Source: an uncultured Lachnospiraceae bacterium (GTDB taxonomy: Bacteria > Bacillota > Clostridia > Lachnospirales > Lachnospiraceae). Taken from it: a DNA stretch of 59,768 nt. Of this stretch, positions 1 through 59,768 are shown in pieces (the first letter of the stretch is position 1; each line of letters opens with the position of its first letter). The position numbers and the translations under genes were made by a program. The stretch lies in the NCBI GenBank assembly GCA_947625755.1, contig CANQPJ010000012.1:1-59768 (forward strand), in the 5' to 3' direction. The notes beneath the pieces were generated by a model that did no database searches, was not told where the DNA came from, and saw only the letters and a list, made by a program, of their open reading frames with translations.

Positions 1-10
1 TACATAGAGA

Positions 11-48
11 AACAGAACTGCATTGGCAATGGCCAATGCAGTTCTGTT
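11..48 (-). terminator. Hairpin terminator after the zinc-ribbon membrane protein gene
   Basis: A perfect 17-bp inverted repeat (arms 11-27 and 32-48, 4-base loop) lies about 90 bases beyond the stop of the leftmost gene. On the minus strand it is followed by TTTCTC, a weak U-tract. On the plus strand a run of seven T starts about 10 bases after the stem, so it might also end a plus-strand transcript entering from the left. The sequence AAAAGGGGCTGTAAAAA precedes the stem on the minus strand. Confidence 0.75.
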
Positions 49-135
49 ATTTAGAGACTTTTTTTACAGCCCCTTTTGTTAACTAATCTTCGTAATGTCC
101 TTTACCAAGGGATTTTTGTCTGCTCATTTTATATT

Positions 136-1686
136 TTAATCATTGGAATCATCTGAAGTTCCGCCTTTAATGGAACCGGATTCACATGATACGGAATATG
201 TGCTTGTAGACACGCTGTTTCCGTCTTTGTCTTCAATTTCACAGTTGATAATGTAATATTCGGAAGAATCTATTTCTTTGGTTTCTTTATACTCCAAATA
301 TCCTACATTTCCATTTTTAAATTCTCCGTAATCATTCTCGAATTTACCAATGGATATTAAATAATCCATTAACTCGCTCACTGCCTGATCGTAGGAAATC
401 TTGTTCGGTGCATAATTATATGCTCTGGTGACAACCTGACTGCTGATACCTTCTTCATTGACAGCAATAAAATAAAATAAAGAATTCTCTTTTGGCATCT
501 TGATTGGTTTTGTATATACCTTATCCTTTTTGGTTGGCATGGAACCGTCTTTTGTATAATAGACTTTACAGCCATCCGGTACATCTACCGTAATTTTTTC
601 CTGCGACTCATACTCTCCGCTTTTTGGTTCAACCGTCGGTGCGTCTACAGTTTTAAACTGTAAGATATACTTAAATGAACTGTCCTTACTGCCCTTATTG
701 TTTTTATCAACAGAATATGCTCTTAATATATATATTCCTTCTGTAGAAAGATTAATCGGTTCGGTATATTCTTTTTTGGAAGTGCTGTCCGTAGGATTCG
801 TACCATCCAGCGTATAGTAGATTTTTACATCATCACCAGCCTCCAGTTTAACTTCTATCGGCTTATCATATGTTCCCTCTGCGACGCTTGCTGTCGGTAT
901 TGTCCCGCCAAATTGTTCAAGTTCTGCCCGGAGTTCTTTCGGTGCCCCGGCAATTAATGACTTGATTTGAGAGTTCATATCATTATTTTGGTACAATACA
1001 ATCAGTTCTTTATAATAATCAATATTAGTATCATCTACCTCAATTAATAATTCCAGATAATGAATTTGTTCCTGTTCATAATTTCCAAGAAGCCCATCCA
1101 CTTCATAAACCTTTTCATATGCCTTTATTTTCTGCTCTTTTGTAAATGCATTGCCGGATGCCAGAATATATTGGGATTTAGCATATTCATAATTCTTTTC
1201 ATCAAAGAATTTTTCTCCGCTGGAATAATATTTATTAAATTTTTCTGTCATAATTGACTTTTTAACTGTATATGTCGTAAAGACAGCAATAATAATCAAT
1301 GCAACCGTTATCGCTGCAATAATAATAACATTTTTTTTGGTTAACTTTGTTTTATTGTATAAAGGTTTCTTATTTTTTGAATAAGACTGCTCGACACTTT
1401 TATATTTATGCTTTACCGGAGCAATATAAGATTCATCAAAATCATCAATATCATCATCCGTGTCATCCATATATTCATCAACTTTCTTTTTTTCTGATTC
1501 CGTATTCGAAAGTTTTCCTGTATCCTCTTTTCCGGCTTCGATAGTAATTCCTGCAAAGGTGTCATCATATGTTTTGTCTACCGGTGTAGGTGTAATATCA
1601 TTCTCAAAAGTATTAATTTTTGTACCGCATTTTGTACAAAACATTGAATTTTCATCACACTCACAGCCACAATTTGGACATATCAT
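136..1686 (-). CDS. Zinc-ribbon membrane protein with TPR-like segment and two CHB_HEX_C-type repeats
   Basis: Function unknown. The chosen start (1686) has AGGAGG a few bases upstream and puts a zinc ribbon at the very N-terminus (CPNCG, then CTKCG about residues 17-21), giving 516 residues. An acidic linker and a basic patch lead to one hydrophobic segment (about residues 119-142), so the zinc ribbon should be cytoplasmic and the rest outside. The outer part has TPR-like helices with alternating Lys/Glu/Tyr, then two beta-rich repeats containing YYTLDGTNPT and YYTKDGSMPT, the signature of the chitobiase/hexosaminidase C-terminal (CHB_HEX_C_1) fold, and a small C-terminal domain. Such zinc-ribbon/one-TM proteins are common in Firmicutes and may sense or bind envelope material; that role is inference. 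A longer start 14 codons upstream lacks a good ribosome site. Confidence 0.8.
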   Translation of the reverse strand: MICPNCGCECDENSMFCTKCGTKINTFENDITPTPVDKTYDDTFAGITIEAGKEDTGKLSNTESEKKKVDEYMDDTDDDIDDFDESYIAPVKHKYKSVEQSYSKNKKPLYNKTKLTKKNVIIIAAITVALIIIAVFTTYTVKKSIMTEKFNKYYSSGEKFFDEKNYEYAKSQYILASGNAFTKEQKIKAYEKVYEVDGLLGNYEQEQIHYLELLIEVDDTNIDYYKELIVLYQNNDMNSQIKSLIAGAPKELRAELEQFGGTIPTASVAEGTYDKPIEVKLEAGDDVKIYYTLDGTNPTDSTSKKEYTEPINLSTEGIYILRAYSVDKNNKGSKDSSFKYILQFKTVDAPTVEPKSGEYESQEKITVDVPDGCKVYYTKDGSMPTKKDKVYTKPIKMPKENSLFYFIAVNEEGISSQVVTRAYNYAPNKISYDQAVSELMDYLISIGKFENDYGEFKNGNVGYLEYKETKEIDSSEYYIINCEIEDKDGNSVSTSTYSVSCESGSIKGGTSDDSND

Positions 1687-1781
1687 ATTATTGCCTCCTA
1701 ATTTATTTCTTTTTATTAGAAATATCATGTTTACTGAAATGAATATACCATATTATGAAACAGGTTTCAATTCAATAAAAA

Positions 1782-2399
1782 TTAATTTGTTTCTCTTTTT
1801 GAAAACCTGCATCCACAGAAATTCTGTCTGTATAACCGGTATTTTCCGGATAATTCAACAGAGCGCTTATATCCGTTTTTCTTTTTAAAATCTGAATATA
1901 AATACCTTACATGATACTGATTCTCCAACTTTCTACCAATACTGTTAAGTTTTTCTGCATTTTTTAAAGGACTAATGGAAAGTGTCGTTGTAAAATAATC
2001 ATAATGCTTTTTGCTTGCAATATCTGCCGTATGGGTCAGTCGTAACTCATAACATTTAAAGCATCTTTCACCACCTTCAGGGCACTGCTCTAATCCCTCT
2101 ATATAACGATAAAATTCATCCGGATGATATGTTTCTATAACAGGCGTGACAGGATGTTTAAAATTCATCTCTCCAATAAGCCGAATTAATTCTTCCGCTC
2201 TATGCTGATACTCATCCGGAGAGGAAATATTGGGATTGTAGAATAAAATATCAATCTTAAAATATTGGGATAAATACTCTAATACATAGCTGCTGCAAGG
2301 GGCACAGCAGGCATGAAGCAGTAATGTGGGAACCTCATTTTTCTCTACATGAAAATCAATGATTTTTTCTAATTCCTTCTGATAATTTATTTTATTCAT
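1782..2399 (-). CDS. queH: Epoxyqueuosine reductase QueH
   Basis: QueH (formerly DUF208) reduces epoxyqueuosine to queuosine in the wobble position of GUN tRNAs and replaces QueG in many Firmicutes. The 205-residue protein carries the family's cysteine signatures: HACCAPCSS near residues 24-32, FYNPNI, ERCFKCYELRL in the middle, FTTTLSISP, and FCGCRFS at the C-terminus, together able to hold a [4Fe-4S] cluster and a second metal site. The ATG at 2399 has AGAGG upstream; a TTG five codons earlier lies inside that ribosome site, so I reject it. The gene follows the NUDIX gene but a strong terminator separates them, so it probably has its own promoter or relies on readthrough. Confidence 0.9.
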   Translation of the reverse strand: MNKINYQKELEKIIDFHVEKNEVPTLLLHACCAPCSSYVLEYLSQYFKIDILFYNPNISSPDEYQHRAEELIRLIGEMNFKHPVTPVIETYHPDEFYRYIEGLEQCPEGGERCFKCYELRLTHTADIASKKHYDYFTTTLSISPLKNAEKLNSIGRKLENQYHVRYLYSDFKKKNGYKRSVELSGKYRLYRQNFCGCRFSKRETN

Positions 2400-2411
2400 A
2401 CAACCTCTCTG

Positions 2412-2437
2412 CAAAAAAGACAGGACAATCCTGTCTT
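2412..2437 (-). terminator. Terminator of the NUDIX gene
   Basis: Stem AAGACAGGA/TCCTGTCTT (2417-2425 and 2429-2437) with a 3-base loop, followed on the minus strand by six T. The stop codon of the NUDIX gene lies in the stem, so termination starts right at the end of the gene. Confidence 0.85.
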
Positions 2438-2897
2438 ATTTTTTGTAATTAAAACTTTTGTATCTTTTTTTAGCCTTTTTGTTTTTTTTCAAATATAAGC
2501 TGTAAGCCTTTTGAAGGATCATCTTTTCATTAGCAAATTTTAACAGATGATAGGCTTCAATATATCTGTAATAACCAGAATGATAAAAATATTCTTCGCG
2601 TTGTGGTCTACTATAATAGCTATCAGAAGTCATCAGATACCAATGTACTTCCTTTTCAACAACATCTCCCGGAATACTAAAAGAATATTCGCTTTTTCCC
2701 ACATACTCATTAATTTCCGCACTAACTCCAGTTTCTTCTTTTACCTCTCTTAATGCCGTTTCCTGATAGGTTTCTCCAGACTCTACTGTCCCTTTCGGTA
2801 ATACCCATCCTTCATACCTATGATAAAAATTTTTGTATAACAGTAAAATCTTTCCTCTGTGAATAACCACACCGCCGCAACTGGTCGCTTTTTCCAT
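2436..2897 (-). CDS. NUDIX hydrolase
   Basis: A 153-residue NUDIX phosphohydrolase. The Nudix box is complete: G at the start of GTVESGETYQETALREV, then KEETGV, with the catalytic REVKEE glutamates that bind Mg2+. The family cleaves nucleoside diphosphates linked to another moiety; the true substrate cannot be read from this sequence. The phrase WVLPKGTVE resembles Ap4A/diphosphoinositol and 8-oxo-nucleotide NUDIX proteins. The C-terminal tail is strongly basic (KKNKKAKKRYKSFNYKK), which could help binding to nucleic acid or polyphosphate; that is inference. AGGAGG upstream supports the start. Single-gene unit ending in the terminator at 2412-2437. Confidence 0.88.
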   Translation of the reverse strand: MEKATSCGGVVIHRGKILLLYKNFYHRYEGWVLPKGTVESGETYQETALREVKEETGVSAEINEYVGKSEYSFSIPGDVVEKEVHWYLMTSDSYYSRPQREEYFYHSGYYRYIEAYHLLKFANEKMILQKAYSLYLKKNKKAKKRYKSFNYKK

Positions 2898-2975
2898 AGC
2901 GATTCCTCCTGTTCCTATAGTGTGTTAATAATAAATATTACATTAAGTATACAGGAATAATTATACCAATGCAAG

Positions 2976-4463
2976 CTATTTAAAATAAGCGTCAAATACT
3001 TCTCTGGCACAATTTGTGGCAGAATTACTTCCCTGCGGCATATTCTCCAGAACAACGGCTATCGCAATTTTATCTTTTCCTTTTTTTGCATATCCGACAA
3101 ACCATGAATTTATATTATTTTTTTTATCAATTTCTGCTGTACCTGTTTTTCCATAAGCCTCATAATCAGCATAATTCAATACCTTTGCCGTACCATATTC
3201 GCAAACAGCAGACATATATTTTTTTAACTGTTTTGCATGCGCTTTAGACATAAGTCTCTTGTATTCTGTTGTATCTGTCATTTTTACAATATTTCCACTG
3301 CTGTTTTCCACATATTTTACAATATAAGGCTTCATCAATACACCATTGTTTGCAATGGCGGAGGCAATCATAGCCATGTGCGCCGGCGAAACGGTAGTTT
3401 TTCCCTGACCGATACTGGTCTGTGTAATGTCAAACTGTGAGGATTTTCTAGTAAGCGCAAACACACTTTCATTATAATCCATATCTAATGGTAAAGGTTC
3501 ATTAAATAATAGTTTTTCTGCTGTTTTCCTAAACTGCGGAATCTTTAGGTCCTTACCAATGGTAGAAAATGCGCTATTGCATGAATGTGCAAAAGCCTCC
3601 TCAAGATTTTCATTATAATGGGCTGTACCATCAAAACATTTAATTGAAAAATTATGAAAGTTTGCTTTTCCATCACAATAATATTTAAAGTTATCGTAAT
3701 TATCATTTTCTTTCATATATTCCAGCGTTGTTACAATCTTAAATATAGAACCCGGAATATATTTTCCCTGTGTGGCACGATTCACCAGTCTCGAGTCGCT
3801 GGAATCTTTTACCAAATCATCCCAAATATCATCAATGGTGTAAGGATCATAAGATGGTCTGGATGCCATGGAAAGAATAGCGCCGGTATCAGGATTCATC
3901 ACAAAAACAGCACCTTTGTAGCCGTTTAGACTATTGTAGGCAGCTCTTTGGGTACTGACACTAAGTGTGGTGTAGACATCGCACCCCTTTTCTCTTGTAT
4001 TAGAAAAATCATTAATAATTTTTTCCAACGCACTGGTCTGGGAAGATAACAAATCATAATTACACATCTTTTCCAAACCATATTTACCGTGTGACGTTAT
4101 TCCAATAGCATGGGCAAAAGTTTTTCCATATGGATATTCCCGGGTGTCGTCTGTTAAATCATCATCTGTCCCCTTTGTATCCGTGTATGCCAGTTTCTTT
4201 TTACTTCTACTGTAAATTGTTCCTCTGATGACCGTGGATGCTTTTTCATCAATTCTGTAGTTATATGTATTATTCATTATTTTCGGGCTCTCAACTACCA
4301 CAAAATAAGCATAATAGCCAATCATAAACATAAAAATCAAGGTTATAACAATCGTTGTAACCATTGCCTGTCTGTTTAATTTTCTTTTTTCCCGCTTAAC
4401 GGATTCTGATTTCCTGCGTGTCTTCGATTTTTCTGATTTGCTGGGTATTTCTCTCCTTGACAT
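2976..4463 (-). CDS. Class B penicillin-binding protein (peptidoglycan transpeptidase)
   Basis: A 495-residue monofunctional transpeptidase that crosslinks septal or lateral-wall peptidoglycan. It has a short basic cytoplasmic tail, one membrane anchor (about residues 34-55), a short dimerisation region and a transpeptidase domain with the three active-site motifs: SxxK as GSIFK (about residue 240), SxN as SCN (about 295) and KTG as KTGTAE (about 440). It overlaps the 3' end of the FtsW/RodA gene by 68 bases, has its own AAAGGAG site, and is therefore translationally linked to its glycosyltransferase partner, the usual SEDS-bPBP pairing. There is no PASTA domain. Whether this is the division, elongation or sporulation pair cannot be settled from the sequence alone. 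Confidence 0.9.
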   Translation of the reverse strand: MSRREIPSKSEKSKTRRKSESVKREKRKLNRQAMVTTIVITLIFMFMIGYYAYFVVVESPKIMNNTYNYRIDEKASTVIRGTIYSRSKKKLAYTDTKGTDDDLTDDTREYPYGKTFAHAIGITSHGKYGLEKMCNYDLLSSQTSALEKIINDFSNTREKGCDVYTTLSVSTQRAAYNSLNGYKGAVFVMNPDTGAILSMASRPSYDPYTIDDIWDDLVKDSSDSRLVNRATQGKYIPGSIFKIVTTLEYMKENDNYDNFKYYCDGKANFHNFSIKCFDGTAHYNENLEEAFAHSCNSAFSTIGKDLKIPQFRKTAEKLLFNEPLPLDMDYNESVFALTRKSSQFDITQTSIGQGKTTVSPAHMAMIASAIANNGVLMKPYIVKYVENSSGNIVKMTDTTEYKRLMSKAHAKQLKKYMSAVCEYGTAKVLNYADYEAYGKTGTAEIDKKNNINSWFVGYAKKGKDKIAIAVVLENMPQGSNSATNCAREVFDAYFK

Positions 4464-5811
4464 TTTTCGCTCCTTTTTGTGGTATTTTTCTTTTTGTTGG
4501 ATGCTTTATTGTCCCAACGATTGCCAGTCCCTGTATAATTGCAAATACAATCAGGGTACTTAATATGGAACTTCCGCCATAACTTAACAATGGAAATGTT
4601 ACGCCGGTAGACGGTATCATTTTAATTGCTCCGCCCACAGTAACAATAATCTGCACTGCATACTGTACACCAAGCCCGACACAGACTAATTTATTAAACA
4701 AGCTTATTTGCCGCATTGCTGTATTGAGGAAAGCAATAAAGCATGTCAGGCAGAGTAAAATAAGCAATATTGAAAATATCGCTCCAAATTCTTCTCCAAT
4801 TGCTGAAAAAATAAAATCCTGGTCAACGACAGGAATATCTTTTGGACGTCCCTGATACAGACCGGTTCCGGTAAATCCACCATTACCTAAAGCAAACAAT
4901 GACTGTATAATCTGATATCCGGTATCTGACGGGTCAGCCCACGGATTCTGCCATACACTCACACGGACACGGACATGGGAAAAAATATGATAGGCAAATA
5001 CTGAAGCCAGTGATAATCCACCTAAACACACAAATATATATCGCGCCTTCCTTGTAGCAATATACACCATAAAAACATATACCATAAAGAAAATCAATGC
5101 ACTGCCAAGGTCTCTGGAAGCAACCAGAATCAATACATATATTCCTGCCATCACAGCCGATAAAACAATATTTTTAAACTCTGTAGAACGACTGAGCAGT
5201 CCCGCTAAAAAAAAGACAAAAATAATTTTTACAAACTCTGATGGCTGAAAGGCAAAGCCGCCAATCTGAATGGACAGATTTGCTCCGCCGGTTTTTTCTC
5301 CAAGAATAAGAACGCTGATTAACAATGCCAGTCCTACAAAGCAATATATCCATGTAAATGATTTCCACATTTCATATCTGCTCATTAAATACGGTACAAT
5401 CAAAGATGCCATGGAAACAATCGCAACAATAATAAACTGTCTGATGCTGTATTGGAATTTTAATCTGGCAAGAATAATAAATCCAATGGTTAAGAGCATA
5501 CACATATTACTCAGAATAGCCTTATTAATGTTAGGATATATAATAGGGAAAATGCCTAACACGACAATCAGATAACATAACTGTGCACCGCCTAATACGA
5601 TTACTCCAATGTCTGTTGTATCTTTTTGGTTTAAAAATATTGTAGCAATACCTAGGAAATAAGTTAAAAATATTATTCCGTTCTGCCTTTGAAAAATACC
5701 TGATGCTTTATATGGATTTTTGCATCTGAGAGCGCTGAAACACTCCCATACATAAAAAAACATTAATAAAATAAAAAGGTATTTTGTTACAATAACTAAA
5801 AATGTACTCAT
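4396..5811 (-). CDS. SEDS peptidoglycan glycosyltransferase (FtsW/RodA/SpoVE family)
   Basis: A polytopic membrane protein of about 471 residues that polymerises lipid II into glycan strands. Its many hydrophobic helices and the conserved blocks GGAKTGGANLSI-like (here GEKTGGANLSIQIGG), QPSEFVK, RDLGSALIF, GFTGTGL and the C-terminal SYGGSS are diagnostic of SEDS proteins. The start at 5811 has GGAG eight bases upstream and begins the first membrane helix; a start 23 codons earlier adds a non-family polar tail. The gene follows the U32 peptidase gene by 19 bases and overlaps the downstream PBP gene, so the three are probably one transcript. The C-terminal tail is basic and Gln-rich and mostly cytoplasmic. 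Confidence 0.9.
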   Translation of the reverse strand: MSTFLVIVTKYLFILLMFFYVWECFSALRCKNPYKASGIFQRQNGIIFLTYFLGIATIFLNQKDTTDIGVIVLGGAQLCYLIVVLGIFPIIYPNINKAILSNMCMLLTIGFIILARLKFQYSIRQFIIVAIVSMASLIVPYLMSRYEMWKSFTWIYCFVGLALLISVLILGEKTGGANLSIQIGGFAFQPSEFVKIIFVFFLAGLLSRSTEFKNIVLSAVMAGIYVLILVASRDLGSALIFFMVYVFMVYIATRKARYIFVCLGGLSLASVFAYHIFSHVRVRVSVWQNPWADPSDTGYQIIQSLFALGNGGFTGTGLYQGRPKDIPVVDQDFIFSAIGEEFGAIFSILLILLCLTCFIAFLNTAMRQISLFNKLVCVGLGVQYAVQIIVTVGGAIKMIPSTGVTFPLLSYGGSSILSTLIVFAIIQGLAIVGTIKHPTKRKIPQKGAKNVKERNTQQIRKIEDTQEIRIR

Positions 5812-5830
5812 TGTTCTATCTCCATATATA

Positions 5831-7981
5831 TTACAATACTCCTCTTTTGAAATGTCCTCTGGTTGAGTCTGTATTATCACTTATCTCTTTATTATTTATA
5901 AACACCCCGATATATTTCTCTAAAATATTGCGGACCTGACCTTCCGTCTCCGTGGTAAAGTTCAATCTGATACTTTCTACATTTAAAGTTCTGATTTCAT
6001 TTTTATATTTTAATAAAGACAGAGGTTTACAATTATACATGATGTTATAGCAATAATCGCATACACATTTTGTTTTAAATATATTATTCAATCTGTCCTT
6101 TATTTCATACATTGTATTAGATTTGTCACACTGATTGCATGTTTTTAGTGAACAGCCGGCTGAAATCATTACCGGTATATATCCATATGCAACAAATTCT
6201 TCTTTTGCACAGCCCCTGTTCTTTAATTCCATATAATTTAATTCAAGGGGTACCGTTGTTCTGATTCCCTTGGCAAAATAATAATCTTTTGCTCTGGAGT
6301 TATATGTATACACATTATAATCAAAAATTACATTTTTTTCCATATTATTTTGGGCGAAGTAATAATATTGTTCTATATTTCTTATTAAAAAGCCGTCCCA
6401 TTCATTTATATGCGCATGAACTTTGTCATAAAATATTTTTTTATCCTTTTCCCTGAATATATACGGCATTGCAAGAAAAATTTCTTTCTTCTCGTCATGT
6501 ATTTGTTCTATTATGTCCGTTATATCACCTGTATTCACTGCAAACTCTTCCATATATATTCTTTTAACATATCTGTTTTTTATAATATGTTTTAACTGGT
6601 TTGTATTAGAAATCAGAACATGAATACTAAACTCACTGTTATTATACACAGATTTTGTATATTTTCTTTCCGGAATACTTTCTCTTTTGTATTCAAACAA
6701 AATAGCTTCCTTTACTTTGTTTATAAATTGCCGTCTTAACTGATTCAGGGCTCCCACTGTAACAAATACATTGTTTGACAAGTGAATATTCATCGTATTT
6801 AACTCAAAATCCGTATTACCTAATTTTGATATTTGTTTATATATCATATCTCTGGTAACCGGTCTGTTTTCAGCAATTTGCGGCGTTTCTCCATATTCTG
6901 TAATCTCTTTTCCGTCAATCTTTGTAGAAATCATTATCGGGCTGTTTTGCTCAATATAAATACTAATATCCAATGGATATTTCTTTTTTTTATCGATATA
7001 ATTTTTCTTTAAAAATTCTAAAAAGTCTGTATTTTCTATTCGGAATACAGGCTTTTTTAATGAAATCATTTCTCTTCCATTATGTTTATAATAATAACTT
7101 TCGCTAAAACCATTTCTGTGAAACAAATCGGCAAGCAGTTTTATATCTTTTTCCTGTACAACGTACTTTTCCGGATTTGACAAATACATATCAATATATT
7201 TTCTATAAATACTCACAACCCCCGCCACATATTCCGGTTTCTTCATACGTCCTTCAATTTTAAGGGAATATACTCCTGCCTCTATAATATCCGGTAAAAT
7301 ATTAATCGTACAAATATCCTTTGGGCTGAGAACATATTTACAGTTTCCTTCGTTTAATACTTTATTTTTCTGTATAACGTCATATTCCATTCTGCATGGC
7401 TGGGCACATTGTCCACGGTTTCCGCTTCGTCCACCAATAAAACTGCTCAATAAACACTGCCCGGAATAGCAATAACATAAGGCACCATGAACAAAACTCT
7501 CAATCTCAAGATTAGAATTGTCATGGAGCAGTTTAATCTCATCAATGGATAATTCCCTCGGCGTAACAATTCTAAATACTCCCAGTTGTTCCAGCTCATG
7601 CAGGGTAAGACTCCCCGTGATGGTCATCTGTGTACTTGCATGTATATGAAGATTAGGAAAATTTTCTCTTATAAACAGCAAAACTCCCATATCCTGTACA
7701 ATGACAGCATCAATGCCATGTTCATATAAGGGTAAAATATATTGAAATAACTGTTCTTCTATTTCTTTGTCTTTTATGAGTGTATTGACAGTCAAATATA
7801 TTTTTTTGCCAAACAGATGAGCATAGTCAATGGCTTTTAATAATTCATCCGTTGTTAAATTTTGTGCATTTGCCCTTGCTCCAAACATAGTACCGCCTGT
7901 ATATACAGCATCAGCACCTGCATTAATTGCAGCAATTACACTTTCATAATTACCGCCGGGAGCTAATAATTCTACTGACAT
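5831..7981 (-). CDS. Peptidase U32-family protein (TrhP/RlhA type, tRNA or rRNA hydroxylation)
   Basis: A 716-residue member of the U32 family with the DUF3656-like C-terminal extension. Seen: N-terminal TIM-barrel start LLAPGGNYESVIAAINAGAD, the family signature ESFVHGALCYCYSGQCLLSS with clustered cysteines, GGRSGNRGQCAQPCR, and a late cysteine group (CSLKTCNQC, CVCDYCYN) suited to an Fe-S cluster. Proteins of this family are now linked to prephenate-dependent hydroxylation of tRNA U34 (TrhP) or 23S rRNA (RlhA), and the peptidase label is historical. The gene lies between zapA and the ftsW/rodA-like gene, an order I have often seen in Clostridia. The start follows a plausible weak ribosome site. 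Confidence 0.85.
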   Translation of the reverse strand: MSVELLAPGGNYESVIAAINAGADAVYTGGTMFGARANAQNLTTDELLKAIDYAHLFGKKIYLTVNTLIKDKEIEEQLFQYILPLYEHGIDAVIVQDMGVLLFIRENFPNLHIHASTQMTITGSLTLHELEQLGVFRIVTPRELSIDEIKLLHDNSNLEIESFVHGALCYCYSGQCLLSSFIGGRSGNRGQCAQPCRMEYDVIQKNKVLNEGNCKYVLSPKDICTINILPDIIEAGVYSLKIEGRMKKPEYVAGVVSIYRKYIDMYLSNPEKYVVQEKDIKLLADLFHRNGFSESYYYKHNGREMISLKKPVFRIENTDFLEFLKKNYIDKKKKYPLDISIYIEQNSPIMISTKIDGKEITEYGETPQIAENRPVTRDMIYKQISKLGNTDFELNTMNIHLSNNVFVTVGALNQLRRQFINKVKEAILFEYKRESIPERKYTKSVYNNSEFSIHVLISNTNQLKHIIKNRYVKRIYMEEFAVNTGDITDIIEQIHDEKKEIFLAMPYIFREKDKKIFYDKVHAHINEWDGFLIRNIEQYYYFAQNNMEKNVIFDYNVYTYNSRAKDYYFAKGIRTTVPLELNYMELKNRGCAKEEFVAYGYIPVMISAGCSLKTCNQCDKSNTMYEIKDRLNNIFKTKCVCDYCYNIMYNCKPLSLLKYKNEIRTLNVESIRLNFTTETEGQVRNILEKYIGVFINNKEISDNTDSTRGHFKRGVL

Positions 7982-8018
7982 TGCCTTACTCCTATTATAA
8001 ATAAAATATCTGTAATAA

Positions 8019-8052
8019 TTAAAACGACCAGACCGAAGTCTGATCGTCTTAA
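8019..8052 (-). terminator. zapA terminator with UUCG tetraloop
   Basis: A 15-bp stem (8019-8033 with 8038-8052) closed by C(UUCG)G on the minus strand, an unusually stable tetraloop, starting directly after the zapA stop codon. It separates zapA from the U32/SEDS/PBP genes, which would then need partial readthrough or their own promoter. Confidence 0.85.
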
Positions 8053-8451
8053 TTACTTTTTAAGTTCTGTTTGAAGCTTAATAATCTCTTTTTCAAGATT
8101 TTTAATTTTTTCTAACGCTTCATTTAACTCCTTGGTCGCTGTCTCTGCCTTTGAATCAGAAACAATCAACTCATGTTTCAAATCATATACTTCTTTTTCT
8201 TTTAACTCTAAATCCCCTTCAAGCAAATCTGCCTGTTTCTTTGCTTTGAAATAGTCATTTGCAATATTAATTTCCAAAAGTATCCTCTGCATATCCATGT
8301 TCTGCATACGATAACTTTCATTTTGTTTGAAATCTAAGATCATATTATTGATATATGTGGCAACTTTTTGCAGATATGCTTCACTTTCGAAGCCGCCAAT
8401 ATTGTATATTTTCCCATCAATAATAACATCTATATAGTTTTTTGAAGACAT
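8053..8451 (-). CDS. zapA: Cell division protein ZapA
   Basis: A 132-residue ZapA-family protein. ZapA binds FtsZ and bundles its filaments at the division site. The N-terminal beta-hairpin region reads YIDVIIDGKIYNIGG, followed by YLQKVATYINNMI typical of the ZapA globular domain, and the second half is a long coiled coil rich in Glu, Lys and Leu for dimer/tetramer formation. AAGGAG lies upstream of the ATG at 8451; a start ten codons earlier contains that ribosome site and is rejected. Position next to the SEDS/PBP genes fits a division role. Confidence 0.88.
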   Translation of the reverse strand: MSSKNYIDVIIDGKIYNIGGFESEAYLQKVATYINNMILDFKQNESYRMQNMDMQRILLEINIANDYFKAKKQADLLEGDLELKEKEVYDLKHELIVSDSKAETATKELNEALEKIKNLEKEIIKLQTELKK

Positions 8452-8523
8452 AATTTTCTCCTTGCATGTGAAATCATTCAATATAATATCACAAATTCTT
8501 TAGAAATAAAAGAATAAAATGCA

Positions 8524-9672
8524 TTATTTTACTTTAACTTTCTTTGGATTTGACCAAACTGTGTATCCAGTCTTTGTTTTAACTCTTACTCTGACATATA
8601 TAGTCTTTTTGGATTTAATCTTCTTTCCTTTTAATACAGTTGAAGGTTTCTTTGACTTAACAGTTTTCTTTCCAACAAAAGATTTCTTTCTAGCATACTG
8701 GAATTCATAAGATTTAGCGCCTTTTACTTTCTTTGTGGAAACTTTAATCTTTTTCTTTCCTGCTTTTACTTTTTTCAGTTTGGATGTAGCAACCTTAGGA
8801 CCTGCGATAACCTTGAAATCTTTTACTTCAATTGTTCCGCTCATGTCATTCTCATCCGGGAAAGTATATGCTAATGCACCAAAGGCAAGCATAATACCTG
8901 CAGTTTTTTGTTTGTAAGCAATATTATCGCCTACGATTGTAAATTTCACTGTAACATTAACATAATCATCATTTCTGCTGTCTAAAGCAATAACAGATAT
9001 TTTGTCATTCTGCTTATTTGTCTTAATAGTGCTTAAAACGCTCTTTCCTTTGTATGTTGCTGTAATTTTTGTTCCCTTGTGTGCAGGATCGCCATCAATC
9101 TCTTTATTCTTATATGCCTTAACATGAATATGTTTAACATAATTCATTTTTCCTGTCGGCTGATTGTATCCTGTACCGTCAGGACGATCTTTAGGCTCTA
9201 CAATCTCATTTTTGAGAGTACTCTTGATTTTAAAAGATGCTGTGTATGTACGACCTTTATCAATCTTTAAAATCTTCTTTGCTGTAACTCCCCATGGGTT
9301 GTTTGCTGTACATAAGTAAATAGGATTTCCTTTCTTGTCAAGTCCGCCAATTGGATCCCATTTAGCACTGGAGCCTGTACTTGTAATATTCATTGTAAAT
9401 CCAGTAGATGTCTGTGATGTGATTTTTGCATTTTCTGTGTAGTTTTTCTTTGTGTCGACAGCAGCATTGTTATATTTCTGACCGTCTTTCTTCAACGCAT
9501 CTTCCCATTCACCGCCATCTTCTCTGGTATGAATGGAATATCCCTGCCATTTCACACCATTAGATATATCTGTACCTTGTTTTACAGCGGCTGGTACTAT
9601 ACCCGCCAAACCAACTACCATTGTCAATGACAAAACTGCAGCTGTTACTTTTTTGAATAAATTTTTTCTCAT
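8524..9672 (-). CDS. Secreted protein with lysine-rich FN3-like C-terminal domain
   Basis: Not recognised as a known enzyme. A clear Sec signal peptide (MRKNLFKK, then AAVLSLTMVVGLAGIVPAA) begins the 382-residue protein. The middle (about residues 35-290) is beta-rich with many Thr, Asn and Asp (SIHTREDGGEWED, GFTMNITSTGSSAKWDPIGG, TYTASFKIKSTLKN), resembling a carbohydrate-binding jelly roll. The last 85 residues are very basic and FN3-like (KKIKVSTKKVKGAKSYEFQY, TIYVRVRVKTKTGYTVWSNP), a domain also found on the beta-helix protein at 26452-29139. In Lachnospiraceae this tail is common on secreted proteins and may bind the anionic cell wall; that is inference. The gene stands alone between zapA and ruvB. 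Confidence 0.75.
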   Translation of the reverse strand: MRKNLFKKVTAAVLSLTMVVGLAGIVPAAVKQGTDISNGVKWQGYSIHTREDGGEWEDALKKDGQKYNNAAVDTKKNYTENAKITSQTSTGFTMNITSTGSSAKWDPIGGLDKKGNPIYLCTANNPWGVTAKKILKIDKGRTYTASFKIKSTLKNEIVEPKDRPDGTGYNQPTGKMNYVKHIHVKAYKNKEIDGDPAHKGTKITATYKGKSVLSTIKTNKQNDKISVIALDSRNDDYVNVTVKFTIVGDNIAYKQKTAGIMLAFGALAYTFPDENDMSGTIEVKDFKVIAGPKVATSKLKKVKAGKKKIKVSTKKVKGAKSYEFQYARKKSFVGKKTVKSKKPSTVLKGKKIKSKKTIYVRVRVKTKTGYTVWSNPKKVKVK

Positions 9673-9718
9673 TTTATCCTTCCTCCTAAAAATTTTTCAT
9701 AAATATAGAATAACATTT

Positions 9719-10714
9719 TTAGATATTATTTTCAATACCCAGATGTGTATATGCAAGGTCTGTCACAATTCTTCCCCGGGGTGTTCTCTGTATAAATCCA
9801 TTTTGAATCAGATAAGGCTCGTACACATCCTCTAATGTTCCTGCATCCTCTCCAAGCGCCGCTGCCAAAGTGTCCAGTCCAACAGGTCCTCCGGAAAATT
9901 TGAAAATAATTGTTTCCAATATACTCCTGTCACCTTTATCAAGTCCCAATTTGTCAACTTCCAGCATATTTAAAGCCTTATTTGCCACATCATACGTGAT
10001 GACTCCATCATATTTGACCTGTGCAAAATCGCGAACTCTTTTTAATAATCTGTTAGCCAGTCTTGGAGTTCCCCGTGAGCGTCTTGCCATTTCCAAAGCT
10101 CCACTCTCTTCGATTTCTACCCCTAACAGGGAAGCAGAACGTGTGATAATCTGTTTTAACTCTTCTACGGAATAAAATTCCAGCTTATTAATTACTCCGA
10201 ATCTGTCTCGCAACGGTGCCGTAAGAAGCCCCGCTCTTGTGGTAGCTCCAACCAGTGTAAATTTTGGTAAATCCAATCTGATGGAACGGGCTCCCTGTCC
10301 TTTTCCTATCATAATATCAATCGAATAATCCTCCATTGCCGGATACAAAACCTCTTCCACCTGTCTGTTTAAACGATGTATTTCGTCAATAAATAAAATA
10401 TCGTTTTCTGAAAGATTATTCAAAATAGCCGCCATTTCTCCCGGTTTTTCTATGGCAGGTCCGGAGGTCACTTTGATATTAACTCCCATTTCCTTTGCAA
10501 TAATGACAGCCAATGTTGTTTTGCCAAGTCCTGGCGGTCCATAAAAAAGCACATGATCTAATGGTTCATTTCTCGATTTTGCCGCCTGAATAAATATTTT
10601 CAGATTATCTTTTGCTTTTTTCTGACCTACATATTGTTCTAATGATTCAGGGCGTAATCCTTTTTCAGCAATATCTTCTGATGATATTTCTGTTTGAATA
10701 ATTCTCTTTGTCAT
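9719..10714 (-). CDS. ruvB: Holliday junction branch migration helicase RuvB
   Basis: RuvB is the AAA+ hexameric motor that drives branch migration of Holliday junctions with RuvA. The 331-residue protein is full length and shows the start [12 protein letters not shown], Walker [10 protein letters not shown] (about residue 60), Walker B FIDEIHR, sensor 1 VGATTRAG, the arginine finger region LRDRFG, and the C-terminal winged helix ending near [15 protein letters not shown]. It follows ruvA by 11 bases with an AGAGG site, in the same order as in most bacteria, and is the last gene of a four-gene operon. Confidence 0.97.
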
Positions 10715-10725
10715 CTTCTATTCCT

Positions 10726-11316
10726 CTATAATATGTTTTTTAATGCTTCTTTTAATGCTGTTTCAACGTCTACATCCTCTGAAAAGTTCACTTTTTTTAC
10801 TGCGTGTAAAGCATCATTTCTTGAATATCCTAAAGCTGATAATGCCTCGATAACATCCGATTCGACAGATGGGTTATTTTTCCCATTCTGCGTTATATTT
10901 CCGTAAATTATATTCTCTGTATCAATTTTATCTTTTAATTCAATAATAATACGCTGTGCGGTCTTTGCACCAATCCCCTGGGCTTTTGAAATTGCCTTGT
11001 CATCTCCTGAAATAATTGCCATCCACAGAGAGTCTCCCGGGCAGGCGGAAATAATGGCTAGTCCGCCTTTTGGACCTACACCGCTGACACCAATTAATTT
11101 CTTAAAAAGCTCTAATTCGTCTTTTGATAGGAATCCAAACAACTGCATGGCATCTTCCCGGACACTTAAATATGTATATATCTTAATTTCTTCGCCAATG
11201 CCAATTATTTCTAAAGATGTCTGGGGCATAAAAATATTATATCCTATGCCATTATTTTCAATAATAACCCTGTCACTTTCAACAGAATCAACAATTCCAA
11301 TGATATATGAAATCAT
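10726..11316 (-). CDS. ruvA: Holliday junction DNA helicase subunit RuvA
   Basis: A 196-residue RuvA, which binds the four-way junction as a tetramer and loads RuvB. Seen: the N-terminal OB fold (MISYIIGIVDSVESDRVII), two helix-hairpin-helix motifs (IGVSGVGPKGGLAIIS and AQGIGAKTAQRIIIELKDK), and a short C-terminal domain (VIEALSALGYSRNDALHAV) that contacts RuvB. It lies 6 bases from the Gx transporter gene upstream and 11 from ruvB downstream. Normal length, no oddities. Confidence 0.96.
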   Translation of the reverse strand: MISYIIGIVDSVESDRVIIENNGIGYNIFMPQTSLEIIGIGEEIKIYTYLSVREDAMQLFGFLSKDELELFKKLIGVSGVGPKGGLAIISACPGDSLWMAIISGDDKAISKAQGIGAKTAQRIIIELKDKIDTENIIYGNITQNGKNNPSVESDVIEALSALGYSRNDALHAVKKVNFSEDVDVETALKEALKNIL

Positions 11317-11322
11317 GACAAA

Positions 11323-11823
11323 CTACTCCTTAATATATTTTAAAACATAATTACCAACTCTGTTATATACTATCCGGGATAAAATACCTATAAATGTACC
11401 TGTAATGATTCCGGAAAATATTAAAACCGGAACATAATAAAATACACTATAAGTATCAACTACAAAACCGGCGACAATAAGTTGTCCGATATTGTGAAAA
11501 ACTCCCCCTAATATTCCAACAGTAATGATAGAAAGTTTCATTTTTTTTGCACATAACATAACTGCAAAACTAAAAACCGCACCTGCAATACTATAAATTA
11601 TATTAAATAGATTACTAAACATAAATCCTATCACCAGAATACGCACAAAATTTATCAGAAAAGCTTCCTTTCTGCCTAATAAATCCAGCGAGACAAGAAT
11701 AACCATGTTTGCCAGTCCTAATTTGACTCCCGGTATTCCTATTACCGGAATAAATGATTCTATATAACTTAATATAACTGCAAAGGAGGTAAACAATGCC
11801 GCAACTGCTATTTTTTTACTCAT
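11323..11823 (-). CDS. Gx transporter family membrane protein (HepS component I-like)
   Basis: A 166-residue integral membrane protein with about five helices (for example AALFTSFAVILSYIESFIPV and the conserved PGVKLGLANMVILVSLDLLG). This matches the Gx transporter family, often labelled heptaprenyl diphosphate synthase component I, which resembles ECF S-components. Its gene partners in Clostridia are usually a NusG domain II protein and ApbE, as here, which points to a function related to flavinylated Rnf-type redox systems; the substrate is unknown. It overlaps the NusG_II gene by 8 bases and is followed closely by ruvA. Confidence 0.8.
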   Translation of the reverse strand: MSKKIAVAALFTSFAVILSYIESFIPVIGIPGVKLGLANMVILVSLDLLGRKEAFLINFVRILVIGFMFSNLFNIIYSIAGAVFSFAVMLCAKKMKLSIITVGILGGVFHNIGQLIVAGFVVDTYSVFYYVPVLIFSGIITGTFIGILSRIVYNRVGNYVLKYIKE

Positions 11824-12175
11824 TTAACACACCCTCTTTGGATGATATTCGGACAACAATCTTGTGGGGTAAACATATGATACTTTCATCAACTTTGGAA
11901 ATGCTTCCCTGCTTTACACATAATTTATCAGGGCAATTTGCTTCTTTTATATATACACTGCCCTTTTGTATGACAATCCGGTTCAGATTATTTTTCATTT
12001 TAATATCATATTGTCCGTCTTCCTTTAGCGGATATGTTTTTATCAGGGTATCTTCACGGTATACCTGAACATATTTTGCATCTTTATTATGAAGAATATA
12101 AAAAAACAAATAAAAAACCAATGCAGCAATACATAAACCCAAAACAATGATAATATCTTTTTTATATTTTTTCAT
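11816..12175 (-). CDS. NusG domain II-containing membrane-anchored protein
   Basis: A 119-residue protein with one N-terminal membrane helix (about residues 8-28) and an extracytoplasmic NusG domain II. The family block is clear: KLCVKQGSISKVDESIICLP followed by HKIVV, with the CPDKLC cysteine pair. GAGGAAA precedes the ATG. Function is not established; it nearly always travels with a Gx transporter gene and often an ApbE, and the two adjacent genes here repeat that pattern. First gene of the operon that ends with ruvB. The intergenic region to apbE should contain divergent promoters. Confidence 0.82.
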   Translation of the reverse strand: MKKYKKDIIIVLGLCIAALVFYLFFYILHNKDAKYVQVYREDTLIKTYPLKEDGQYDIKMKNNLNRIVIQKGSVYIKEANCPDKLCVKQGSISKVDESIICLPHKIVVRISSKEGVLNE

Positions 12176-12342
12176 ATCATTTCCTCAAAAATCAGAACGA
12201 ATGTTTACCTTTCATATCATAACATACATTCCTTTATCTTACAAATATTTCATCGGTAATTTTATTTATCTGAACATTATAGTATAATATATTAATATTA
12301 ATTTGAAAAAGAAAGGAAAAAATTCACTTTTCATGTAAAAGT

Positions 12343-13386
12343 TTGAGTTATAAACCGATTTCAATGAAAACAAAACTTTGTATATTTCTAGTATTATTCA
12401 GTTTAACAATTTTGCAGTTTTGGGGGTGCCGCACAGATTCCGTTGAAACAGCCCCCAGAACATACACTCATTTTTGCTTTGATACAGTCTGTCAGATAAC
12501 AATCTATTCCGCTTATATGGAAAATGAATCAGAGATTGCCCATACCTGCTTTGAAATATGTGATAAATACGATCATTTATTCAATAAACATGATAAAAAA
12601 AGTGAAGTGTCAAAAATTAATTTCCAATCTCCGGATTATGTAGACGTCTCAAAGGAGACCTTTGATATTATTCGGGATAGTAAATATTACTCCAGACTTT
12701 CCAGCGGTTCTTTTGATATTACAATTTCGCCGATTGTGGATTTGTGGGATATTAACAATCATCCCCATGTTCCGAAAAAGAAGAATATTGCGGCTGCATT
12801 AAAATATGTTAATTATAAGAATATTCAATTAAAAGACAGTTCCGTAAAACTTGCCAAACATCAGGAAATTGATTTAGGCGGTATTGCAAAAGGATATGTA
12901 GCTGATAAAATAAAAAATTTCTTAACAAAAAAACAAATTTCTTCTGCAATTATTAATTTGGGAGGAAATATTCTTGTCATAGGCGATAATGATAAAAAAG
13001 ATTTTAACATTGGTATTAAAAAACCTTTTAGCAATAAAAATAACGCCTATTCGGCAAAAATAAAAATTAAAAACAAATCTGTTGTCACTTCCGGAGCATA
13101 TGAAAGATATTTCAAAAAAAATAATAAAATATATCATCATATACTAAATCCCAAAACCGGATACCCTACAGATAACAGCTTGTATTCTGTCACCATTATT
13201 TCAGATAAATCAGAAGATGGCGATGCACTAAGCACCGCCACCTTTGTAATGGGACTTGAAAAAGGGATGTCTTTTATAAATCATCTGAATCATATTTATG
13301 CTGTTTTCATCACCAAAGATTATAAACTTCATCTATCAGATGGATTAATCATCAATAAAAATAACGAAATTAGCATTTCTCAATAA
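12343..13386 (+). CDS. apbE: FAD:protein FMN transferase ApbE (lipoprotein)
   Basis: ApbE moves FMN from FAD onto a threonine of target proteins such as RnfG, RnfD and NqrB/C. Seen: lipoprotein signal ending in LQFWGC, YTHFCFDTVCQITIYS, the Mg/FAD-binding stretch SGSFDITISPIVDLW, IDLGGIAKGYVADK, NLGGNI, the HHILNPKTGYPTD block and the late Asp/Ala motif SEDGDALSTATFVMG. The start is uncertain: the frame opens with TTG at 12343, an ATG at 12364 gives a textbook lipoprotein leader, but the only good ribosome site (GAAAGGA, 12311-12317) sits properly only for an ATT codon at 12322. It is transcribed away from the NusG_II/Gx operon and probably serves the Rnf complex. Confidence 0.93.
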   Translation: MSYKPISMKTKLCIFLVLFSLTILQFWGCRTDSVETAPRTYTHFCFDTVCQITIYSAYMENESEIAHTCFEICDKYDHLFNKHDKKSEVSKINFQSPDYVDVSKETFDIIRDSKYYSRLSSGSFDITISPIVDLWDINNHPHVPKKKNIAAALKYVNYKNIQLKDSSVKLAKHQEIDLGGIAKGYVADKIKNFLTKKQISSAIINLGGNILVIGDNDKKDFNIGIKKPFSNKNNAYSAKIKIKNKSVVTSGAYERYFKKNNKIYHHILNPKTGYPTDNSLYSVTIISDKSEDGDALSTATFVMGLEKGMSFINHLNHIYAVFITKDYKLHLSDGLIINKNNEISISQ

Positions 13387-13423
13387 GAATATGAAATGAT
13401 TTAAGCCATATATGCTGCATAGA

Positions 13424-14833
13424 TTATTTATTTTTTATTGACACCCGGAAAAATCTTAACAGGAATTTTTTCAAATCAAATGGATATAACGGATATATAT
13501 AGCTGGTTCTGGCAATCGTCCTATTTAATACGACAGCCAAAACAGAAACAAAAATTCCGATAATAAATCCTGTTAAATTGAAAAGTTCAGTTAATATCAG
13601 CAATATCAAACGCAGAAATTTAATGGAATATGCCAATTCATAATTTTCATGGGTGAAATTTGCAATTGCTACTACAGCCATATACAACATTGTCTGTTCA
13701 TTGAACCATCCGGTATTTACGGCAAATTCCCCAATAATGATTGCGGCAATCAAACTGAGCGGTGTATTTAAGGTACTTGGCGTATTAATGGCAGCCAGCT
13801 TTAGTCCGTCAATCGCCAGTTCTAATATCAATAACTGCCAAAATATCGGTACATATTGTTGTTCCGTTATTTTCGTAAAAAACAGCCAATCCGGAACCAT
13901 TGACGGATTATTTGCATAAAGTAAAAATAATGGAGTTAAAATAAGTGATAAAACCGTAATTGTCGTTCTGGCAAGTCTTAAATATGTTCCGGTAATTGGT
14001 GGGAAATAATAATCGTCAGCCTCTTCTATTACATCAAAAATGGTTGTTGGAAGTAACATTGCTGCCGGAGAATTATCCACAAGAATACATATCTGACCTT
14101 CTAATATTTCTGCTGCTACAGTGTCAGGACGCTCTGTATATCGAAATTTTGGAAAAGGATTATACCAATGTCCTTTATGCAGACATTCCGATAAACTTTC
14201 CTGATTCATCGGTAATGCATCTGCATCAATTTTGCTTAATTGCTCTTTGATGTAATTTAATAACTTCTTGTCGGCTCTATCCTTCATATAACATAGGGCA
14301 ATGTCTGTTCTGGAACTTTTTCCTACACGAACCACTTCGCACATATATTCCGGATTTCTGATTCTACGTCTGATTAAAGCCGTATTAATTAATAATGTTT
14401 CAACAAACCCATCCCTTGAGCCTCTTAATACTTTATATTTTTCCGGTTCATCGACATTTCTGGCGGGATAGTTTCTCACATCTATCAATATTGCTTTTTC
14501 ATATCCATCTACCAGAAGACATACTACACCGGATAACACTAATGTCAAAACATTATATTTATCATTATATAAATTTACCTGTATATATGGAATTTTATCA
14601 TTAGCAAAATCCTCTACATTATCCGGAAGTTCTTCTTCTTTCATTTTACAAAAATATTCCTGCACTTTTTGTATCGTATCATTGTTACAAAATCCATTAA
14701 TGTAATACATAGCGCATTTTCGGTTTTCAATACTAAAATTTCTTTTTAATATATCAAAGCTTTCATTAATATGAAGAATTTTATCAATTTTTTCTTCATT
14801 CTCTTTCAAATTTTTTGTAATAAATTTTTCCAT
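13424..14833 (-). CDS. GerA-family spore germination protein (GerKA/SpoVAF type)
   Basis: A 469-residue member of the GerA A-subunit family, inner spore-membrane proteins of nutrient germinant receptors (or SpoVAF). Seen: N-terminal cytoplasmic domain with KRNFSIENRKCAMYYINGF, the block ILVDNSPAAMLLPTTIFD, YYFPPITGTYLRLARTTITV preceding the first helices, PLSLIAAIIIGEFAVNTGWF, and several membrane segments to the end. No B or C subunit gene is next to it, which favours SpoVAF or an orphan receptor subunit. Its ribosome site GTGAGG is the 3' arm of the hairpin at 14841-14865, so access to it may depend on that structure. Expected to be expressed in the forespore; I could not assign a sigma-G promoter confidently. 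Confidence 0.87.
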   Translation of the reverse strand: MEKFITKNLKENEEKIDKILHINESFDILKRNFSIENRKCAMYYINGFCNNDTIQKVQEYFCKMKEEELPDNVEDFANDKIPYIQVNLYNDKYNVLTLVLSGVVCLLVDGYEKAILIDVRNYPARNVDEPEKYKVLRGSRDGFVETLLINTALIRRRIRNPEYMCEVVRVGKSSRTDIALCYMKDRADKKLLNYIKEQLSKIDADALPMNQESLSECLHKGHWYNPFPKFRYTERPDTVAAEILEGQICILVDNSPAAMLLPTTIFDVIEEADDYYFPPITGTYLRLARTTITVLSLILTPLFLLYANNPSMVPDWLFFTKITEQQYVPIFWQLLILELAIDGLKLAAINTPSTLNTPLSLIAAIIIGEFAVNTGWFNEQTMLYMAVVAIANFTHENYELAYSIKFLRLILLILTELFNLTGFIIGIFVSVLAVVLNRTIARTSYIYPLYPFDLKKFLLRFFRVSIKNK

Positions 14834-14840
14834 AAAAATA

Positions 14841-14865
14841 CCTCACACTATTTTATAGTGTGAGG
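14841..14865 (-). terminator. Hairpin: rnf operon terminator overlapping the germination gene's ribosome site
   Basis: An 11-bp stem (14841-14851 with 14855-14865, 3-base loop), CCTCACACTAT on the minus strand, lies between the rnfB stop and the germination gene, followed by TATTTTT. It fits a terminator for the rnf transcript. The descending arm GTGTGAGG is also the Shine-Dalgarno sequence of the next gene, whose ATG begins 8 bases later. Confidence 0.75.
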
Positions 14866-14901
14866 CAATATAAATAAAATATTCATATATTTTTTATTTG
14901 T

Positions 14902-15720
14902 TTAATTAATTTCTTCAATAACTTTTTTCGGACATTTTTCTGCACAGGCGCCACAATTCTGACATTTACTGTTTATAATCACTGCAAGATTATAGTTAAA
15001 ATCAACAGCTTCATGTGGACAGTTTTTAGCGCACAAACCACATCCGATACAGCCTGCACTACATGCCTGTATCACATCTTTTCCCTTATCTTTCGAACTG
15101 CATTTCACCATATATTTTGTATCATATGGAATAAGGGAAATCAGTCCTTTCGGACATGCTGTCACACATTTACCACAGGCTTTACATTTTTCCCTGTCTA
15201 CGATTGCTTTCCCGTTTTCTACATGAATAGCATCAAATTCACATGCCTGAACACAAGAACCCAGCCCCAGGCAGCCATAACCGCATGCTTTTGCACCGCC
15301 GCCGGGAATATTTGCCGCATCCTGACAGGATATATTTCCATGATAATTATATTTATTTTTTGCCTTGTCACAATCACCGGAACAGGCTACATAAGCTGCT
15401 TTTTTTATAATTTTTGCTTCTACACCTACAACTTCGGATATTTGCTTTGCAACCTCTTCACCTCCTACCGGACATGCGCCCGGATTGCTCTCTCCCTTTG
15501 CAATCGCCGCAGCCAGCCCGTCACATCCCGGAAAACCGCAGGCACCGCAATTATTTCCCGGAAGAAGTTCCCTGATAGCAGCTTCCTTTTCATCTACTTT
15601 AACCGCCAGAAATCTGCCGGCAATTCCTAAAACAATACCTATAATCAAACCTACACCGCCAACAACAAAGATGGCAAATAATATTCCTTTTACGGCAGTG
15701 CCGATTGCTAATATTCCCAT
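14902..15720 (-). CDS. rnfB: Rnf complex electron carrier subunit RnfB
   Basis: RnfB takes electrons from reduced ferredoxin into the Rnf complex at the membrane. The 272-residue protein has an N-terminal hydrophobic anchor (GILFAIFVVGGVGLIIGIVL), the Fe-S domain CGACGFPGCDGLAAAI with the later CPVGG cysteine, and three or four ferredoxin-type clusters: SCVQACEFDAIHV, CKACGKCVTACPKGL, CIGCGLCAKNCPHEA and CQNCGACAEKCPKKV. AGGAGG precedes the start. Last gene of rnfCDGEAB, ending at the hairpin 14841-14865. Confidence 0.96.
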   Translation of the reverse strand: MGILAIGTAVKGILFAIFVVGGVGLIIGIVLGIAGRFLAVKVDEKEAAIRELLPGNNCGACGFPGCDGLAAAIAKGESNPGACPVGGEEVAKQISEVVGVEAKIIKKAAYVACSGDCDKAKNKYNYHGNISCQDAANIPGGGAKACGYGCLGLGSCVQACEFDAIHVENGKAIVDREKCKACGKCVTACPKGLISLIPYDTKYMVKCSSKDKGKDVIQACSAGCIGCGLCAKNCPHEAVDFNYNLAVIINSKCQNCGACAEKCPKKVIEEIN

Positions 15721-15731
15721 GTCCTACCTCC

Positions 15732-16307
15732 TTATATTATGCCGGTAAAACCGGTAAATGCTATTGCCATAAGTCCTGATGCCAACAGAACCATAGGAGT
15801 GCCCTGAAATGCTTTTGGAATGTTATTATTCTCTGACTTTTCCCTTATTCCTGCCAGAATAACAATAGCGATTAAAAAGCCCACAGATGTTCCAAAAGAA
15901 CTTGCCATACTCTCGCCAAATCCATATCCACTGTCTATATTTGAAATTGCAACACCCAAAACTGCACAATTTGTTGTAATCAATGGTAAATATACACCCA
16001 ATGCCTCATATAAAGGCTTAATAAATTTCTTTAATATCATCTCTACCAGCTGTACCAGAGCAGCAATAACCAAAATAAAAACAATCGTCTGCAAATACTC
16101 TAAATGAAATGGAACAAGCAGTGCATAATATAGTCCATAGGTCACAGCAGATGCAATCATGATAACAAAAATAACTGCCGCACCCATTCCGGAAGCAGTA
16201 TCGGTCTTTTTCGATACGCCAATAAAAGGACATAAACCTAAAAACTGACTGAGAACAACATTATTTACCAATGCGGCGCCGACTGCTATTAACATACAAT
16301 TCACCAT
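15732..16307 (-). CDS. rnfA: Rnf complex membrane subunit RnfA
   Basis: A 191-residue protein with six predicted helices, homologous to NqrE and RnfE. RnfA and RnfE form a symmetric pair that holds an Fe-S cluster inside the membrane and takes part in Na+ or H+ translocation. Seen: NNVVLSQFLGLCPFIGVSKK, which contains one of the cluster cysteines, and TTNCAVLGVAISN with the second. AGGAGGATAAGTAA precedes the ATG, which starts directly after the rnfE stop codon. Normal length. Confidence 0.95.
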   Translation of the reverse strand: MVNCMLIAVGAALVNNVVLSQFLGLCPFIGVSKKTDTASGMGAAVIFVIMIASAVTYGLYYALLVPFHLEYLQTIVFILVIAALVQLVEMILKKFIKPLYEALGVYLPLITTNCAVLGVAISNIDSGYGFGESMASSFGTSVGFLIAIVILAGIREKSENNNIPKAFQGTPMVLLASGLMAIAFTGFTGII

Positions 16308-16994
16308 TTACTTATCCTCCTTTTCCGGTTTATCACATTGATTGAAATCGGCACAACCCACACAGCCTGCACACCCTTCTTCACAATGAAGTTTTCTCGG
16401 TTTTTTACCTCTGCTGATTCGAATCTGGTTCTGAACCGCAATCAAAAATGCCAGCACAAAGAAGGCTCCCGGCGCCATAACGAAAATTCCAACGCCATCC
16501 CAATGTGGAATATCCATTCCAAGAATGGTTCCTGCGCCTAAAATTTCCCGGAATCCACCAAGTAATGATAATGCTATGGTAAATCCAAGTCCCATGCCTA
16601 CACCGTCAAAAACAGATGGGATTACCGGATTCTTTGAAGCATAACTCTCTGCTCTTCCTAAAATAATACAATTTACAACAATCAGTGGTATATAAATACC
16701 AAGAGCATCATTCAAAGCCGGAAGATATGCCTCCAGTAAAAACTGTAATATTGTCACAAAACTTGCTACAACCACGATAAATGCCGGAACACGAACACCA
16801 TTTGGAATTATTTTTCTCAACAGTGAAATGACCATATTTGACATGACAAGAACCGCCATAGTACTTAATCCCATACCGGCACCGTTTATCAAAGATGATG
16901 TGACTGCAAGCGTAGGGCACATTCCCAGAACAAGAACAAATGTAGGATTTTCTTTTATAATTCCATTATATAATCTTTCAATAATCTTTCCCAT
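16308..16994 (-). CDS. rnfE: Rnf complex membrane subunit RnfE with cysteine-rich tail
   Basis: A 228-residue polytopic partner of RnfA. Seen: FVLVLGMCPTLAVTSSLING with the cluster cysteine, VVNCIILGRAESYA with its counterpart, and six helices. The C-terminal 35 residues leave the membrane and carry a basic patch followed by six cysteines (CEEGCAGCVGC, then FNQC), which could bind another Fe-S cluster or zinc; related Clostridia have Cys-rich RnfE tails but I do not know a proven role. It overlaps the rnfG stop codon, indicating translational coupling. Confidence 0.95.
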   Translation of the reverse strand: MGKIIERLYNGIIKENPTFVLVLGMCPTLAVTSSLINGAGMGLSTMAVLVMSNMVISLLRKIIPNGVRVPAFIVVVASFVTILQFLLEAYLPALNDALGIYIPLIVVNCIILGRAESYASKNPVIPSVFDGVGMGLGFTIALSLLGGFREILGAGTILGMDIPHWDGVGIFVMAPGAFFVLAFLIAVQNQIRISRGKKPRKLHCEEGCAGCVGCADFNQCDKPEKEDK

Positions 16995-17635
16995 TACCTG
17001 CCACCTCCTGTAATATACTGAACACAGTAAATTGCCGCATTCACACCATGAGTTACCGCATTACTGGTAATGGTTGCGCTGCTGATTGCCTGAATCTCAT
17101 TCTTTTCTTCCACATCACTCTTTTTATATACAAAATAGTCCACTTTTTTATCCTTAAACTGTGATTTAAAGCTGTCTTCGTCCGCCTTCATGCCAAGACC
17201 GGGCGTTTCACTTAATGCTAAAAATGAAATGCCTGCAACCGTACCGTCATCTTTCACACCTACAGTCATCTGCAAAGAACCATCATATGCCTCGTTATCT
17301 GTAACCGTTACAATATAACCTAGCTTTTTATCATTCTTGTCTTTTGCCTGAACAACCTGATTAATGACTGCATGAAAAGGTTTGATAGGAGATATATTTT
17401 CTGCTTTTTCATTGGCATTCACTTTATTTTGAATATATTTACTACAATTTCCATCAATTTTAATATTCTCAAAATTTTTCATTCCGGGCATAACGGATTC
17501 ATAAGCTGCCAGCTTTGTTTTCTCTTCCTGCTTTGCCCTTGCATCCAAAGTAACATTATATACAAAACCTAAACCTAATCCGGCAGCAAAAGTAATAGCA
17601 AATAATATCAGAGTGTTTTTTAAAATACTATTCAT
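16994..17635 (-). CDS. rnfG: Rnf complex flavoprotein subunit RnfG
   Basis: RnfG carries FMN covalently bound to a threonine on the outer face of the membrane. The 213-residue protein has an N-terminal membrane helix (NTLILFAITFAAGLGLGFVY) and an FMN-binding domain containing ALSETPGLGMKA and the flavinylation motif SSATITS near residue 191, the target of ApbE. The start at 17635 has GGGAGG upstream; a longer start 19 codons earlier overlaps rnfD and is rejected. Packed in the middle of the rnf operon. Confidence 0.94.
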   Translation of the reverse strand: MNSILKNTLILFAITFAAGLGLGFVYNVTLDARAKQEEKTKLAAYESVMPGMKNFENIKIDGNCSKYIQNKVNANEKAENISPIKPFHAVINQVVQAKDKNDKKLGYIVTVTDNEAYDGSLQMTVGVKDDGTVAGISFLALSETPGLGMKADEDSFKSQFKDKKVDYFVYKKSDVEEKNEIQAISSATITSNAVTHGVNAAIYCVQYITGGGR

Positions 17636-17636
17636 A

Positions 17637-18617
17637 TTATCTGCCTCCCTTCTTTGCGATACCAAAAGCTTTTGGTATCGACCATTTTTCAATCAGAGGA
17701 ACCAGCAGATTACAGAAAATAATCGCATAAGAAACGCCCTCTGCGGTATTTCCAAATGTTCTGAATATAGCTGTCAATAATCCTAAACAAAAACCAAAAA
17801 TATATCTTCCCCGCTTTGTAATTGGTGAAGTGGAGTAATCAGTCGCCATAAAGAAAGCACCGAAAACCAAACCGCCGCCGCAAAGATGAACTGCCAGAAA
17901 ATTAATATCGGTACTGCCGTTAAACAGCATAATGCACACAGAAAAAACAACAATATATGTAAGAGGAATCCTTAAATCTATTATCCTTTTCACTGTAAGA
18001 TATAAAGCCCCAAGTAATAAAGCAATAATACTGGTCTCGCCGATGGTTCCTGAATGATTTCCAATAAACATATCAAGCAGCGGTGAAGAACTCTCTCCAA
18101 GATTTTTTAATGCAGTCAGCGGTGTGGCGCTGGTAGCCGCATCTACTCCGCTTACATCCGTTGGATAAAATGCTGTCATATTTCCTGCGAAACTTAATAC
18201 CAAAAAGCATCTGGCGCCTAATGCCGGATTCATAAAGTTCTGACCTAAACCACCAAATAACTGTTTTACGATAATAATAGCAAAAGCTCCACCTAATGCC
18301 GCTTTCCAATATGGAAATGTACAAGGAAGATTTAAGGCTAAAATCATACCTGTAACAACTGCGCTTAAATCAAATATGCTAATCGGACTGTCCGTAATGA
18401 TATTGTAAATATATTCCGATGCAACACAGGTAATCACCGTTATTAAAATCAATAAAGCCGAATGAATTCCATATTTCACTCCAAATAAATTACTATAATT
18501 ATATATTCCAAAAACTGTAGCCGGCAGTAAGGCAATAATAACATCCAGCATAATTGAGCGGGTTGTCATTTTTGCTTTCACATGTGGGCTTGATGATACA
18601 TTATACATTTTATTCAC
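17637..18617 (-). CDS. rnfD: Rnf complex membrane flavoprotein subunit RnfD
   Basis: A 326-residue polytopic protein related to NqrB that also carries covalent FMN. Seen: N-terminal SSSPHVKAKMTTRSIMLDVI, LPATVFGIYNYS, FGGLGQNFMNPALGARCFL, the likely flavinylation motif AATSATPLT near residue 160, and the late block FFMATDYSTSPITKRGRYIF. About ten hydrophobic helices. It follows rnfC by 10 bases and is followed immediately by rnfG. Confidence 0.95.
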   Translation of the reverse strand: MNKMYNVSSSPHVKAKMTTRSIMLDVIIALLPATVFGIYNYSNLFGVKYGIHSALLILITVITCVASEYIYNIITDSPISIFDLSAVVTGMILALNLPCTFPYWKAALGGAFAIIIVKQLFGGLGQNFMNPALGARCFLVLSFAGNMTAFYPTDVSGVDAATSATPLTALKNLGESSSPLLDMFIGNHSGTIGETSIIALLLGALYLTVKRIIDLRIPLTYIVVFSVCIMLFNGSTDINFLAVHLCGGGLVFGAFFMATDYSTSPITKRGRYIFGFCLGLLTAIFRTFGNTAEGVSYAIIFCNLLVPLIEKWSIPKAFGIAKKGGR

Positions 18618-18627
18618 TCTTACCCTT

Positions 18628-19941
18628 TCAAACTTCCGTATCTTTTTTCATTACTTTATGTTTCATTGTTCGAACTGACTGGGTAATGTTTCTATTTGCG
18701 GGACAGTTATAGTTGCATGTTCCACATTCAATACATTCCATACCATGCATTTTAATAAAACCTTCCATATCATCAGCATCGGCAGCCTGAGCCAGTTTAG
18801 CACAAATCAGTCCTTCCGGACAAACTTGAGCACACTTACCGCAATTTAGGCAATTAGTCATTGTGGCATGGGCAACATCATCATATTTGAAAGCCAGCAA
18901 TGCAGAGGAACCTTTCATGACCGGTACATCTAATGTGAACATTGCCTGCCCCATCATTGGTCCGCCGGATATAATTTTTTCTACATTTTCATCCATCCCG
19001 CCTGCTTCTTCCACCAGCCTCTGATAGCTGGTTCCAAATGGGACTTCCAGATTACACGGTGTATTGATACCATCACCGGAAACAGTTACAATACGTTCTG
19101 TTAAAGGCTTATGGAATTTTACTGCTCTGTAAATATTGTATACGGTATCAACATTATCAACAATACAGCCGGCATCTGCCGGGAGCATAGAAGAATTAAT
19201 TTTCCGTTTTGTAACTGCATATATAATATGTCTTTCAGAGCCCTGCGGATATTTTGTTTTTAAAGATGCTATTTCAATTCTCTCTTCATTTTCCGTAAGT
19301 TTTTTAAGATTTTCAATCACATCCGGTTTATTGTTTTCTACCGCAATAATGCCTTTGGCATGTTCAAACAACTGTAAAGTAATTTTCAGCCCTTCAATAA
19401 CCTCTTTCGGCTGCTCTACCAGTCTTCTATAATCACATGTTATGTATGGCTCACACTCTGCTGCATTTACAATAACGTAATCAATAACAGTATGATTCTT
19501 TGGTGTCAGCTTTACATGGGTAGGAAAACAGGCTCCACCAAGTCCTACGACACCACATTCCCTGACAGCTTCCCTGATATACTCCTTTGTCCATGGTTCT
19601 TCTGGCGCTTCATACTGCATTTCTTCATATTCTTCATCATTTTCAATAATCACCGACAACTCTTTCTGTCCTCTTGTAGTCAGTCGCTTTTCAATCTTTT
19701 TTATAGTGCCGGAAACAGAAGAATGTATATTGGCTGAAATAAATCCACCTGCCTCTGCAATCATCTGTCCTTTTAATACTCTCTCTCCAACCTCTACTAC
19801 CGGAACAGCCGGTGCGCCAATGTGCTGGGAGAGAGGAATGACAACTTCTTTGCCGGGATTTATCTTTCTAACAGCCATATTTTTTGAGAGTTCTTTTCCA
19901 TCATATGGATGAACTCCTCCTTTAAATGTTAGAATAGACAT
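18628..19941 (-). CDS. rnfC: Rnf complex NADH-interacting subunit RnfC
   Basis: RnfC is the soluble subunit that exchanges electrons with NAD+, binding FMN and two [4Fe-4S] clusters. The 437-residue form begins MSILTFKGGVHPYDGKEL, the normal N-terminus, with AGAGG upstream at 19941; a start 48 codons earlier adds an implausible hydrophobic tail. Seen: GLGGACFPTHVKL (nucleotide-binding loop), VIVNAAECEPYITCDYR, ISGGPMMGQAM, and the cluster motifs CLNCGKCAQVCPEGL and CIECGTCNYNCPA. First gene of the six-gene rnf operon; a good promoter lies at 20057-20085. Confidence 0.96.
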   Translation of the reverse strand: MSILTFKGGVHPYDGKELSKNMAVRKINPGKEVVIPLSQHIGAPAVPVVEVGERVLKGQMIAEAGGFISANIHSSVSGTIKKIEKRLTTRGQKELSVIIENDEEYEEMQYEAPEEPWTKEYIREAVRECGVVGLGGACFPTHVKLTPKNHTVIDYVIVNAAECEPYITCDYRRLVEQPKEVIEGLKITLQLFEHAKGIIAVENNKPDVIENLKKLTENEERIEIASLKTKYPQGSERHIIYAVTKRKINSSMLPADAGCIVDNVDTVYNIYRAVKFHKPLTERIVTVSGDGINTPCNLEVPFGTSYQRLVEEAGGMDENVEKIISGGPMMGQAMFTLDVPVMKGSSALLAFKYDDVAHATMTNCLNCGKCAQVCPEGLICAKLAQAADADDMEGFIKMHGMECIECGTCNYNCPANRNITQSVRTMKHKVMKKDTEV

Positions 19942-20021
19942 TTTTTTACCTCTTTTCACTTTTTGCCTTTGCATATTTCCATTTAAAATATACATAAATT
20001 TAAATATAAGCATAGACACAA

Positions 20022-20042
20022 GGCTGAAAGATGCTTTCAACC
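20022..20042 (-). other. Leader hairpin in the rnf 5' untranslated region
   Basis: Arms GGTTGAAAG and CTTTCAGCC (minus strand) with a 3-base loop, inside the predicted rnf leader and about 80 bases before rnfC. No U-tract follows, so it is not a classic terminator. It could stabilise the mRNA or be part of a regulatory leader. I see no known riboswitch in the 318-base gap 19942-20259. Confidence 0.4.
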
Positions 20043-20056
20043 TTAATGCTGTTACT

Positions 20057-20085
20057 ATCATAATACTTTTCGACAATTTCTTCAA
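20057..20085 (-). promoter_or_regulatory. Predicted sigma-A promoter of the rnf operon
   Basis: On the minus strand TTGAAG and TATGAT are separated by 17 bases, close to the sigma-A consensus. Transcription would start about 110 bases before rnfC and produce the leader holding the hairpin at 20022-20042. Confidence 0.5.
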
Positions 20086-20259
20086 TGTAAATGCATTCCA
20101 AAAATTAATTTTTATGTTTTAAAAATTCAATATTTGTTTAAATATATTAAGTGGTATTTTTTTTATTCCTTTCCTTTACACTTATATATAATAAAAATAC
20201 CACAGGATATTTTCCATCTATTTGCTGAACTTTTATAAAATTTATGTTAATATATTTTT

Positions 20260-21354
20260 ATGATAGTTATAAGAAATAAAGCAGATGTAACAATAGAATA
20301 TCCAATCGAAAGATTTGCAAAGAAAGAGAATGTTGTCTTTTTTGATATTGAAACCACCGGTTTTTCCAGAAAGTTTTGTAATATCTATTTAATCGGATGC
20401 ATGTATTATGCTGGTGATGAATTAATGTATACCCAGTGGCTTGCAGAAAATTTTAATGACGAAGCCAATGTTTTAATGGCTTTTCACAAGTTTATACAAA
20501 ATTATAATACCATAATTCATTTTAATGGAAACAGTTTTGATATTCCTTTTGTACAGGAACGTGGCAAAAAATATATGCTTGAATTTAATTTTCAGCAATA
20601 TCAGCACATTGACCTTTATAAGGCAGTAAATTCACTGAATCACATTTTAAAAATGGAAAATCAAAAACAGAAATCTTTTGAAAAACTTCTTGGTATTGAC
20701 CGCAATGACCCTTTTTCCGGTGGTGATTTAACCGAAGTATTTAAGCAATATGTAGAATCTAAAGATGAAAGATTATTAATTCCTCTTTTACTCCATAATA
20801 AAGAAGATGTATTTCATATGGGACGCCTGCTTTCTTTATTGGCATTTCAGGATTTATTCCGACACCAATACGATATTTCTTCTTATAAAATCAATTCATA
20901 TACTGATTATAATGGAGATGAAAAAAAAGAATTATGCATTAATTTCCATTTGCACAATGATATTCCGGTTGATATTTCTTATCATACAGAAGAAATTTCT
21001 TTAATGATAAAAAAAGACAAAGGAAGTCTTTCCATCCGAATTTATCAGGGAACATACAAATATTTCTATGATAATTATGAAGATTACTACTATCTGACGA
21101 TGGAAGATGTGGCTGTACATAAAAGTGTTGCAAAATATGTTGATAATAAATATCGGAAACATGCCACCGCAGCTACTTGCTACGAAAAACATTCCGGTGA
21201 ATTTTTACCCATTAAAAAAGCGGATGATTTTAAAATTACATTTCGTGAAGAATATAAGAGTAAAGATAAATTTATCCGGTTAAACGATATTTCCGATGAC
21301 AATATTATGCAGTATCTGAACTGTATCATGGATTTTATTCAGGAAAAACCATAA
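20260..21354 (+). CDS. YprB-type ribonuclease H-like (DEDD) exonuclease domain protein
   Basis: A 364-residue protein whose N-terminal half is a DEDD 3'-5' exonuclease fold. Seen: VVFFDIETTGFSR (first D and E), HFNGNSFDIPFVQERG (second D) and the late LLLHNKEDVFHMG, matching the YprB/ribonuclease H-like family. The catalytic acids look complete. The C-terminal half (after about residue 210) is a tyrosine-rich beta domain of unknown role (YQGTYKYFYDNYEDYYYLTM). Transcribed alone, divergent from rnf, and ends at a strong terminator. The substrate, DNA or RNA, is unknown. Confidence 0.8.
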   Translation: MIVIRNKADVTIEYPIERFAKKENVVFFDIETTGFSRKFCNIYLIGCMYYAGDELMYTQWLAENFNDEANVLMAFHKFIQNYNTIIHFNGNSFDIPFVQERGKKYMLEFNFQQYQHIDLYKAVNSLNHILKMENQKQKSFEKLLGIDRNDPFSGGDLTEVFKQYVESKDERLLIPLLLHNKEDVFHMGRLLSLLAFQDLFRHQYDISSYKINSYTDYNGDEKKELCINFHLHNDIPVDISYHTEEISLMIKKDKGSLSIRIYQGTYKYFYDNYEDYYYLTMEDVAVHKSVAKYVDNKYRKHATAATCYEKHSGEFLPIKKADDFKITFREEYKSKDKFIRLNDISDDNIMQYLNCIMDFIQEKP

Positions 21355-21357
21355 TAG

Positions 21358-21390
21358 AAAGGGACTCACAATTAAGTGAGTCCCTTTTTT
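21358..21390 (+). terminator. Bidirectional terminator between exonuclease gene and SASP gene
   Basis: Stem AAAGGGACTCAC/GTGAGTCCCTTT with a 6-base loop followed by T-run on the plus strand; A-rich sequence on the other side allows it also to stop the convergent spore-protein transcript. Confidence 0.9.
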
Positions 21391-21409
21391 ACTCCAAAAA
21401 GCAGTGAAA

Positions 21410-21610
21410 CTATTTACCGCTCATCTGTCTTTCCTGAGCTTCAATCATCTTCTTAACCATCTGTCCGCCAACAGAACCAGCCTGAGCAGATGTTAAGTTA
21501 CCATTGTATCCATCTGTAAGCTGAACACCTACTTCTGATGCACACTCCATTTTAAATCTGTTCATTGCACTCTTTGCTTCTGGAACATTTACTTTGTTTG
21601 TGTTACTCAT
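21410..21610 (-). CDS. Alpha/beta-type small acid-soluble spore protein (SASP)
   Basis: A 66-residue DNA-binding spore protein that coats forespore DNA and protects it from UV and heat. Seen: the first helix block ALNRFK-like (here AKSAMNRFKMECASEVGV), the linker DGYNGNLTSAQAGSVGG with the conserved germination-protease region around EVGV, and the second helix QMVKKMIEAQERQM. GGAGG lies upstream of the ATG at 21610. Single-gene transcript, expected to depend on sigma-G. Confidence 0.95.
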   Translation of the reverse strand: MSNTNKVNVPEAKSAMNRFKMECASEVGVQLTDGYNGNLTSAQAGSVGGQMVKKMIEAQERQMSGK

Positions 21611-21678
21611 GACATACCTCCATTTTTCACTTTTAGAAAATTTAGTAACCAACCTTCAATTGAATTTTGTTACACTAC

Positions 21679-21685
21679 TATTATG
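21679..21685 (-). promoter_or_regulatory. Possible sigma-G -10 element for the SASP gene
   Basis: CATAATA on the minus strand, about 70 bases before the start, fits the sigma-G -10 consensus CATnHTA. The -35 partner, 18 bases further up, is only a weak match (GTTTA), so the assignment rests on the -10 and on the gene's known regulon. Confidence 0.4.
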
Positions 21686-21761
21686 TGAAAAATGAAAAAA
21701 TATAAACTGGTAACTTGTTGTCATATTGACATTTTTTGCAAAAAATACGCAAGGCAAAACT

Positions 21762-23135
21762 TTACTTTATTTGTTCAATCTTTTGAATTAAAGTATGAAA
21801 CTTCATCCCATTAGATGCCTTTAATAAAACAGTATCCCCTTTATGTATATATTCAAACATGTGCTCTTCAAAATCAGCTTTATCTTCAAAATAAAAAACT
21901 TCTGCCTTTCCCATTCTTACTGCATCAGCAATATTTTTTGCCAGTTTACCAATACATATGACACAGTCAATTCCCAGTTTTACTGCAACATTTCCTACTG
22001 ATTTATGAAGTTTTGCCTCATCTGCTCCCAACTCAAACATATCACCGAGAATGGCTACTTTTCTTCCATCCGCCTGTGATAAAACTTCAAGGCTTGCCTT
22101 CATTGACATAGGATTTGCATTATAGCAGTCATCAATAATTGTCATTCCGGCAGCTTGAAAAATATGATTTCTGCCGCCAATAGCTTTTAATTTTCTGATA
22201 CCACTATCAATTTCATCAAAGGTCATGCCAAAATGAACCGCTACGCAGGTGGCTGCCATTGCATTATAAAGCATATGATGTCCCGGTATTGGAATCACTG
22301 TATCAAAGGATTTATCATAATATTGAATTGTCGCCTCTGTTCCCCGGACACCTATTTGATGATATTTTTTAATATGAACATCCCGATTGTCAGTCATTCC
22401 AAAGAATATTGGTCTACCCCCATTGACCTCTTTTATATTAATTAATTTATCGTCATCACCATTTAATACTACAAAACAGTTATCCTTTGCATAATCAAAC
22501 ATTTCTGTTTTTGCCCGAAAGACTCCGTCTCTGTCACCTAAATTTTCTAAATGACAAGTTCCTATATTGGTGATAACGCACACATCCGGTTTAGAAACCT
22601 TTGCAAGCCGATGCATTTCTTCAAAATCACTGATTCCCATTTCAATTACAGCAATATCGTGATTATCCCGGATTTTAAGAATGGTTAATGGCATACCAAT
22701 TTCATTATTATAATTCCCTTCTGTTTTTAAAATATGAAATTTTTCTTCTAATACGGAAGCTATAATTTCCTTTGTGCTGGTTTTTCCTACACTGCCTGTA
22801 ATTCCAATAATTTTACAGTCTAATTGTTCTCTGTAAAACTCTGCAATATCCTTCAATGCACGGGCGGAGGATTCAACCTTTATGTATGGACCATTTGCAT
22901 GAGGCAAATCTTTTTCAGTTAATGTGCATAAAGCGCCTTTTTCAAATACCTGATCAATAAAATCATGTCCGTCTACTCTGGCTCCAACGAAAGGAATATA
23001 CAAAAATCCTTCCTCTATCAGCCGGCTGTCTTTTTCTACTCCTGTAATTGCCTCTGATTTTAAAGCCTCGTCGCCAAAATATTCACCATTACAGGCTTCT
23101 GTAATATTTTTTAATGTCATATTTTTTAATTTCAT
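21762..23135 (-). CDS. murF: UDP-MurNAc-tripeptide-D-Ala-D-Ala ligase MurF
   Basis: MurF adds the D-Ala-D-Ala dipeptide to the peptidoglycan precursor in the cytoplasm. The protein, about 457 residues, shows GVEKDSRLIEEGFLYIPFVG ARVDGHDF at the substrate domain (spaced here for length), the ATP loop GITGSVGKTSTKE, AVIEMGISDFEEM, ITNIGTCHLENLG, and IIDDCYNANPMSM. The start is chosen at 23135 after GAGGG; one six codons earlier is possible. It lies directly downstream of ddl, which makes the dipeptide MurF uses, so both are likely co-transcribed. Confidence 0.95.
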   Translation of the reverse strand: MKLKNMTLKNITEACNGEYFGDEALKSEAITGVEKDSRLIEEGFLYIPFVGARVDGHDFIDQVFEKGALCTLTEKDLPHANGPYIKVESSARALKDIAEFYREQLDCKIIGITGSVGKTSTKEIIASVLEEKFHILKTEGNYNNEIGMPLTILKIRDNHDIAVIEMGISDFEEMHRLAKVSKPDVCVITNIGTCHLENLGDRDGVFRAKTEMFDYAKDNCFVVLNGDDDKLINIKEVNGGRPIFFGMTDNRDVHIKKYHQIGVRGTEATIQYYDKSFDTVIPIPGHHMLYNAMAATCVAVHFGMTFDEIDSGIRKLKAIGGRNHIFQAAGMTIIDDCYNANPMSMKASLEVLSQADGRKVAILGDMFELGADEAKLHKSVGNVAVKLGIDCVICIGKLAKNIADAVRMGKAEVFYFEDKADFEEHMFEYIHKGDTVLLKASNGMKFHTLIQKIEQIK

Positions 23136-23195
23136 ATTATAATTTTCCCTCATATATATCTTTTTTATTCAATTTATCAACAAAGCGATGCATTT

Positions 23196-24227
23196 TTAAT
23201 TTTCTTTTTTCATTGACAGCTTTACAATATTTTCACATAAAGTCGCATAATCAATACCGATTGCTCTTGCTTCATCCGGTATCAGGCTTGTCGAAGTCAT
23301 TCCTGGTAAAGTATTTACTTCCAAACAATACATATGATTATCCTTATCCATCATAATATCAATTCTTGCATACGGTTCACATCCGATAGCTTCATACGCA
23401 TCTTCTGCAATTTTCTGCATTTTGAAAGTCAGTTCTTCATTTAGTTCTGCCGGACATACATGCGTTGTTGCTCCATCTTCATATTTATTTTTATAATCAT
23501 ACCACCCTTTATTTGGAATAATCTCAACAATCGGCAAAGCCTTACCATCAATAACCCCCACAGAAAACTCTCTGCCGTCAATATAGTCTTCCACAAGAAT
23601 CTGATTATCATATTTAAAACACTCATCCAAAGCTGCTTCATATTCCGACAATTCTTTTACCAAAACCACACCTACACTGGAGCCGCCATTACATGCTTTA
23701 ACCACTACCGGTATACTCATATTGTGATGTTTCAGGGATGTATCTTCGCCTTTTTTTATCCAGACACTTTTAGCTGTTGGAACCTTTTTTGACATAAATA
23801 TCTGTTTCGATATTGCCTTATCCATTCCCATAGCACTGGCAAGAGCGCCGGAACCGGTATATTGGATTCCAAATAAATCAAATGCTGCCTGGCATTTACC
23901 ATCTTCACCATTTTTTCCATGCAATGCCATAAATACAATATCGGCATCCGAACAAATCTTTATCACATTTTTCCCAAAGAAGGTCTTTCTCTTTGCCTCT
24001 TCCTCCTTTAGAATTTTGGTTCTCTGTCTGAGAGAAGCTCTCACTTTTTCAATATTATAATCAGATTTTGCTTCATCAAATATATTTATATTTTCCGTAC
24101 CGAAAAAAGCATCCAGCAATACCGCATTATGTCCTTTCCTTCTCAATGCCTCACAAACATTATATCCGGAATTAATCGATACATCTCTTTCTGTGCTGTT
24201 TCCACCGCATAATACTACTATTTTCAT
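23196..24227 (-). CDS. ddl: D-alanine--D-alanine ligase
   Basis: An ATP-grasp ligase of 343 residues that makes D-Ala-D-Ala for the peptidoglycan stem. Seen: N-terminal VVLCGGNSTERDVSI, ALHGKNGEDGKCQ, YTGSGALASAMGMDK, the ATP-grasp loop GGSSVGV, YDYKNKYEDG, and the C-terminal EVNTLPGMTSTSLIPDEAR. The tyrosine-bearing KY/YDYKNKY segment fits a dipeptide ligase and gives no hint of D-lactate specificity. ATG at 24227 follows AAAGGAG by 8 bases; a GTG three codons earlier is inside the ribosome site. Forms a pair with murF downstream. Confidence 0.95.
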   Translation of the reverse strand: MKIVVLCGGNSTERDVSINSGYNVCEALRRKGHNAVLLDAFFGTENINIFDEAKSDYNIEKVRASLRQRTKILKEEEAKRKTFFGKNVIKICSDADIVFMALHGKNGEDGKCQAAFDLFGIQYTGSGALASAMGMDKAISKQIFMSKKVPTAKSVWIKKGEDTSLKHHNMSIPVVVKACNGGSSVGVVLVKELSEYEAALDECFKYDNQILVEDYIDGREFSVGVIDGKALPIVEIIPNKGWYDYKNKYEDGATTHVCPAELNEELTFKMQKIAEDAYEAIGCEPYARIDIMMDKDNHMYCLEVNTLPGMTSTSLIPDEARAIGIDYATLCENIVKLSMKKEN

Positions 24228-24294
24228 CTTTTCCACTCCTTTATTTTATAATCAGTATTCATAGAAACTGAATTATATTCATCTATATTCTTTA

Positions 24295-26319
24295 TTATAT
24301 ATTAATGTTTTTCTTATCAACATTATATATCAAAGCCCTCTCCTCTTCTGAAATAGAAACTTCTTTATTTTCAATCAAATCTACTGCATGCGCGGCATCC
24401 TTTAATACCTTTGCGTCATTCATGATGTCGCCTATTTTAAATTCAAAATCCCCACTTTGTCTGACTCCAAAAAAATCACCGGGTCCTCTTAATTTTAAAT
24501 CTTCACTGGCAATAAAGAAACCATCATTTGACTGATTTAAAATCTCAAGCCTTTGGCTGGCATCCTTCTTTCCGGAACCATTAATGAAAATACAATAAGA
24601 CTGATTTCCTCCTCTTCCTACACGTCCTCTTAACTGATGAAGCTGCGCTAATCCAAAGCGTTCTGCATTTTCTACCATCATCACTGTTGCATTTGGCACA
24701 TTAACACCTACTTCAACTACTGTTGTGGACACCAATACCTGTATCTGATTTTCAGCAAAGGCTTCCATCTTTTGATTCTTTTCTTTTGCTTTCATTCTGC
24801 CATGTAAAAAATCAACCTTAATATCCGGCGGCAAAACAGCCTGTAGTTTTTCGGCATATTCAATTACATTTTCCCCTTCTACTGCTTCGCTGTATTCTAC
24901 CGTAGGACAGATAACATATGCCTGTCTTCCCTCCTGTACCTGTTTTTCAATAAAATGATATGCCTTGGGACGATATTCTGTACCTACTACACAGTTTGCA
25001 ATAGGTTTTCTTCCTGACGGCAATTCATCAATAATAGATATATCTAAATCACCATACATAATAATAGCCAATGTCCTTGGTATTGGTGTTGCACTCATTA
25101 CCATGGTATGCGGATAATTTCCTTTTTCAAAAATTGTTTCCCGCTGTTTGACACCAAACCGATGCTGTTCATCGGTTACAACAAGTGCAAGATTATGATA
25201 TAAGACATTCTCCTGTATTAAAGCATGCGTCCCAATAATAATATCCGCCTTCCCGGAGGCAATTAGTTCACATGTTTCCCGTTTTTCCCTGGCGGTCATG
25301 GAACCAACCAATATAGCCGGTGTAATATTCAGTTCATTTTTACTTATCAGTTCCGTTATATATTCAAAATGCTGCCTGGCCAATACTTCTGTAGGTGCCA
25401 TCATGGCTCCCTGTTCACCATTTAAAGCCACTGTCAGCAGAGCTAATACTGCAACAATCGTTTTACCGGAGCCGACATCACCCTGTATTAATCTGTTCAT
25501 TACTTTTTCAGATGATATATCTTTTTTTATTTCCTCCCATGTCCTCATTTGCGCATTAGTCAGCTGAAATCCAAGATGAGCAATTATTCGCTTTAATTCT
25601 TCGGGTTCATGAAGAATATGTTGATTTCTTGCTATTTCATTCTGTTGTTTTAATTCTCTTAATGTAATAATAAAACGAAAAAACTCTTCAAAAACCAATC
25701 GTTTCCTCGCAATATGAAAATCATTATTTTCTTTTGGAAAATGAATATTATGCAGAGCGCCTTCAATATCCTGCAAGTTAAATTTTTTTCTGATTTCCAA
25801 AGGAATCTTTTCTTTTGGGGAAAGCAATGAAAAAGCCTGCTTTACCGCCTTTAGAACCATATTGTTTGTAAGACCGGATACCAACGGATAGACCGGCTGC
25901 ATTTCTCCCATCTTTTTTTGATACTGGTCAGATGAAAAAGTTTTTGGTTGGTCGATGACATATGTACCTCTATTTTCATGAACATATCCTCTGAAAATAA
26001 GTATGTCTCCATGATGCAATACATTTTTAATATAGGGCGCATTAAACCAGACAGCTTTTATTCCATTTCCTTCTTCATCTCTAATATATGCTTCCACAAT
26101 TTGGAGCTTTCTTACTCTTCGTAAAGAAAGCTCTCTGACAATTTTCCCCCGTACAGCCTGAGTTTTATCTGCTTCTAAATTTCGAATCAAAACAGGTTGT
26201 TCATATGTATCGTAATATCTAGGATAATATGTAAGTAAGTCCTCAACAGAATATATGCCTGCACGATTAAATATTTTTTCCGTTTTTTCACCAATTCCGT
26301 TTAATTCCTTCAGCTTCAT
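24295..26319 (-). CDS. recG: ATP-dependent DNA helicase RecG
   Basis: RecG regresses stalled replication forks and remodels branched DNA. The 674-residue protein has the N-terminal wedge OB domain (LNGIGEKTEKIFNRAGIYSV and the following beta strands), helicase motif I GDVGSGKT, motif Ia MAPTEVLARQH, DEQH box VVTDEQHRFGVKQ, motif III MSATPIPRTLA, and motif VI QLHQLRGRVGRG. Normal length. Separate transcription unit upstream of ddl, 67 bases away with no visible terminator. Confidence 0.96.
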   Translation of the reverse strand: MKLKELNGIGEKTEKIFNRAGIYSVEDLLTYYPRYYDTYEQPVLIRNLEADKTQAVRGKIVRELSLRRVRKLQIVEAYIRDEEGNGIKAVWFNAPYIKNVLHHGDILIFRGYVHENRGTYVIDQPKTFSSDQYQKKMGEMQPVYPLVSGLTNNMVLKAVKQAFSLLSPKEKIPLEIRKKFNLQDIEGALHNIHFPKENNDFHIARKRLVFEEFFRFIITLRELKQQNEIARNQHILHEPEELKRIIAHLGFQLTNAQMRTWEEIKKDISSEKVMNRLIQGDVGSGKTIVAVLALLTVALNGEQGAMMAPTEVLARQHFEYITELISKNELNITPAILVGSMTAREKRETCELIASGKADIIIGTHALIQENVLYHNLALVVTDEQHRFGVKQRETIFEKGNYPHTMVMSATPIPRTLAIIMYGDLDISIIDELPSGRKPIANCVVGTEYRPKAYHFIEKQVQEGRQAYVICPTVEYSEAVEGENVIEYAEKLQAVLPPDIKVDFLHGRMKAKEKNQKMEAFAENQIQVLVSTTVVEVGVNVPNATVMMVENAERFGLAQLHQLRGRVGRGGNQSYCIFINGSGKKDASQRLEILNQSNDGFFIASEDLKLRGPGDFFGVRQSGDFEFKIGDIMNDAKVLKDAAHAVDLIENKEVSISEEERALIYNVDKKNINI

Positions 26320-26400
26320 AATGCGTCTCCTATTGCTCCAATTATTTTACCATATGTAGAATTATTTTGCCATACAAAGTATACAATGTATGGTATCAGA

Positions 26401-26442
26401 AAAAATACTGCCGGATAATACAAGGCTGCATTATCCGGCAGT
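26401..26442 (-). terminator. Terminator of the beta-helix protein gene
   Basis: Thirteen-base arms containing CTGCCGGATAAT and its complement, 10-base loop, followed on the minus strand by TATTTTTTC. It begins 9 bases after the stop codon. Confidence 0.9.
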
Positions 26443-26451
26443 ATGATTTTA

Positions 26452-29139
26452 CTATTTCACTTTTTTAAACTTTACTTTCTTTGTGTACTTACTATAGTAA
26501 TATTTCTTTCCTACTTTCTTATAGCAGCGGATTCTTACATAGTATGCACTCTTTTTCTTTCTCTTAAATTTGAAAGTTCTCTTTTTGGTTTTCTTAACTA
26601 CAGTATATTTTTTCCTAAAACTTCTCTTCGTAGAGTAGGATACTTCATATCCTGTAACACCTTTACTCTTCTTATATTTTACGGTTATCTTTTTCTTTGT
26701 TGCTTTTTTCTTTGTTATTTTCGTCTTGGCAGGACGGATTTTTAGTTTGATAGTCACTGTATTTTTAAATGCATTAATACCCTTTATAACAATTTTTCCA
26801 TTGCCAATCTTTTTGTTATTTGTAAATGTGACGGTATAATCCGTACCCTTACGAAGGGTAATTTTGTCACCGCCTCTGCCATATTTTACTGTTATGCTTG
26901 GAGTAATTGCCTTACCGGTATATGTTCTTGTCAAAACAGTATCATACATGACATTACCGGAAATCGTTACATTACTTCCATAGATTCCCCGTTTAGCCTT
27001 ATCGTATGTTTTATCTGCTGTAGCCTTTCCATTGCAGTAGGACATAATCTTACACATATCACTACTGATATATACGCCATATCCACTCTTATTAATTGCG
27101 TAGTCAATACCACCATTACCACTCAGGCTGTATGTGCAGACATTTGTAAACTTAACATTTGGTTTATCCGGACATTCTATTGCAGATTTCAAGAAGCATT
27201 GTGCTTTTTGATAACAGGAATATATTCCAATTCCATATCCTTCATGGCTGGTTACATTGTTCGCCACCTTATAATCTGTATATCCATAGGCTCCCGGAGC
27301 ATTCCAAACACTTTGACTCGTAATATCATATGGAAGCTCGCTTTGGTACATGTAGCATTTTCCGCCATTACCATTCCAAACCGTCTGATATTTCTGAAAA
27401 TGTTCTACCATTAATCCATATGTTGTAATATTATCACCGTTAAAGATAACGCCTGTATCACAGGTATTTTTTGTCCAACCCACACCTGCGCCATGGTCCG
27501 CTCTCCAAATCCAGAAGTTGTCACCGATAACATTGTTACTATTAATGATAACGCAATTAGTTGTCTTACATGGTGTGGCATCAGCGCCACCCACTCTGTA
27601 AAATGTATCAATCAGACATGTCGGATTTGCAGAATTATCTTTATTATTTTTTGTTGCGCCAACGGTTAAAAGTGTATTGGATTTTTTACGTCCTGCATCA
27701 AATAATACACCGGCAACTTTGACACCGGCAACATCTCCAATGGTCATACACTGATTACCGTTAGTTGGTTTTAATGTTGCATAGCCTAAACCTAAAACAA
27801 CTGTATTTTCATTGTCGATTTTAATCGGTTCGCTTATTTCATAGATACCAGGAGTTAAAATAAGATTTTTACCGTCCTTGATTTCTGCATTAATTTTTGC
27901 TGCCGAATCTGTTGGTTTTGCAACATAAAAATCATCAATGCTTATTGTTTTTCCTTTGATTTCTTCTCCATCCCATGAAACACCGGATGCATTTGTTCTT
28001 ATTTCCGGAACAAATACGCCATAAGCGCCATTTTCATCCACTGTTAAGAATGGTTTTTCCTGCACTTCCGGTGCTTTTGCAACCTTGGTGTATGCCAGAT
28101 AAGGCCACTCACCGTCCGGTCCATTCTTTACTGTTTGTGTCGTATCATATAATGATTTAACCTCACAGCCGACAAAAACATAATTCCAAACACTTCCTTC
28201 CCAACGGTTCATTTCAACGTTTCTGGATAGCCACTGCTGTTGTGAGCCACCGGAAACTCCCGCCTCGGCATCTACTTTCTGTCCGGTTCTTTGATCTGTA
28301 TATCTGTATTTTCTTCCGGCAATCTTGGAGTCCGCAAGGAATCCGCCACTGGCATATCCGCCCTGCTGATGTAAATCCAGACTTCCTTTAATATTCATTC
28401 TTCTCATAGAGGTAGCTTGAGATACTGCCCACATAGTCTGATTGGCTGTTGTTGTCAAATTTTCAACAGAACGCCAGAAATTGCATAGTGCACTATAATT
28501 GATAGTATCATCATATTTTTTGCTCTTCATCCATTCTGCTTTACAGTTGATATTTCCAAGCACAGTATCTTCCGGTGAAATACCCATGCCGGCTACCTGT
28601 GTATAAAATCCTATTTCTACGTTTAAGTCATTACTATATGTACCCGGTGCAAAAAGCATAGCGTATCTGTTAGAAATAAACTGTCCGCTCTCCGTTGTTT
28701 TAAAAACATTGTCAATATATGATTGAATATTTGCCGGAGTATCTGTTGGTTCAAAAATACTTGTATTATATCCAAAGGTTTCTATTTCATAAGATGTAAT
28801 ACTTTCATATTCCTTTCCATTCTGCTTTACTTTTACTTTGTAATATCCGCCATCATAATTTTCATCAACATATTCTTTGTCTGTTGTTGAAGTAACATAT
28901 TTATATTCTGCATATCTGCTGTCCGCTTTGTAAATATCATAAGAGCAGGTAGCAGGAAGCTGGGACTCCCAGCTAATTTTACAGCTTCCATCTTCATTAT
29001 CTGCAAATTTTAAATTTGTGATAAGCTGTGCCGCTGCATCCGCTGCGCCGGCTGATGTCGCTGGTATAATGGTTATGCTTGAAACAATCAATGCACAAAC
29101 TAAAACCAGAGAAAATAATCCGCGTTTAAATTTTTTCAT
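26452..29139 (-). CDS. Large secreted right-handed beta-helix protein with FN3-like tail
   Basis: An 895-residue secreted protein, probably polysaccharide-active. Seen: signal peptide (RGLFSLVLVCALIVSSITII), an FN3-like domain (NLKFADNEDGSCKISWES), then a long region with beta-helix features: YAMLFAPGTYSNDLNVEIGF, TVVLGLGYATLKPTNG, VKVAGVLFDAG and a WIWRADHGAGVGWTKNTCDTG stretch (written across a break in many homologs). This pattern recalls GH55-like pectate-lyase-fold proteins that are often misnamed adenylyl cyclase. A beta-sandwich of the SLH/Big type (GKAITPSITVKYGRGGD) and the basic FN3-like tail (YYVRIRCYKKVGKKYYYSKY) follow. AAAGGAG precedes the ATG. The tail resembles that of the protein at 8524-9672. 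Single-gene unit. Confidence 0.75.
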   Translation of the reverse strand: MKKFKRGLFSLVLVCALIVSSITIIPATSAGAADAAAQLITNLKFADNEDGSCKISWESQLPATCSYDIYKADSRYAEYKYVTSTTDKEYVDENYDGGYYKVKVKQNGKEYESITSYEIETFGYNTSIFEPTDTPANIQSYIDNVFKTTESGQFISNRYAMLFAPGTYSNDLNVEIGFYTQVAGMGISPEDTVLGNINCKAEWMKSKKYDDTINYSALCNFWRSVENLTTTANQTMWAVSQATSMRRMNIKGSLDLHQQGGYASGGFLADSKIAGRKYRYTDQRTGQKVDAEAGVSGGSQQQWLSRNVEMNRWEGSVWNYVFVGCEVKSLYDTTQTVKNGPDGEWPYLAYTKVAKAPEVQEKPFLTVDENGAYGVFVPEIRTNASGVSWDGEEIKGKTISIDDFYVAKPTDSAAKINAEIKDGKNLILTPGIYEISEPIKIDNENTVVLGLGYATLKPTNGNQCMTIGDVAGVKVAGVLFDAGRKKSNTLLTVGATKNNKDNSANPTCLIDTFYRVGGADATPCKTTNCVIINSNNVIGDNFWIWRADHGAGVGWTKNTCDTGVIFNGDNITTYGLMVEHFQKYQTVWNGNGGKCYMYQSELPYDITSQSVWNAPGAYGYTDYKVANNVTSHEGYGIGIYSCYQKAQCFLKSAIECPDKPNVKFTNVCTYSLSGNGGIDYAINKSGYGVYISSDMCKIMSYCNGKATADKTYDKAKRGIYGSNVTISGNVMYDTVLTRTYTGKAITPSITVKYGRGGDKITLRKGTDYTVTFTNNKKIGNGKIVIKGINAFKNTVTIKLKIRPAKTKITKKKATKKKITVKYKKSKGVTGYEVSYSTKRSFRKKYTVVKKTKKRTFKFKRKKKSAYYVRIRCYKKVGKKYYYSKYTKKVKFKKVK

Positions 29140-29279
29140 TTTTCTCGCTCCTTTTCAAAAATATTTTTCGGTTAATATTCCTATTTTTTATTGTAGCATA
29201 TGTACACAATTATTCCAAACATAAAAACATTTTTATGCAAAATTACAATATAAAAATTTGAAAAACTGAATTCCATAAA

Positions 29280-29343
29280 AATACAGCTTATAATCAAATT
29301 TGCTCACCTATGATAAAAGTTCACAATTTAATTATAAGCTGTA
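29280..29343 (-). terminator. groEL terminator, long loop
   Basis: Arms of about 20 bases starting ATACAGCTTATAAT and ending ATTATAAGCTGTAT, separated by a loop of about 24 bases and followed by TTTTATGG on the minus strand, 35 bases beyond the groEL stop. Confidence 0.75.
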
Positions 29344-29378
29344 TATTCTATCTGAAATATTATTTTACAGATTTTGTA

Positions 29379-31013
<1,635 letters not shown>

Positions 31014-31050
31014 CTAACTCATTCTCTTAATTGATAAAAACAACTTCATA

Positions 31051-31335
31051 TTATTCTACAATTGCCAGAATATCTGACTGTTTTACGATGATATATTCTT
31101 CACCATCTAATTTCACTTCATTTCCGGCATATTTAGAATAAATTACAACATCACCCGGATGAACCTGCATTGTAATCTCCTTGCCGTCTGCTGTTTCTCC
31201 GATTCCAACAGCAATAACTTCAGCCTGCTGTGGTTTTTCCTGGGACTGACCTGTCAAAATGATGCCTGACTTTGTCTTTTCTTCAGGATCTGCCTGCTTT
31301 AATACAACTCTGTCTCCTAATGGTACTAATTTCAT
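31051..31335 (-). CDS. groS: Co-chaperonin GroES
   Basis: A 94-residue co-chaperonin forming the heptameric lid of GroEL. Seen: LVPLGDRVVLKQADPEEKT, the mobile loop KTKSGIILTGQSQEKP with GIIL that docks on GroEL, and the C-terminal strands VIYSKYAGNEVKLDGEEYII. AGGTAAG ribosome site upstream. First gene of groESL; its start lies 25 bases from the CIRCE operator. Confidence 0.97.
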   Translation of the reverse strand: MKLVPLGDRVVLKQADPEEKTKSGIILTGQSQEKPQQAEVIAVGIGETADGKEITMQVHPGDVVIYSKYAGNEVKLDGEEYIIVKQSDILAIVE

Positions 31336-31359
31336 TTTCTTACCTCCATGTCTATATTA

Positions 31360-31386
31360 TTAGCACTCTTTCATTTTGAGTGCTAA
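31360..31386 (-). promoter_or_regulatory. CIRCE operator (HrcA binding site)
   Basis: A perfect CIRCE: TTAGCACTC, 9 bases, GAGTGCTAA. In Firmicutes this site binds the HrcA repressor and makes groESL heat-inducible. It overlaps the start of transcription and lies just upstream of groES. Confidence 0.97.
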
Positions 31387-31398
31387 TTGCTAATACAT

Positions 31399-31426
31399 AT
31401 ACTAACACTTTTTTTTATAAATGCAA
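31399..31426 (-). promoter_or_regulatory. Predicted sigma-A promoter of groESL
   Basis: On the minus strand TTGCAT and TAGTAT are separated by 16 bases; the -10 lies 13 bases upstream of CIRCE, so bound HrcA would block initiation or early elongation. Confidence 0.55.
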
Positions 31427-31508
31427 CCCTAATAATAAAAAATTAACAAATTTGTAACATTTATCCAAAATGTCTTCATTACCTAATTTTGTATTCCAGT
31501 CAATGTGT

Positions 31509-32387
31509 TTATTTTCCAATACTGTTATCCCTTCCATAAAAGAAGAGATACTGTTGGGCGTACCCGCCATATGGCGCATATAGTTTTTCCGCTAATTGTG
31601 ATATTTTTTCTTTGGAAGTGTATTTTCCATTAAAATATAATGTTTCCATAATCCTTTTTATCCATACATCCACCGGAAAAGCGTTCCGATACCCCAAAGC
31701 AAAAAGCATAACACAGTTAGCAACTTTTTCACCGACACCTTTTACAGACATTAATTTCTTTCTGGCTGTTTCTTCATCAATGTCACGAAACATTTCGGAA
31801 TATAATTGTCCTGTATTTAATTTATGAACTGCATCAACAAGATAAGGAGCCCGAAACCCTGTTTTTAATTCCCGGAACTTTTCTTCCGTTATATTTTTTA
31901 ATATTTCAACATCCGGAAAGGAATAATATTTCTTTCCATTAACTTCTCCTAACAATTCTCCATATTCTTCACTCAATCGATTAATTATCTGCTTAATATG
32001 AGGAATCTGTTTATTTTGCGATATAATAAATGAAATCAGCATTTCATGGAATTCCTGATTTAAAATCCGGACGCCTTCTTTTTCATGTATTGCCTTTTGT
32101 AATTTATTATCCTTCTTTAGAAGAAAATCCTTAATGTATCCATAATCTGTCGACAAATCAAAATATGGAATCCATATATTTTTTACCGTGTTTACATCAC
32201 AATTATGAAATATCAAAGTACAATCTTTCTGCTCGATGTGCAGCAGTTTTTTATATGCTACAACAACATAATCGTTTTGTGCCTGCTTATAAAATCGGAA
32301 ACATTGCCCACACTCCAAAGTCTGTGAAAGATTAAAATCCTCCACCCCTTCTATTATTATATTATTTTTCTTATTGTATATTTTCAT
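31509..32387 (-). CDS. 8-oxoguanine DNA glycosylase (OGG1 type, HhH-GPD)
   Basis: A 292-residue DNA repair enzyme removing oxidised guanine. Seen: the N-terminal TBP-like domain (FNLSQTLECGQCFRF, the block that defines OGG N-termini), SFIISQNKQIPHIKQII, FPDVEILKNITEEKFRELK and the helix-hairpin-helix SVKGVGEKVANCVMLFALG followed by the catalytic FPVDVWIKR. The lysine of the hairpin and the aspartate of PVDVW are the expected catalytic pair, so it should be a bifunctional glycosylase/lyase. Single gene, 173 bases from groES with the CIRCE region between. Confidence 0.88.
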   Translation of the reverse strand: MKIYNKKNNIIIEGVEDFNLSQTLECGQCFRFYKQAQNDYVVVAYKKLLHIEQKDCTLIFHNCDVNTVKNIWIPYFDLSTDYGYIKDFLLKKDNKLQKAIHEKEGVRILNQEFHEMLISFIISQNKQIPHIKQIINRLSEEYGELLGEVNGKKYYSFPDVEILKNITEEKFRELKTGFRAPYLVDAVHKLNTGQLYSEMFRDIDEETARKKLMSVKGVGEKVANCVMLFALGYRNAFPVDVWIKRIMETLYFNGKYTSKEKISQLAEKLYAPYGGYAQQYLFFYGRDNSIGK

Positions 32388-32543
32388 TTTTTCCTTTTTT
32401 ATCCTTTGCCTTCTTCTTTTTCTTCAATTATTTTATCATAAATACGTGAAAAAAAAACAATAGTATTTGCGTATTACGACTTTATTTTAGGCTAAAATAG
32501 TATTATAATATTTTTAAGCAAATTAAATTGGAGGATTTTGAAT

Positions 32544-33182
32544 ATGGGATTTTTTAAAAAATTGTTTGGGACAGCTGCTGTAACCGGTGCTGCTGTTGGA
32601 AGTGTATTATACGTTCAGAAACGTAAACAGGAAAGAGATACAGAAGAGAATATTTTTGAAGACTTCGATGACAGTAAAGCATTTGATGTAAAAAAAGACG
32701 ACACAGATGACGAAGCAACCAAAATCACTTTAACCATCAACAAACGTAAAATGAAAAATATGGCAGATAATGCTGCGGATAAAGTAATTGACACTTCAGA
32801 TAAAATAAAAGATGCTGTATCAGAAAAAATTGGTGAAGAAAAAATAGATGCAATGAAAGATAAAATGGAAATGGCAAAGGAAAAGGTATCTGAAGTTGCA
32901 GATATGGCAAAGGACAAAATGAATGATGCCAAAGATATGGTTATTACAAAAGTCGGCGAAGAAAAAATAGACGCCGCAAAAGACAAAGTCAATGAAGCAG
33001 TAAATACTGCAAAAGAAAAAGTTACAGATGCTATTCATAAAGTTAAAAATGTCACAGATGAAGCCAATGACTTTGATGATGATTTATTTGAGGAAGACAT
33101 AAAGACAGAAGACGATGTGACCGTAGAAGATAACGATGACATAGATGATGACTTATTAACAGATGAACTGAAAGATTTATAA
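32544..33182 (+). CDS. LEA-like amphipathic coiled-coil protein
   Basis: Function unknown. A 212-residue acidic/basic protein with a short hydrophobic N-terminus (FGTAAVTGAAVGSVLYVQK) that may anchor it to the membrane, like YtxH proteins. The middle (about residues 70-175) consists of 11-residue-type amphipathic repeats such as KIGEEKIDAMKDKMEMAKEK and VGEEKIDAAKDKVNEAVNTA, where one segment of about 40 residues is nearly duplicated. The C-terminus is very acidic (DDDLFEEDIKTEDD). LEA and apolipoprotein-like repeats protect membranes or proteins during desiccation; that is inference. ATG at 32544 follows GGAGG by 9 bases; the TTG two codons before is rejected. Confidence 0.65.
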   Translation: MGFFKKLFGTAAVTGAAVGSVLYVQKRKQERDTEENIFEDFDDSKAFDVKKDDTDDEATKITLTINKRKMKNMADNAADKVIDTSDKIKDAVSEKIGEEKIDAMKDKMEMAKEKVSEVADMAKDKMNDAKDMVITKVGEEKIDAAKDKVNEAVNTAKEKVTDAIHKVKNVTDEANDFDDDLFEEDIKTEDDVTVEDNDDIDDDLLTDELKDL

Positions 33183-33210
33183 TTATTTTTTCTGAAGCAT
33201 CACACAATAA

Positions 33211-33258
33211 GAAAGATGGGAGACAGATTTATTGAGAAAATCTGTCTCCCATCTTTTT
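33211..33258 (+). terminator. Strong bidirectional terminator
   Basis: Arms of 18 bases (33213-33230 and 33238-33255, AAGATGGGAGACAGATTT) with a 7-base loop and T-runs on either side. It ends the LEA-like gene and the convergent glnS transcript. Confidence 0.93.
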
Positions 33259-33276
33259 TTACTAATTATTCAGCAT

Positions 33277-34989
33277 TTATTTTGGCAGTTTGAAAGAACT
33301 TTTTAGTGATACAATCCTGTTAAATACCGGATGTTCACTGGTATAATCCTTTAAATCTGCACAAAAATATCCTTGTCTGACAAATTGAAATTTATCATTT
33401 GGTTTTACTTCAGCAATATTTGGCTCTATATAACATTCTTTCATAATTGTCAGAGAATTTGGATTTAAATTCAGCGTTCCATCTTCATTTAATTTTCCCT
33501 TGTTTTCATCAATAAGGTTCTCGTACAAACGCACCTCGGATTTCACTCCATGTTTAGCGGAAACCCAGTGAATTGTTCCTTTTACCTTTCTTCCGGTAAA
33601 TCCACTACCGCTTCTGGTCTCTGAATCATATGTCACATGAATTTCGGTAATATTCCCTTTGTCATCCTTTTTATAATCAACACATTTTACAAAATATGCA
33701 TTCATAAGCCGGACTTCGTTTCCCGGAAATAATCTAAAATATTTTTTCGGCGGTTCTTCCATAAAATCTTCTCTGTCAATATATATTTCCCGACAGAACG
33801 GTACTTTTCTACTGCCAAGTTCCGGACATTCCACATTATTTGCCACTTCAAGCCATTCAACCTGATTTTCCGGATAATTATCAATGATAACCTTGATAGG
33901 ATCCAAAACTGCCATCAGTCTTGGTTTCTTTGCTTTCAAATCTTCTCTGATACAATATTCCAGCATAGCATAATCAACAGAACTGTTGCTTTTAGAAATA
34001 CCACACAAATCAACAAACATTTTTATTGATTCCGGTGTAAATCCTCTTCTTCGAAGCGCTGCAATAGAAACCAGTCTTGGATCATCCCAGCCATCGACAA
34101 TTTTATCTTCTACTAATTTTTTAATGTATCTCTTGCCGGTGACCACATTCGTAACATAGAGTTTTGCAAATTCAATCTGTCTTGGAGGGTTTTCATATTC
34201 CAGCTCCTTTACCACCCAGTCATATAATGGTCTGTGATCTTCAAATTCCAATGTGCAGATAGAATGTGTGACGCCCTCAATGGCATCCTCTATCGGATGT
34301 GCAAAATCATACATTGGATAAATACACCATTTATCACCTGTATTGTGATGGGACATATGCGCTACTCTATAAAGAATGGGGTCTCTCATATTAATATTAG
34401 GACTTGACATGTCAATCTTGGCGCGCAAAACCTTTTCTCCATCCTGATATACACCATCTTTCATATTGGCAAACAGTTGAAGATTTTCTTCCACACTTCT
34501 TTCCCTATATGGACTGTTTTTCCCTGGCTCTGTTAAAGTTCCTCTATACTCCCGGATTTCTTCCGGCGATAAATCGCATACATATGCCTTTCCTTTTTTG
34601 ATAAGTTTAAGAGCAGCTTCATACATCTGTTCAAAATAGTCTGACGCGAAAAAGAGTCTGTCTTCCCAGTCAGCACCCAGCCACCTAATATCATCTAAAA
34701 TCGATTGAACAAATTCTTCTTTTTCTTTTGTAGGATTTGTATCATCAAATCTCATATTAAACCTGCCATGATATTTTTTAGCCAATCCATAATTTAATAA
34801 AATAGATTTGGCATGTCCAATATGAAGATAACCGTTTGGCTCCGGAGGAAACCTGGTCTGTACATGGTCAAATCTACCTTCCTCTAAATCTTTATCAATA
34901 ATCTGCTCAATAAAATTTTTGGATTCAACAGTGGAAGATTCGTTATTATCCTCATTTATATGAATATTTTTCTCATTATCTAATTCCAT
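33277..34989 (-). CDS. glnS: Glutaminyl-tRNA synthetase
   Basis: A 570-residue class I synthetase that charges tRNA-Gln directly. Seen: [20 protein letters not shown] with the HIGH motif, [32 protein letters not shown], and the KMSKS-equivalent LCGISKSNS, followed by the beta-barrel anticodon-binding domains ([19 protein letters not shown]). The length agrees with bacterial GlnRS. AGGAGG precedes the start. Many Clostridia instead use the indirect GatCAB route, so a GlnRS here is a minority choice, probably old horizontal acquisition in the group; that is established for GlnRS generally. No T-box leader is visible upstream. Confidence 0.95.
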
Positions 34990-35080
34990 TGAATGCCTCC
35001 TAATTAGAATTTAAATATGTGGAAAATTATACAATAAATATAGGCTCTTTTCAACAAAAAATACATTATATTTATATACA

Positions 35081-35125
35081 AAAGAAAAGGAATCTGATAA
35101 TTAAATCATAATTATCAAATTCCTT
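35081..35125 (-). terminator. Terminator of the 3D-domain protein gene
   Basis: Stem AAGGAATTTGATAATTA with its complement (about 15-17 bp with one wobble) and T-rich sequence TTTTCTTTTG after it on the minus strand, 4 bases beyond the stop codon. Confidence 0.8.
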
Positions 35126-35129
35126 GTTC

Positions 35130-35744
35130 TTATTTTACAACATATACTTTGCAATATCTGACACCCCACTGTAATGCTTTGGAATGCGAACTGAAATATA
35201 CATCAATATGATTTCCATTAATTGCTCCGCCTACGTCTTCAACGGTATAAGTATGTCCATCAATGACAACCTTTGTTCCAAAAGGTAAATCGGTAGTATC
35301 GGCAGCTATTGTTCTTCCTGCTGTTGCACGTGTACCGGAAGCTGTAATCCCATCGCTTTTTCCACAACAGCTACTGCATCCGCAATATCCTGTAATCTTA
35401 TAAGTACCAATACTTTTTAATTTTGATGTCTTTTTCTTATTTTTTTTCTTTTTTGCAACTTTTTTGGTTGTTTTGTTCTTCTTTTTTGCGGAAAGAACTA
35501 TTTTATGTTTTTTATCCGGATTAATTTTTTCATCTGTATTTTTCTCTGAATTTTTCAGTGCAAGTTTATCGGTTTTATTATCTGATTTTAAAATGTTAGC
35601 CCTGCTATCCGACTCGTTTGTGGTAGAAACTTCTGCTACTTTATTTTCGCTGAAATTATCAACAACGAGAATACTGCCTGCAATTGCAATAACTAATGTC
35701 AATGCTAACACTACAGAACCGATAACAAATCTGGTCGTTTTCAT
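35130..35744 (-). CDS. Secreted 3D-domain protein
   Basis: A 204-residue envelope protein: an N-terminal membrane segment or signal (RFVIGSVVLALTLVIAIAGSI), a long Ser/Asn then polylysine linker (KKKNKTTKKVAKKKKNKKK), and a C-terminal 3D domain. The three aspartates of the 3D fold are visible: GITASGTRATAGRTIAAD, TVEDVGG and HIDVYFSS. Four cysteines cluster at YCGCSSCCGKSDG. This double-psi-barrel domain is found in MltA-type lytic transglycosylases and Rpf/YabE-like wall enzymes, so peptidoglycan cleavage is likely. The basic linker would bind the anionic wall. ATG at 35744 follows AAAGGAG. Confidence 0.88.
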   Translation of the reverse strand: MKTTRFVIGSVVLALTLVIAIAGSILVVDNFSENKVAEVSTTNESDSRANILKSDNKTDKLALKNSEKNTDEKINPDKKHKIVLSAKKKNKTTKKVAKKKKNKKKTSKLKSIGTYKITGYCGCSSCCGKSDGITASGTRATAGRTIAADTTDLPFGTKVVIDGHTYTVEDVGGAINGNHIDVYFSSHSKALQWGVRYCKVYVVK

Positions 35745-35979
35745 AAAATACACTCCTTTACTGCATATTTTCTATGCTTGGAATATATTACCTTATTTGT
35801 TACACTTTGTCAATAAAATATTACATTTTTGTTACACTTTTATTTAAATTATTAATTTTATTATTAAAATATCGTCATTTTTATTAAAAAAATATATCAT
35901 TTGAATAAAAAATAAAAGATAATTCTGCTTTCTATAATATATGGAATTGGTTTTGATGCAAAAAGAAGATAATTAAGGC

Positions 35980-36006
35980 ACTTTTAACCGCCATTTGCAT
36001 AAATTA
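35980..36006 (+). promoter_or_regulatory. Predicted sigma-K promoter for dpaAB
   Basis: AC, 16 bases, then CATAAATTA fits the sigma-K consensus (AC, N16, CATAnnnTA) exactly, 17 bases before the dpaA start codon. In B. subtilis the dipicolinate synthase operon is transcribed by sigma-K in the mother cell. The very short distance to the start implies a short leader. Confidence 0.65.
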
Positions 36007-36022
36007 AATCATGGAGGTGCCT

Positions 36023-36838
36023 ATGAAACCTATTGCTGTATTATCTGGAGACAAACGACAAGATTATATCAATCAATATCTCAATCAACATGGTTATCCG
36101 GCATATTTAAAAACCACTATGGATTTCAATCAGGATAAGTATATTATCTGCTCAACGCCTTTGTGTAAAAAAGGAAAATATATAAACTGTGACTTTTATT
36201 CCAGTTTTCCAATAGAAACATTTATAAATCTTTTAAAACCGAATCAGATTATTTTCGGAGGCAGTATCCCAAGAGAATTATACGCTGTTAATAAAATAAA
36301 ACTGATTGACGTCCTTGATAACGAAAATCTTGTTTGGAATAATTCTGTCCTGACAGCCGAAGGACTCATTGCTTATATTATTAATAATACAGACTTTACA
36401 ATAAATAACGCAAAAATTCTTATCCTTGGTTTTGGTAAATGTGGTACGAATATTGCGAGAGTACTTGCTGCGTTATCCGGCAGAATATCTGTTTATGATC
36501 ATACTGCCATACATCTGACGCAGGCAAGAGCATTGGGATATGAGGGAATTGAAGAAAAAGATATAATTCATCATATTCATAAATTTGACATTATAATTAA
36601 TACCGTTCCAAAAGAAATTTTCCATGAAATTCATTATAGCAGAATAAAAAAAGATTGTTCCTTATTTGAAATTGCATCTTCTCCATATGGATTTAATAAG
36701 GATTTAGCAAATAAATACCGTTTATCTCTTATTACATGCCCCGGCATTCCCGGTGCTACAGCGCCAAAAACTGCCGGGGAATTAATTGCGAAAAGCATTA
36801 TTTCATATTTAGAAAGGACTGAGATAAATGGCTCATAA
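36023..36838 (+). CDS. dpaA: Dipicolinate synthase subunit A (SpoVFA)
   Basis: DpaA with DpaB oxidises dihydrodipicolinate to dipicolinic acid, which accumulates with calcium in the spore core. The protein of 271 residues has an N-terminal regulatory-like domain starting MKPIAVLSGDKRQDYI and a Rossmann fold with the dinucleotide loop ILGFGKCGTNIARVLA, followed by IINTVPKEIF and CPGIPGATAPKTAGELIA. ATG at 36023 has GGAGG 6 bases upstream; one four codons earlier overlaps that site. Overlaps dpaB by 11 bases. Confidence 0.94.
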   Translation: MKPIAVLSGDKRQDYINQYLNQHGYPAYLKTTMDFNQDKYIICSTPLCKKGKYINCDFYSSFPIETFINLLKPNQIIFGGSIPRELYAVNKIKLIDVLDNENLVWNNSVLTAEGLIAYIINNTDFTINNAKILILGFGKCGTNIARVLAALSGRISVYDHTAIHLTQARALGYEGIEEKDIIHHIHKFDIIINTVPKEIFHEIHYSRIKKDCSLFEIASSPYGFNKDLANKYRLSLITCPGIPGATAPKTAGELIAKSIISYLERTEINGS

Positions 36839-37433
36839 CTTTAAAGATAAGAACATCGGAGTGGGAATCACCGGTTCTTACTGTACCTACAAGAAAGTAT
36901 TTGAAGAACTAAAGAGACTTGCCGATACAAAGGCAAACTTATTTACAATTTTTTCAGATAATGCTTCTTCCACTGACAGTCGTTTTGGAAAATGTAAAGA
37001 TTTTTTAAAAATGGCTGAAGAAATCAGTGGTAAGCCGCCAATTACTACAATACCGGATGCGGAGCCAATCGGTCCAAAATCAATGCTGGATATTCTGGTT
37101 ATTGCGCCATGTACCGGTAACACTTTATCAAAACTGGCAAATGGTATTTCCGATACTCCAGTCTTAATGGCTGCAAAAGCACACCTTAGAAATAACAGAC
37201 CATTAGTGATCTTTTTAAGTACCAATGATGCTTTAGGAATGAATTTAAAGAATATTGGAATTCTTCTAAATACAAAAAACATTTTCTTCGTACCTTTTGG
37301 GCAGGATAATTATATAACAAAACCTAATTCCATGATTGCCCACGTTGATTTAATTGAAGAAACAATAGAAAAAGCATTGGGCGGCAGGCAGATTCAGCCT
37401 GTAATAAAGAGCCCACATGTAACGATTCTATAA
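36828..37433 (+). CDS. dpaB: Dipicolinate synthase subunit B (SpoVFB)
   Basis: A 201-residue flavoprotein-like (PanB/UbiX fold) subunit of dipicolinate synthase. Seen: GVGITGSYCTYKKVFEELK at the N-terminus, LDILVIAPCTGNTLSKLANG, and DTPVLMAAKAHLRNNRPLVI, all typical of DpaB. Its reading frame overlaps the dpaA end, so the subunits are made together. Followed after 19 bases by asnB with no terminator between them. Confidence 0.94.
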   Translation: MAHNFKDKNIGVGITGSYCTYKKVFEELKRLADTKANLFTIFSDNASSTDSRFGKCKDFLKMAEEISGKPPITTIPDAEPIGPKSMLDILVIAPCTGNTLSKLANGISDTPVLMAAKAHLRNNRPLVIFLSTNDALGMNLKNIGILLNTKNIFFVPFGQDNYITKPNSMIAHVDLIEETIEKALGGRQIQPVIKSPHVTIL

Positions 37434-37452
37434 ATATATTTGGGAGTATTTT

Positions 37453-39303
37453 ATGTGCGGTATCGCTGGTTTTTACCAATTAAAACATGATGTCTTTAAA
37501 GATTATTCTTTTAAACTGTTAAGAAACAAATTAATTAATATGAAAAATTCTATCAAGCATCGCGGTCCCAATGATGATGAAATCTATATGGAAGGTTTTT
37601 GCGGATTAGCGCATACGCGATTATCTATACGTGATATTAAAGGCGGTCATCAGCCAATGACCAGACGTTATAACGGAAAAAGAGCCACAATATGTTACAA
37701 TGGGGAACTGTATAATGCCAGTGAATTAAAGTATCGACTTTCTTCATATGATATTGATTTGCGAACAACCAGCGATACTGAAATCATACTTTATTGTTAT
37801 CTTGTTTTTGGAACAAAAATATTTAAAGATTTTAACGGTATTTTTGCATTTGCAATATATGAAAACAATCATTTAATTCTTGCAAGGGACCATGTCGGCG
37901 TAAAACCGTTATATTATTATATGGATTCCAAACAATTTGTCTTTGCATCAGAGCCGAAAGGCATTTTTGCATACGGAATCAAACCAAAGCTAAATCATGA
38001 CAGCTGGTGTGAAATTATTGGGCTGGGACCTGCGCACACATTGGGAAATGGTGTTTTTGAGAGCATAAAGGAATTGCTTCCCGGCCATTTTATTTCCATT
38101 ACAATTAATGATGAACGTGATGTTACATTATCCGACAATTGTTTTTGGAAACTGACCAGCAAAGTCCATCAGGATGATTATGCTTCTACCGTGGAATATA
38201 CAAATTACCTAATTGAAGACAGTATCAAAAGACAGATGGTGTCAGACATTCCAATTTGTACTTTTCTCTCCGGAGGACTTGATTCCAGTTTGGTTTCATC
38301 CATTGTCAGCAATAATCTAAAAGACAAACAATTAAATACCTATTCCTTTGATTTTGTAAACAATGACATTCATTTTAAAGCGAATTCTTTTCAGTCTACA
38401 AGAGACCGACCTTTTGTGGATATTATGACAAAATATATAAACAGTAATCATAAATATCTGGAATGTAACAATCAAAACCAGATAGACTGTCTTTTTGAGG
38501 CTGTAGATGCCAGAGATATGCCATGCATGGCTGATGTGGAATCCTCTATGCTATATTTTTGCAGACTGGTTTCCAGAGAATGTAAGGTTACTCTCACCGG
38601 AGAATGTGCAGATGAAATTTTTGGCGGATACCCATGGTTTCACAGAACAGAAATGTTAAATCAAAACACCTTTCCATGGTCTTATGATATTGACGCCAGA
38701 ACGTATTTATTGAAAAAGGATTTTATTGATGAACTAAACATAAACGACTATGTAAAAAATGCTTATGAAGATTCCGTCAACGAATGTGAATATTTATCAG
38801 AAGAAAACGAAACGGAAACTTTACGCAGAAAAGTCACATGGTTAAATATAAAATGGTTTATGATGACACTACTTACGAGAATGGACCGATGCAGCATGTT
38901 TTCAGGATTAGAAGCCAGAGTACCTTTTGCTGACTATAGAATTTTGGAGTATGTGTTTAATGTCCCTTGGAAATATAAATGCTACAATAACCAGACAAAA
39001 AGCCTGTTAGTTGAATGTGGAAAAAAATATCTTCCAAATGAAATATTGTATAGGAAGAAAACCCCATATCCCAAAACTTACGATCCCGATTACGAAAAAC
39101 TTCTGGGAGAAATGGTCTTGGAAGAATATCGTTCCAATTCTTCTCTGCAGACAATCATAGACAAAGAAAAACTGGAAAACTTTGTATCCAGTCCAAAAGA
39201 TTATGGAAAACCATGGTATGGACAGTTAATGGCTGGTCCACAGATGCTTGCTTATGTACTACAGATAGGGTACTGGATGAAAAAATATGCACTGCACCCA
39301 TAG
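37453..39303 (+). CDS. asnB: Asparagine synthase (glutamine-hydrolysing)
   Basis: A 616-residue class II amidotransferase making asparagine from aspartate, ATP and glutamine. Seen: N-terminal nucleophile Cys2 (MCGIAGFYQ), IKHRGPNDDEIY, HTRLSIRD, ATICYNGELYNA, the PP-loop SGGLDSSLVSSIV, and GECADEIFGGYPWFHR. Complete. GGGAG lies before the ATG. The tight placement behind dpaAB suggests it is the sporulation paralogue, comparable to AsnO of B. subtilis, driven by the sigma-K promoter; that is inference. Confidence 0.93.
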   Translation: MCGIAGFYQLKHDVFKDYSFKLLRNKLINMKNSIKHRGPNDDEIYMEGFCGLAHTRLSIRDIKGGHQPMTRRYNGKRATICYNGELYNASELKYRLSSYDIDLRTTSDTEIILYCYLVFGTKIFKDFNGIFAFAIYENNHLILARDHVGVKPLYYYMDSKQFVFASEPKGIFAYGIKPKLNHDSWCEIIGLGPAHTLGNGVFESIKELLPGHFISITINDERDVTLSDNCFWKLTSKVHQDDYASTVEYTNYLIEDSIKRQMVSDIPICTFLSGGLDSSLVSSIVSNNLKDKQLNTYSFDFVNNDIHFKANSFQSTRDRPFVDIMTKYINSNHKYLECNNQNQIDCLFEAVDARDMPCMADVESSMLYFCRLVSRECKVTLTGECADEIFGGYPWFHRTEMLNQNTFPWSYDIDARTYLLKKDFIDELNINDYVKNAYEDSVNECEYLSEENETETLRRKVTWLNIKWFMMTLLTRMDRCSMFSGLEARVPFADYRILEYVFNVPWKYKCYNNQTKSLLVECGKKYLPNEILYRKKTPYPKTYDPDYEKLLGEMVLEEYRSNSSLQTIIDKEKLENFVSSPKDYGKPWYGQLMAGPQMLAYVLQIGYWMKKYALHP

Positions 39304-39312
39304 AAAATAACA

Positions 39313-39371
39313 GGTATCGCTGCATTAGGATTTTAATATACCCTCCTGCAAAAATTCTAATGCACCATACC
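39313..39371. terminator. Hairpin between convergent asnB and GTPase-nuclease genes
   Basis: A 13-bp core stem (39322-39334 with 39351-39363, GCATTAG and ATTTT pairing) extended by a GGTAT/ATACC outer pairing. The T-tracts on both sides are imperfect, so efficiency is unclear. It is the only candidate terminator in this 93-base gap. Confidence 0.55.
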
Positions 39372-39396
39372 TTATTGCATATCCGATTTTCATTCT

Positions 39397-41991
39397 TTAT
39401 TTGTTAAAATTATTCATTTCATCTTCTATCTTTTGAAAAACCGCTTCTACCTCTTCTTTAAAGTTCATTGCTGACATCCTAAGGGCACCATGCCCCATAA
39501 TGATTAATTGTTCTAATCCGTCAGAAGTCGCAACAGTTACTTTATATTTACCTGCCATCTGATGAGTCGTTTTTGATATATACATATCGGCTGTTTCGGC
39601 AGCTTTGGTAAAAACAACATACACATTGTCATATTTATATATTGTCTCTTTATGACGATTCACATTATATGCATCAAATACAACAATCACTGTATTTCCC
39701 TTATATCCCTGATAATTTGAAAGAATATCCAATAATTTATCTCTTGCGCCATCTATATTTTTTAATGCAATACTTTTCAAATCATCCCATGCAAAAATAA
39801 TGTTATACCCATCTACCAGAACACACTCCGGCAGATTATTGTTATATTTTCCTTTATATTTTTTTGCTTTGTTATCATAAGTCCTGACTTTTGTCTCCGT
39901 ATAATTCTTGCGCTTAATAGGACCAAAGGTATTTTCAAAAATAGCTTCTAATTCTTTATCTGCTGCATAAGAATCATAGTTCTCTTGAAAAGAAGTCACC
40001 CCTGACACCCTATTTAAGTCATTCTCCTGCTTTTGAATTTCGACATTGGAAGAATTTAAATTCAGGTCTGTCTTCACATGCATATAATTATCAACTTCAT
40101 TCCATGGAACATTAAAACCTGCACCATGGGCACAAAATACAGAACCGGTAGGATTATTCAAATCCGCCTCGCTGTCATAACCAATCTTTTCTATCACTTC
40201 TTCTGCATTATGACAAGGTGCATATCCTTTAAATTTTAATGTGAGGGTTCCCTGCCCGTGAGAATACTCATTGACATCATTCATATAATTCCACATAGTT
40301 GATACAGGTGCATATCCAGTGAGTACACTTTTGTCATTTTTTGTTTCCGGCGGCTTAATACAACCCTCCATCTGATTAATATCCGTCATAGCCTTACCCA
40401 CATATTCTGTAGGTATGGTTAAAATAAAGTCATAATATGGTTCAAGAAGAACAGACTCTGCCTTTTTTAAACCTTGTCTTACAGCACGATAAGTTGCCTG
40501 CCGGAAATCTCCACCTTCCGTATGTTTTAAATGAGCCTTTCCACCTACAATTGTAATACACATATCTGTAATAGGCGCACCGGTTAAAACACCTCTGTGC
40601 ATTTTTTCTTCTAAATGTGTCAGAATAAGCCTCTGCCAGTTTTTACTCAACTCCTTTTCCGTAACACTGCTCGAAAAAGTAAGTCCGCTTCCCGGAACTC
40701 CCGGTTCCATCAGCAAATGTACCTCTGCATAATGTCTTAAAGGCTCAAAATGCCCCACACCTTCTACGGTATCTGCAATGGTTTCCTTATATAATATACT
40801 TTCGGAACCAAAGGTCACATCATAATCAAACCGCTCTTTTATCATGGTTTTTAAAACTTCTATTTGAATAGGACCCATTACATTGGCTGTAAGTTCCTTT
40901 TTTTCCTCATTCCATGATATTTTTAATGTAGGATCTTCTTCCTCCAGCTCTTTAAATTGTTTATATACCTGATGTATATTTACCTGATTTTCCACAATTA
41001 TTTTGTATGAAAGCACCGGAATCAGATTCGGTTCTATCCTCTCTGTTTCAACGCCCAAGCCTTCTCCCGGATAAGTATTGTTAAGTCCACAGACAGCACA
41101 GACATCTCCCGGCATTGCTTCACTAACTGCCTGATATTTTTCTCCTGAATAAATACGGATTTCATTTACTTTTTCCGCCCATTCTTTTGCTCCATTGATT
41201 CCACTGATAACATCTTTTACTTTCAGACTGCCACCCGTTATCTTCATATGAGTCAGTCTGTTATTATTCTTATCCTTGGAAATTTTATATATTCTTGCGC
41301 CAAATTTTTTTGAATAAACAGGTTCAAATGTATATTGGTATAATCCCTCTAATAAACTATCCACTCCGTCTAACTGCAGTGCAGAGCCAAAATAACATGG
41401 AAACAACTCCCTGTTATACACCAGTTCTGATATTACAGAATTACTGATTTTTCCACCTTCCATATACATTTCAAACAAATCTTCATTGCACATAGCTATA
41501 TCTTCCAGCGTTCCTACATGAACAGGAAATCCCACCACAGTATCACACAGCTTTTCTTTCAATTCATGTAATAAAAATTCACTGCTCACATTGGGCATAT
41601 CCATTTTATTTACAAAAATAAAAGCAGGAACATTATATCTCTCCAACAGTTTCCACAAAGTCTCCGTATGTCCCTGAACCCCTTCGCTTCCACTAACAAC
41701 CAGAATGGCATAATCCAATACAGACAATGTACGCTCCATTTCAGCTGAAAAATCTATATGCCCGGGAGTATCCAAGAGTGTTATTTTCATGTCTTCATAT
41801 TCCATAACTGCCTGTTTTGAAAAAATCGTAATACCACGTTCTTTTTCCAGCCGATAGTTATCCAAATATGCATCCTTATGGTCTACTCTGCCTAATTTTC
41901 TTATTTTTCCTGTTAAATATAATAGTGATTCTGACAAAGTAGTCTTTCCACTATCTACATGCGCCAAAATTCCTATTGTAATTTTTTTCAT
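39397..41991 (-). CDS. TetM-like ribosomal GTPase fused to a YacP/Rae1-type NYN nuclease domain
   Basis: An 864-residue two-part protein. Residues 1 to about 640 form a TetM/TetO-like EF-G relative: G1 AHVDSGKTT, G2 region RGITIFSK, G3 DTPGH, G4 NKMD, then EF-G domains II-V (FGARIYKISKDKNNNRLTHM; PVSTMWNYMNDVNEYSHGQG). After a linker (ELEAIFENTFGPIKRK), residues about 720-855 form a NYN domain of the YacP/Rae1 family: VLVDGYNIIFAWDDL, ARDKLLDIL, VVFDAYNV, AAETADMYISK, VATSDGLEQLI and GALRMSAM, with all catalytic acids. Rae1 in B. subtilis cuts mRNA in the ribosomal A site, where TetM-type GTPases bind, so a ribosome-directed mRNA cutting or rescue factor is likely (inference). It is probably not an acquired tetracycline-resistance gene. 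Transcribed alone. Confidence 0.85.
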   Translation of the reverse strand: MKKITIGILAHVDSGKTTLSESLLYLTGKIRKLGRVDHKDAYLDNYRLEKERGITIFSKQAVMEYEDMKITLLDTPGHIDFSAEMERTLSVLDYAILVVSGSEGVQGHTETLWKLLERYNVPAFIFVNKMDMPNVSSEFLLHELKEKLCDTVVGFPVHVGTLEDIAMCNEDLFEMYMEGGKISNSVISELVYNRELFPCYFGSALQLDGVDSLLEGLYQYTFEPVYSKKFGARIYKISKDKNNNRLTHMKITGGSLKVKDVISGINGAKEWAEKVNEIRIYSGEKYQAVSEAMPGDVCAVCGLNNTYPGEGLGVETERIEPNLIPVLSYKIIVENQVNIHQVYKQFKELEEEDPTLKISWNEEKKELTANVMGPIQIEVLKTMIKERFDYDVTFGSESILYKETIADTVEGVGHFEPLRHYAEVHLLMEPGVPGSGLTFSSSVTEKELSKNWQRLILTHLEEKMHRGVLTGAPITDMCITIVGGKAHLKHTEGGDFRQATYRAVRQGLKKAESVLLEPYYDFILTIPTEYVGKAMTDINQMEGCIKPPETKNDKSVLTGYAPVSTMWNYMNDVNEYSHGQGTLTLKFKGYAPCHNAEEVIEKIGYDSEADLNNPTGSVFCAHGAGFNVPWNEVDNYMHVKTDLNLNSSNVEIQKQENDLNRVSGVTSFQENYDSYAADKELEAIFENTFGPIKRKNYTETKVRTYDNKAKKYKGKYNNNLPECVLVDGYNIIFAWDDLKSIALKNIDGARDKLLDILSNYQGYKGNTVIVVFDAYNVNRHKETIYKYDNVYVVFTKAAETADMYISKTTHQMAGKYKVTVATSDGLEQLIIMGHGALRMSAMNFKEEVEAVFQKIEDEMNNFNK

Positions 41992-42212
41992 TAAAATTGC
42001 TCCAAACTTTCCACTAAATCTAACATCCTATGTCACTAGCCTTTGTATCAAATAATCATATATCATTCTATATAATTCTATTAAAAAAAGATTATTGTTG
42101 CAACAGCAATGTATATTTTCAGACAAAATACAGTTGCTGACAAATTTTTCTATGTACATTTGCAGCATTATCGTATATGATGATTATGATTATAAAATAT
42201 AGGGGAAAATAT

Positions 42213-42671
42213 ATGGATATTAAATCAGAATTTATTAATTTTATTCGACCAATGATAAAAAATGAAAACATCAGACAAATGGATAAATACATTCAACATG
42301 GAAATACCAGCTGTTTCGAACATTGTGTGGCAGTTGCATATATCAGTTTCTATATTGCAAAGAAAATGCATATTTCTTGTGATTACAACAGTATGATTCG
42401 TGGCGCACTGCTTCACGATTATTTTTTGTACGATTGGCATGAAAAAGATACAAGACCTAAATTACATGGATTTCGCCATGCAAGAACAGCTCTGGAGAAT
42501 GCTTCCCGGGATTTTGACCTGACGCCTATCGAAATAGATATTATAGAAAAGCACATGTTCCCGCTAAATTTAAAACTTCCAAAATATCGGGAAAGCTACA
42601 TTGTAAATATTGCGGATAAAATCAGTTCTTCATATGAAACTATTTACAAAATCCCATGCTTTTCCATCTGA
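42213..42671 (+). CDS. Small HD-domain protein
   Basis: A 152-residue HD-superfamily metal-dependent phosphohydrolase. Seen: the first His in CFEHCVAVAYIS, the HD pair in GALLHDYFLYDW, another His in KLHGFRHARTALEN, and the final Asp in IVNIADKISS, which together form the HD metal site. The substrate, probably a nucleotide, is unknown. ATG at 42213 follows AGGGGA; the frame opens 12 codons earlier without ribosome site. Monocistronic; the tandem repeat 42701-42996 lies directly downstream. Confidence 0.8.
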   Translation: MDIKSEFINFIRPMIKNENIRQMDKYIQHGNTSCFEHCVAVAYISFYIAKKMHISCDYNSMIRGALLHDYFLYDWHEKDTRPKLHGFRHARTALENASRDFDLTPIEIDIIEKHMFPLNLKLPKYRESYIVNIADKISSSYETIYKIPCFSI

Positions 42672-42700
42672 CTGATACAGAAAATTATAAAGTTTAGAGA

Positions 42701-42996
42701 AATCCATAACCGGTGAGGATGAATTACATATATCTTTTATAAAACAAGCCAAATATATATGTAAATTCTTGGAAAATCCATAGCAGGTGAAAATGAATTA
42801 CATATATTTTTTACAAAACTAGCCAAATATACATGTAAAATTTAGGGAAATCCATAACCGGTGAGAATGAATTACATATATTTTTTACAAAACTAGCCAA
42901 ATATATGTGTAAATTCTTGGAAAATCCATAGCAGGTGAAAATATATTACATATCTATATAAAATTATAAAATGCTAATATATGTAAATTATAAATA
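42701..42996 (+). repeat. 74-bp tandem repeat, four units with 148-bp higher-order period
   Basis: The sequence AATCCATA starts at 42701, 42775, 42849 and 42923, exactly 74 bases apart. Units 1 and 3 read CCATAACCGGTGA and units 2 and 4 CCATAGCAGGTGA, so the array is a duplicated two-unit dimer; the fourth unit decays after about 40 bases. Each of the first three units carries GAATTACATATAT and a partly complementary ATATATGTAAATTC-type arm, giving a hairpin about 50 bases long, and an ATG at 42719, 42793 or 42867 placed behind GGTGA and opening reading frames of 7 or 9 codons (MNYIYFLQN in units 2 and 3). Function unknown. Confidence 0.9.
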
Positions 42997-43062
42997 TGCC
43001 GGAAAAATAGAGCTTACACTTGCACTGAAATCAATAATTATTCAATCAATATAGAAAGACAA

Positions 43063-43092
43063 AACCTGCATCCGCTAATGCGGACGCAGGTT
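43063..43092 (-). terminator. Terminator of the interrupted GGGtGRT gene
   Basis: Stem AACCTGCGTCCGC with GCGGATGCAGGTT and a 4-base loop on the minus strand; the single imperfect pair is G-U only in that direction, showing that the minus-strand reading is the functional one. TTTTGTCTTT follows. AAAAGGGGCTGTAAAAA precedes it. Confidence 0.85.
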
Positions 43093-43139
43093 CTGCTAAT
43101 CATGGCCTTTTTACAGCCCCTTTTAAATATTTATTTTAC

Positions 43140-43226
43140 TTAAAATTTACCTTCATCTGCAGCTTGTTGAACAGATACTGCGACTGCAACAGTCATACCG
43201 ACCATTGGATTGTTGCCCACACTAAT
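43140..43226 (-). pseudogene. 3' remnant of a GGGtGRT-protein gene cut by element insertion
   Basis: On the minus strand the frame reads GNNPMVGMTVAVAVSVQQ, then AADEGKF and stop. This matches the C-terminus of GGGtGRT proteins (family memory: GMGNNPMVGATVAVAV near the end). Upstream of the VGNNP codons homology ends at about 43220 and the frame is closed at 43229 by a stop. The remaining N-terminal part is expected at the far, unseen end of the element, possibly with a substitute 3' end provided by the element. Identification is from memory of the family, without a search. Confidence 0.65.
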
Positions 43227-43426
43227 TTATATAGGTAATGATTTTTAGTTCTTATTACACTTTTCTTTTTTATTTTCTCAAAAAAGCCTTTAAATATCAG
43301 GTATTCCCGATATATACCTTTATGAATTTTAACCGCTTTTCAATATCATTCCCTATCTTGACTATTTTTCTTTTCGTGTCAAATCTGTGTCAAATGCCAT
43401 AGAGTTATTGTTTTTTATTATAACAA
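43227..43426. other. Attachment-site region with short repeats
   Basis: No gene is present. Seen: a small palindrome AGGTAT/ATACCT (43299-43304, 43314-43319), and two direct copies of GTGTCAAAT spaced by 11 bases (43376-43384, 43387-43395), the layout expected for integrase arm-type sites. The stretch otherwise is AT-rich. Roles are inferred from location beside the integrase. Confidence 0.4.
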
Positions 43427-43443
43427 GGGTGGTGGATGTGGTG
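43427..43443 (+). promoter_or_regulatory. G-rich 17-mer, copy 1 (upstream of integrase)
   Basis: GGGTGGTGGATGTGGTG on the coding strand, 70 bases before the integrase ATG, followed by ATTT and an AT-rich GATAATAATA that could be a -10 region. Same sequence on the coding strand before three other element genes. Contains four GG pairs with spacers 1, 1 and 4, compatible with a two-tetrad G-quadruplex. Confidence 0.75.
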
Positions 43444-43513
43444 ATTTATATAGATAATAATACAATTAAATACATTTTAACAAACACAATCTTTAGTAGA
43501 AAGGAGAAGAACT

Positions 43514-44830
43514 ATGAACGCAAAAACAGGAACTATTAATGTAGATAGTTATGAAACCAAAAAAGGGCTTCGCTGGAGATACCGAATTGAAATACCGGGA
43601 ACATCCGGTAAAAGAAAATATTTAACAAAGTCTGGCTTTCATAAGAGAAAGGATGCTTTAGATGCTGGAAGCAAAGCTCTATCTATCTATATATCAACCG
43701 GAAAAACATATGCTACCAATATTTCTTATGGAGATTTTCTTGATAAGTGGATTGAAGATGAGGTAACTCAACGATGTAAAGAATCTACTACTATTGGTTA
43801 TCAGAAAAAAATTAAAAACTTAATTAAGCCATCACTCAAAAATTATAGAATAAAAGATATAAACAGACAAATGCTTCTCGATTTTCTGCGAAAACTTTAT
43901 GATGATGGTTACAGTTTTAATACCATATCCGGAGTCAAAGGGATATTATCTTCAAGTTTTAAATATGCTGTAAATTCAGATTTAATCCCCTATTCTCCGG
44001 CAAATGATCTTACTTCAATGAAAAAAGGCGGACGACCACCTAAAAGAAAAACAAGATTAAAGCCAAATCGCTACCTTAAAAAAGAAGAAATGGACAAAAT
44101 CTTCAAAAGATTTCCTGAAGGCAATCCTGCTCACCTTCCATTAATGATAGCCTATCATTGTGGTTTACGTCTTGGAGAAGTATACGCATTGACATGGGAA
44201 GATATTGATTTTGAAAATAAACGTCTATATGTAAACAGACAAATTCAGTGGATGCAGGATCCTAAACGTTCTAGGGTAGATAAAATAATGAAAAACGGCT
44301 TGAAAGACGCCGGAGATGGCTACTGGTATTTTACCGAACCCAAATATAGAAGTTATCGTAACATTAACATTGACGAGAAACTGTTAGCTCTGCTGGAACG
44401 TTCCAAGAAAAGAAATGAATTAAGTCGTTTTTACATTGGACCCTCCTATACACATTATTATAGTGAAAACGAACTTATTCACAGAGGTGATAAAAATTCT
44501 TCTGCCATTCCTGACAACAAAATTGTGGATTATAATACAGGGCATGAAGTAAATTTCATTATGACTCGCGAAGATGGTACATATATTACCCAGCGAACAA
44601 AAATGCACATGACAACAATAATAAAAAAACAGTTAGGAATTGAGGACTTTACCTTCCACAGCCTGCGTCATACACACGGTACAATGCTTCGTGATGCCGG
44701 TTGTCCTGAAATATATATTGCGAACAGGCTTGGACACGCAAGAATTGAAACCACAGTACAGATTTACACAAACCACCTTACAGATAGCATGAAAAATTTA
44801 GGAAATGAAGCTCTCTCGAAATTATTTTAG
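43514..44830 (+). CDS. int: Tyrosine recombinase / integrase
   Basis: A 438-residue phage/Tn916-type integrase. Seen: N-terminal arm-binding domain (YETKKGLRWRYRIEIPGTSG, typical AP2-like start of these integrases), SAM-like core-binding domain (YGDFLDKWIEDEVTQ ... INRQMLLDFLRKL), and the catalytic domain with first Arg in YHCGLRLGEVYALTWEDID, H-x-x-R in FHSLRHTHGTMLRD, His in RLGHARIETTVQ, and the nucleophile in IYTNHLTDSM. All catalytic residues present. AAAGGAG before the ATG. The gene is the only plus-strand gene of the element and convergent to the excisionase gene. Confidence 0.95.
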   Translation: MNAKTGTINVDSYETKKGLRWRYRIEIPGTSGKRKYLTKSGFHKRKDALDAGSKALSIYISTGKTYATNISYGDFLDKWIEDEVTQRCKESTTIGYQKKIKNLIKPSLKNYRIKDINRQMLLDFLRKLYDDGYSFNTISGVKGILSSSFKYAVNSDLIPYSPANDLTSMKKGGRPPKRKTRLKPNRYLKKEEMDKIFKRFPEGNPAHLPLMIAYHCGLRLGEVYALTWEDIDFENKRLYVNRQIQWMQDPKRSRVDKIMKNGLKDAGDGYWYFTEPKYRSYRNINIDEKLLALLERSKKRNELSRFYIGPSYTHYYSENELIHRGDKNSSAIPDNKIVDYNTGHEVNFIMTREDGTYITQRTKMHMTTIIKKQLGIEDFTFHSLRHTHGTMLRDAGCPEIYIANRLGHARIETTVQIYTNHLTDSMKNLGNEALSKLF

Positions 44831-44836
44831 TAAAAA

Positions 44837-44870
44837 AAATAAAGGCTGTTCAAAAGCCTTTATTTTTTTT
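44837..44870. terminator. Terminator between integrase and excisionase genes
   Basis: Stem AAATAAAGGCT with AGCCTTTATTT, 7-base loop, flanked by A-run and T-run, so it works for both convergent transcripts. Confidence 0.9.
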
Positions 44871-44871
44871 G

Positions 44872-45114
44872 CTATTCATTATTTATCTTCTCATGCGCTA
44901 AAATAAAATCATATATGGCACCACGCCGTATCTTTCTTCCGGATACACCTGAAATATAAGGTATCTTCCCCGTATTTACAAGTTCATACATTTTATTTTT
45001 TCCAATCCCCAATATAAGCCTTGCCTGATCTAAAGACAAAAGATCATACTCCCCTTCCCGATAAGTCTTTTTTGACTCACTTATCTCTTTTTCGCTTATT
45101 ACTTGCTCAATCAT
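44872..45114 (-). CDS. xis: Excisionase-like DNA-binding protein
   Basis: An 80-residue protein with an excisionase/MerR-like winged helix: LLSLDQARLILGIGKNKMYEL for the helix-turn-helix and KIPYISGVSGRKIRRGAIYDF for the wing. Similar to Tn916-type Xis and to HTH_17 proteins. AAAGGAG upstream. It is the last gene of an operon that begins at 46659 and whose promoter region carries the G-rich 17-mer, so excision and integration functions share a control element. Confidence 0.85.
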   Translation of the reverse strand: MIEQVISEKEISESKKTYREGEYDLLSLDQARLILGIGKNKMYELVNTGKIPYISGVSGRKIRRGAIYDFILAHEKINNE

Positions 45115-45151
45115 GTCCTACTCCTTTCTTTAATTTATGTGTTAAGCGAGC

Positions 45152-45520
45152 TTACCTGATAAACTCGCCCATTCTAACCCCTTGTCGGCTTCGTTCAAAG
45201 TCTACCTGTTCGCTTATGAGCATTTTCAGTTCCCCAACTCCAAGAATGGATCCTACTCGGAGCATTGGAGTGGATTTATCGGCAGACATGACTATTAAAG
45301 AACCCGTTCCAAAAATTCGTTCCGGTATTGTTTTACTGACCGAAATATCACAGATTCTAAAGAGTCTTACTTCGCTAAAAGAATACCTTAAAAATCCGCT
45401 TTCAATATATAACGCTCTGTTTGTAAGAGTATATTTTGTAAATGGATTTTTAAATCTTAAAAAGCGTTTATATCCACTCCATAATACTTTTTCATTTTCT
45501 CTTAATATCAACTCTGACAT
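45152..45520 (-). CDS. Small PH-like (bPH) domain protein
   Basis: A 122-residue protein with the pattern of bacterial pleckstrin-homology domains: ENEKVLWSGYKRFL, then YTLTNRALYIESGF, the hydrophobic strands DISVSKTIPERIFGTGSLIV and SADKSTPMLRVGSI. No membrane helix, unlike YdbS proteins. Function in the element is unknown. It lies 11 bases after the S1-like gene and 37 bases before xis. AAGGTGA ribosome site. Confidence 0.65.
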   Translation of the reverse strand: MSELILRENEKVLWSGYKRFLRFKNPFTKYTLTNRALYIESGFLRYSFSEVRLFRICDISVSKTIPERIFGTGSLIVMSADKSTPMLRVGSILGVGELKMLISEQVDFERSRQGVRMGEFIR

Positions 45521-45531
45521 AGCACTTCACC

Positions 45532-46659
45532 TTAAAACTCACTGGAAATAACTTTAGTAATTAATCCAACAGATGTATTGCTTTCTGCATCTTTTCTTTT
45601 GCACACATATGAAACCACATCGCCCACCATGGGCGTTCTACGACCGGAAACACTATGCGCAATGGCATTTACTTTATTTTTAAGAGTGATAAAATATACA
45701 CCATTGTTATAATCCGTAATCGTGCCACGGGTTTTAGAACCCACCTGATGATTTTCAAAGGCAATACGCGTCCAATCCTTTTCAAATTTCTTGTGGTTTG
45801 CCTTAATTTTAATTCCCATTAACCATTTTTCATCATTTTCACACCCTTCAAACGGTTCCGGATAATCAATTTCAGAAACATGAACAAGGATATAATCACC
45901 CGCTGAAAACATTTTGCCCAAATCCACAACCCACTCATAGAAAATATCTTTTGCATTGATCTGTGTTTGGATTCCAAACACATCCACCCTGATATTTTTC
46001 TGTCCAACGGACAAAATTCTTGCCTGCACATCCGGTGTGTTTGCAACTTTTGACACTCTGTTTTCGTCCAATTCCGCGTAATAGGTCTTTATCTTATCCA
46101 AAATTGCGGCTTTTCTTGAAGCTAATACAAGCCCTTCTTTTTTATCAACGCTTTTAATTACAAAATCTATTTCCGCACCAAGCATATTGGAAGCCAGTTT
46201 GAATAATCTTGTGTCCTCGTCTTCAGTAAATTTTGCATCGGTCGATAATTGTAATCCCATTTCCTTTAACGGGATTATGATTCTCTGGTTTTTATAGTAT
46301 GTAACCACAATCCCATGTCCATTCGGTGTTCTGCTGACTTCGTCAATGGTATTTCGCAGGCTTCTTCCATTATGAAAAGCAGTTTTTAATTCATGCCATA
46401 ATTCTTCTTCTGAATCAATAATTTTCAGATTATCGTCCGGATCAATCGTAAGAACAGCACTACTGGTATGTTCCGGCTTATTTGCATATGCCTTTTTTTC
46501 CGGCACTTTTTTTACAACATCCTGTTTTCTCCTGTCGCTTTTCCATATACTGTCCTGATTTTTCTCTACTTGTGATGTGTTACCACTATCAACCTCCTTT
46601 TCCCCTTGTAGTTTACTGATTTCTTCACTTACATCAATGTCTTTGAACTCTTCGCTCAT
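45532..46659 (-). CDS. S1/OB-like domain protein of the element
   Basis: A 375-residue protein, unknown function. The N-terminal 75 residues are low complexity and charged. A central region (HELKTAFHNGRSLRNTIDEV, GIVVTYYKNQRIIIPLKEMG) has no clear family. The second half holds two S1-like OB repeats: QARILSVGQKNIRVDVFGI with TQINAKDIF, and TRGTITDYNNGVYFITLKNK with VNAIAHS, MVGDVVSYVCKR. S1 domains bind RNA, so RNA binding is likely. First gene of the operon with the PH-like protein and xis. AGGAGG precedes the ATG, and a G-rich 17-mer lies 69 bases upstream. Confidence 0.65.
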   Translation of the reverse strand: MSEEFKDIDVSEEISKLQGEKEVDSGNTSQVEKNQDSIWKSDRRKQDVVKKVPEKKAYANKPEHTSSAVLTIDPDDNLKIIDSEEELWHELKTAFHNGRSLRNTIDEVSRTPNGHGIVVTYYKNQRIIIPLKEMGLQLSTDAKFTEDEDTRLFKLASNMLGAEIDFVIKSVDKKEGLVLASRKAAILDKIKTYYAELDENRVSKVANTPDVQARILSVGQKNIRVDVFGIQTQINAKDIFYEWVVDLGKMFSAGDYILVHVSEIDYPEPFEGCENDEKWLMGIKIKANHKKFEKDWTRIAFENHQVGSKTRGTITDYNNGVYFITLKNKVNAIAHSVSGRRTPMVGDVVSYVCKRKDAESNTSVGLITKVISSEF

Positions 46660-46727
46660 TTGAAACCTCCTGAAATTTTATTCAGATGTACTGCGCACCT
46701 GTTACTTCTTATTATCACTAAAAAAAT

Positions 46728-46744
46728 CACCACACCCACCACCC
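46728..46744 (-). promoter_or_regulatory. G-rich 17-mer, copy 2 (upstream of S1-like/PH/xis operon)
   Basis: GGGTGGTGGGTGTGGTG on the minus strand, one base different from copy 1, followed by ATTTTTTTAGT and GATAATAA, as in copy 1. Located 69 bases before the first gene's start codon. Confidence 0.75.
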
Positions 46745-46930
46745 TATGCAAATTTTTTCACTTTTTTTATTAAATCAATTTATTTTATCTTTTTAGGACT
46801 CTAACGCAATCTCACATACCCGCTTAATTGACGTTTTTCATCTGTCTTTTCCGAAATTTTCTCAACACGATTTATCTGATGCCTTATCTTATTTTACAAA
46901 AAACAGATGGGCAAACAGTCATTTATTTTT

Positions 46931-47374
46931 CTAATAATCAATTTTTTTCCCATCTTTAAATATCGCAGCCGAATACTGATTAACCACATATCCCTCTGTT
47001 TGCATGAACACATAACCGGTATTTGAAAATTCCAAAACCTCTTTTTCCTCATAATTTTCGCTGACAACATTGAGTAATTTATGTTTGGTAACCGTATATT
47101 GTCCGGTAAGCCGCATATACTCTAATTTTTCAACCAAATTCAAAACTTTTTTTGCGCGGATATACTGTCTGGTGATTTCTTCCATACATTTTGTTTCTTT
47201 TTTTAGCCTTAATTTATCATTGCCTGCCATTGCTTTGCTTATTTTACAATTACAGGCATCAATTTTCTGTTTTAATCTGACCACTTCACAGATGCGGTCT
47301 CTATAATAGAATAACCAACAGTTTAAAATTTCGCTTTCCTTTAATTTATCTTTTGCATTTGCTTCATTCGGCAT
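46931..47374 (-). CDS. Element protein of unknown function, helical
   Basis: Not recognised. From the ATG at 47374 (GAGGGG upstream) the protein has 147 residues. The frame opens 18 codons earlier with no ribosome site. The central part is helical with heptad-like Lys/Glu/Leu (VVRLKQKIDACNCKIS, RLKKETKCMEEITRQYIRAK), followed by a beta-rich end (VLEFSNTGYVFMQTEGYVV). Two internal cysteines (CNC). It is preceded by a G-rich 17-mer at 47489-47505, and no clear terminator follows in the 271-base gap 46660-46930. Confidence 0.6.
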   Translation of the reverse strand: MPNEANAKDKLKESEILNCWLFYYRDRICEVVRLKQKIDACNCKISKAMAGNDKLRLKKETKCMEEITRQYIRAKKVLNLVEKLEYMRLTGQYTVTKHKLLNVVSENYEEKEVLEFSNTGYVFMQTEGYVVNQYSAAIFKDGKKIDY

Positions 47375-47488
47375 AATAAAACCCCTCAACTTCAGTAATT
47401 TTTTTTTAAGAGTTACCTGATTTCCCACAACTTAATATGTGATTTCCGGTTTCCTTTTGTAGATACTATTACTTTAAGAAATGCAAAT

Positions 47489-47505
47489 TACCACATCCAC
47501 CACCC
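47489..47505 (-). promoter_or_regulatory. G-rich 17-mer, copy 3
   Basis: GGGTGGTGGATGTGGTA on the minus strand, differing from copy 1 only at its last base, followed by ATTTGCATT and AGTAATAGTAT. It lies between the terminator of the upstream gene and the gene at 46931-47374, 114 bases before the latter's start. Confidence 0.72.
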
Positions 47506-47529
47506 CGCAAAAAAATTTTTGTCAAATTT

Positions 47530-47564
47530 TGTCAAAAAAAATAAGAGGCGGCTGACGCCACCTC
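47530..47564 (-). terminator. Terminator of the zinc-ribbon-like gene 47573-48985
   Basis: Stem GAGGTGGC/GCCGCCTC with a 4-base loop, then TTATTTTTTTT on the minus strand, 8 bases beyond the stop. Confidence 0.85.
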
Positions 47565-47572
47565 AAATCCTT

Positions 47573-48985
47573 TTACTCTAGATTGCCCCGCAGCAATATT
47601 CTTCCATTATTTCTCGCAAGAATACACTTATCCGAATTAATGCTTTTATATAAGTATGCGATGTTCTTTTCATAAAGAGAAAAAAGTGCCGGAAGATACA
47701 GCGCTCTCTTTTTTGCAAAAGAAATGGTATTCTCAATACTTCTTGATAATTCATACATATCATCATCAAATATAACTTCACTGTCTGGTTTACAATCTTT
47801 TAACTTCCGATTCTGTTCGATATATTCGTTGCCGCATTTATTTTCAAGCCAACCGATATACCATCTATTTCTTTCTCTAGTCCAACCAATATCCATAAGG
47901 CTCGGCTTATAAAAATTCATGTCACTTATATTCGCAGCATTTCGGGATAACGTCTGACATGTTTTTGAAAACTCTGTTCCGTTAAAAAGATATTGCATAA
48001 TGCAGATGTCTACTATTTGATTTGGATCAAAATCCTTGATTTTACTCATGGCACTTCTTAATGAATTAATGAATTTAATATCGTCGGAAATACTTGCAGC
48101 ATCCATAATCTTATTGAAATCATCTCCGCATTTCATTTTAATATAGGTTTTTCTAAAGCTGTCAAACTTATCCAGTGATTTGCACATACCCGCATTTTCT
48201 AATGGCATGGTAAAAACCTCACCATTGCGAATGGTGTCTTCCGTCAACTTTTTACTGCTTTTTACACTCAACCTCAATTTTGATTCGTATTTTTTATCAC
48301 AATTATTATGATTAAAATCATTAAACAGCAATATTAAAACCTTTTCCACCTGTGCGCATTTGCATTCAGTGATAATTTTCAAGAAATTCTTATTTTCACG
48401 CAGAAACAGATAAATAATAATACGGTTTAACTCATCGGATATTTTTATTTTATCCATAAACCCGCTCACTTTAGGATACCATTCCTTATTCTTATCAGTC
48501 TCCATCAGGTCATGCCATATGTCTTCCCATTCTGTATAATCTTCAAAATAATCACATCTTTCCTTTTCGATATTTTTATTTTGATCATATATATCTTTAT
48601 AAGATAAAGTTTTCAATTTACAACTGGTAATTATATTGCAAGCCGGATATGTTTTTATTGAACACTCACAGCTTACAAAATTGGTTCCATCAGATTTCGC
48701 CAGCGTCGCGCCAATATCATACAGATAAGAATCTTTTTTTTCTCTAATTCCACAGTATGGACAGGTCACATAGTAAATCCAATCTTTCTTGCTCATGTAC
48801 ATATCTTTTTCCGCTTCGGCGAAACTGCTGAAATGTCCGCAAGAATGGCACACCGAGAAATACCATTTTTTAATTCCCCGATTAAAACAATAAAGTTTGC
48901 CGTTTAAGCGATTGTCCTGCTGTCTGATGACGCCTTTCGTTATTATAGCTATTTTATTACTGCATTTTTTAATCAACTCCTGCAT
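47573..48985 (-). CDS. Element protein of unknown function with N-terminal zinc-ribbon-like cysteines
   Basis: Not recognised. A 470-residue protein whose first quarter carries metal-binding cysteine pairs: SVCHSCGHFSSF and VTCPYCGIREKK, about 28 residues apart, plus SCECSIKTYPAC. This could be one treble-clef or two ribbons. The rest is alpha-helical with aromatic-rich stretches (CDYFEDYTEWEDIWHDLM; MDIGWTRERNRWYIGWLENK) and no nuclease or ATPase motif I could find. I considered the PcfJ family and rejected it for lack of its signatures. AAAGGA precedes the ATG. Probably a nucleic-acid-binding protein of the element. Confidence 0.55.
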   Translation of the reverse strand: MQELIKKCSNKIAIITKGVIRQQDNRLNGKLYCFNRGIKKWYFSVCHSCGHFSSFAEAEKDMYMSKKDWIYYVTCPYCGIREKKDSYLYDIGATLAKSDGTNFVSCECSIKTYPACNIITSCKLKTLSYKDIYDQNKNIEKERCDYFEDYTEWEDIWHDLMETDKNKEWYPKVSGFMDKIKISDELNRIIIYLFLRENKNFLKIITECKCAQVEKVLILLFNDFNHNNCDKKYESKLRLSVKSSKKLTEDTIRNGEVFTMPLENAGMCKSLDKFDSFRKTYIKMKCGDDFNKIMDAASISDDIKFINSLRSAMSKIKDFDPNQIVDICIMQYLFNGTEFSKTCQTLSRNAANISDMNFYKPSLMDIGWTRERNRWYIGWLENKCGNEYIEQNRKLKDCKPDSEVIFDDDMYELSRSIENTISFAKKRALYLPALFSLYEKNIAYLYKSINSDKCILARNNGRILLRGNLE

Positions 48986-49024
48986 ATTATTTTCCTTTCC
49001 ATAAAAGGCTGATAAACAGCCGTT

Positions 49025-49282
49025 TTATTCTTTATTTTTTATATTCCATTCTTCTCCTGCCCAAAATACGGCTTCGGATTCCCTTTTTCCCAGAAATTCA
49101 TTGATTGTTTCCTTTATGGTTCCTTCCAAAAATTCTTTTAGTGATTTTTCCACAATCAAAACTGCTTTTTCCAGTACATATTCTTTCTTTTCTTCCGACC
49201 AGTCCGTCATATTTTCCCAAATATACTCTTCAAGAACCTCTTTTTCAGATTCCTCTCCTATCATTAAGTCTTTTTCAATCAT
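49025..49282 (-). CDS. Small acidic protein of unknown function
   Basis: An 85-residue protein, rich in Glu and Lys, likely all-helical (EKEVLEEYIWENMTDWSEEK; LKEFLEGTIKETINEFLG). No family recognised. GAGGTAATTGTC precedes the ATG. It sits 39 bases before the gene 47573-48985 without a terminator between them, so the two are probably co-transcribed. Confidence 0.55.
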   Translation of the reverse strand: MIEKDLMIGEESEKEVLEEYIWENMTDWSEEKKEYVLEKAVLIVEKSLKEFLEGTIKETINEFLGKRESEAVFWAGEEWNIKNKE

Positions 49283-49324
49283 GACAATTACCTCTTTTCG
49301 TTAATATTTCTTTCTTAAATAAAG

Positions 49325-49356
49325 AAAAGGTAATCCATGTTTGCAGATTACCTTTT
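49325..49356 (-). terminator. Terminator of the DUF932-like gene
   Basis: Stem AAAAGGTAATC with GATTACCTTTT and 10-base loop, T-rich afterwards, 9 bases beyond the stop codon of the gene 49365-50489. Confidence 0.85.
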
Positions 49357-49364
49357 CAAAGCCA

Positions 49365-50489
49365 TTACAAATCGGTCAATTCTGCTTCTCTATCAAATTT
49401 AGGGAAATCATAACCGATAATTCTTGCAACCTTTTCCTGATAGTTAAAGATTTTACTAAATGAAGCACCCTGTTCCTTTGCGATTGTCAGTAATTCACTG
49501 ACACCGAAAATATAAAGAATAAGTCCGTCGGTTTCTCCATTTCCAAATTGCTCATTGAAACGAAGCGCTGTTTCTTTTACCATTTTAGGTGGCAGATCAG
49601 CTTTCTTTAACAAACCATAAACGCATCCGACAGGGTGTTTGATTGTTATTTTTTTCAATTCATATAACTCGTAAAACCTTTTCTTATAACTTGCAAACAC
49701 ATCTCTCATGATGTCCGAAAAATCTGATAAAGACACATTTCCTTTATGATTTAATTTATAGCCATTGCCTAAAACTACTGTCCTGTTATCACATTTCAAA
49801 TGGTACCAGACAGTGGCAGCTGAAGTTCCGACATCGGAAGTGAAGACGGAAACGACTGTTTGGATTTCTTTTTTATTAATTGGAATACCCAATTCGCTGA
49901 AAACTTCCACATAAGCATCAATTATCTCTTTGTCTGCAATATTCCAACTGGCGGTCATATAATCGTGACTCCATGTGCCCCCGATAAAAACCTTATAGGA
50001 ATATCTTTCGATTGCTGCTCTTGCCGTCCTGAAAATTCCTGACTGGGGAAGGGGCTGATAATTTTTGCTATGACAAGCCCGAACCTTATCTCCGCAGACT
50101 CTTATCAGGGTTCCACCGGATGATACCGGCAGGCATGTGTTAAGAATTGCAGCCAATTCCGCTCTTGATACCTTTTCTAACGAAGTACCTGAAATTCCTG
50201 CCCTTGCCTTGAGTGTCGGAAGTGCAGATGCTCCGATATTATAATCTTTATTCTTCACGGACAGCATCAAATTACTACCATGCAGCACGGTATCATTAAA
50301 CGTTTCATCCGTAACGCCTTCAATTACGTCCTTGTTGTTTCCCGCATAGGAGATTTCCATTTCCCCGCTTTTTTCAACCTCCAGCCAAGCGGAATCTTTA
50401 TCCATTTCAGATAAAAAGTCCTGAAAATCTTCGGCATATTTAAAGACCTTGCATGTGCTATCACTTATAATACTTTCTCTTTGATACAT
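49365..50489 (-). CDS. DUF932-like plasmid/phage protein
   Basis: A 374-residue protein resembling the DUF932 (phage/plasmid-related, TIGR03299-like) family, whose members accompany recombination genes in plasmids and prophages; the match is from pattern memory and moderate. Seen: HGSNLMLSVKNKDYNIGASA, KVSRAELAAILNTCLPVSSG, GDKVRACHSKNYQPLPQSG, VSVFTSDVGTSAATVWYHLK, GNGYKLNHKGNVSL. No catalytic motif known. AAAGGAG precedes the ATG. Own terminators on both sides make it a single-gene transcript. Confidence 0.55.
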   Translation of the reverse strand: MYQRESIISDSTCKVFKYAEDFQDFLSEMDKDSAWLEVEKSGEMEISYAGNNKDVIEGVTDETFNDTVLHGSNLMLSVKNKDYNIGASALPTLKARAGISGTSLEKVSRAELAAILNTCLPVSSGGTLIRVCGDKVRACHSKNYQPLPQSGIFRTARAAIERYSYKVFIGGTWSHDYMTASWNIADKEIIDAYVEVFSELGIPINKKEIQTVVSVFTSDVGTSAATVWYHLKCDNRTVVLGNGYKLNHKGNVSLSDFSDIMRDVFASYKKRFYELYELKKITIKHPVGCVYGLLKKADLPPKMVKETALRFNEQFGNGETDGLILYIFGVSELLTIAKEQGASFSKIFNYQEKVARIIGYDFPKFDREAELTDL

Positions 50490-50523
50490 ATAAACATTCT
50501 CCTTTCGTATACAAATCTTTCAA

Positions 50524-50566
50524 TAAAAAAATTGAACTGTATTAATGATTCGATAAACAGTTCAAT
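50524..50566 (-). terminator. Terminator of the YqaJ nuclease gene
   Basis: Arms ATTGAACTGT and ACAGTTCAAT with 16-base loop and TTTTTT after the stem on the minus strand. Confidence 0.88.
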
Positions 50567-50587
50567 CCTTACAATAATACTATTTAC

Positions 50588-51745
50588 TTATACTGCTTCC
50601 TTCCGTTTGTCATAAAACTTAATATCTTTGGATGACTTAACCCTTATAAAGCCGGATGAACGCAGATAATTGTACAGTTTTTCATCAAATTTCTTTAAAT
50701 CTCTTATTTTGTCTACGGGAACATTTTCCGTAATCTTTTCATTAAATGAAATCCCAACATCACATTCCCGGTTTTTAAGATTAATGATGCATTCCTGTTC
50801 TTCGCCGATATTTGCTTCGATAACTGACTGTAATCTGCATATTTCCTTATTACAGTCTTTCTTTTGCTTATCTAACCTGCTTTTTTCGGCTGACAGTTCA
50901 TCAATCCGCGCAAACAGTTCTTCATAAGAACCTTCAACGGTGTCACCGTTCATTACGTCTTCGCTTCCATCAATACGCCTTACTTTGGTATTATTTGCCG
51001 GTACAATCCATTTCTTTGCAGATGCTTTCACACTTTCACCGACTTCAATATATGGCGGCTCAATCCCCGCTTCAACATAATCCTGCCAGAAATGTCTTCC
51101 TGCCTCAATCAAATCAGCTTCGGCATCTAAATCCCTTTCCAATGTTCTTATAATCAGGGAATTTAAGTTATTGTCATAAAGACAGGCATAAATAATCCCT
51201 GAAACATTAGTCACACAGGCATAACTGCGACCTTGCAGTATATAGCTTTCAGGAATGGCTGGAGCATATTCATCACCCCATTTGAAACGATTGTTATATC
51301 CCGTCGTTTTAATTTCCAGAATATACGTCCTCACCACTCCTTCAGAGTCTTTAATGTCAACAAAATAATCAACATCTGCAAGCATCCAATAATACTTTGG
51401 ATGGCGGAACATTTTGCGCACTGCATACGGTTTGTAACCGGTTCGCTCATAAAAGGCTTTTGCCACTAACTCCTCGATTCTATGACCGTACTCCAATACA
51501 AACCAGTTTTCTTCCGGTTCCCAATATGGTTTGTTACCGACTTTATCCATATACAAATCCCGGGCTGTTTTAAACCCTGATAGTCCATAGATAATACCAT
51601 AGTCTGATCCGCCAATGCCGGTTTTTCTGTACTGCAACCACTCCTCATTTGTCAAGGCGGTTATATCCTGACAGATAACCTCTGGTTTATAATCCAAATC
51701 CAGTGTTTTTCCATTGGCAGCATGATAGATTAATTCTTTCTTCAT
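50588..51745 (-). CDS. YqaJ-type phage recombination exonuclease
   Basis: A 385-residue lambda-exonuclease-like protein of the YqaJ family, which resects double-stranded ends for single-strand annealing. Seen: WLQYRKTGIGGSDYGIIYG (the family's GGSD start), LEYGHRIEELVAKAFYERTG with the conserved Glu, and the PD-(D/E)xK core MLADVDYFVDI with YILEIKTT, then ILQGRSYACVTNV. The C-terminal part has a coiled coil (RIDELSAEKSRLDKQKKD) after residue 270. ATG at 51745 behind GAGGTGA; the GTG three codons earlier overlaps the ribosome site. Its partner is probably the ERF-like protein at 57463-58536. Confidence 0.9.
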   Translation of the reverse strand: MKKELIYHAANGKTLDLDYKPEVICQDITALTNEEWLQYRKTGIGGSDYGIIYGLSGFKTARDLYMDKVGNKPYWEPEENWFVLEYGHRIEELVAKAFYERTGYKPYAVRKMFRHPKYYWMLADVDYFVDIKDSEGVVRTYILEIKTTGYNNRFKWGDEYAPAIPESYILQGRSYACVTNVSGIIYACLYDNNLNSLIIRTLERDLDAEADLIEAGRHFWQDYVEAGIEPPYIEVGESVKASAKKWIVPANNTKVRRIDGSEDVMNGDTVEGSYEELFARIDELSAEKSRLDKQKKDCNKEICRLQSVIEANIGEEQECIINLKNRECDVGISFNEKITENVPVDKIRDLKKFDEKLYNYLRSSGFIRVKSSKDIKFYDKRKEAV

Positions 51746-51770
51746 TTTAATCACCTCTTTTTTCTTTCTG

Positions 51771-51836
51771 TTACCTTACTGTACATTCATTACAGCAACA
51801 CTTCTGCAAATCAAACAAATATATTTGTTTTTCCAT
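51771..51836 (-). CDS. Unannotated 21-residue cysteine-rich peptide
   Basis: Small ORF MEKQIYLFDLQ then KCCCNECTVR (21 residues) with an ideal AGGAGG six bases before its ATG, in an otherwise empty gap and 25 bases upstream of the YqaJ gene. It ends in four cysteines suited to metal or Fe-S binding. It lies just after a terminator and the conserved RNA-like element, so it may be a leader peptide controlling YqaJ or a real small protein. Support is the ribosome site, the position and the odd composition. Confidence 0.55.
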   Translation of the reverse strand: MEKQIYLFDLQKCCCNECTVR

Positions 51837-51852
51837 GTTTTTCCTCCTTTCT

Positions 51853-51887
51853 TCAACAAAAAAAAGGCGCACAAAAAGTACGCCTTT
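51853..51887 (-). terminator. Terminator-like hairpin before the small peptide gene
   Basis: Stem AAAGGCGTAC/GTGCGCCTTT, UUUUU loop, followed by eight T on the minus strand. It lies between the conserved 59-nt element (upstream) and the ribosome site of the peptide gene (12 bases downstream), the arrangement of an attenuator. Confidence 0.85.
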
Positions 51888-51907
51888 CTACCATAAAGTA
51901 ATTCAAA

Positions 51908-51968
51908 ATAATAAGACCTCAAAAGTCATAAACAGATTCTTGCTTACGCCTCTATCAATCTTATTATA
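51908..51968 (-). ncRNA. Candidate structured RNA/DNA element, copy 1
   Basis: On the minus strand: P1 arms of 9 bases (51959-51967 with 51908-51916, ATAATAAGA and its complement) enclose GATTGATAGAGGC, a GC(GTAA)GC mini-hairpin and ATGAC-loop-GTC. It aligns over 59 nt without gaps to 59154-59212, about 42 identities, with the blocks GATTGATAGAGGC and GTCTTATT fully conserved. Followed by a terminator and TTGAAGAAAG. No known riboswitch family recognised. Confidence 0.45.
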
Positions 51969-52033
51969 AATTTTAATAGATATATGTTTATTTGTCAATT
52001 CGTAAAATTTAATTTTTTGCTTTAAGTAATCTT

Positions 52034-52558
52034 TTATTCATACCTATCATTTTTTACTTCTAACCTACTATATCCGGGTTCTCTTGCCCTAACAGATCCC
52101 ACTATGACTTCATGTTCATCAACTCTTTCAAGTTCATAAGAGATAGATCCTTCTATCCATTCAATACTGTCTTCATCGCTATCATACGGTGTCCCTAATT
52201 CACTGGTAATAGTGCTTTTTAAAGTCTCATAATCATCTATGTCAAAATCAAACCATATGTAAGAAAGTCCATTAACTTTACATATATAATGTGCTTTGCA
52301 TTCACAACCCAAAAAACTGGTTACAGTTCCTCTTGATTTTGATTCGTTATCAGTTTCGCCCCATTCGTGAGAACCTAAAACTTTTCTTTCAAAAGAAGAT
52401 TCTGCACTATTTAAAGAATCACTGGCAGACGTCGGATTATATTCTTCAGAATCTATAACGTTTCTTTCATAAGAAGATTTTGCACTATTTGAAGAATGAC
52501 TGGTAGGCGGCGTTGCACCACATCCTGCCAACAAACACATAGTTACTACCATTGCCAT
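52034..52558 (-). CDS. Putative lipoprotein with duplicated segment
   Basis: A 174-residue putative lipoprotein, function unknown. The lipobox LLAGC comes only 12 residues after the first ATG, short for a signal peptide. Upstream in frame, with no ATG, the codons read KRKNGQKIESLF, a normal positively charged leader, so the ancestral start may have been lost or be non-ATG; there is no good ribosome site at the present ATG. After the Cys, a 26-residue segment is duplicated (SYERNVIDSE and SFERKVLGSH; DNA copies 78 bases apart, from 52383 and 52461). The C-terminal half is acidic and beta-rich (YIWFDFDIDDYETLKSTITS). Confidence 0.55.
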   Translation of the reverse strand: MAMVVTMCLLAGCGATPPTSHSSNSAKSSYERNVIDSEEYNPTSASDSLNSAESSFERKVLGSHEWGETDNESKSRGTVTSFLGCECKAHYICKVNGLSYIWFDFDIDDYETLKSTITSELGTPYDSDEDSIEWIEGSISYELERVDEHEVIVGSVRAREPGYSRLEVKNDRYE

Positions 52559-52711
52559 AAATAAAGATTCTATTTTTTGTCCGTTTTTACGTTTTAGAAA
52601 ACCAATTTTGCTTTAAATTACCGTTTTTCATGGGGCTTTTGTGTGCAGATGATCTCATATCGGATTAGAGATGGGTAAAAACCCGCTGAATTAAAAAAAC
52701 GGAAAATAACT

Positions 52712-53335
52712 TCAACTGCTGATATTTAATAATAAAGGAACCAAGTACAATATACAGGGACTCATCATCTTAATCCAATCTTTTACGTCGTGTTCTTCTT
52801 TCCATTCAACCGTATCCAGTTCTTTTACTGCTTTATCTGATAAACTGTCAATAAAAAGAAGATAAAAATCAATAAATTCTTCCTTATCATAAGCATAAAA
52901 ATTTATACATATGGTATCTGCTTTCACTATATCATCATCAATCATATACCGGCTGTTCTCGGTTGCTGTATCATACCATATCTGAACGCCCTCCTTTACT
53001 TTCATAACATTCGTTATTTCCGGAATGTATATCTTTCCAATTTGATACTCTCCGTTTACAAGTTGTTTAAATTCCAAATATGTAGCGGATAACCTGATAA
53101 AGCAGTCATCTAATTCATAAATCACGTTTTTTAAATTGCTGCCGTTTAAATACATGAACACGCCGCCCAAAAATGATATAATAAACAAAATAAGAAAATT
53201 TACACTGTGCTCAATCAACAGAAACGCCAGCAGCGATATGCCTGTACAGACTGCATATGTAATGCATAGTGTTTTATACTCCTTTAATAGTTTTATTTTT
53301 TTTATTGTGACATCGTTTTTTGCCCTTATCTCCAT
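52712..53335 (-). CDS. Membrane PH-like protein of the element
   Basis: A 207-residue membrane protein, unknown function. Two adjacent helices (about 24-42 and 46-63: TYAVCTGISLLAFLLIEHS, NFLILFIISFLGGVFMYLNG) are followed by a beta-rich cytoplasmic domain (VIYELDDCFIRLSATYLEFK; GKIYIPEITNVMKVKEGVQI) like bacterial PH domains, and a final helix (CILYLVPLLLNIS). The layout 2 TM + PH + 1 TM resembles YdbT/YdbS relatives. Close to the lipoprotein gene downstream; the 17-mer copy 4 lies 60 bases upstream of its start codon. Confidence 0.6.
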   Translation of the reverse strand: MEIRAKNDVTIKKIKLLKEYKTLCITYAVCTGISLLAFLLIEHSVNFLILFIISFLGGVFMYLNGSNLKNVIYELDDCFIRLSATYLEFKQLVNGEYQIGKIYIPEITNVMKVKEGVQIWYDTATENSRYMIDDDIVKADTICINFYAYDKEEFIDFYLLFIDSLSDKAVKELDTVEWKEEHDVKDWIKMMSPCILYLVPLLLNISS

Positions 53336-53394
53336 TTCTTTACTCCTAGATTCTAATTATTTCATGGGTTAATCGTAGCGTAGCATCGGACTTT

Positions 53395-53411
53395 CACCAC
53401 ATCCACCACCC
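53395..53411 (-). promoter_or_regulatory. G-rich 17-mer, copy 4
   Basis: GGGTGGTGGATGTGGTG on the minus strand, identical to copy 1 over all 17 bases, 60 bases before the start of the membrane PH-like gene and directly after the terminator of the RecD2-like gene. Confidence 0.75.
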
Positions 53412-53426
53412 CTTGTAATTCTGCAT

Positions 53427-53458
53427 CAAAAAAAGAGCGATACATTTTGTACCGCCCT
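53427..53458 (-). terminator. Terminator of the primase-RecD2 operon
   Basis: Stem GGGCGGTACA with TGTATCGCTC (two G-U pairs), 4-base loop, followed by TTTTTTTG on the minus strand, 6 bases after the stop codon. Confidence 0.88.
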
Positions 53459-53464
53459 TATCCT

Positions 53465-55738
53465 TTAACCGATAAATGAAAGCTGTCTAAATTCCTCCTG
53501 CTTCCTTTTTTCACGCATATGTTTCTGATATTCGCATTGAATCTGCCATCGCAATAAGGTATTTCTCTGTTCCGTCTTGTTGTTGAGGATTGCTTTGCCT
53601 AAAGCCGACCTGTCTCCAACAATTACAACATTGCCTTTTGCTCTGGATACGGCTGTGTAAATGATTGACTTTTTAAGCATTACTGAAAAAAGATTGCTCA
53701 TAGGGATTATAACCGTCAAAGCCTCTGAACCCTGTGCTTTATGCACCGTTGTTGCATATGCCAGCTCCAGCATTTCCATATCATCATGACCGGAATATTC
53801 TTTCCGTCCCACTCCTTCATAATTTACCGTGACAGAACTGTCATTTTCCATTCCGTATTTAAGTTCTGAAACGTAACCGATGTCGCCATTAGACAAAGAC
53901 AGATTATCCTCCGTTGTGATGTTTTTCATCTGCATTACCTTATCACCTTTGCAGAAACGCTTTCCTGCGGCTTTTACCGCAGATTTTCCTGCATTGACAT
54001 TGATATTTTTCTGTAATGCTTCATTTAACCGGTCGGAACCTATCTCTGTTCTTTTCCTGAAGGGAGAGAGTAAAAAAATTGAATCCAAATCATTATGATT
54101 TCTTTTCAGGTAATACTTATATATATCAATGCACTTATCCCTTATATCCGTCTCACCGGAAGCATCAATAATTTTAAAGGTGTTTCCTTCAATCAGATTC
54201 GGATTTCCATTGTTAATTCTTTCTGCATTTATAAAAATCAGGTCATTTTCATTCTGCCTGAACGGTGTGTCAAGAACTGTTGCAGGAATAATCCCGGATT
54301 GAATCAGTTCTGCAAAAACATTTCCTGCACCGATTGAGGGCAGTTGGTCTTTATCTCCGACAAATACAATCGTGCAGTCATCCGTTAATTGAGAGCATAA
54401 TATGGAAAATATCCTCTGGTCAACCATAGACATCTCATCAACGATAACCATGTCCGCATCTAATTTTAAATCTGAATTGTAACAATCCAAATCACTATCA
54501 GAACGCAGTCCCAGTGCTGAATGCATTGTACATGCTGCATGATTCGTCGTTTCAGACATCCGCCTTGCAGCTCTCCCTGTTGGTGCCATCAGCAGAATAC
54601 GATTCTTTGGATAAAACTCTCTGTATACTTTCAATATCATATTTAATACGGTAGTTTTTCCCCTTCCGGGACCGCCGGTTACAATACTTACCTTTTTTGT
54701 CAGCGCATACCTGACTGCCTGTTTCTGCATTTCTGCCAATGCGATTCCTTCCAGCTTTTCGTGCTTGCAGATTGATTTTTCAATATCCGATACACGGATG
54801 CTGATGTCTTTTTTATCATTGCAAAGCATCTGTACAAGTTTTTTTGCTGAAACTTTTTCGGCAAAATAGTTTCCTTTCAGGTAAAACCCCATGCCGTCAG
54901 TAAAAGGAACAAAGAATATCTCTTTTCTTTTTACCATCCAGTTTAAAACTTTTTTTATTTCCTGACTGCTGACAGTTGATTTTTTATAGGTTAATATTTT
55001 TTTAGCCTTGTCCAGTAACTGATTTGTAAACAGAAATAAATGTCCTTTCCCCATGCCTTCTAAAAGGCTTTGTTTGATACCTGCTTCAATCCGATTGATG
55101 TCGTTGTAAGAGAAAGGGTATTCTTCACAGTTTTCCGCAATACTGTCAGCAGCATAGAAATCAATACCGGAAATCTGCATGACATCATATGGTCTTTTCT
55201 TTAATGTTTCCAGTGTTTTTTCTTTAAAATAATTTCTTATTTTAAGCAGTTTGCTCTGCGATACGCTGACATTGTTTCCGATAAAGGAAAGCATTTCCCG
55301 AAAATCCCTCGAATTTTTCCACTGCTTTGCAGGCGTATCAAGGTCTTTTGGCATATTGCGGATTTCCCTAATACGCATAAAATCCGTATCTAATACGTGT
55401 AAGGTGTCTTTTCCATATCTTTCAACAATCCTTTCCGCCTTCTTTTTTCCAATGCCTCTCAACTTGCAGGATAAAATCAGATCTATTATCCCGTTTCTGT
55501 CCTTTGGATCTTCCTCCTCAAATTTTTTGACAATATATTGCTTTCCATATTTTCCGGATTCCTTTTCCTCCAATTCAGCAATAAATATGCGATTTTTCTT
55601 TGTAGGGAGAAAATATCCCACACAGGTAAGAGAGCAGGTAATTGCCCTGCCCTTTTCATTCAGTTCATCACATAAAAGAACCGTATATCCGTTATCGCTT
55701 TCAAACCGGCAGCTTACAACATTAAGTCTTTTTTTCAT
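53465..55738 (-). CDS. RecD2-like ATP-dependent DNA helicase
   Basis: A 757-residue superfamily 1B helicase of the RecD2/TraA group, a 5'-3' helicase expected to work in the element's replication or recombination. Seen: N-terminal OB strand VVSCRFESDNGYTVLLCDE, helix-hairpin-helix CKLRGIGKKKAERIVERYG, Walker A TGGPGRGKTT (about 355), MAPTGRAARRMSE, Walker B VIVDEMSMVD, VGDKDQLPSIGAGNVF, TPFRQ, and the C-terminal ATTVHKAQGSEALTVI with YTAVSRAKGNVVI. Normal RecD2 length. Its ATG shares a base with the TGA stop of the gene upstream, so translation is coupled. Last gene of a three-gene unit with the primase-like gene. Confidence 0.93.
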   Translation of the reverse strand: MKKRLNVVSCRFESDNGYTVLLCDELNEKGRAITCSLTCVGYFLPTKKNRIFIAELEEKESGKYGKQYIVKKFEEEDPKDRNGIIDLILSCKLRGIGKKKAERIVERYGKDTLHVLDTDFMRIREIRNMPKDLDTPAKQWKNSRDFREMLSFIGNNVSVSQSKLLKIRNYFKEKTLETLKKRPYDVMQISGIDFYAADSIAENCEEYPFSYNDINRIEAGIKQSLLEGMGKGHLFLFTNQLLDKAKKILTYKKSTVSSQEIKKVLNWMVKRKEIFFVPFTDGMGFYLKGNYFAEKVSAKKLVQMLCNDKKDISIRVSDIEKSICKHEKLEGIALAEMQKQAVRYALTKKVSIVTGGPGRGKTTVLNMILKVYREFYPKNRILLMAPTGRAARRMSETTNHAACTMHSALGLRSDSDLDCYNSDLKLDADMVIVDEMSMVDQRIFSILCSQLTDDCTIVFVGDKDQLPSIGAGNVFAELIQSGIIPATVLDTPFRQNENDLIFINAERINNGNPNLIEGNTFKIIDASGETDIRDKCIDIYKYYLKRNHNDLDSIFLLSPFRKRTEIGSDRLNEALQKNINVNAGKSAVKAAGKRFCKGDKVMQMKNITTEDNLSLSNGDIGYVSELKYGMENDSSVTVNYEGVGRKEYSGHDDMEMLELAYATTVHKAQGSEALTVIIPMSNLFSVMLKKSIIYTAVSRAKGNVVIVGDRSALGKAILNNKTEQRNTLLRWQIQCEYQKHMREKRKQEEFRQLSFIG

Positions 55739-56184
55739 CAGATAATCTCCCTTCTATATAAGATGGTATCTGCCTCTGTTTTTGTACGCTCCTCGATTCG
55801 GAGTTTTCCCGCCTTAATCATAAACAGATTAATGATTCTGCTTCTGCACGGGATTCCTTTTAAGACGAAAACTCTTTTACCTGTACTGACAGCCTTGCGC
55901 AGCTCTATTGCCATTCCTTTCGATAACCTTAATCCGCAGAGAATGATTGCATCCGATTTATTTAGAAGTTCCAGCCCTATCTCCAGTCCAACTTCCCGTT
56001 CTTCAGGAATATTATCATTGAGCAATGCCGGTACATACCCCTGTACTGCGCGGTTTCTTTCTCCTGTAAGCTGATTAAGTGCCAATTCATATGCCCTTGC
56101 TTTTTTCATATTTCTTCTTATTCCTCTGTCCGTTGGTGCATTGAGCGGACTTGCCACATACCCCAACCTGTACATTTTATACAT
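55738..56184 (-). CDS. Nucleoside 2-deoxyribosyltransferase-like (DUF4406/DUF7768-type) protein
   Basis: A 148-residue Rossmann-like protein. Seen: N-terminal strand GYVASPLNA, RNMKKARAYELALNQLTG, VPALL, and EIGLELLNKSDAIILCGLRL followed by KGMAIELRKAVSTGKRVFVL, the pattern of phage DUF4406/2-deoxyribosyltransferase-like proteins, where the paired Asp and Glu form the nucleoside pocket. A role in nucleotide salvage or modification is inference. It overlaps the upstream primase-like gene by 8 bases and the downstream helicase by 1 base. Confidence 0.7.
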   Translation of the reverse strand: MYKMYRLGYVASPLNAPTDRGIRRNMKKARAYELALNQLTGERNRAVQGYVPALLNDNIPEEREVGLEIGLELLNKSDAIILCGLRLSKGMAIELRKAVSTGKRVFVLKGIPCRSRIINLFMIKAGKLRIEERTKTEADTILYRREII

Positions 56185-57388
56185 TATTACACCCTCTTTC
56201 CTTTTTAAGAAACATTACATAGTCGTCCAATCCCTTGAGTTTTTCATTCCAGAATCCATTCTCATCCATATCCCACTTCAATCGTTCATAAGATAAGTGA
56301 AATTCTTTTGCTGTTTCCTCAAGATGTTTTGAACCGGCTTTTAAATTTCCTATCTTTCTTTGCTTTTGTCTGCACATACATTTAATAAGGTCTCCCTTGT
56401 GTTCACAGGTTTTGCATCTGCTTTTCTTGTAATTTTCATTGCATATAGGATTTGTAAACTCATCCATATCATAAGCATTGTAGATGCACGTAACACCTCT
56501 GTCTGCAAGTCTTGCTATCATATTGCGCATGTTTTTGTAATTAACGACACCTGCAACACCGACAAATGCGATATTTTCACTGCGGTTGAAGCAGTGACAT
56601 ACGTTTGCCTTTAATATTCCATCAACAACTACAATATTTTTTGCATGACCGGAACCGAAATATGCACATGGGCTGCCCGAACCACAGCCTTTTTCTTTCC
56701 CCTTGGATGAAAACCACAGGTACTTTTGACCGTTTTTCGGTTTATCCAAACGTATTTGAAATCCCTGAATCTTTCCTGTTTCATCAGGGCAGATACAAAA
56801 ATATCCTTCCATTCCCCATGTATTCATTCTCCATTCAGCCTTTGATGTGTCATAATAAAATCCCGGAATATTGGCAAGATTATAGCCTTTTTTTTGTAAA
56901 TTTCGACATATTTCGCCATTTTTAGAATTATCTACGGAACAAAAACCATATGCCTTAATCTGTTTTTCGGTAAGACCTCTTTTTTCCAGCGATTCTTTAT
57001 GAATCTCTGACAAAGACATGGACTGGATCAGTCCGCAGTATACCCTGTCCAATTTTTTGACAGGCATTTTTATTTCTTTTCTTTGCAACACGTCCATATC
57101 CGTCCGTAACCTGCTTACATAACCGGAACCAAACATATTTCTTAACTCTCTTGCGGCGATTTGAGTTCTGCGTTTCCCGTCCGCACTCTGAATATTAAAA
57201 AGATCGGCATAAACGGTATAGTAGTTCCCTTTGTGACCACAGTGAAAGCAATTAAAATATCTATCCGTTATATTACAGGCTAGTTTTTCCGTCCCGCAGA
57301 ATGGGCATTTAATATAACCCTTGCTTTTTTGTATGTACTGCCAGCCCAAACGGTCGGCAATATCATACATTGTAAAATTCTCCTGCAT
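56177..57388 (-). CDS. CHC2 zinc-finger/TOPRIM primase-like protein
   Basis: A 403-residue DnaG-related protein. Seen: the CHC2-type zinc finger KCPFCGTEK and YFNCFHCGHKGNYYTVYADL near residues 22-52, ITGFCSVD-like fold entry EKQIKAYGFCSVDNSKNG, GYFCICPDETGKIQGFQIRL, a TOPRIM-like stretch NIVVVDGILKANVCHCF and CIYNAYDMDEF, and a further zinc site CNENYKKSRCKTC. Close to DUF3854-type plasmid primases; no RNA polymerase core acid set could be confirmed, so activity is open. GGAGG precedes the ATG. First gene of the unit with the deoxyribosyltransferase-like protein and RecD2-like helicase. Confidence 0.8.
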   Translation of the reverse strand: MQENFTMYDIADRLGWQYIQKSKGYIKCPFCGTEKLACNITDRYFNCFHCGHKGNYYTVYADLFNIQSADGKRRTQIAARELRNMFGSGYVSRLRTDMDVLQRKEIKMPVKKLDRVYCGLIQSMSLSEIHKESLEKRGLTEKQIKAYGFCSVDNSKNGEICRNLQKKGYNLANIPGFYYDTSKAEWRMNTWGMEGYFCICPDETGKIQGFQIRLDKPKNGQKYLWFSSKGKEKGCGSGSPCAYFGSGHAKNIVVVDGILKANVCHCFNRSENIAFVGVAGVVNYKNMRNMIARLADRGVTCIYNAYDMDEFTNPICNENYKKSRCKTCEHKGDLIKCMCRQKQRKIGNLKAGSKHLEETAKEFHLSYERLKWDMDENGFWNEKLKGLDDYVMFLKKERGCNNV

Positions 57389-57414
57389 ATCTCATTACCT
57401 CCGTCTGTTAATGC

Positions 57415-57452
57415 AAAAGGGAGAAAGACCGATAAACTAATCTTCCTCCCTT
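57415..57452 (-). terminator. Terminator of the ERF-like gene
   Basis: Imperfect stem AAGGGAG-GAAGA with TCTT-CTCCCTTTT on the minus strand, 11 bases beyond the stop codon. Confidence 0.7.
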
Positions 57453-57462
57453 AAAATAAACA

Positions 57463-58536
57463 TTATGCTGCAAGATTAAACTTTTTAACTGCAAGAACAC
57501 AGGCTTTTGCAAAATCCGGTGCCTTTTCTTCAAAGTTTTTCGTGTGAGATGCCACATAAATAAGACATTTTCTGGCTGTGATTTCGTCATTTGTAGAATT
57601 TGAAATCGCCATAGCGCAAATTTCTTCAAATGTCTTGCCAACAATAGCCTTACTCCTGACCGGACAAATCACATTGGCAAACGATTTTATCTCGCTGTCT
57701 GAAGAAACAACTTCCTCGGAAGGCTCCGTTTCTTCCTTAACGCTTTCTTCCTGCGTTTTTTCCTGTATTTCCCCAGCTTCCAAAGCGGCAGCATTTTCTT
57801 TCACAGTTTCCTTGGCTGCCGAAGGTTCGATTGGTTCAGCCGAAATCGGTTTATTCATCGAATTGGCATCGCCAAATGCTTCTTTGGGTAATTCCAAAGG
57901 TTTTCCGCCATCTGCGTCACAATCAATATTCTTATCAATCTGTTGAACAACTTCATTAGAAGGAACCGGCGGTTTCAGTTTAACAACAGGATTTACAATG
58001 ACAGGTTCCATTTCAGGAACATTTTCTTTCATTGCTTTATCAGGTTTTTTATTTGTGTTCGCAGATTTCACTTCCTCTGCATTGGAATCCGTCACCAAAC
58101 AAAACGTATTGCCGACAAAATTCTTAAAAGCGTCAGCTTCAGCCAAGGTGACAGACGAACTTCCCCAATCGGCTCCTTCACCTCTTCCGGTTCCTACAAT
58201 GTAACTGCCGTCTTCAAGAGACTGAAGAATATATTGATTTTCAACCACGTCTACATTGACCCATGTACCAAATTTATTCTGTTTTCTATCCCGGAAAAAT
58301 TTTATTGCGGATACCTTTCTAATCATACACTTGTTTTCAAGTAACAGTGGTTTAAGAGCTTCTCTTAAATCACCAATCTGAATATAAGTAAATATTATTT
58401 CTCCGGTATCGTCATTCATCTTTTTGCCGTTCTTTGGAACATTTAACTTTTCCATAATATTAAGAACCGCCGAAAAAACCTTTCCTTCCTTAAAACAAAA
58501 ACCATTCGTTACCTCTGTGCTTTCATAACTACTCAT
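57463..58536 (-). CDS. ERF-like single-strand annealing protein
   Basis: A 357-residue protein whose N-terminal 140 residues fit the ERF recombinase family: FSAVLNIMEKLNVPKNG, IIFTYIQIGDLREALKPLLL, ENQYILQSLEDGSYIVGTGR, GADWGSSSVTLAEADAFKNF and FCLVTDSN, the last part corresponding to the GxGxDxGDKA block of ERF with altered residues. A long Glu/Pro/Ala-rich linker (about 150-280) and a small C-terminal domain (FANVICPVRSKAIVGKTFEE ICAMAISN, shown in two parts) follow. ERF pairs with an exonuclease, here probably the YqaJ protein. ATG at 58536 follows AAAGGAG by 10 bases. The GAC-type weak hairpin at 58568-58590 lies before it. Confidence 0.75.
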   Translation of the reverse strand: MSSYESTEVTNGFCFKEGKVFSAVLNIMEKLNVPKNGKKMNDDTGEIIFTYIQIGDLREALKPLLLENKCMIRKVSAIKFFRDRKQNKFGTWVNVDVVENQYILQSLEDGSYIVGTGRGEGADWGSSSVTLAEADAFKNFVGNTFCLVTDSNAEEVKSANTNKKPDKAMKENVPEMEPVIVNPVVKLKPPVPSNEVVQQIDKNIDCDADGGKPLELPKEAFGDANSMNKPISAEPIEPSAAKETVKENAAALEAGEIQEKTQEESVKEETEPSEEVVSSDSEIKSFANVICPVRSKAIVGKTFEEICAMAISNSTNDEITARKCLIYVASHTKNFEEKAPDFAKACVLAVKKFNLAA

Positions 58537-58610
58537 AATGTGCACACTCCTTTCTTTTTTGCAATAAAAAAAGACGCGCTAGACGTCCATTCCAATAAAT
58601 ATCACTTTTT

Positions 58611-58826
58611 TTACAATTTTAAAAAATCATCTAATTCTAAATCTGCCTGTATCAGTATGCTTCTCAAGGTGCCTTTGGCTATTTCGCTGTGCATCGGAAT
58701 AATCACCACATGAATACCATCTGAATATTTCCTGTGGCTTCCCTTTTGCGAAACGAACTCAAATCCTGCACTGACCAGCTTACGGATAACATCGTTTGGT
58801 TTTAAAACCGGATATTTTGACGGCAT
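58611..58826 (-). CDS. hicA: HicA-family toxin (mRNA interferase)
   Basis: A 71-residue HicA toxin with the double-stranded-RNA-binding-like fold. Seen: YPVLKPNDVIRKLVSAGFEF, SQKGSHRKYSDGIHVVIIPM with the catalytic His in GSHRKY, and the ending EIAKGTLRSILIQADLELDD. The family cleaves mRNA and is blocked by HicB. Its ATG overlaps the hicB stop codon. All key residues present. Confidence 0.92.
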   Translation of the reverse strand: MPSKYPVLKPNDVIRKLVSAGFEFVSQKGSHRKYSDGIHVVIIPMHSEIAKGTLRSILIQADLELDDFLKL

Positions 58827-59029
58827 TACACATTGACCTCTAAAGTGGTAAACAATACCTTTGCTTGAGCCAATGTTTCTTTTGGGGTATCCTCATAATA
58901 AAGTTCTAATGCTTCCTTGAGGTTCTCTAAAGCTGCATTTACTGTTTTCCCCTGTGATGCAACATGCGTGTTAATTTCTGTTGCAGTTATCCACTCATCT
59001 TCATATGAAACAATTACTGGACATACCAT
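58826..59029 (-). CDS. hicB: HicB-family antitoxin
   Basis: A 67-residue partial-length HicB, ATG at 59029 behind AGAGG (an upstream opening 12 codons earlier contains another start region but no family homology). Seen: PVIVSYEDEWITATEINTHV and GKTVNAALENLKEALELYYE, the RNase-H-like HicB fold. It lacks the C-terminal DNA-binding domain seen in many HicB proteins, so autoregulation may be weak or need another protein. Antitoxin before toxin, overlapping by one base. Confidence 0.88.
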   Translation of the reverse strand: MVCPVIVSYEDEWITATEINTHVASQGKTVNAALENLKEALELYYEDTPKETLAQAKVLFTTLEVNV

Positions 59030-59079
59030 GTTATTACCTCTCAAACTACCACTCCTTTCTTTCATGTTTTAAGAAAAGA

Positions 59080-59122
59080 GAATTATTATAAATTAATACT
59101 ATCACAACAATTCTCTTTCTTC
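59080..59122 (-). promoter_or_regulatory. Inverted repeat and promoter candidate upstream of hicBA
   Basis: On the minus strand TTGAAG and TAGTAT are 17 bases apart, a reasonable sigma-A promoter for hicBA. The same region contains the inverted repeat AAGAAAGAGAATT / AATTCTCTTTTCTT, so the promoter is embedded in a hairpin or operator-like palindrome. Confidence 0.45.
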
Positions 59123-59153
59123 AATAAAATAAAATTGTAAAAAAAAGTAAAAA

Positions 59154-59212
59154 AATAAGACTGGTAAAGTCATTAACAACAAATGCTGTAAGCCTCTATC
59201 AATCTCTTTATA
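59154..59212 (-). ncRNA. Candidate structured RNA/DNA element, copy 2
   Basis: Minus-strand sequence of 59 nt, gapless relative to 51910-51968: shared GATTGATAGAGGC, AATGAC-or-TATGAC with a 7-base loop and GTC, then TTATT. Followed by T-run (TTATTTTTTTAC) and by TTGAAGAAAG, as is copy 1. It lies between the 2H phosphoesterase gene and hicBA. P1 pairing is weaker here than in copy 1. Class not recognised. Confidence 0.45.
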
Positions 59213-59238
59213 TATCATATAATAAAATTCTCTTTAAG

Positions 59239-59748
59239 TCAATAAAAAAGGCGTTTTTGACAGCGCAATGCAACAGTATAAATTTCCTCTACCGGAAACG
59301 GTACTTTGACCAACCCGATTGAAACGAATTCTCCACTCATTTTTCTAAACTCGCGTAAAATCAAGTCGCTCGCTTTGTAAAAAACTTCTTCGTCATCATC
59401 TTTGGTAAGAGCTAAAGTGCAATGCGGAGCCCATCTATTTGGATAATACCATTCCCAGCCAGTTGAATCAAAATCCTTTAAATGCTCATGCAAGTCTCTT
59501 TGAAATTGATACATACTATCGTTCATCATAGGTGATGCAAAAATTGTCCTTGTGTCAGTAAACATTCCAACAGAAGCGATATATGCCGGCATTGTTTTAT
59601 GTGTATGAGCAAAACTTTTTAATTGTTCAGAACATTTTGTTTCATCAACATCATTGAAACAAGCCAATGTAAGATGCGGTCTTGTTTTCCATTCTACTAC
59701 AATATATTTATGGTTAATATCCCTTACAGCCAGTAAGGAATTACCCAT
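59239..59748 (-). CDS. 2H phosphoesterase (2'-5' RNA ligase-like)
   Basis: A 169-residue 2H-superfamily protein with both catalytic HxT motifs: RPHLTLACF (about residue 24) and APHCTLALT (about residue 109). The family hydrolyses or ligates 2',3'- or 2',5'-linked RNA ends and some cyclic oligonucleotides, so it may trim RNA ends or degrade signalling nucleotides of host defence (inference). The ATG lacks a good ribosome site and the frame stays open to the window edge (codons before it read YSLSNK), so the true start may lie outside. Confidence 0.8.
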   Translation of the reverse strand: MGNSLLAVRDINHKYIVVEWKTRPHLTLACFNDVDETKCSEQLKSFAHTHKTMPAYIASVGMFTDTRTIFASPMMNDSMYQFQRDLHEHLKDFDSTGWEWYYPNRWAPHCTLALTKDDDEEVFYKASDLILREFRKMSGEFVSIGLVKVPFPVEEIYTVALRCQKRLFY

Positions 59749-59768
59749 CTTGTTGCTTAAGCTGTATA

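Follow-up and report, generated by a model that had tools for sequence, protein, structure and literature searches.

In the 59,768-nucleotide stretch of DNA analyzed here (the window), a G-rich 17-mer precedes the integrase gene, an excision-type operon and other genes of an integrated element. This box is a promoter signal at the DNA level and belongs to that one element: it is element-specific, lies on the coding strand of whichever gene follows and keeps a nearly fixed spacing to a −10 hexamer. Judging from the sequence, it is likely that an element-specific class-II activator of the SetCD/AcaCD kind uses the 17-mer as its operator; activation rather than repression, a single common factor and the identity of that factor are the parts that we infer. 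The activator would bind the repeat GTGGTG-N3-GTGGTG at about −41 to −25, over the missing −35, and the box together with a sigmaA-type −10 located 13 bases downstream would form a promoter without a −35 element, to which the bound protein would recruit the host RNA polymerase (class-II activation). Eight or nine promoters would be switched on jointly in this manner, including those of int, the S1/PH/HTH_17 operon, and the Rep3 initiator with its origin; the same regulon would also turn on genes for a Cna-type adhesin and secreted proteins, as well as several whose function is unknown.

The box and its promoter geometry

A preliminary description of this DNA had placed four copies of the 17-mer in the window, and all four were recovered on the same strands and at the same positions: 43427..43443 (+), 46728..46744 (−), 47489..47505 (−) and 53395..53411 (−), with 0, 1, 1 and 0 mismatches, respectively, compared to 0.03 copies expected from shuffled sequences. 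No fifth site was detected in the window at up to 3 mismatches. The box had also been described as absent from the 43 kb of chromosome, which agrees with the weight matrix: the first 43,000 bases peak at 11.3 bits versus 31.1–36.5 bits for the four copies. We scanned the entire host genome (2.25 Mb) with the 19-base box at up to 3 mismatches and obtained 10 matches, compared to 0 for the reversed control. Eight of these are in the element, one is on an unplaced contig, C33, and one is within a 611-codon open frame; many chromosomal matches without a link to gene starts, which would argue against the reading, were not encountered. The window holds only a part of the set; contig C2 carries four further copies and C33 a single one. 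Scores are 24.6–36.5 bits for the nine non-coding sites and 12.8 bits for the runner-up in the scanned stretches, with a matrix trained on the same nine sites that it scored.

The box is a direct repeat with a 9-bp period (GTGGTGGAT GTGGTGATT), and the conserved block is 17–21 bases long; in one of the nine sites (C2:10976), the first half-repeat is degenerate. Mean identity between the nine sites is 0.88 in the box versus at most 0.42 in the flanks. Each of the nine lies on the same strand as the coding sequence of the following gene, and seven end 48–114 bases before its start. For the four window copies, the orientation had been described correctly, and the distance to the start codon, given as 60–115 bases, was measured at 70, 68, 114 and 59 bases.

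In seven of the nine sites, a sigmaA-like −10 (TAnnnT, the positions that sigmaA needs most) lies exactly 13 bases past the 17-mer; none of 20,000 shuffles reached that number. The int and S1-operon sites are without TAnnnT at this offset, and their −10 hexamers are found at offsets 10 or 13 (AATAAT), and 12, respectively. Because the −10 sits ~13 bases downstream, the box occupies about −41 to −25, the usual place of a −35 element, and the proposal that the motif takes this place is supported. The ATTT said to follow the box is present at three of the four window copies, and the AT-rich segment reported after it is better described as this −10 hexamer. Where a −35 would be expected, the exact copies read TGGATG, which shares 3 of 6 bases with TTGACA, whereas five other units of the same element have TTGAC-N17-TATAAT-like promoters.

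Genes behind the box and extent of the element

The left end of the element is marked by a 78-bp attachment-site copy (43141..43218), 88% identical to C2 23760–23837, which is the 3' end of an intact GGGtGRT gene (Pfam PF14057). Because this 3' end is duplicated, C2:1–23760 was assigned to the element, together with 16.4 kb of the window contig. A repeat at the contig end (R) is also found on C19 and C27, both with chromosomal-looking genes (topA-, rpsB- and tsf-like on C27, judged by eye), and is therefore no proof that C33 is part of the element. Identity of the box with a repeat of the attachment site was considered and rejected: a scan of the attachment ends for GTGGTG-type hexamers, as possible half-sites of the excision factor, gave a single GGGGTG at the right end and nothing at the left end. 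The G+C content of the window is low (0.33–0.38), and the host is probably Gram-positive, given sortase and Cna_B.

The first window copy precedes a tyrosine integrase of 438 amino acids (43514..44830, +; Pfam PF00589, E 5.6e-23), with a −10-like GATAAT (offset 10) or AATAAT (offset 13) at 43453..43461 (+). The second is followed by GATAAT (offset 12; 46711..46716, −) and an operon on the minus strand that encodes an S1-like protein of 375 amino acids (gene 1, 45532..46659; weak S1 matches, under the cut-off), a bacterial PH-domain protein of 122 amino acids (45152..45520; PF03703) and, as gene 3, an 80-amino-acid HTH_17 protein, excisionase/BldC-like (44872..45114; PF12728, E 4.4e-8), which is under the cut-off of the TIGR01764 model. 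The third copy, with TAAAGT (offset 13) at 47471..47476 (−), precedes an open reading frame for a 147-aa protein (46931..47374, −) that matched nothing in Pfam, PHROGs or NCBIfam at the limits used. The fourth, with TACGCT (offset 13) at 53377..53382 (−), precedes an open reading frame for a 207-aa protein (52712..53335, −), without a Pfam match and judged by eye to be a membrane protein.

Taken over all contigs, the genes behind the box are int, the S1-like/PH/HTH_17 operon, rep with its origin, a Cna-type adhesin, secreted proteins and several unknowns. The ssb, VWA-like and recombination units of the element have a different promoter family, and a second, transcribed leader family also exists in the same element. 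It should be noted that the box is not the Rep3 iteron, an identity that we rejected: the iterons are a different repeat that forms a separate array (C2:9927–10065), and the box is single and outside it. The iterons of a relative plasmid, pRGI00460, contain GGTGGTG, with no stretch within 4 mismatches of the 19-base box. Here, the box promoter sits upstream of the origin, and the interval from the iterons to rep contains no promoter above chance grade; in three relatives, a TTGACT- or TTTACA-N17-TATAAT-like promoter separates the iterons from the rep gene or operon.

Candidate regulators and competing explanations

One linking factor is the simplest reading, because an element-specific box at the −35 place precedes the integrase, excision-type and other genes; thus, one protein probably controls integration, excision, copying and surface genes together. 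Two phage systems resemble such an arrangement. Lambda CII sites, including that of the int promoter pI, are direct repeats that straddle a poor −35, although these are TTGC repeats with a spacing different from that of the box here, and the MotA box of phage T4 is shorter than this one; no member of the CII family appeared in the family scans made here. In T4 middle promoters, as described in PMC6755090, a MotA box centred near −30 replaces the −35 and the −10 is normal; the differences are the phage lytic programme and the need for AsiA.

As in the SetCD/AcaCD-type regulons of other mobile elements, the box is at a nearly fixed distance to the −10 and replaces or abuts a non-consensus −35. 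In SXT, the boxes of SetCD are found before xis and the int operon, and they overlap or abut the missing −35 (PMC4344509); the SetCD regulon (SXT/R391) is thus similar in having one repeated box before int, xis/excision-type and other units, a −35 without TTGACA and class-II type activation. SetCD is an FlhDC-like pair that drives mating-pore genes; in the element here, by contrast, the promoters of the ssb, VWA-like and recombination units are of a family other than that of the box. No Pfam family of the FlhC/FlhD type was found among the 46 element or C33 proteins scanned on the assembled contigs. For SGI1, predicted AcaCD boxes lie upstream of xis and S004/rep, and excision and replication come under one activator (AcaCD of IncA/C plasmids and SGI1; PMC4207636); however, the AcaCD box sequence is unrelated, and SGI1 answers to the activator of a helper plasmid.

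Among the proteins encoded by the element, its own 80-aa HTH_17 protein appears to be the likeliest candidate for the box-binding factor, because of its fold class, the 9-bp period of the repeat and its location. PMC5859096 and PMC11963761 describe BldC and RdfS as small wHTH proteins of the HTH_17 kind, BldC binding 9-bp direct repeats and RdfS serving as an excision factor that also activates transcription of int. The element is similar in encoding a small HTH_17 protein (PF12728 above the cut-off) and in having a box of 9-bp direct repeats, but the BldC consensus in PMC5859096, AATTXXXX(C), is unlike GTGGTG. A tentative and rather improbable extension is that the HTH_17 protein is both the excision factor and the master activator of the eight or nine promoters, among them those of its own operon (positive feedback), the integrase and adhesins, by binding the 9-bp direct repeat over the missing −35, while a second family, of RNA-level attenuators, gates the ssb, VWA-like and recombination units. 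Were it true, excision, integration, origin firing and surface display would be one switch, and one activated promoter would read through the replication origin. The excision and copying decisions of such integrated elements are, in our judgement, little mapped; a narrow search of open-licence literature found no papers on them, which is weak evidence. A box with exact promoter geometry is a bait for the regulator and also gives a list of controlled genes, in which adhesins ride with the mobility genes. An activator at this box would mean that an element low in G+C, and probably Gram-positive, had come to a solution like that of SetCD while using a box of unrelated sequence.

Repressors keep many mobile elements in check. 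An unlikely alternative to the activator is that a repressor encoded by the element has its operator in the box, where it would cover the −35 and spacer and silence int, the S1 operon, rep and others until induction. The overlap of the box with the expected RNA polymerase footprint and its element-specificity are compatible with this explanation; a repressor, however, has no need of a lacking −35, yet TGGATG matches the consensus at 3 of 6 bases, and the five other units of the same element have good promoters. Still less probable is that the element carries an alternative sigma factor and that the box plus −10 is its promoter. The conserved block at the −35 place and the nearly fixed spacing would fit; against this, the −10 retains TAnnnT, of the sigmaA kind, a 17–21-base box far exceeds the usual −35, and no sigma-factor family was detected by Pfam among the same 46 proteins of the assembled contigs. 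The preliminary description had named an activator or an element-specific sigma factor; the site at the −35 place stands, and the sigma factor is not needed with a sigmaA-kind −10.

It is very unlikely that the boxes result from recent copying of promoter fragments or form a small dispersed repeat without a regulator. Two pairs of sites do resemble each other in their flanks (80.6% over 62 bp for 47489 and C2:4593, 83% over 47 bp for 46728 and C33:4628), but the low flank identity across the nine sites compared to that of the box, and the orientation of every copy toward a gene start, speak against this reading. Equally slight is the chance that the box is the site of a host-encoded regulator exploited by the element: the factor was not found in the element, but outside the element and C33 the host genome has a single match, which falls within a long open frame, and none of the 22 congeners has any. 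The least probable explanation, a two-tetrad G-quadruplex of the G-rich strand tuning transcription or replication, which had been suggested earlier, accounts for four GG runs in seven of the nine sites but not for the spacers (T7, T11-G12-T13), which are invariant and no less conserved than the G runs, as would be expected of a protein site, nor for the two sites that keep only 3 and 2 GG runs, the fixed strand or the −10 spacing.

The box in related genomes

No related element carrying the box was found, so the support is confined to this one genome. The 22 congeners had no box at up to 1 mismatch. One 1-mismatch match each was found in 14 of 396 other family genomes, versus 4 of 397 for the reversed control; 12 of the 14 are inside long open frames and none has TAnnnT at the offset, and we read this somewhat raised background as coding sequence. 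Two exact-pattern scans of viral contigs gave 0 matches. An exact-pattern scan of genome contigs, with a pattern that would catch five of the nine own sites, gave 7 single matches, each covered by an open frame of 221–752 codons. By megablast, no plasmid matched the window's 16.4 kb of element.

Individual proteins of the element do have matches: the S1-like protein has matches in 29 of 396 other family genomes (25–44% identity), a 374-aa protein in 22 of 396 (25–32%), the integrase in 5 of 386 at E 1e-60 (best 42%) and Rep3 in 9 of 342 (best 50%). In the 89 loci around these matches (566 kb), the box did not exceed the control, with 5 sites within 4 mismatches versus 5 for the reversed control and TAnnnT at the offset in none. 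Near the start of one S1 match (L072, a match to a C-terminal fragment), there is a G-rich stretch. In a repeated-word search of upstream regions, C2 alone gave three listed words that do not include the box, and 12 stretches from relatives gave mainly ribosome-site-like or purine-rich words; the same search recovered the box in the element part of the window.

Copies of the box and the element that carries them

Scanning the 59,768-base window for the G-rich box GGGTGGTGGATGTGGTG with up to three mismatches allowed gives four matches, at 43427 (+, no mismatch), 46728 (-, one mismatch), 47489 (-, one mismatch) and 53395 (-, no mismatch). This pattern scan confirmed the coordinates, strands and distances of the preliminary description. 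The chance expectation from dinucleotide shuffles is 0.03, and none of 100 shuffles reached four. When the host genome was scanned (2,247,604 bases in 51 contigs, the window being contig C12 complete), the 19-base form GGTGGTGGATGTGGTGATT gave 10 matches at up to three mismatches, and the reversed pattern gave none. Four of these lie in the window, four in the element part of contig C2 (4590, 8852, 10222 and 10973, all -), one on the unplaced contig C33 (4629, +), and one at C2:66159, within a 611-codon open frame that we take, by eye, to be RecJ-like. A weight matrix was built from the nine non-coding sites, which score 24.6-36.5 bits; the next-best scores are 12.8 in the element part of C12, 12.2 in C2:1-20000, 8.7 in C2:20001-23800 and 11.9 in C33. 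Outside the element, the window reaches 11.3 (first 43 kb) and C2 reaches 8.1. It should be noted that the scored sites are the training sites, so that the informative result is the gap between scores and not their height.

With up to one mismatch allowed, none of the 22 congeners contains the box. Elsewhere in the family, 14 of 396 genomes contain one match each (reversed control, 4 of 397); stop-free frames, 130-946 codons long, cover 12 of these matches but not the other two, and none is followed at offset 13 (bases from box end to hexamer start) by TAnnnT, a sigmaA-like -10 hexamer. Exact patterns gave no matches in viral contigs and seven in genome contigs, each in an open frame of a record named for another group, with a pattern that would recover five of the nine sites of the element itself. 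We also scanned loci whose proteins are related to the S1-like protein, the 374-aa protein, the integrase or Rep3, together with wider stretches (89 loci, 566 kb). At up to four mismatches they contain five sites, as many as the reversed control (five), and TAnnnT is not present at the offset in any of them. A search of full-text literature for the 15-letter core gave two papers, both unrelated by title. Among the genomes searched, the box is restricted to one element.

The element occupies 16.6 kb at the end of C12 and 23.8 kb at the start of C2, and the junction between the two is unassembled. Window positions 43141-43218 duplicate, at 88% identity over 78 bp, the 3' end (3760-3837 of L011, a stretch of C2) of the intact gene C2:23759-24769, which encodes a GGGtGRT protein (PF14057); this duplication places the start of the element at about 43140, just before the integrase gene, and its end at about C2:23760. 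Its insertion site is thus the 3' end of a GGGtGRT-family gene, with a 78-bp copy left at the other end. Just left of the attachment site, 42700-42953 is a tandem array of 3.4 copies of a 74-bp AT-rich unit. Also outside the element, the chromosomal stretch 39397-41991 encodes an 864-aa elongation-factor-like GTPase with a C-terminal extension, which by eye we presume to resemble ribosome-protection proteins.

The element encodes an integrase, an HTH_17 protein, a YqaJ nuclease, a RecD2-like helicase, a Rep3 initiator, SSB, a primase-like protein, an Erf-like protein (weak match), a surface protein carrying nine Cna_B stretches and a VirD4-type coupling protein, which exceeds the NCBIfam cut-off for the CD1115 family. 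C33, which carries a sortase and a 1470-aa DUF11 protein, has repeats in common with the end of C12 (78 bp) and the start of C2 (65 bp), which would fit the order C2-X-C33-X-C12; since the C12/C33 repeat is also found on the chromosomal-looking contigs C19 and C27, C33 stays unplaced. Four contig ends carry this repeat, which is roughly 80 bp long and may be where a mobile element ends: window 59688-59768, C33 (L012) 6-83, C27 (L136) 6-77 and C19 (L137) 19850-19928. On C12 a 2'-5' RNA ligase-like gene begins with it (MGNSLLAVRDINHKYIVVE), and on C19 this gene start is fused to another gene.

Promoter anatomy and the putative activator

All nine boxes are on the coding strand of the next gene. 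The distance from box end to start codon is 70 bases for the integrase, 68 for the S1 operon, 114 for the 147-aa gene, 59 for the membrane gene, 72 for the Cna adhesin, 64 for the 118-aa secreted protein, 178 for the 366-aa gene of C33, 315 for rep and, to the first possible start, 48 for the 133-aa gene. The S1-like, PH and HTH_17 genes are separated by gaps of 11 and 37 bases and are therefore read as a single operon. On C33 (L012), the secreted 365/366-aa protein gene is a tandem duplicate (3432-4529 and 4823-5923; repeat of about 1.2 kb, 87% identical), and only the second copy has the box upstream.

Mean pairwise identity among the nine aligned sites is 0.88 in the 17-mer, compared to at most 0.42 in windows of 17 bases in both flanks. 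Two directly repeated halves, GTGGTGGAT-GTGGTGATT, make up the box with a 9-bp period, the second half being the more constant. TAnnnT starts exactly 13 bases past the box at seven of the nine sites (147-aa, membrane, Cna adhesin, 118-aa, rep, 133-aa and C33 genes); the integrase site has AATAAT at offset 13 and GATAAT at offset 10, and the S1 operon site has GATAAT at offset 12. When the downstream stretches were shuffled 20,000 times, TAnnnT occurred at most five times at any of 54 offsets. A separate scan, with a -10 matrix set by hand, gave a score that none of 1000 shuffles attained, despite the 133-aa site being one base out of register. With the -10 placed at -12 to -7, the box spans about -41 to -25; the -35 hexamer position of exact copies reads TGGATG (3/6 match to TTGACA), and A/T runs are abundant upstream. 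The sequence of the box, its spacing and its orientation are what these comparisons show.

Most likely, the box would be the operator of an element-specific activator that compensates for the missing -35, although activation, a single factor and the nature of that factor are what we infer. The main rival is a repressor operator; against it, the same element has complete TTGAC-N17-TATAAT-like promoters at other units, so that the missing -35 looks functional. A dedicated sigma factor, as proposed in the preliminary description, is less likely, the -10 being of the sigmaA kind. The G-quadruplex also proposed there fails to explain the invariant spacer bases, and two of the nine sites do not have four GG runs.

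An activator has parallels in other systems. SetCD boxes of SXT/R391 lie upstream of xis and the int operon, where they overlap or adjoin a -35 without TTGACA, and fit class-II activation (PMC4344509); in SGI1, xis and S004/rep have predicted AcaCD boxes upstream (PMC4207636); and T4 middle promoters have a MotA box, centred near -30, in place of the -35 (PMC6755090). On these accounts, the box of the element would work like SetCD and AcaCD boxes and resembles the MotA box in taking the -35 place. A Pfam scan of 46 element or C33 proteins found no FlhC/FlhD-type gene, so membership of the SetCD/AcaCD family is not supported. Narrow search terms in open-licence literature found no paper on regulators of such elements.

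The set of 46 leaves out frames of small size, the GGGtGRT protein of the host and, of the duplicated C33 secreted protein, the second copy. Within it, the proteins whose families typically recognise particular DNA sites are the HTH_17 protein (80 aa; PF12728, E 4.4e-8), the integrase, the Rep3 initiator, the C33 resolvase, a Phd-type antitoxin (below cut-off), the protein in the HicB place and a DNA methylase. The HTH_17 class includes BldC, whose subunits each bind a 9-bp direct repeat in head-to-tail arrangement (PMC5859096), and RdfS, which serves as an excision factor and in addition activates transcription of int (PMC11963761). This shared class makes the 80-aa protein the best candidate for the box-binding factor, an assignment that we nonetheless consider rather improbable. 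The BldC consensus differs from the box, comparison with solved structures gave no useful match (best E 0.87), and no relatives of the protein were found in 105 loci from other genomes. A better candidate may be hidden in unassembled sequence.

A second family of promoters with a transcribed leader

BLAST of element parts against each other revealed a second family, five copies of a promoter plus conserved leader, all on the minus strand (window 59065-59260 and 51754-52034; on C2, L010 13613-13824 and 18994-19227, and L011 3455-3560), upstream of hicB/hicA, yqaJ, an 86-aa gene, a VWA-like gene and ssb. All five promoters are TTGAC-N17-TATAAT-like, and a promoter scan gave 11/12 and 10/12 consensus bases for the two in the window. 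The leader begins approximately at the expected start point and has the core GAGATTGATAGAGGC, ATGACTTT..GGTCTTATTTTTTT; in three clear copies there is a second, G+C-rich hairpin and then a T run. In the RNAalifold prediction, the core pairs with the block GGTCTTAT that immediately precedes the T run; the covariation term is unfavourable and the core almost invariant. The leader looks like a common transcription attenuator, its fold being predicted and not proven.

The leader had no match in Rfam at gathering thresholds. A search pattern that misses two of the five copies, which differ in length, gave three matches in the host genome, all in the element; two of 22 other genomes had one 2-mismatch match each, as did two genomes in the reversed control. 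The two matches in viral contigs lie within coding sequence. Together, the two families suggest that the element has two regulons, one seemingly read at the DNA, through the box, and the other in the transcribed leader.

The rep promoter and the probable origin

The interval from the box promoter (C2:10225) to rep contains tandem 12-bp AT-rich repeats (TAATCA..) and six iteron copies, spaced by 22 bases with one step of 31; L010 9909-10170 is probably the replication origin of the element. We compared three rep relatives, namely G207, the best genome match (Rep3 identity 50%), and, from 188 plasmid records, the top two, pRGI00363 (51%) and pRGI00460 (44%). In all three, iterons are followed by a promoter and then rep, with a small gene ahead of rep in pRGI00363. 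The promoters are TTTACA-17-TATGAT in G207, TTGACT-17-TATAAT in pRGI00363 and TTGACT-17-TATATT in pRGI00460, with 10 or 11 of 12 consensus bases. Iterons and repeats precede the Rep3 initiator in the element as in G207 and pRGI00460, whereas their promoter between iterons and rep is missing. In the same place, a consensus scan found only ATGAAA-18-GATAAT, overlapping the start codon (9/12), and, inside the iterons, ATGAAA-17-TAAAAT (9/12), with three promoter-like sites in all compared to 1.6 expected. This difference from the relatives suggests, as far as consensus scans can tell, that rep has shifted under the box promoter, a transcript from which would cross the origin.
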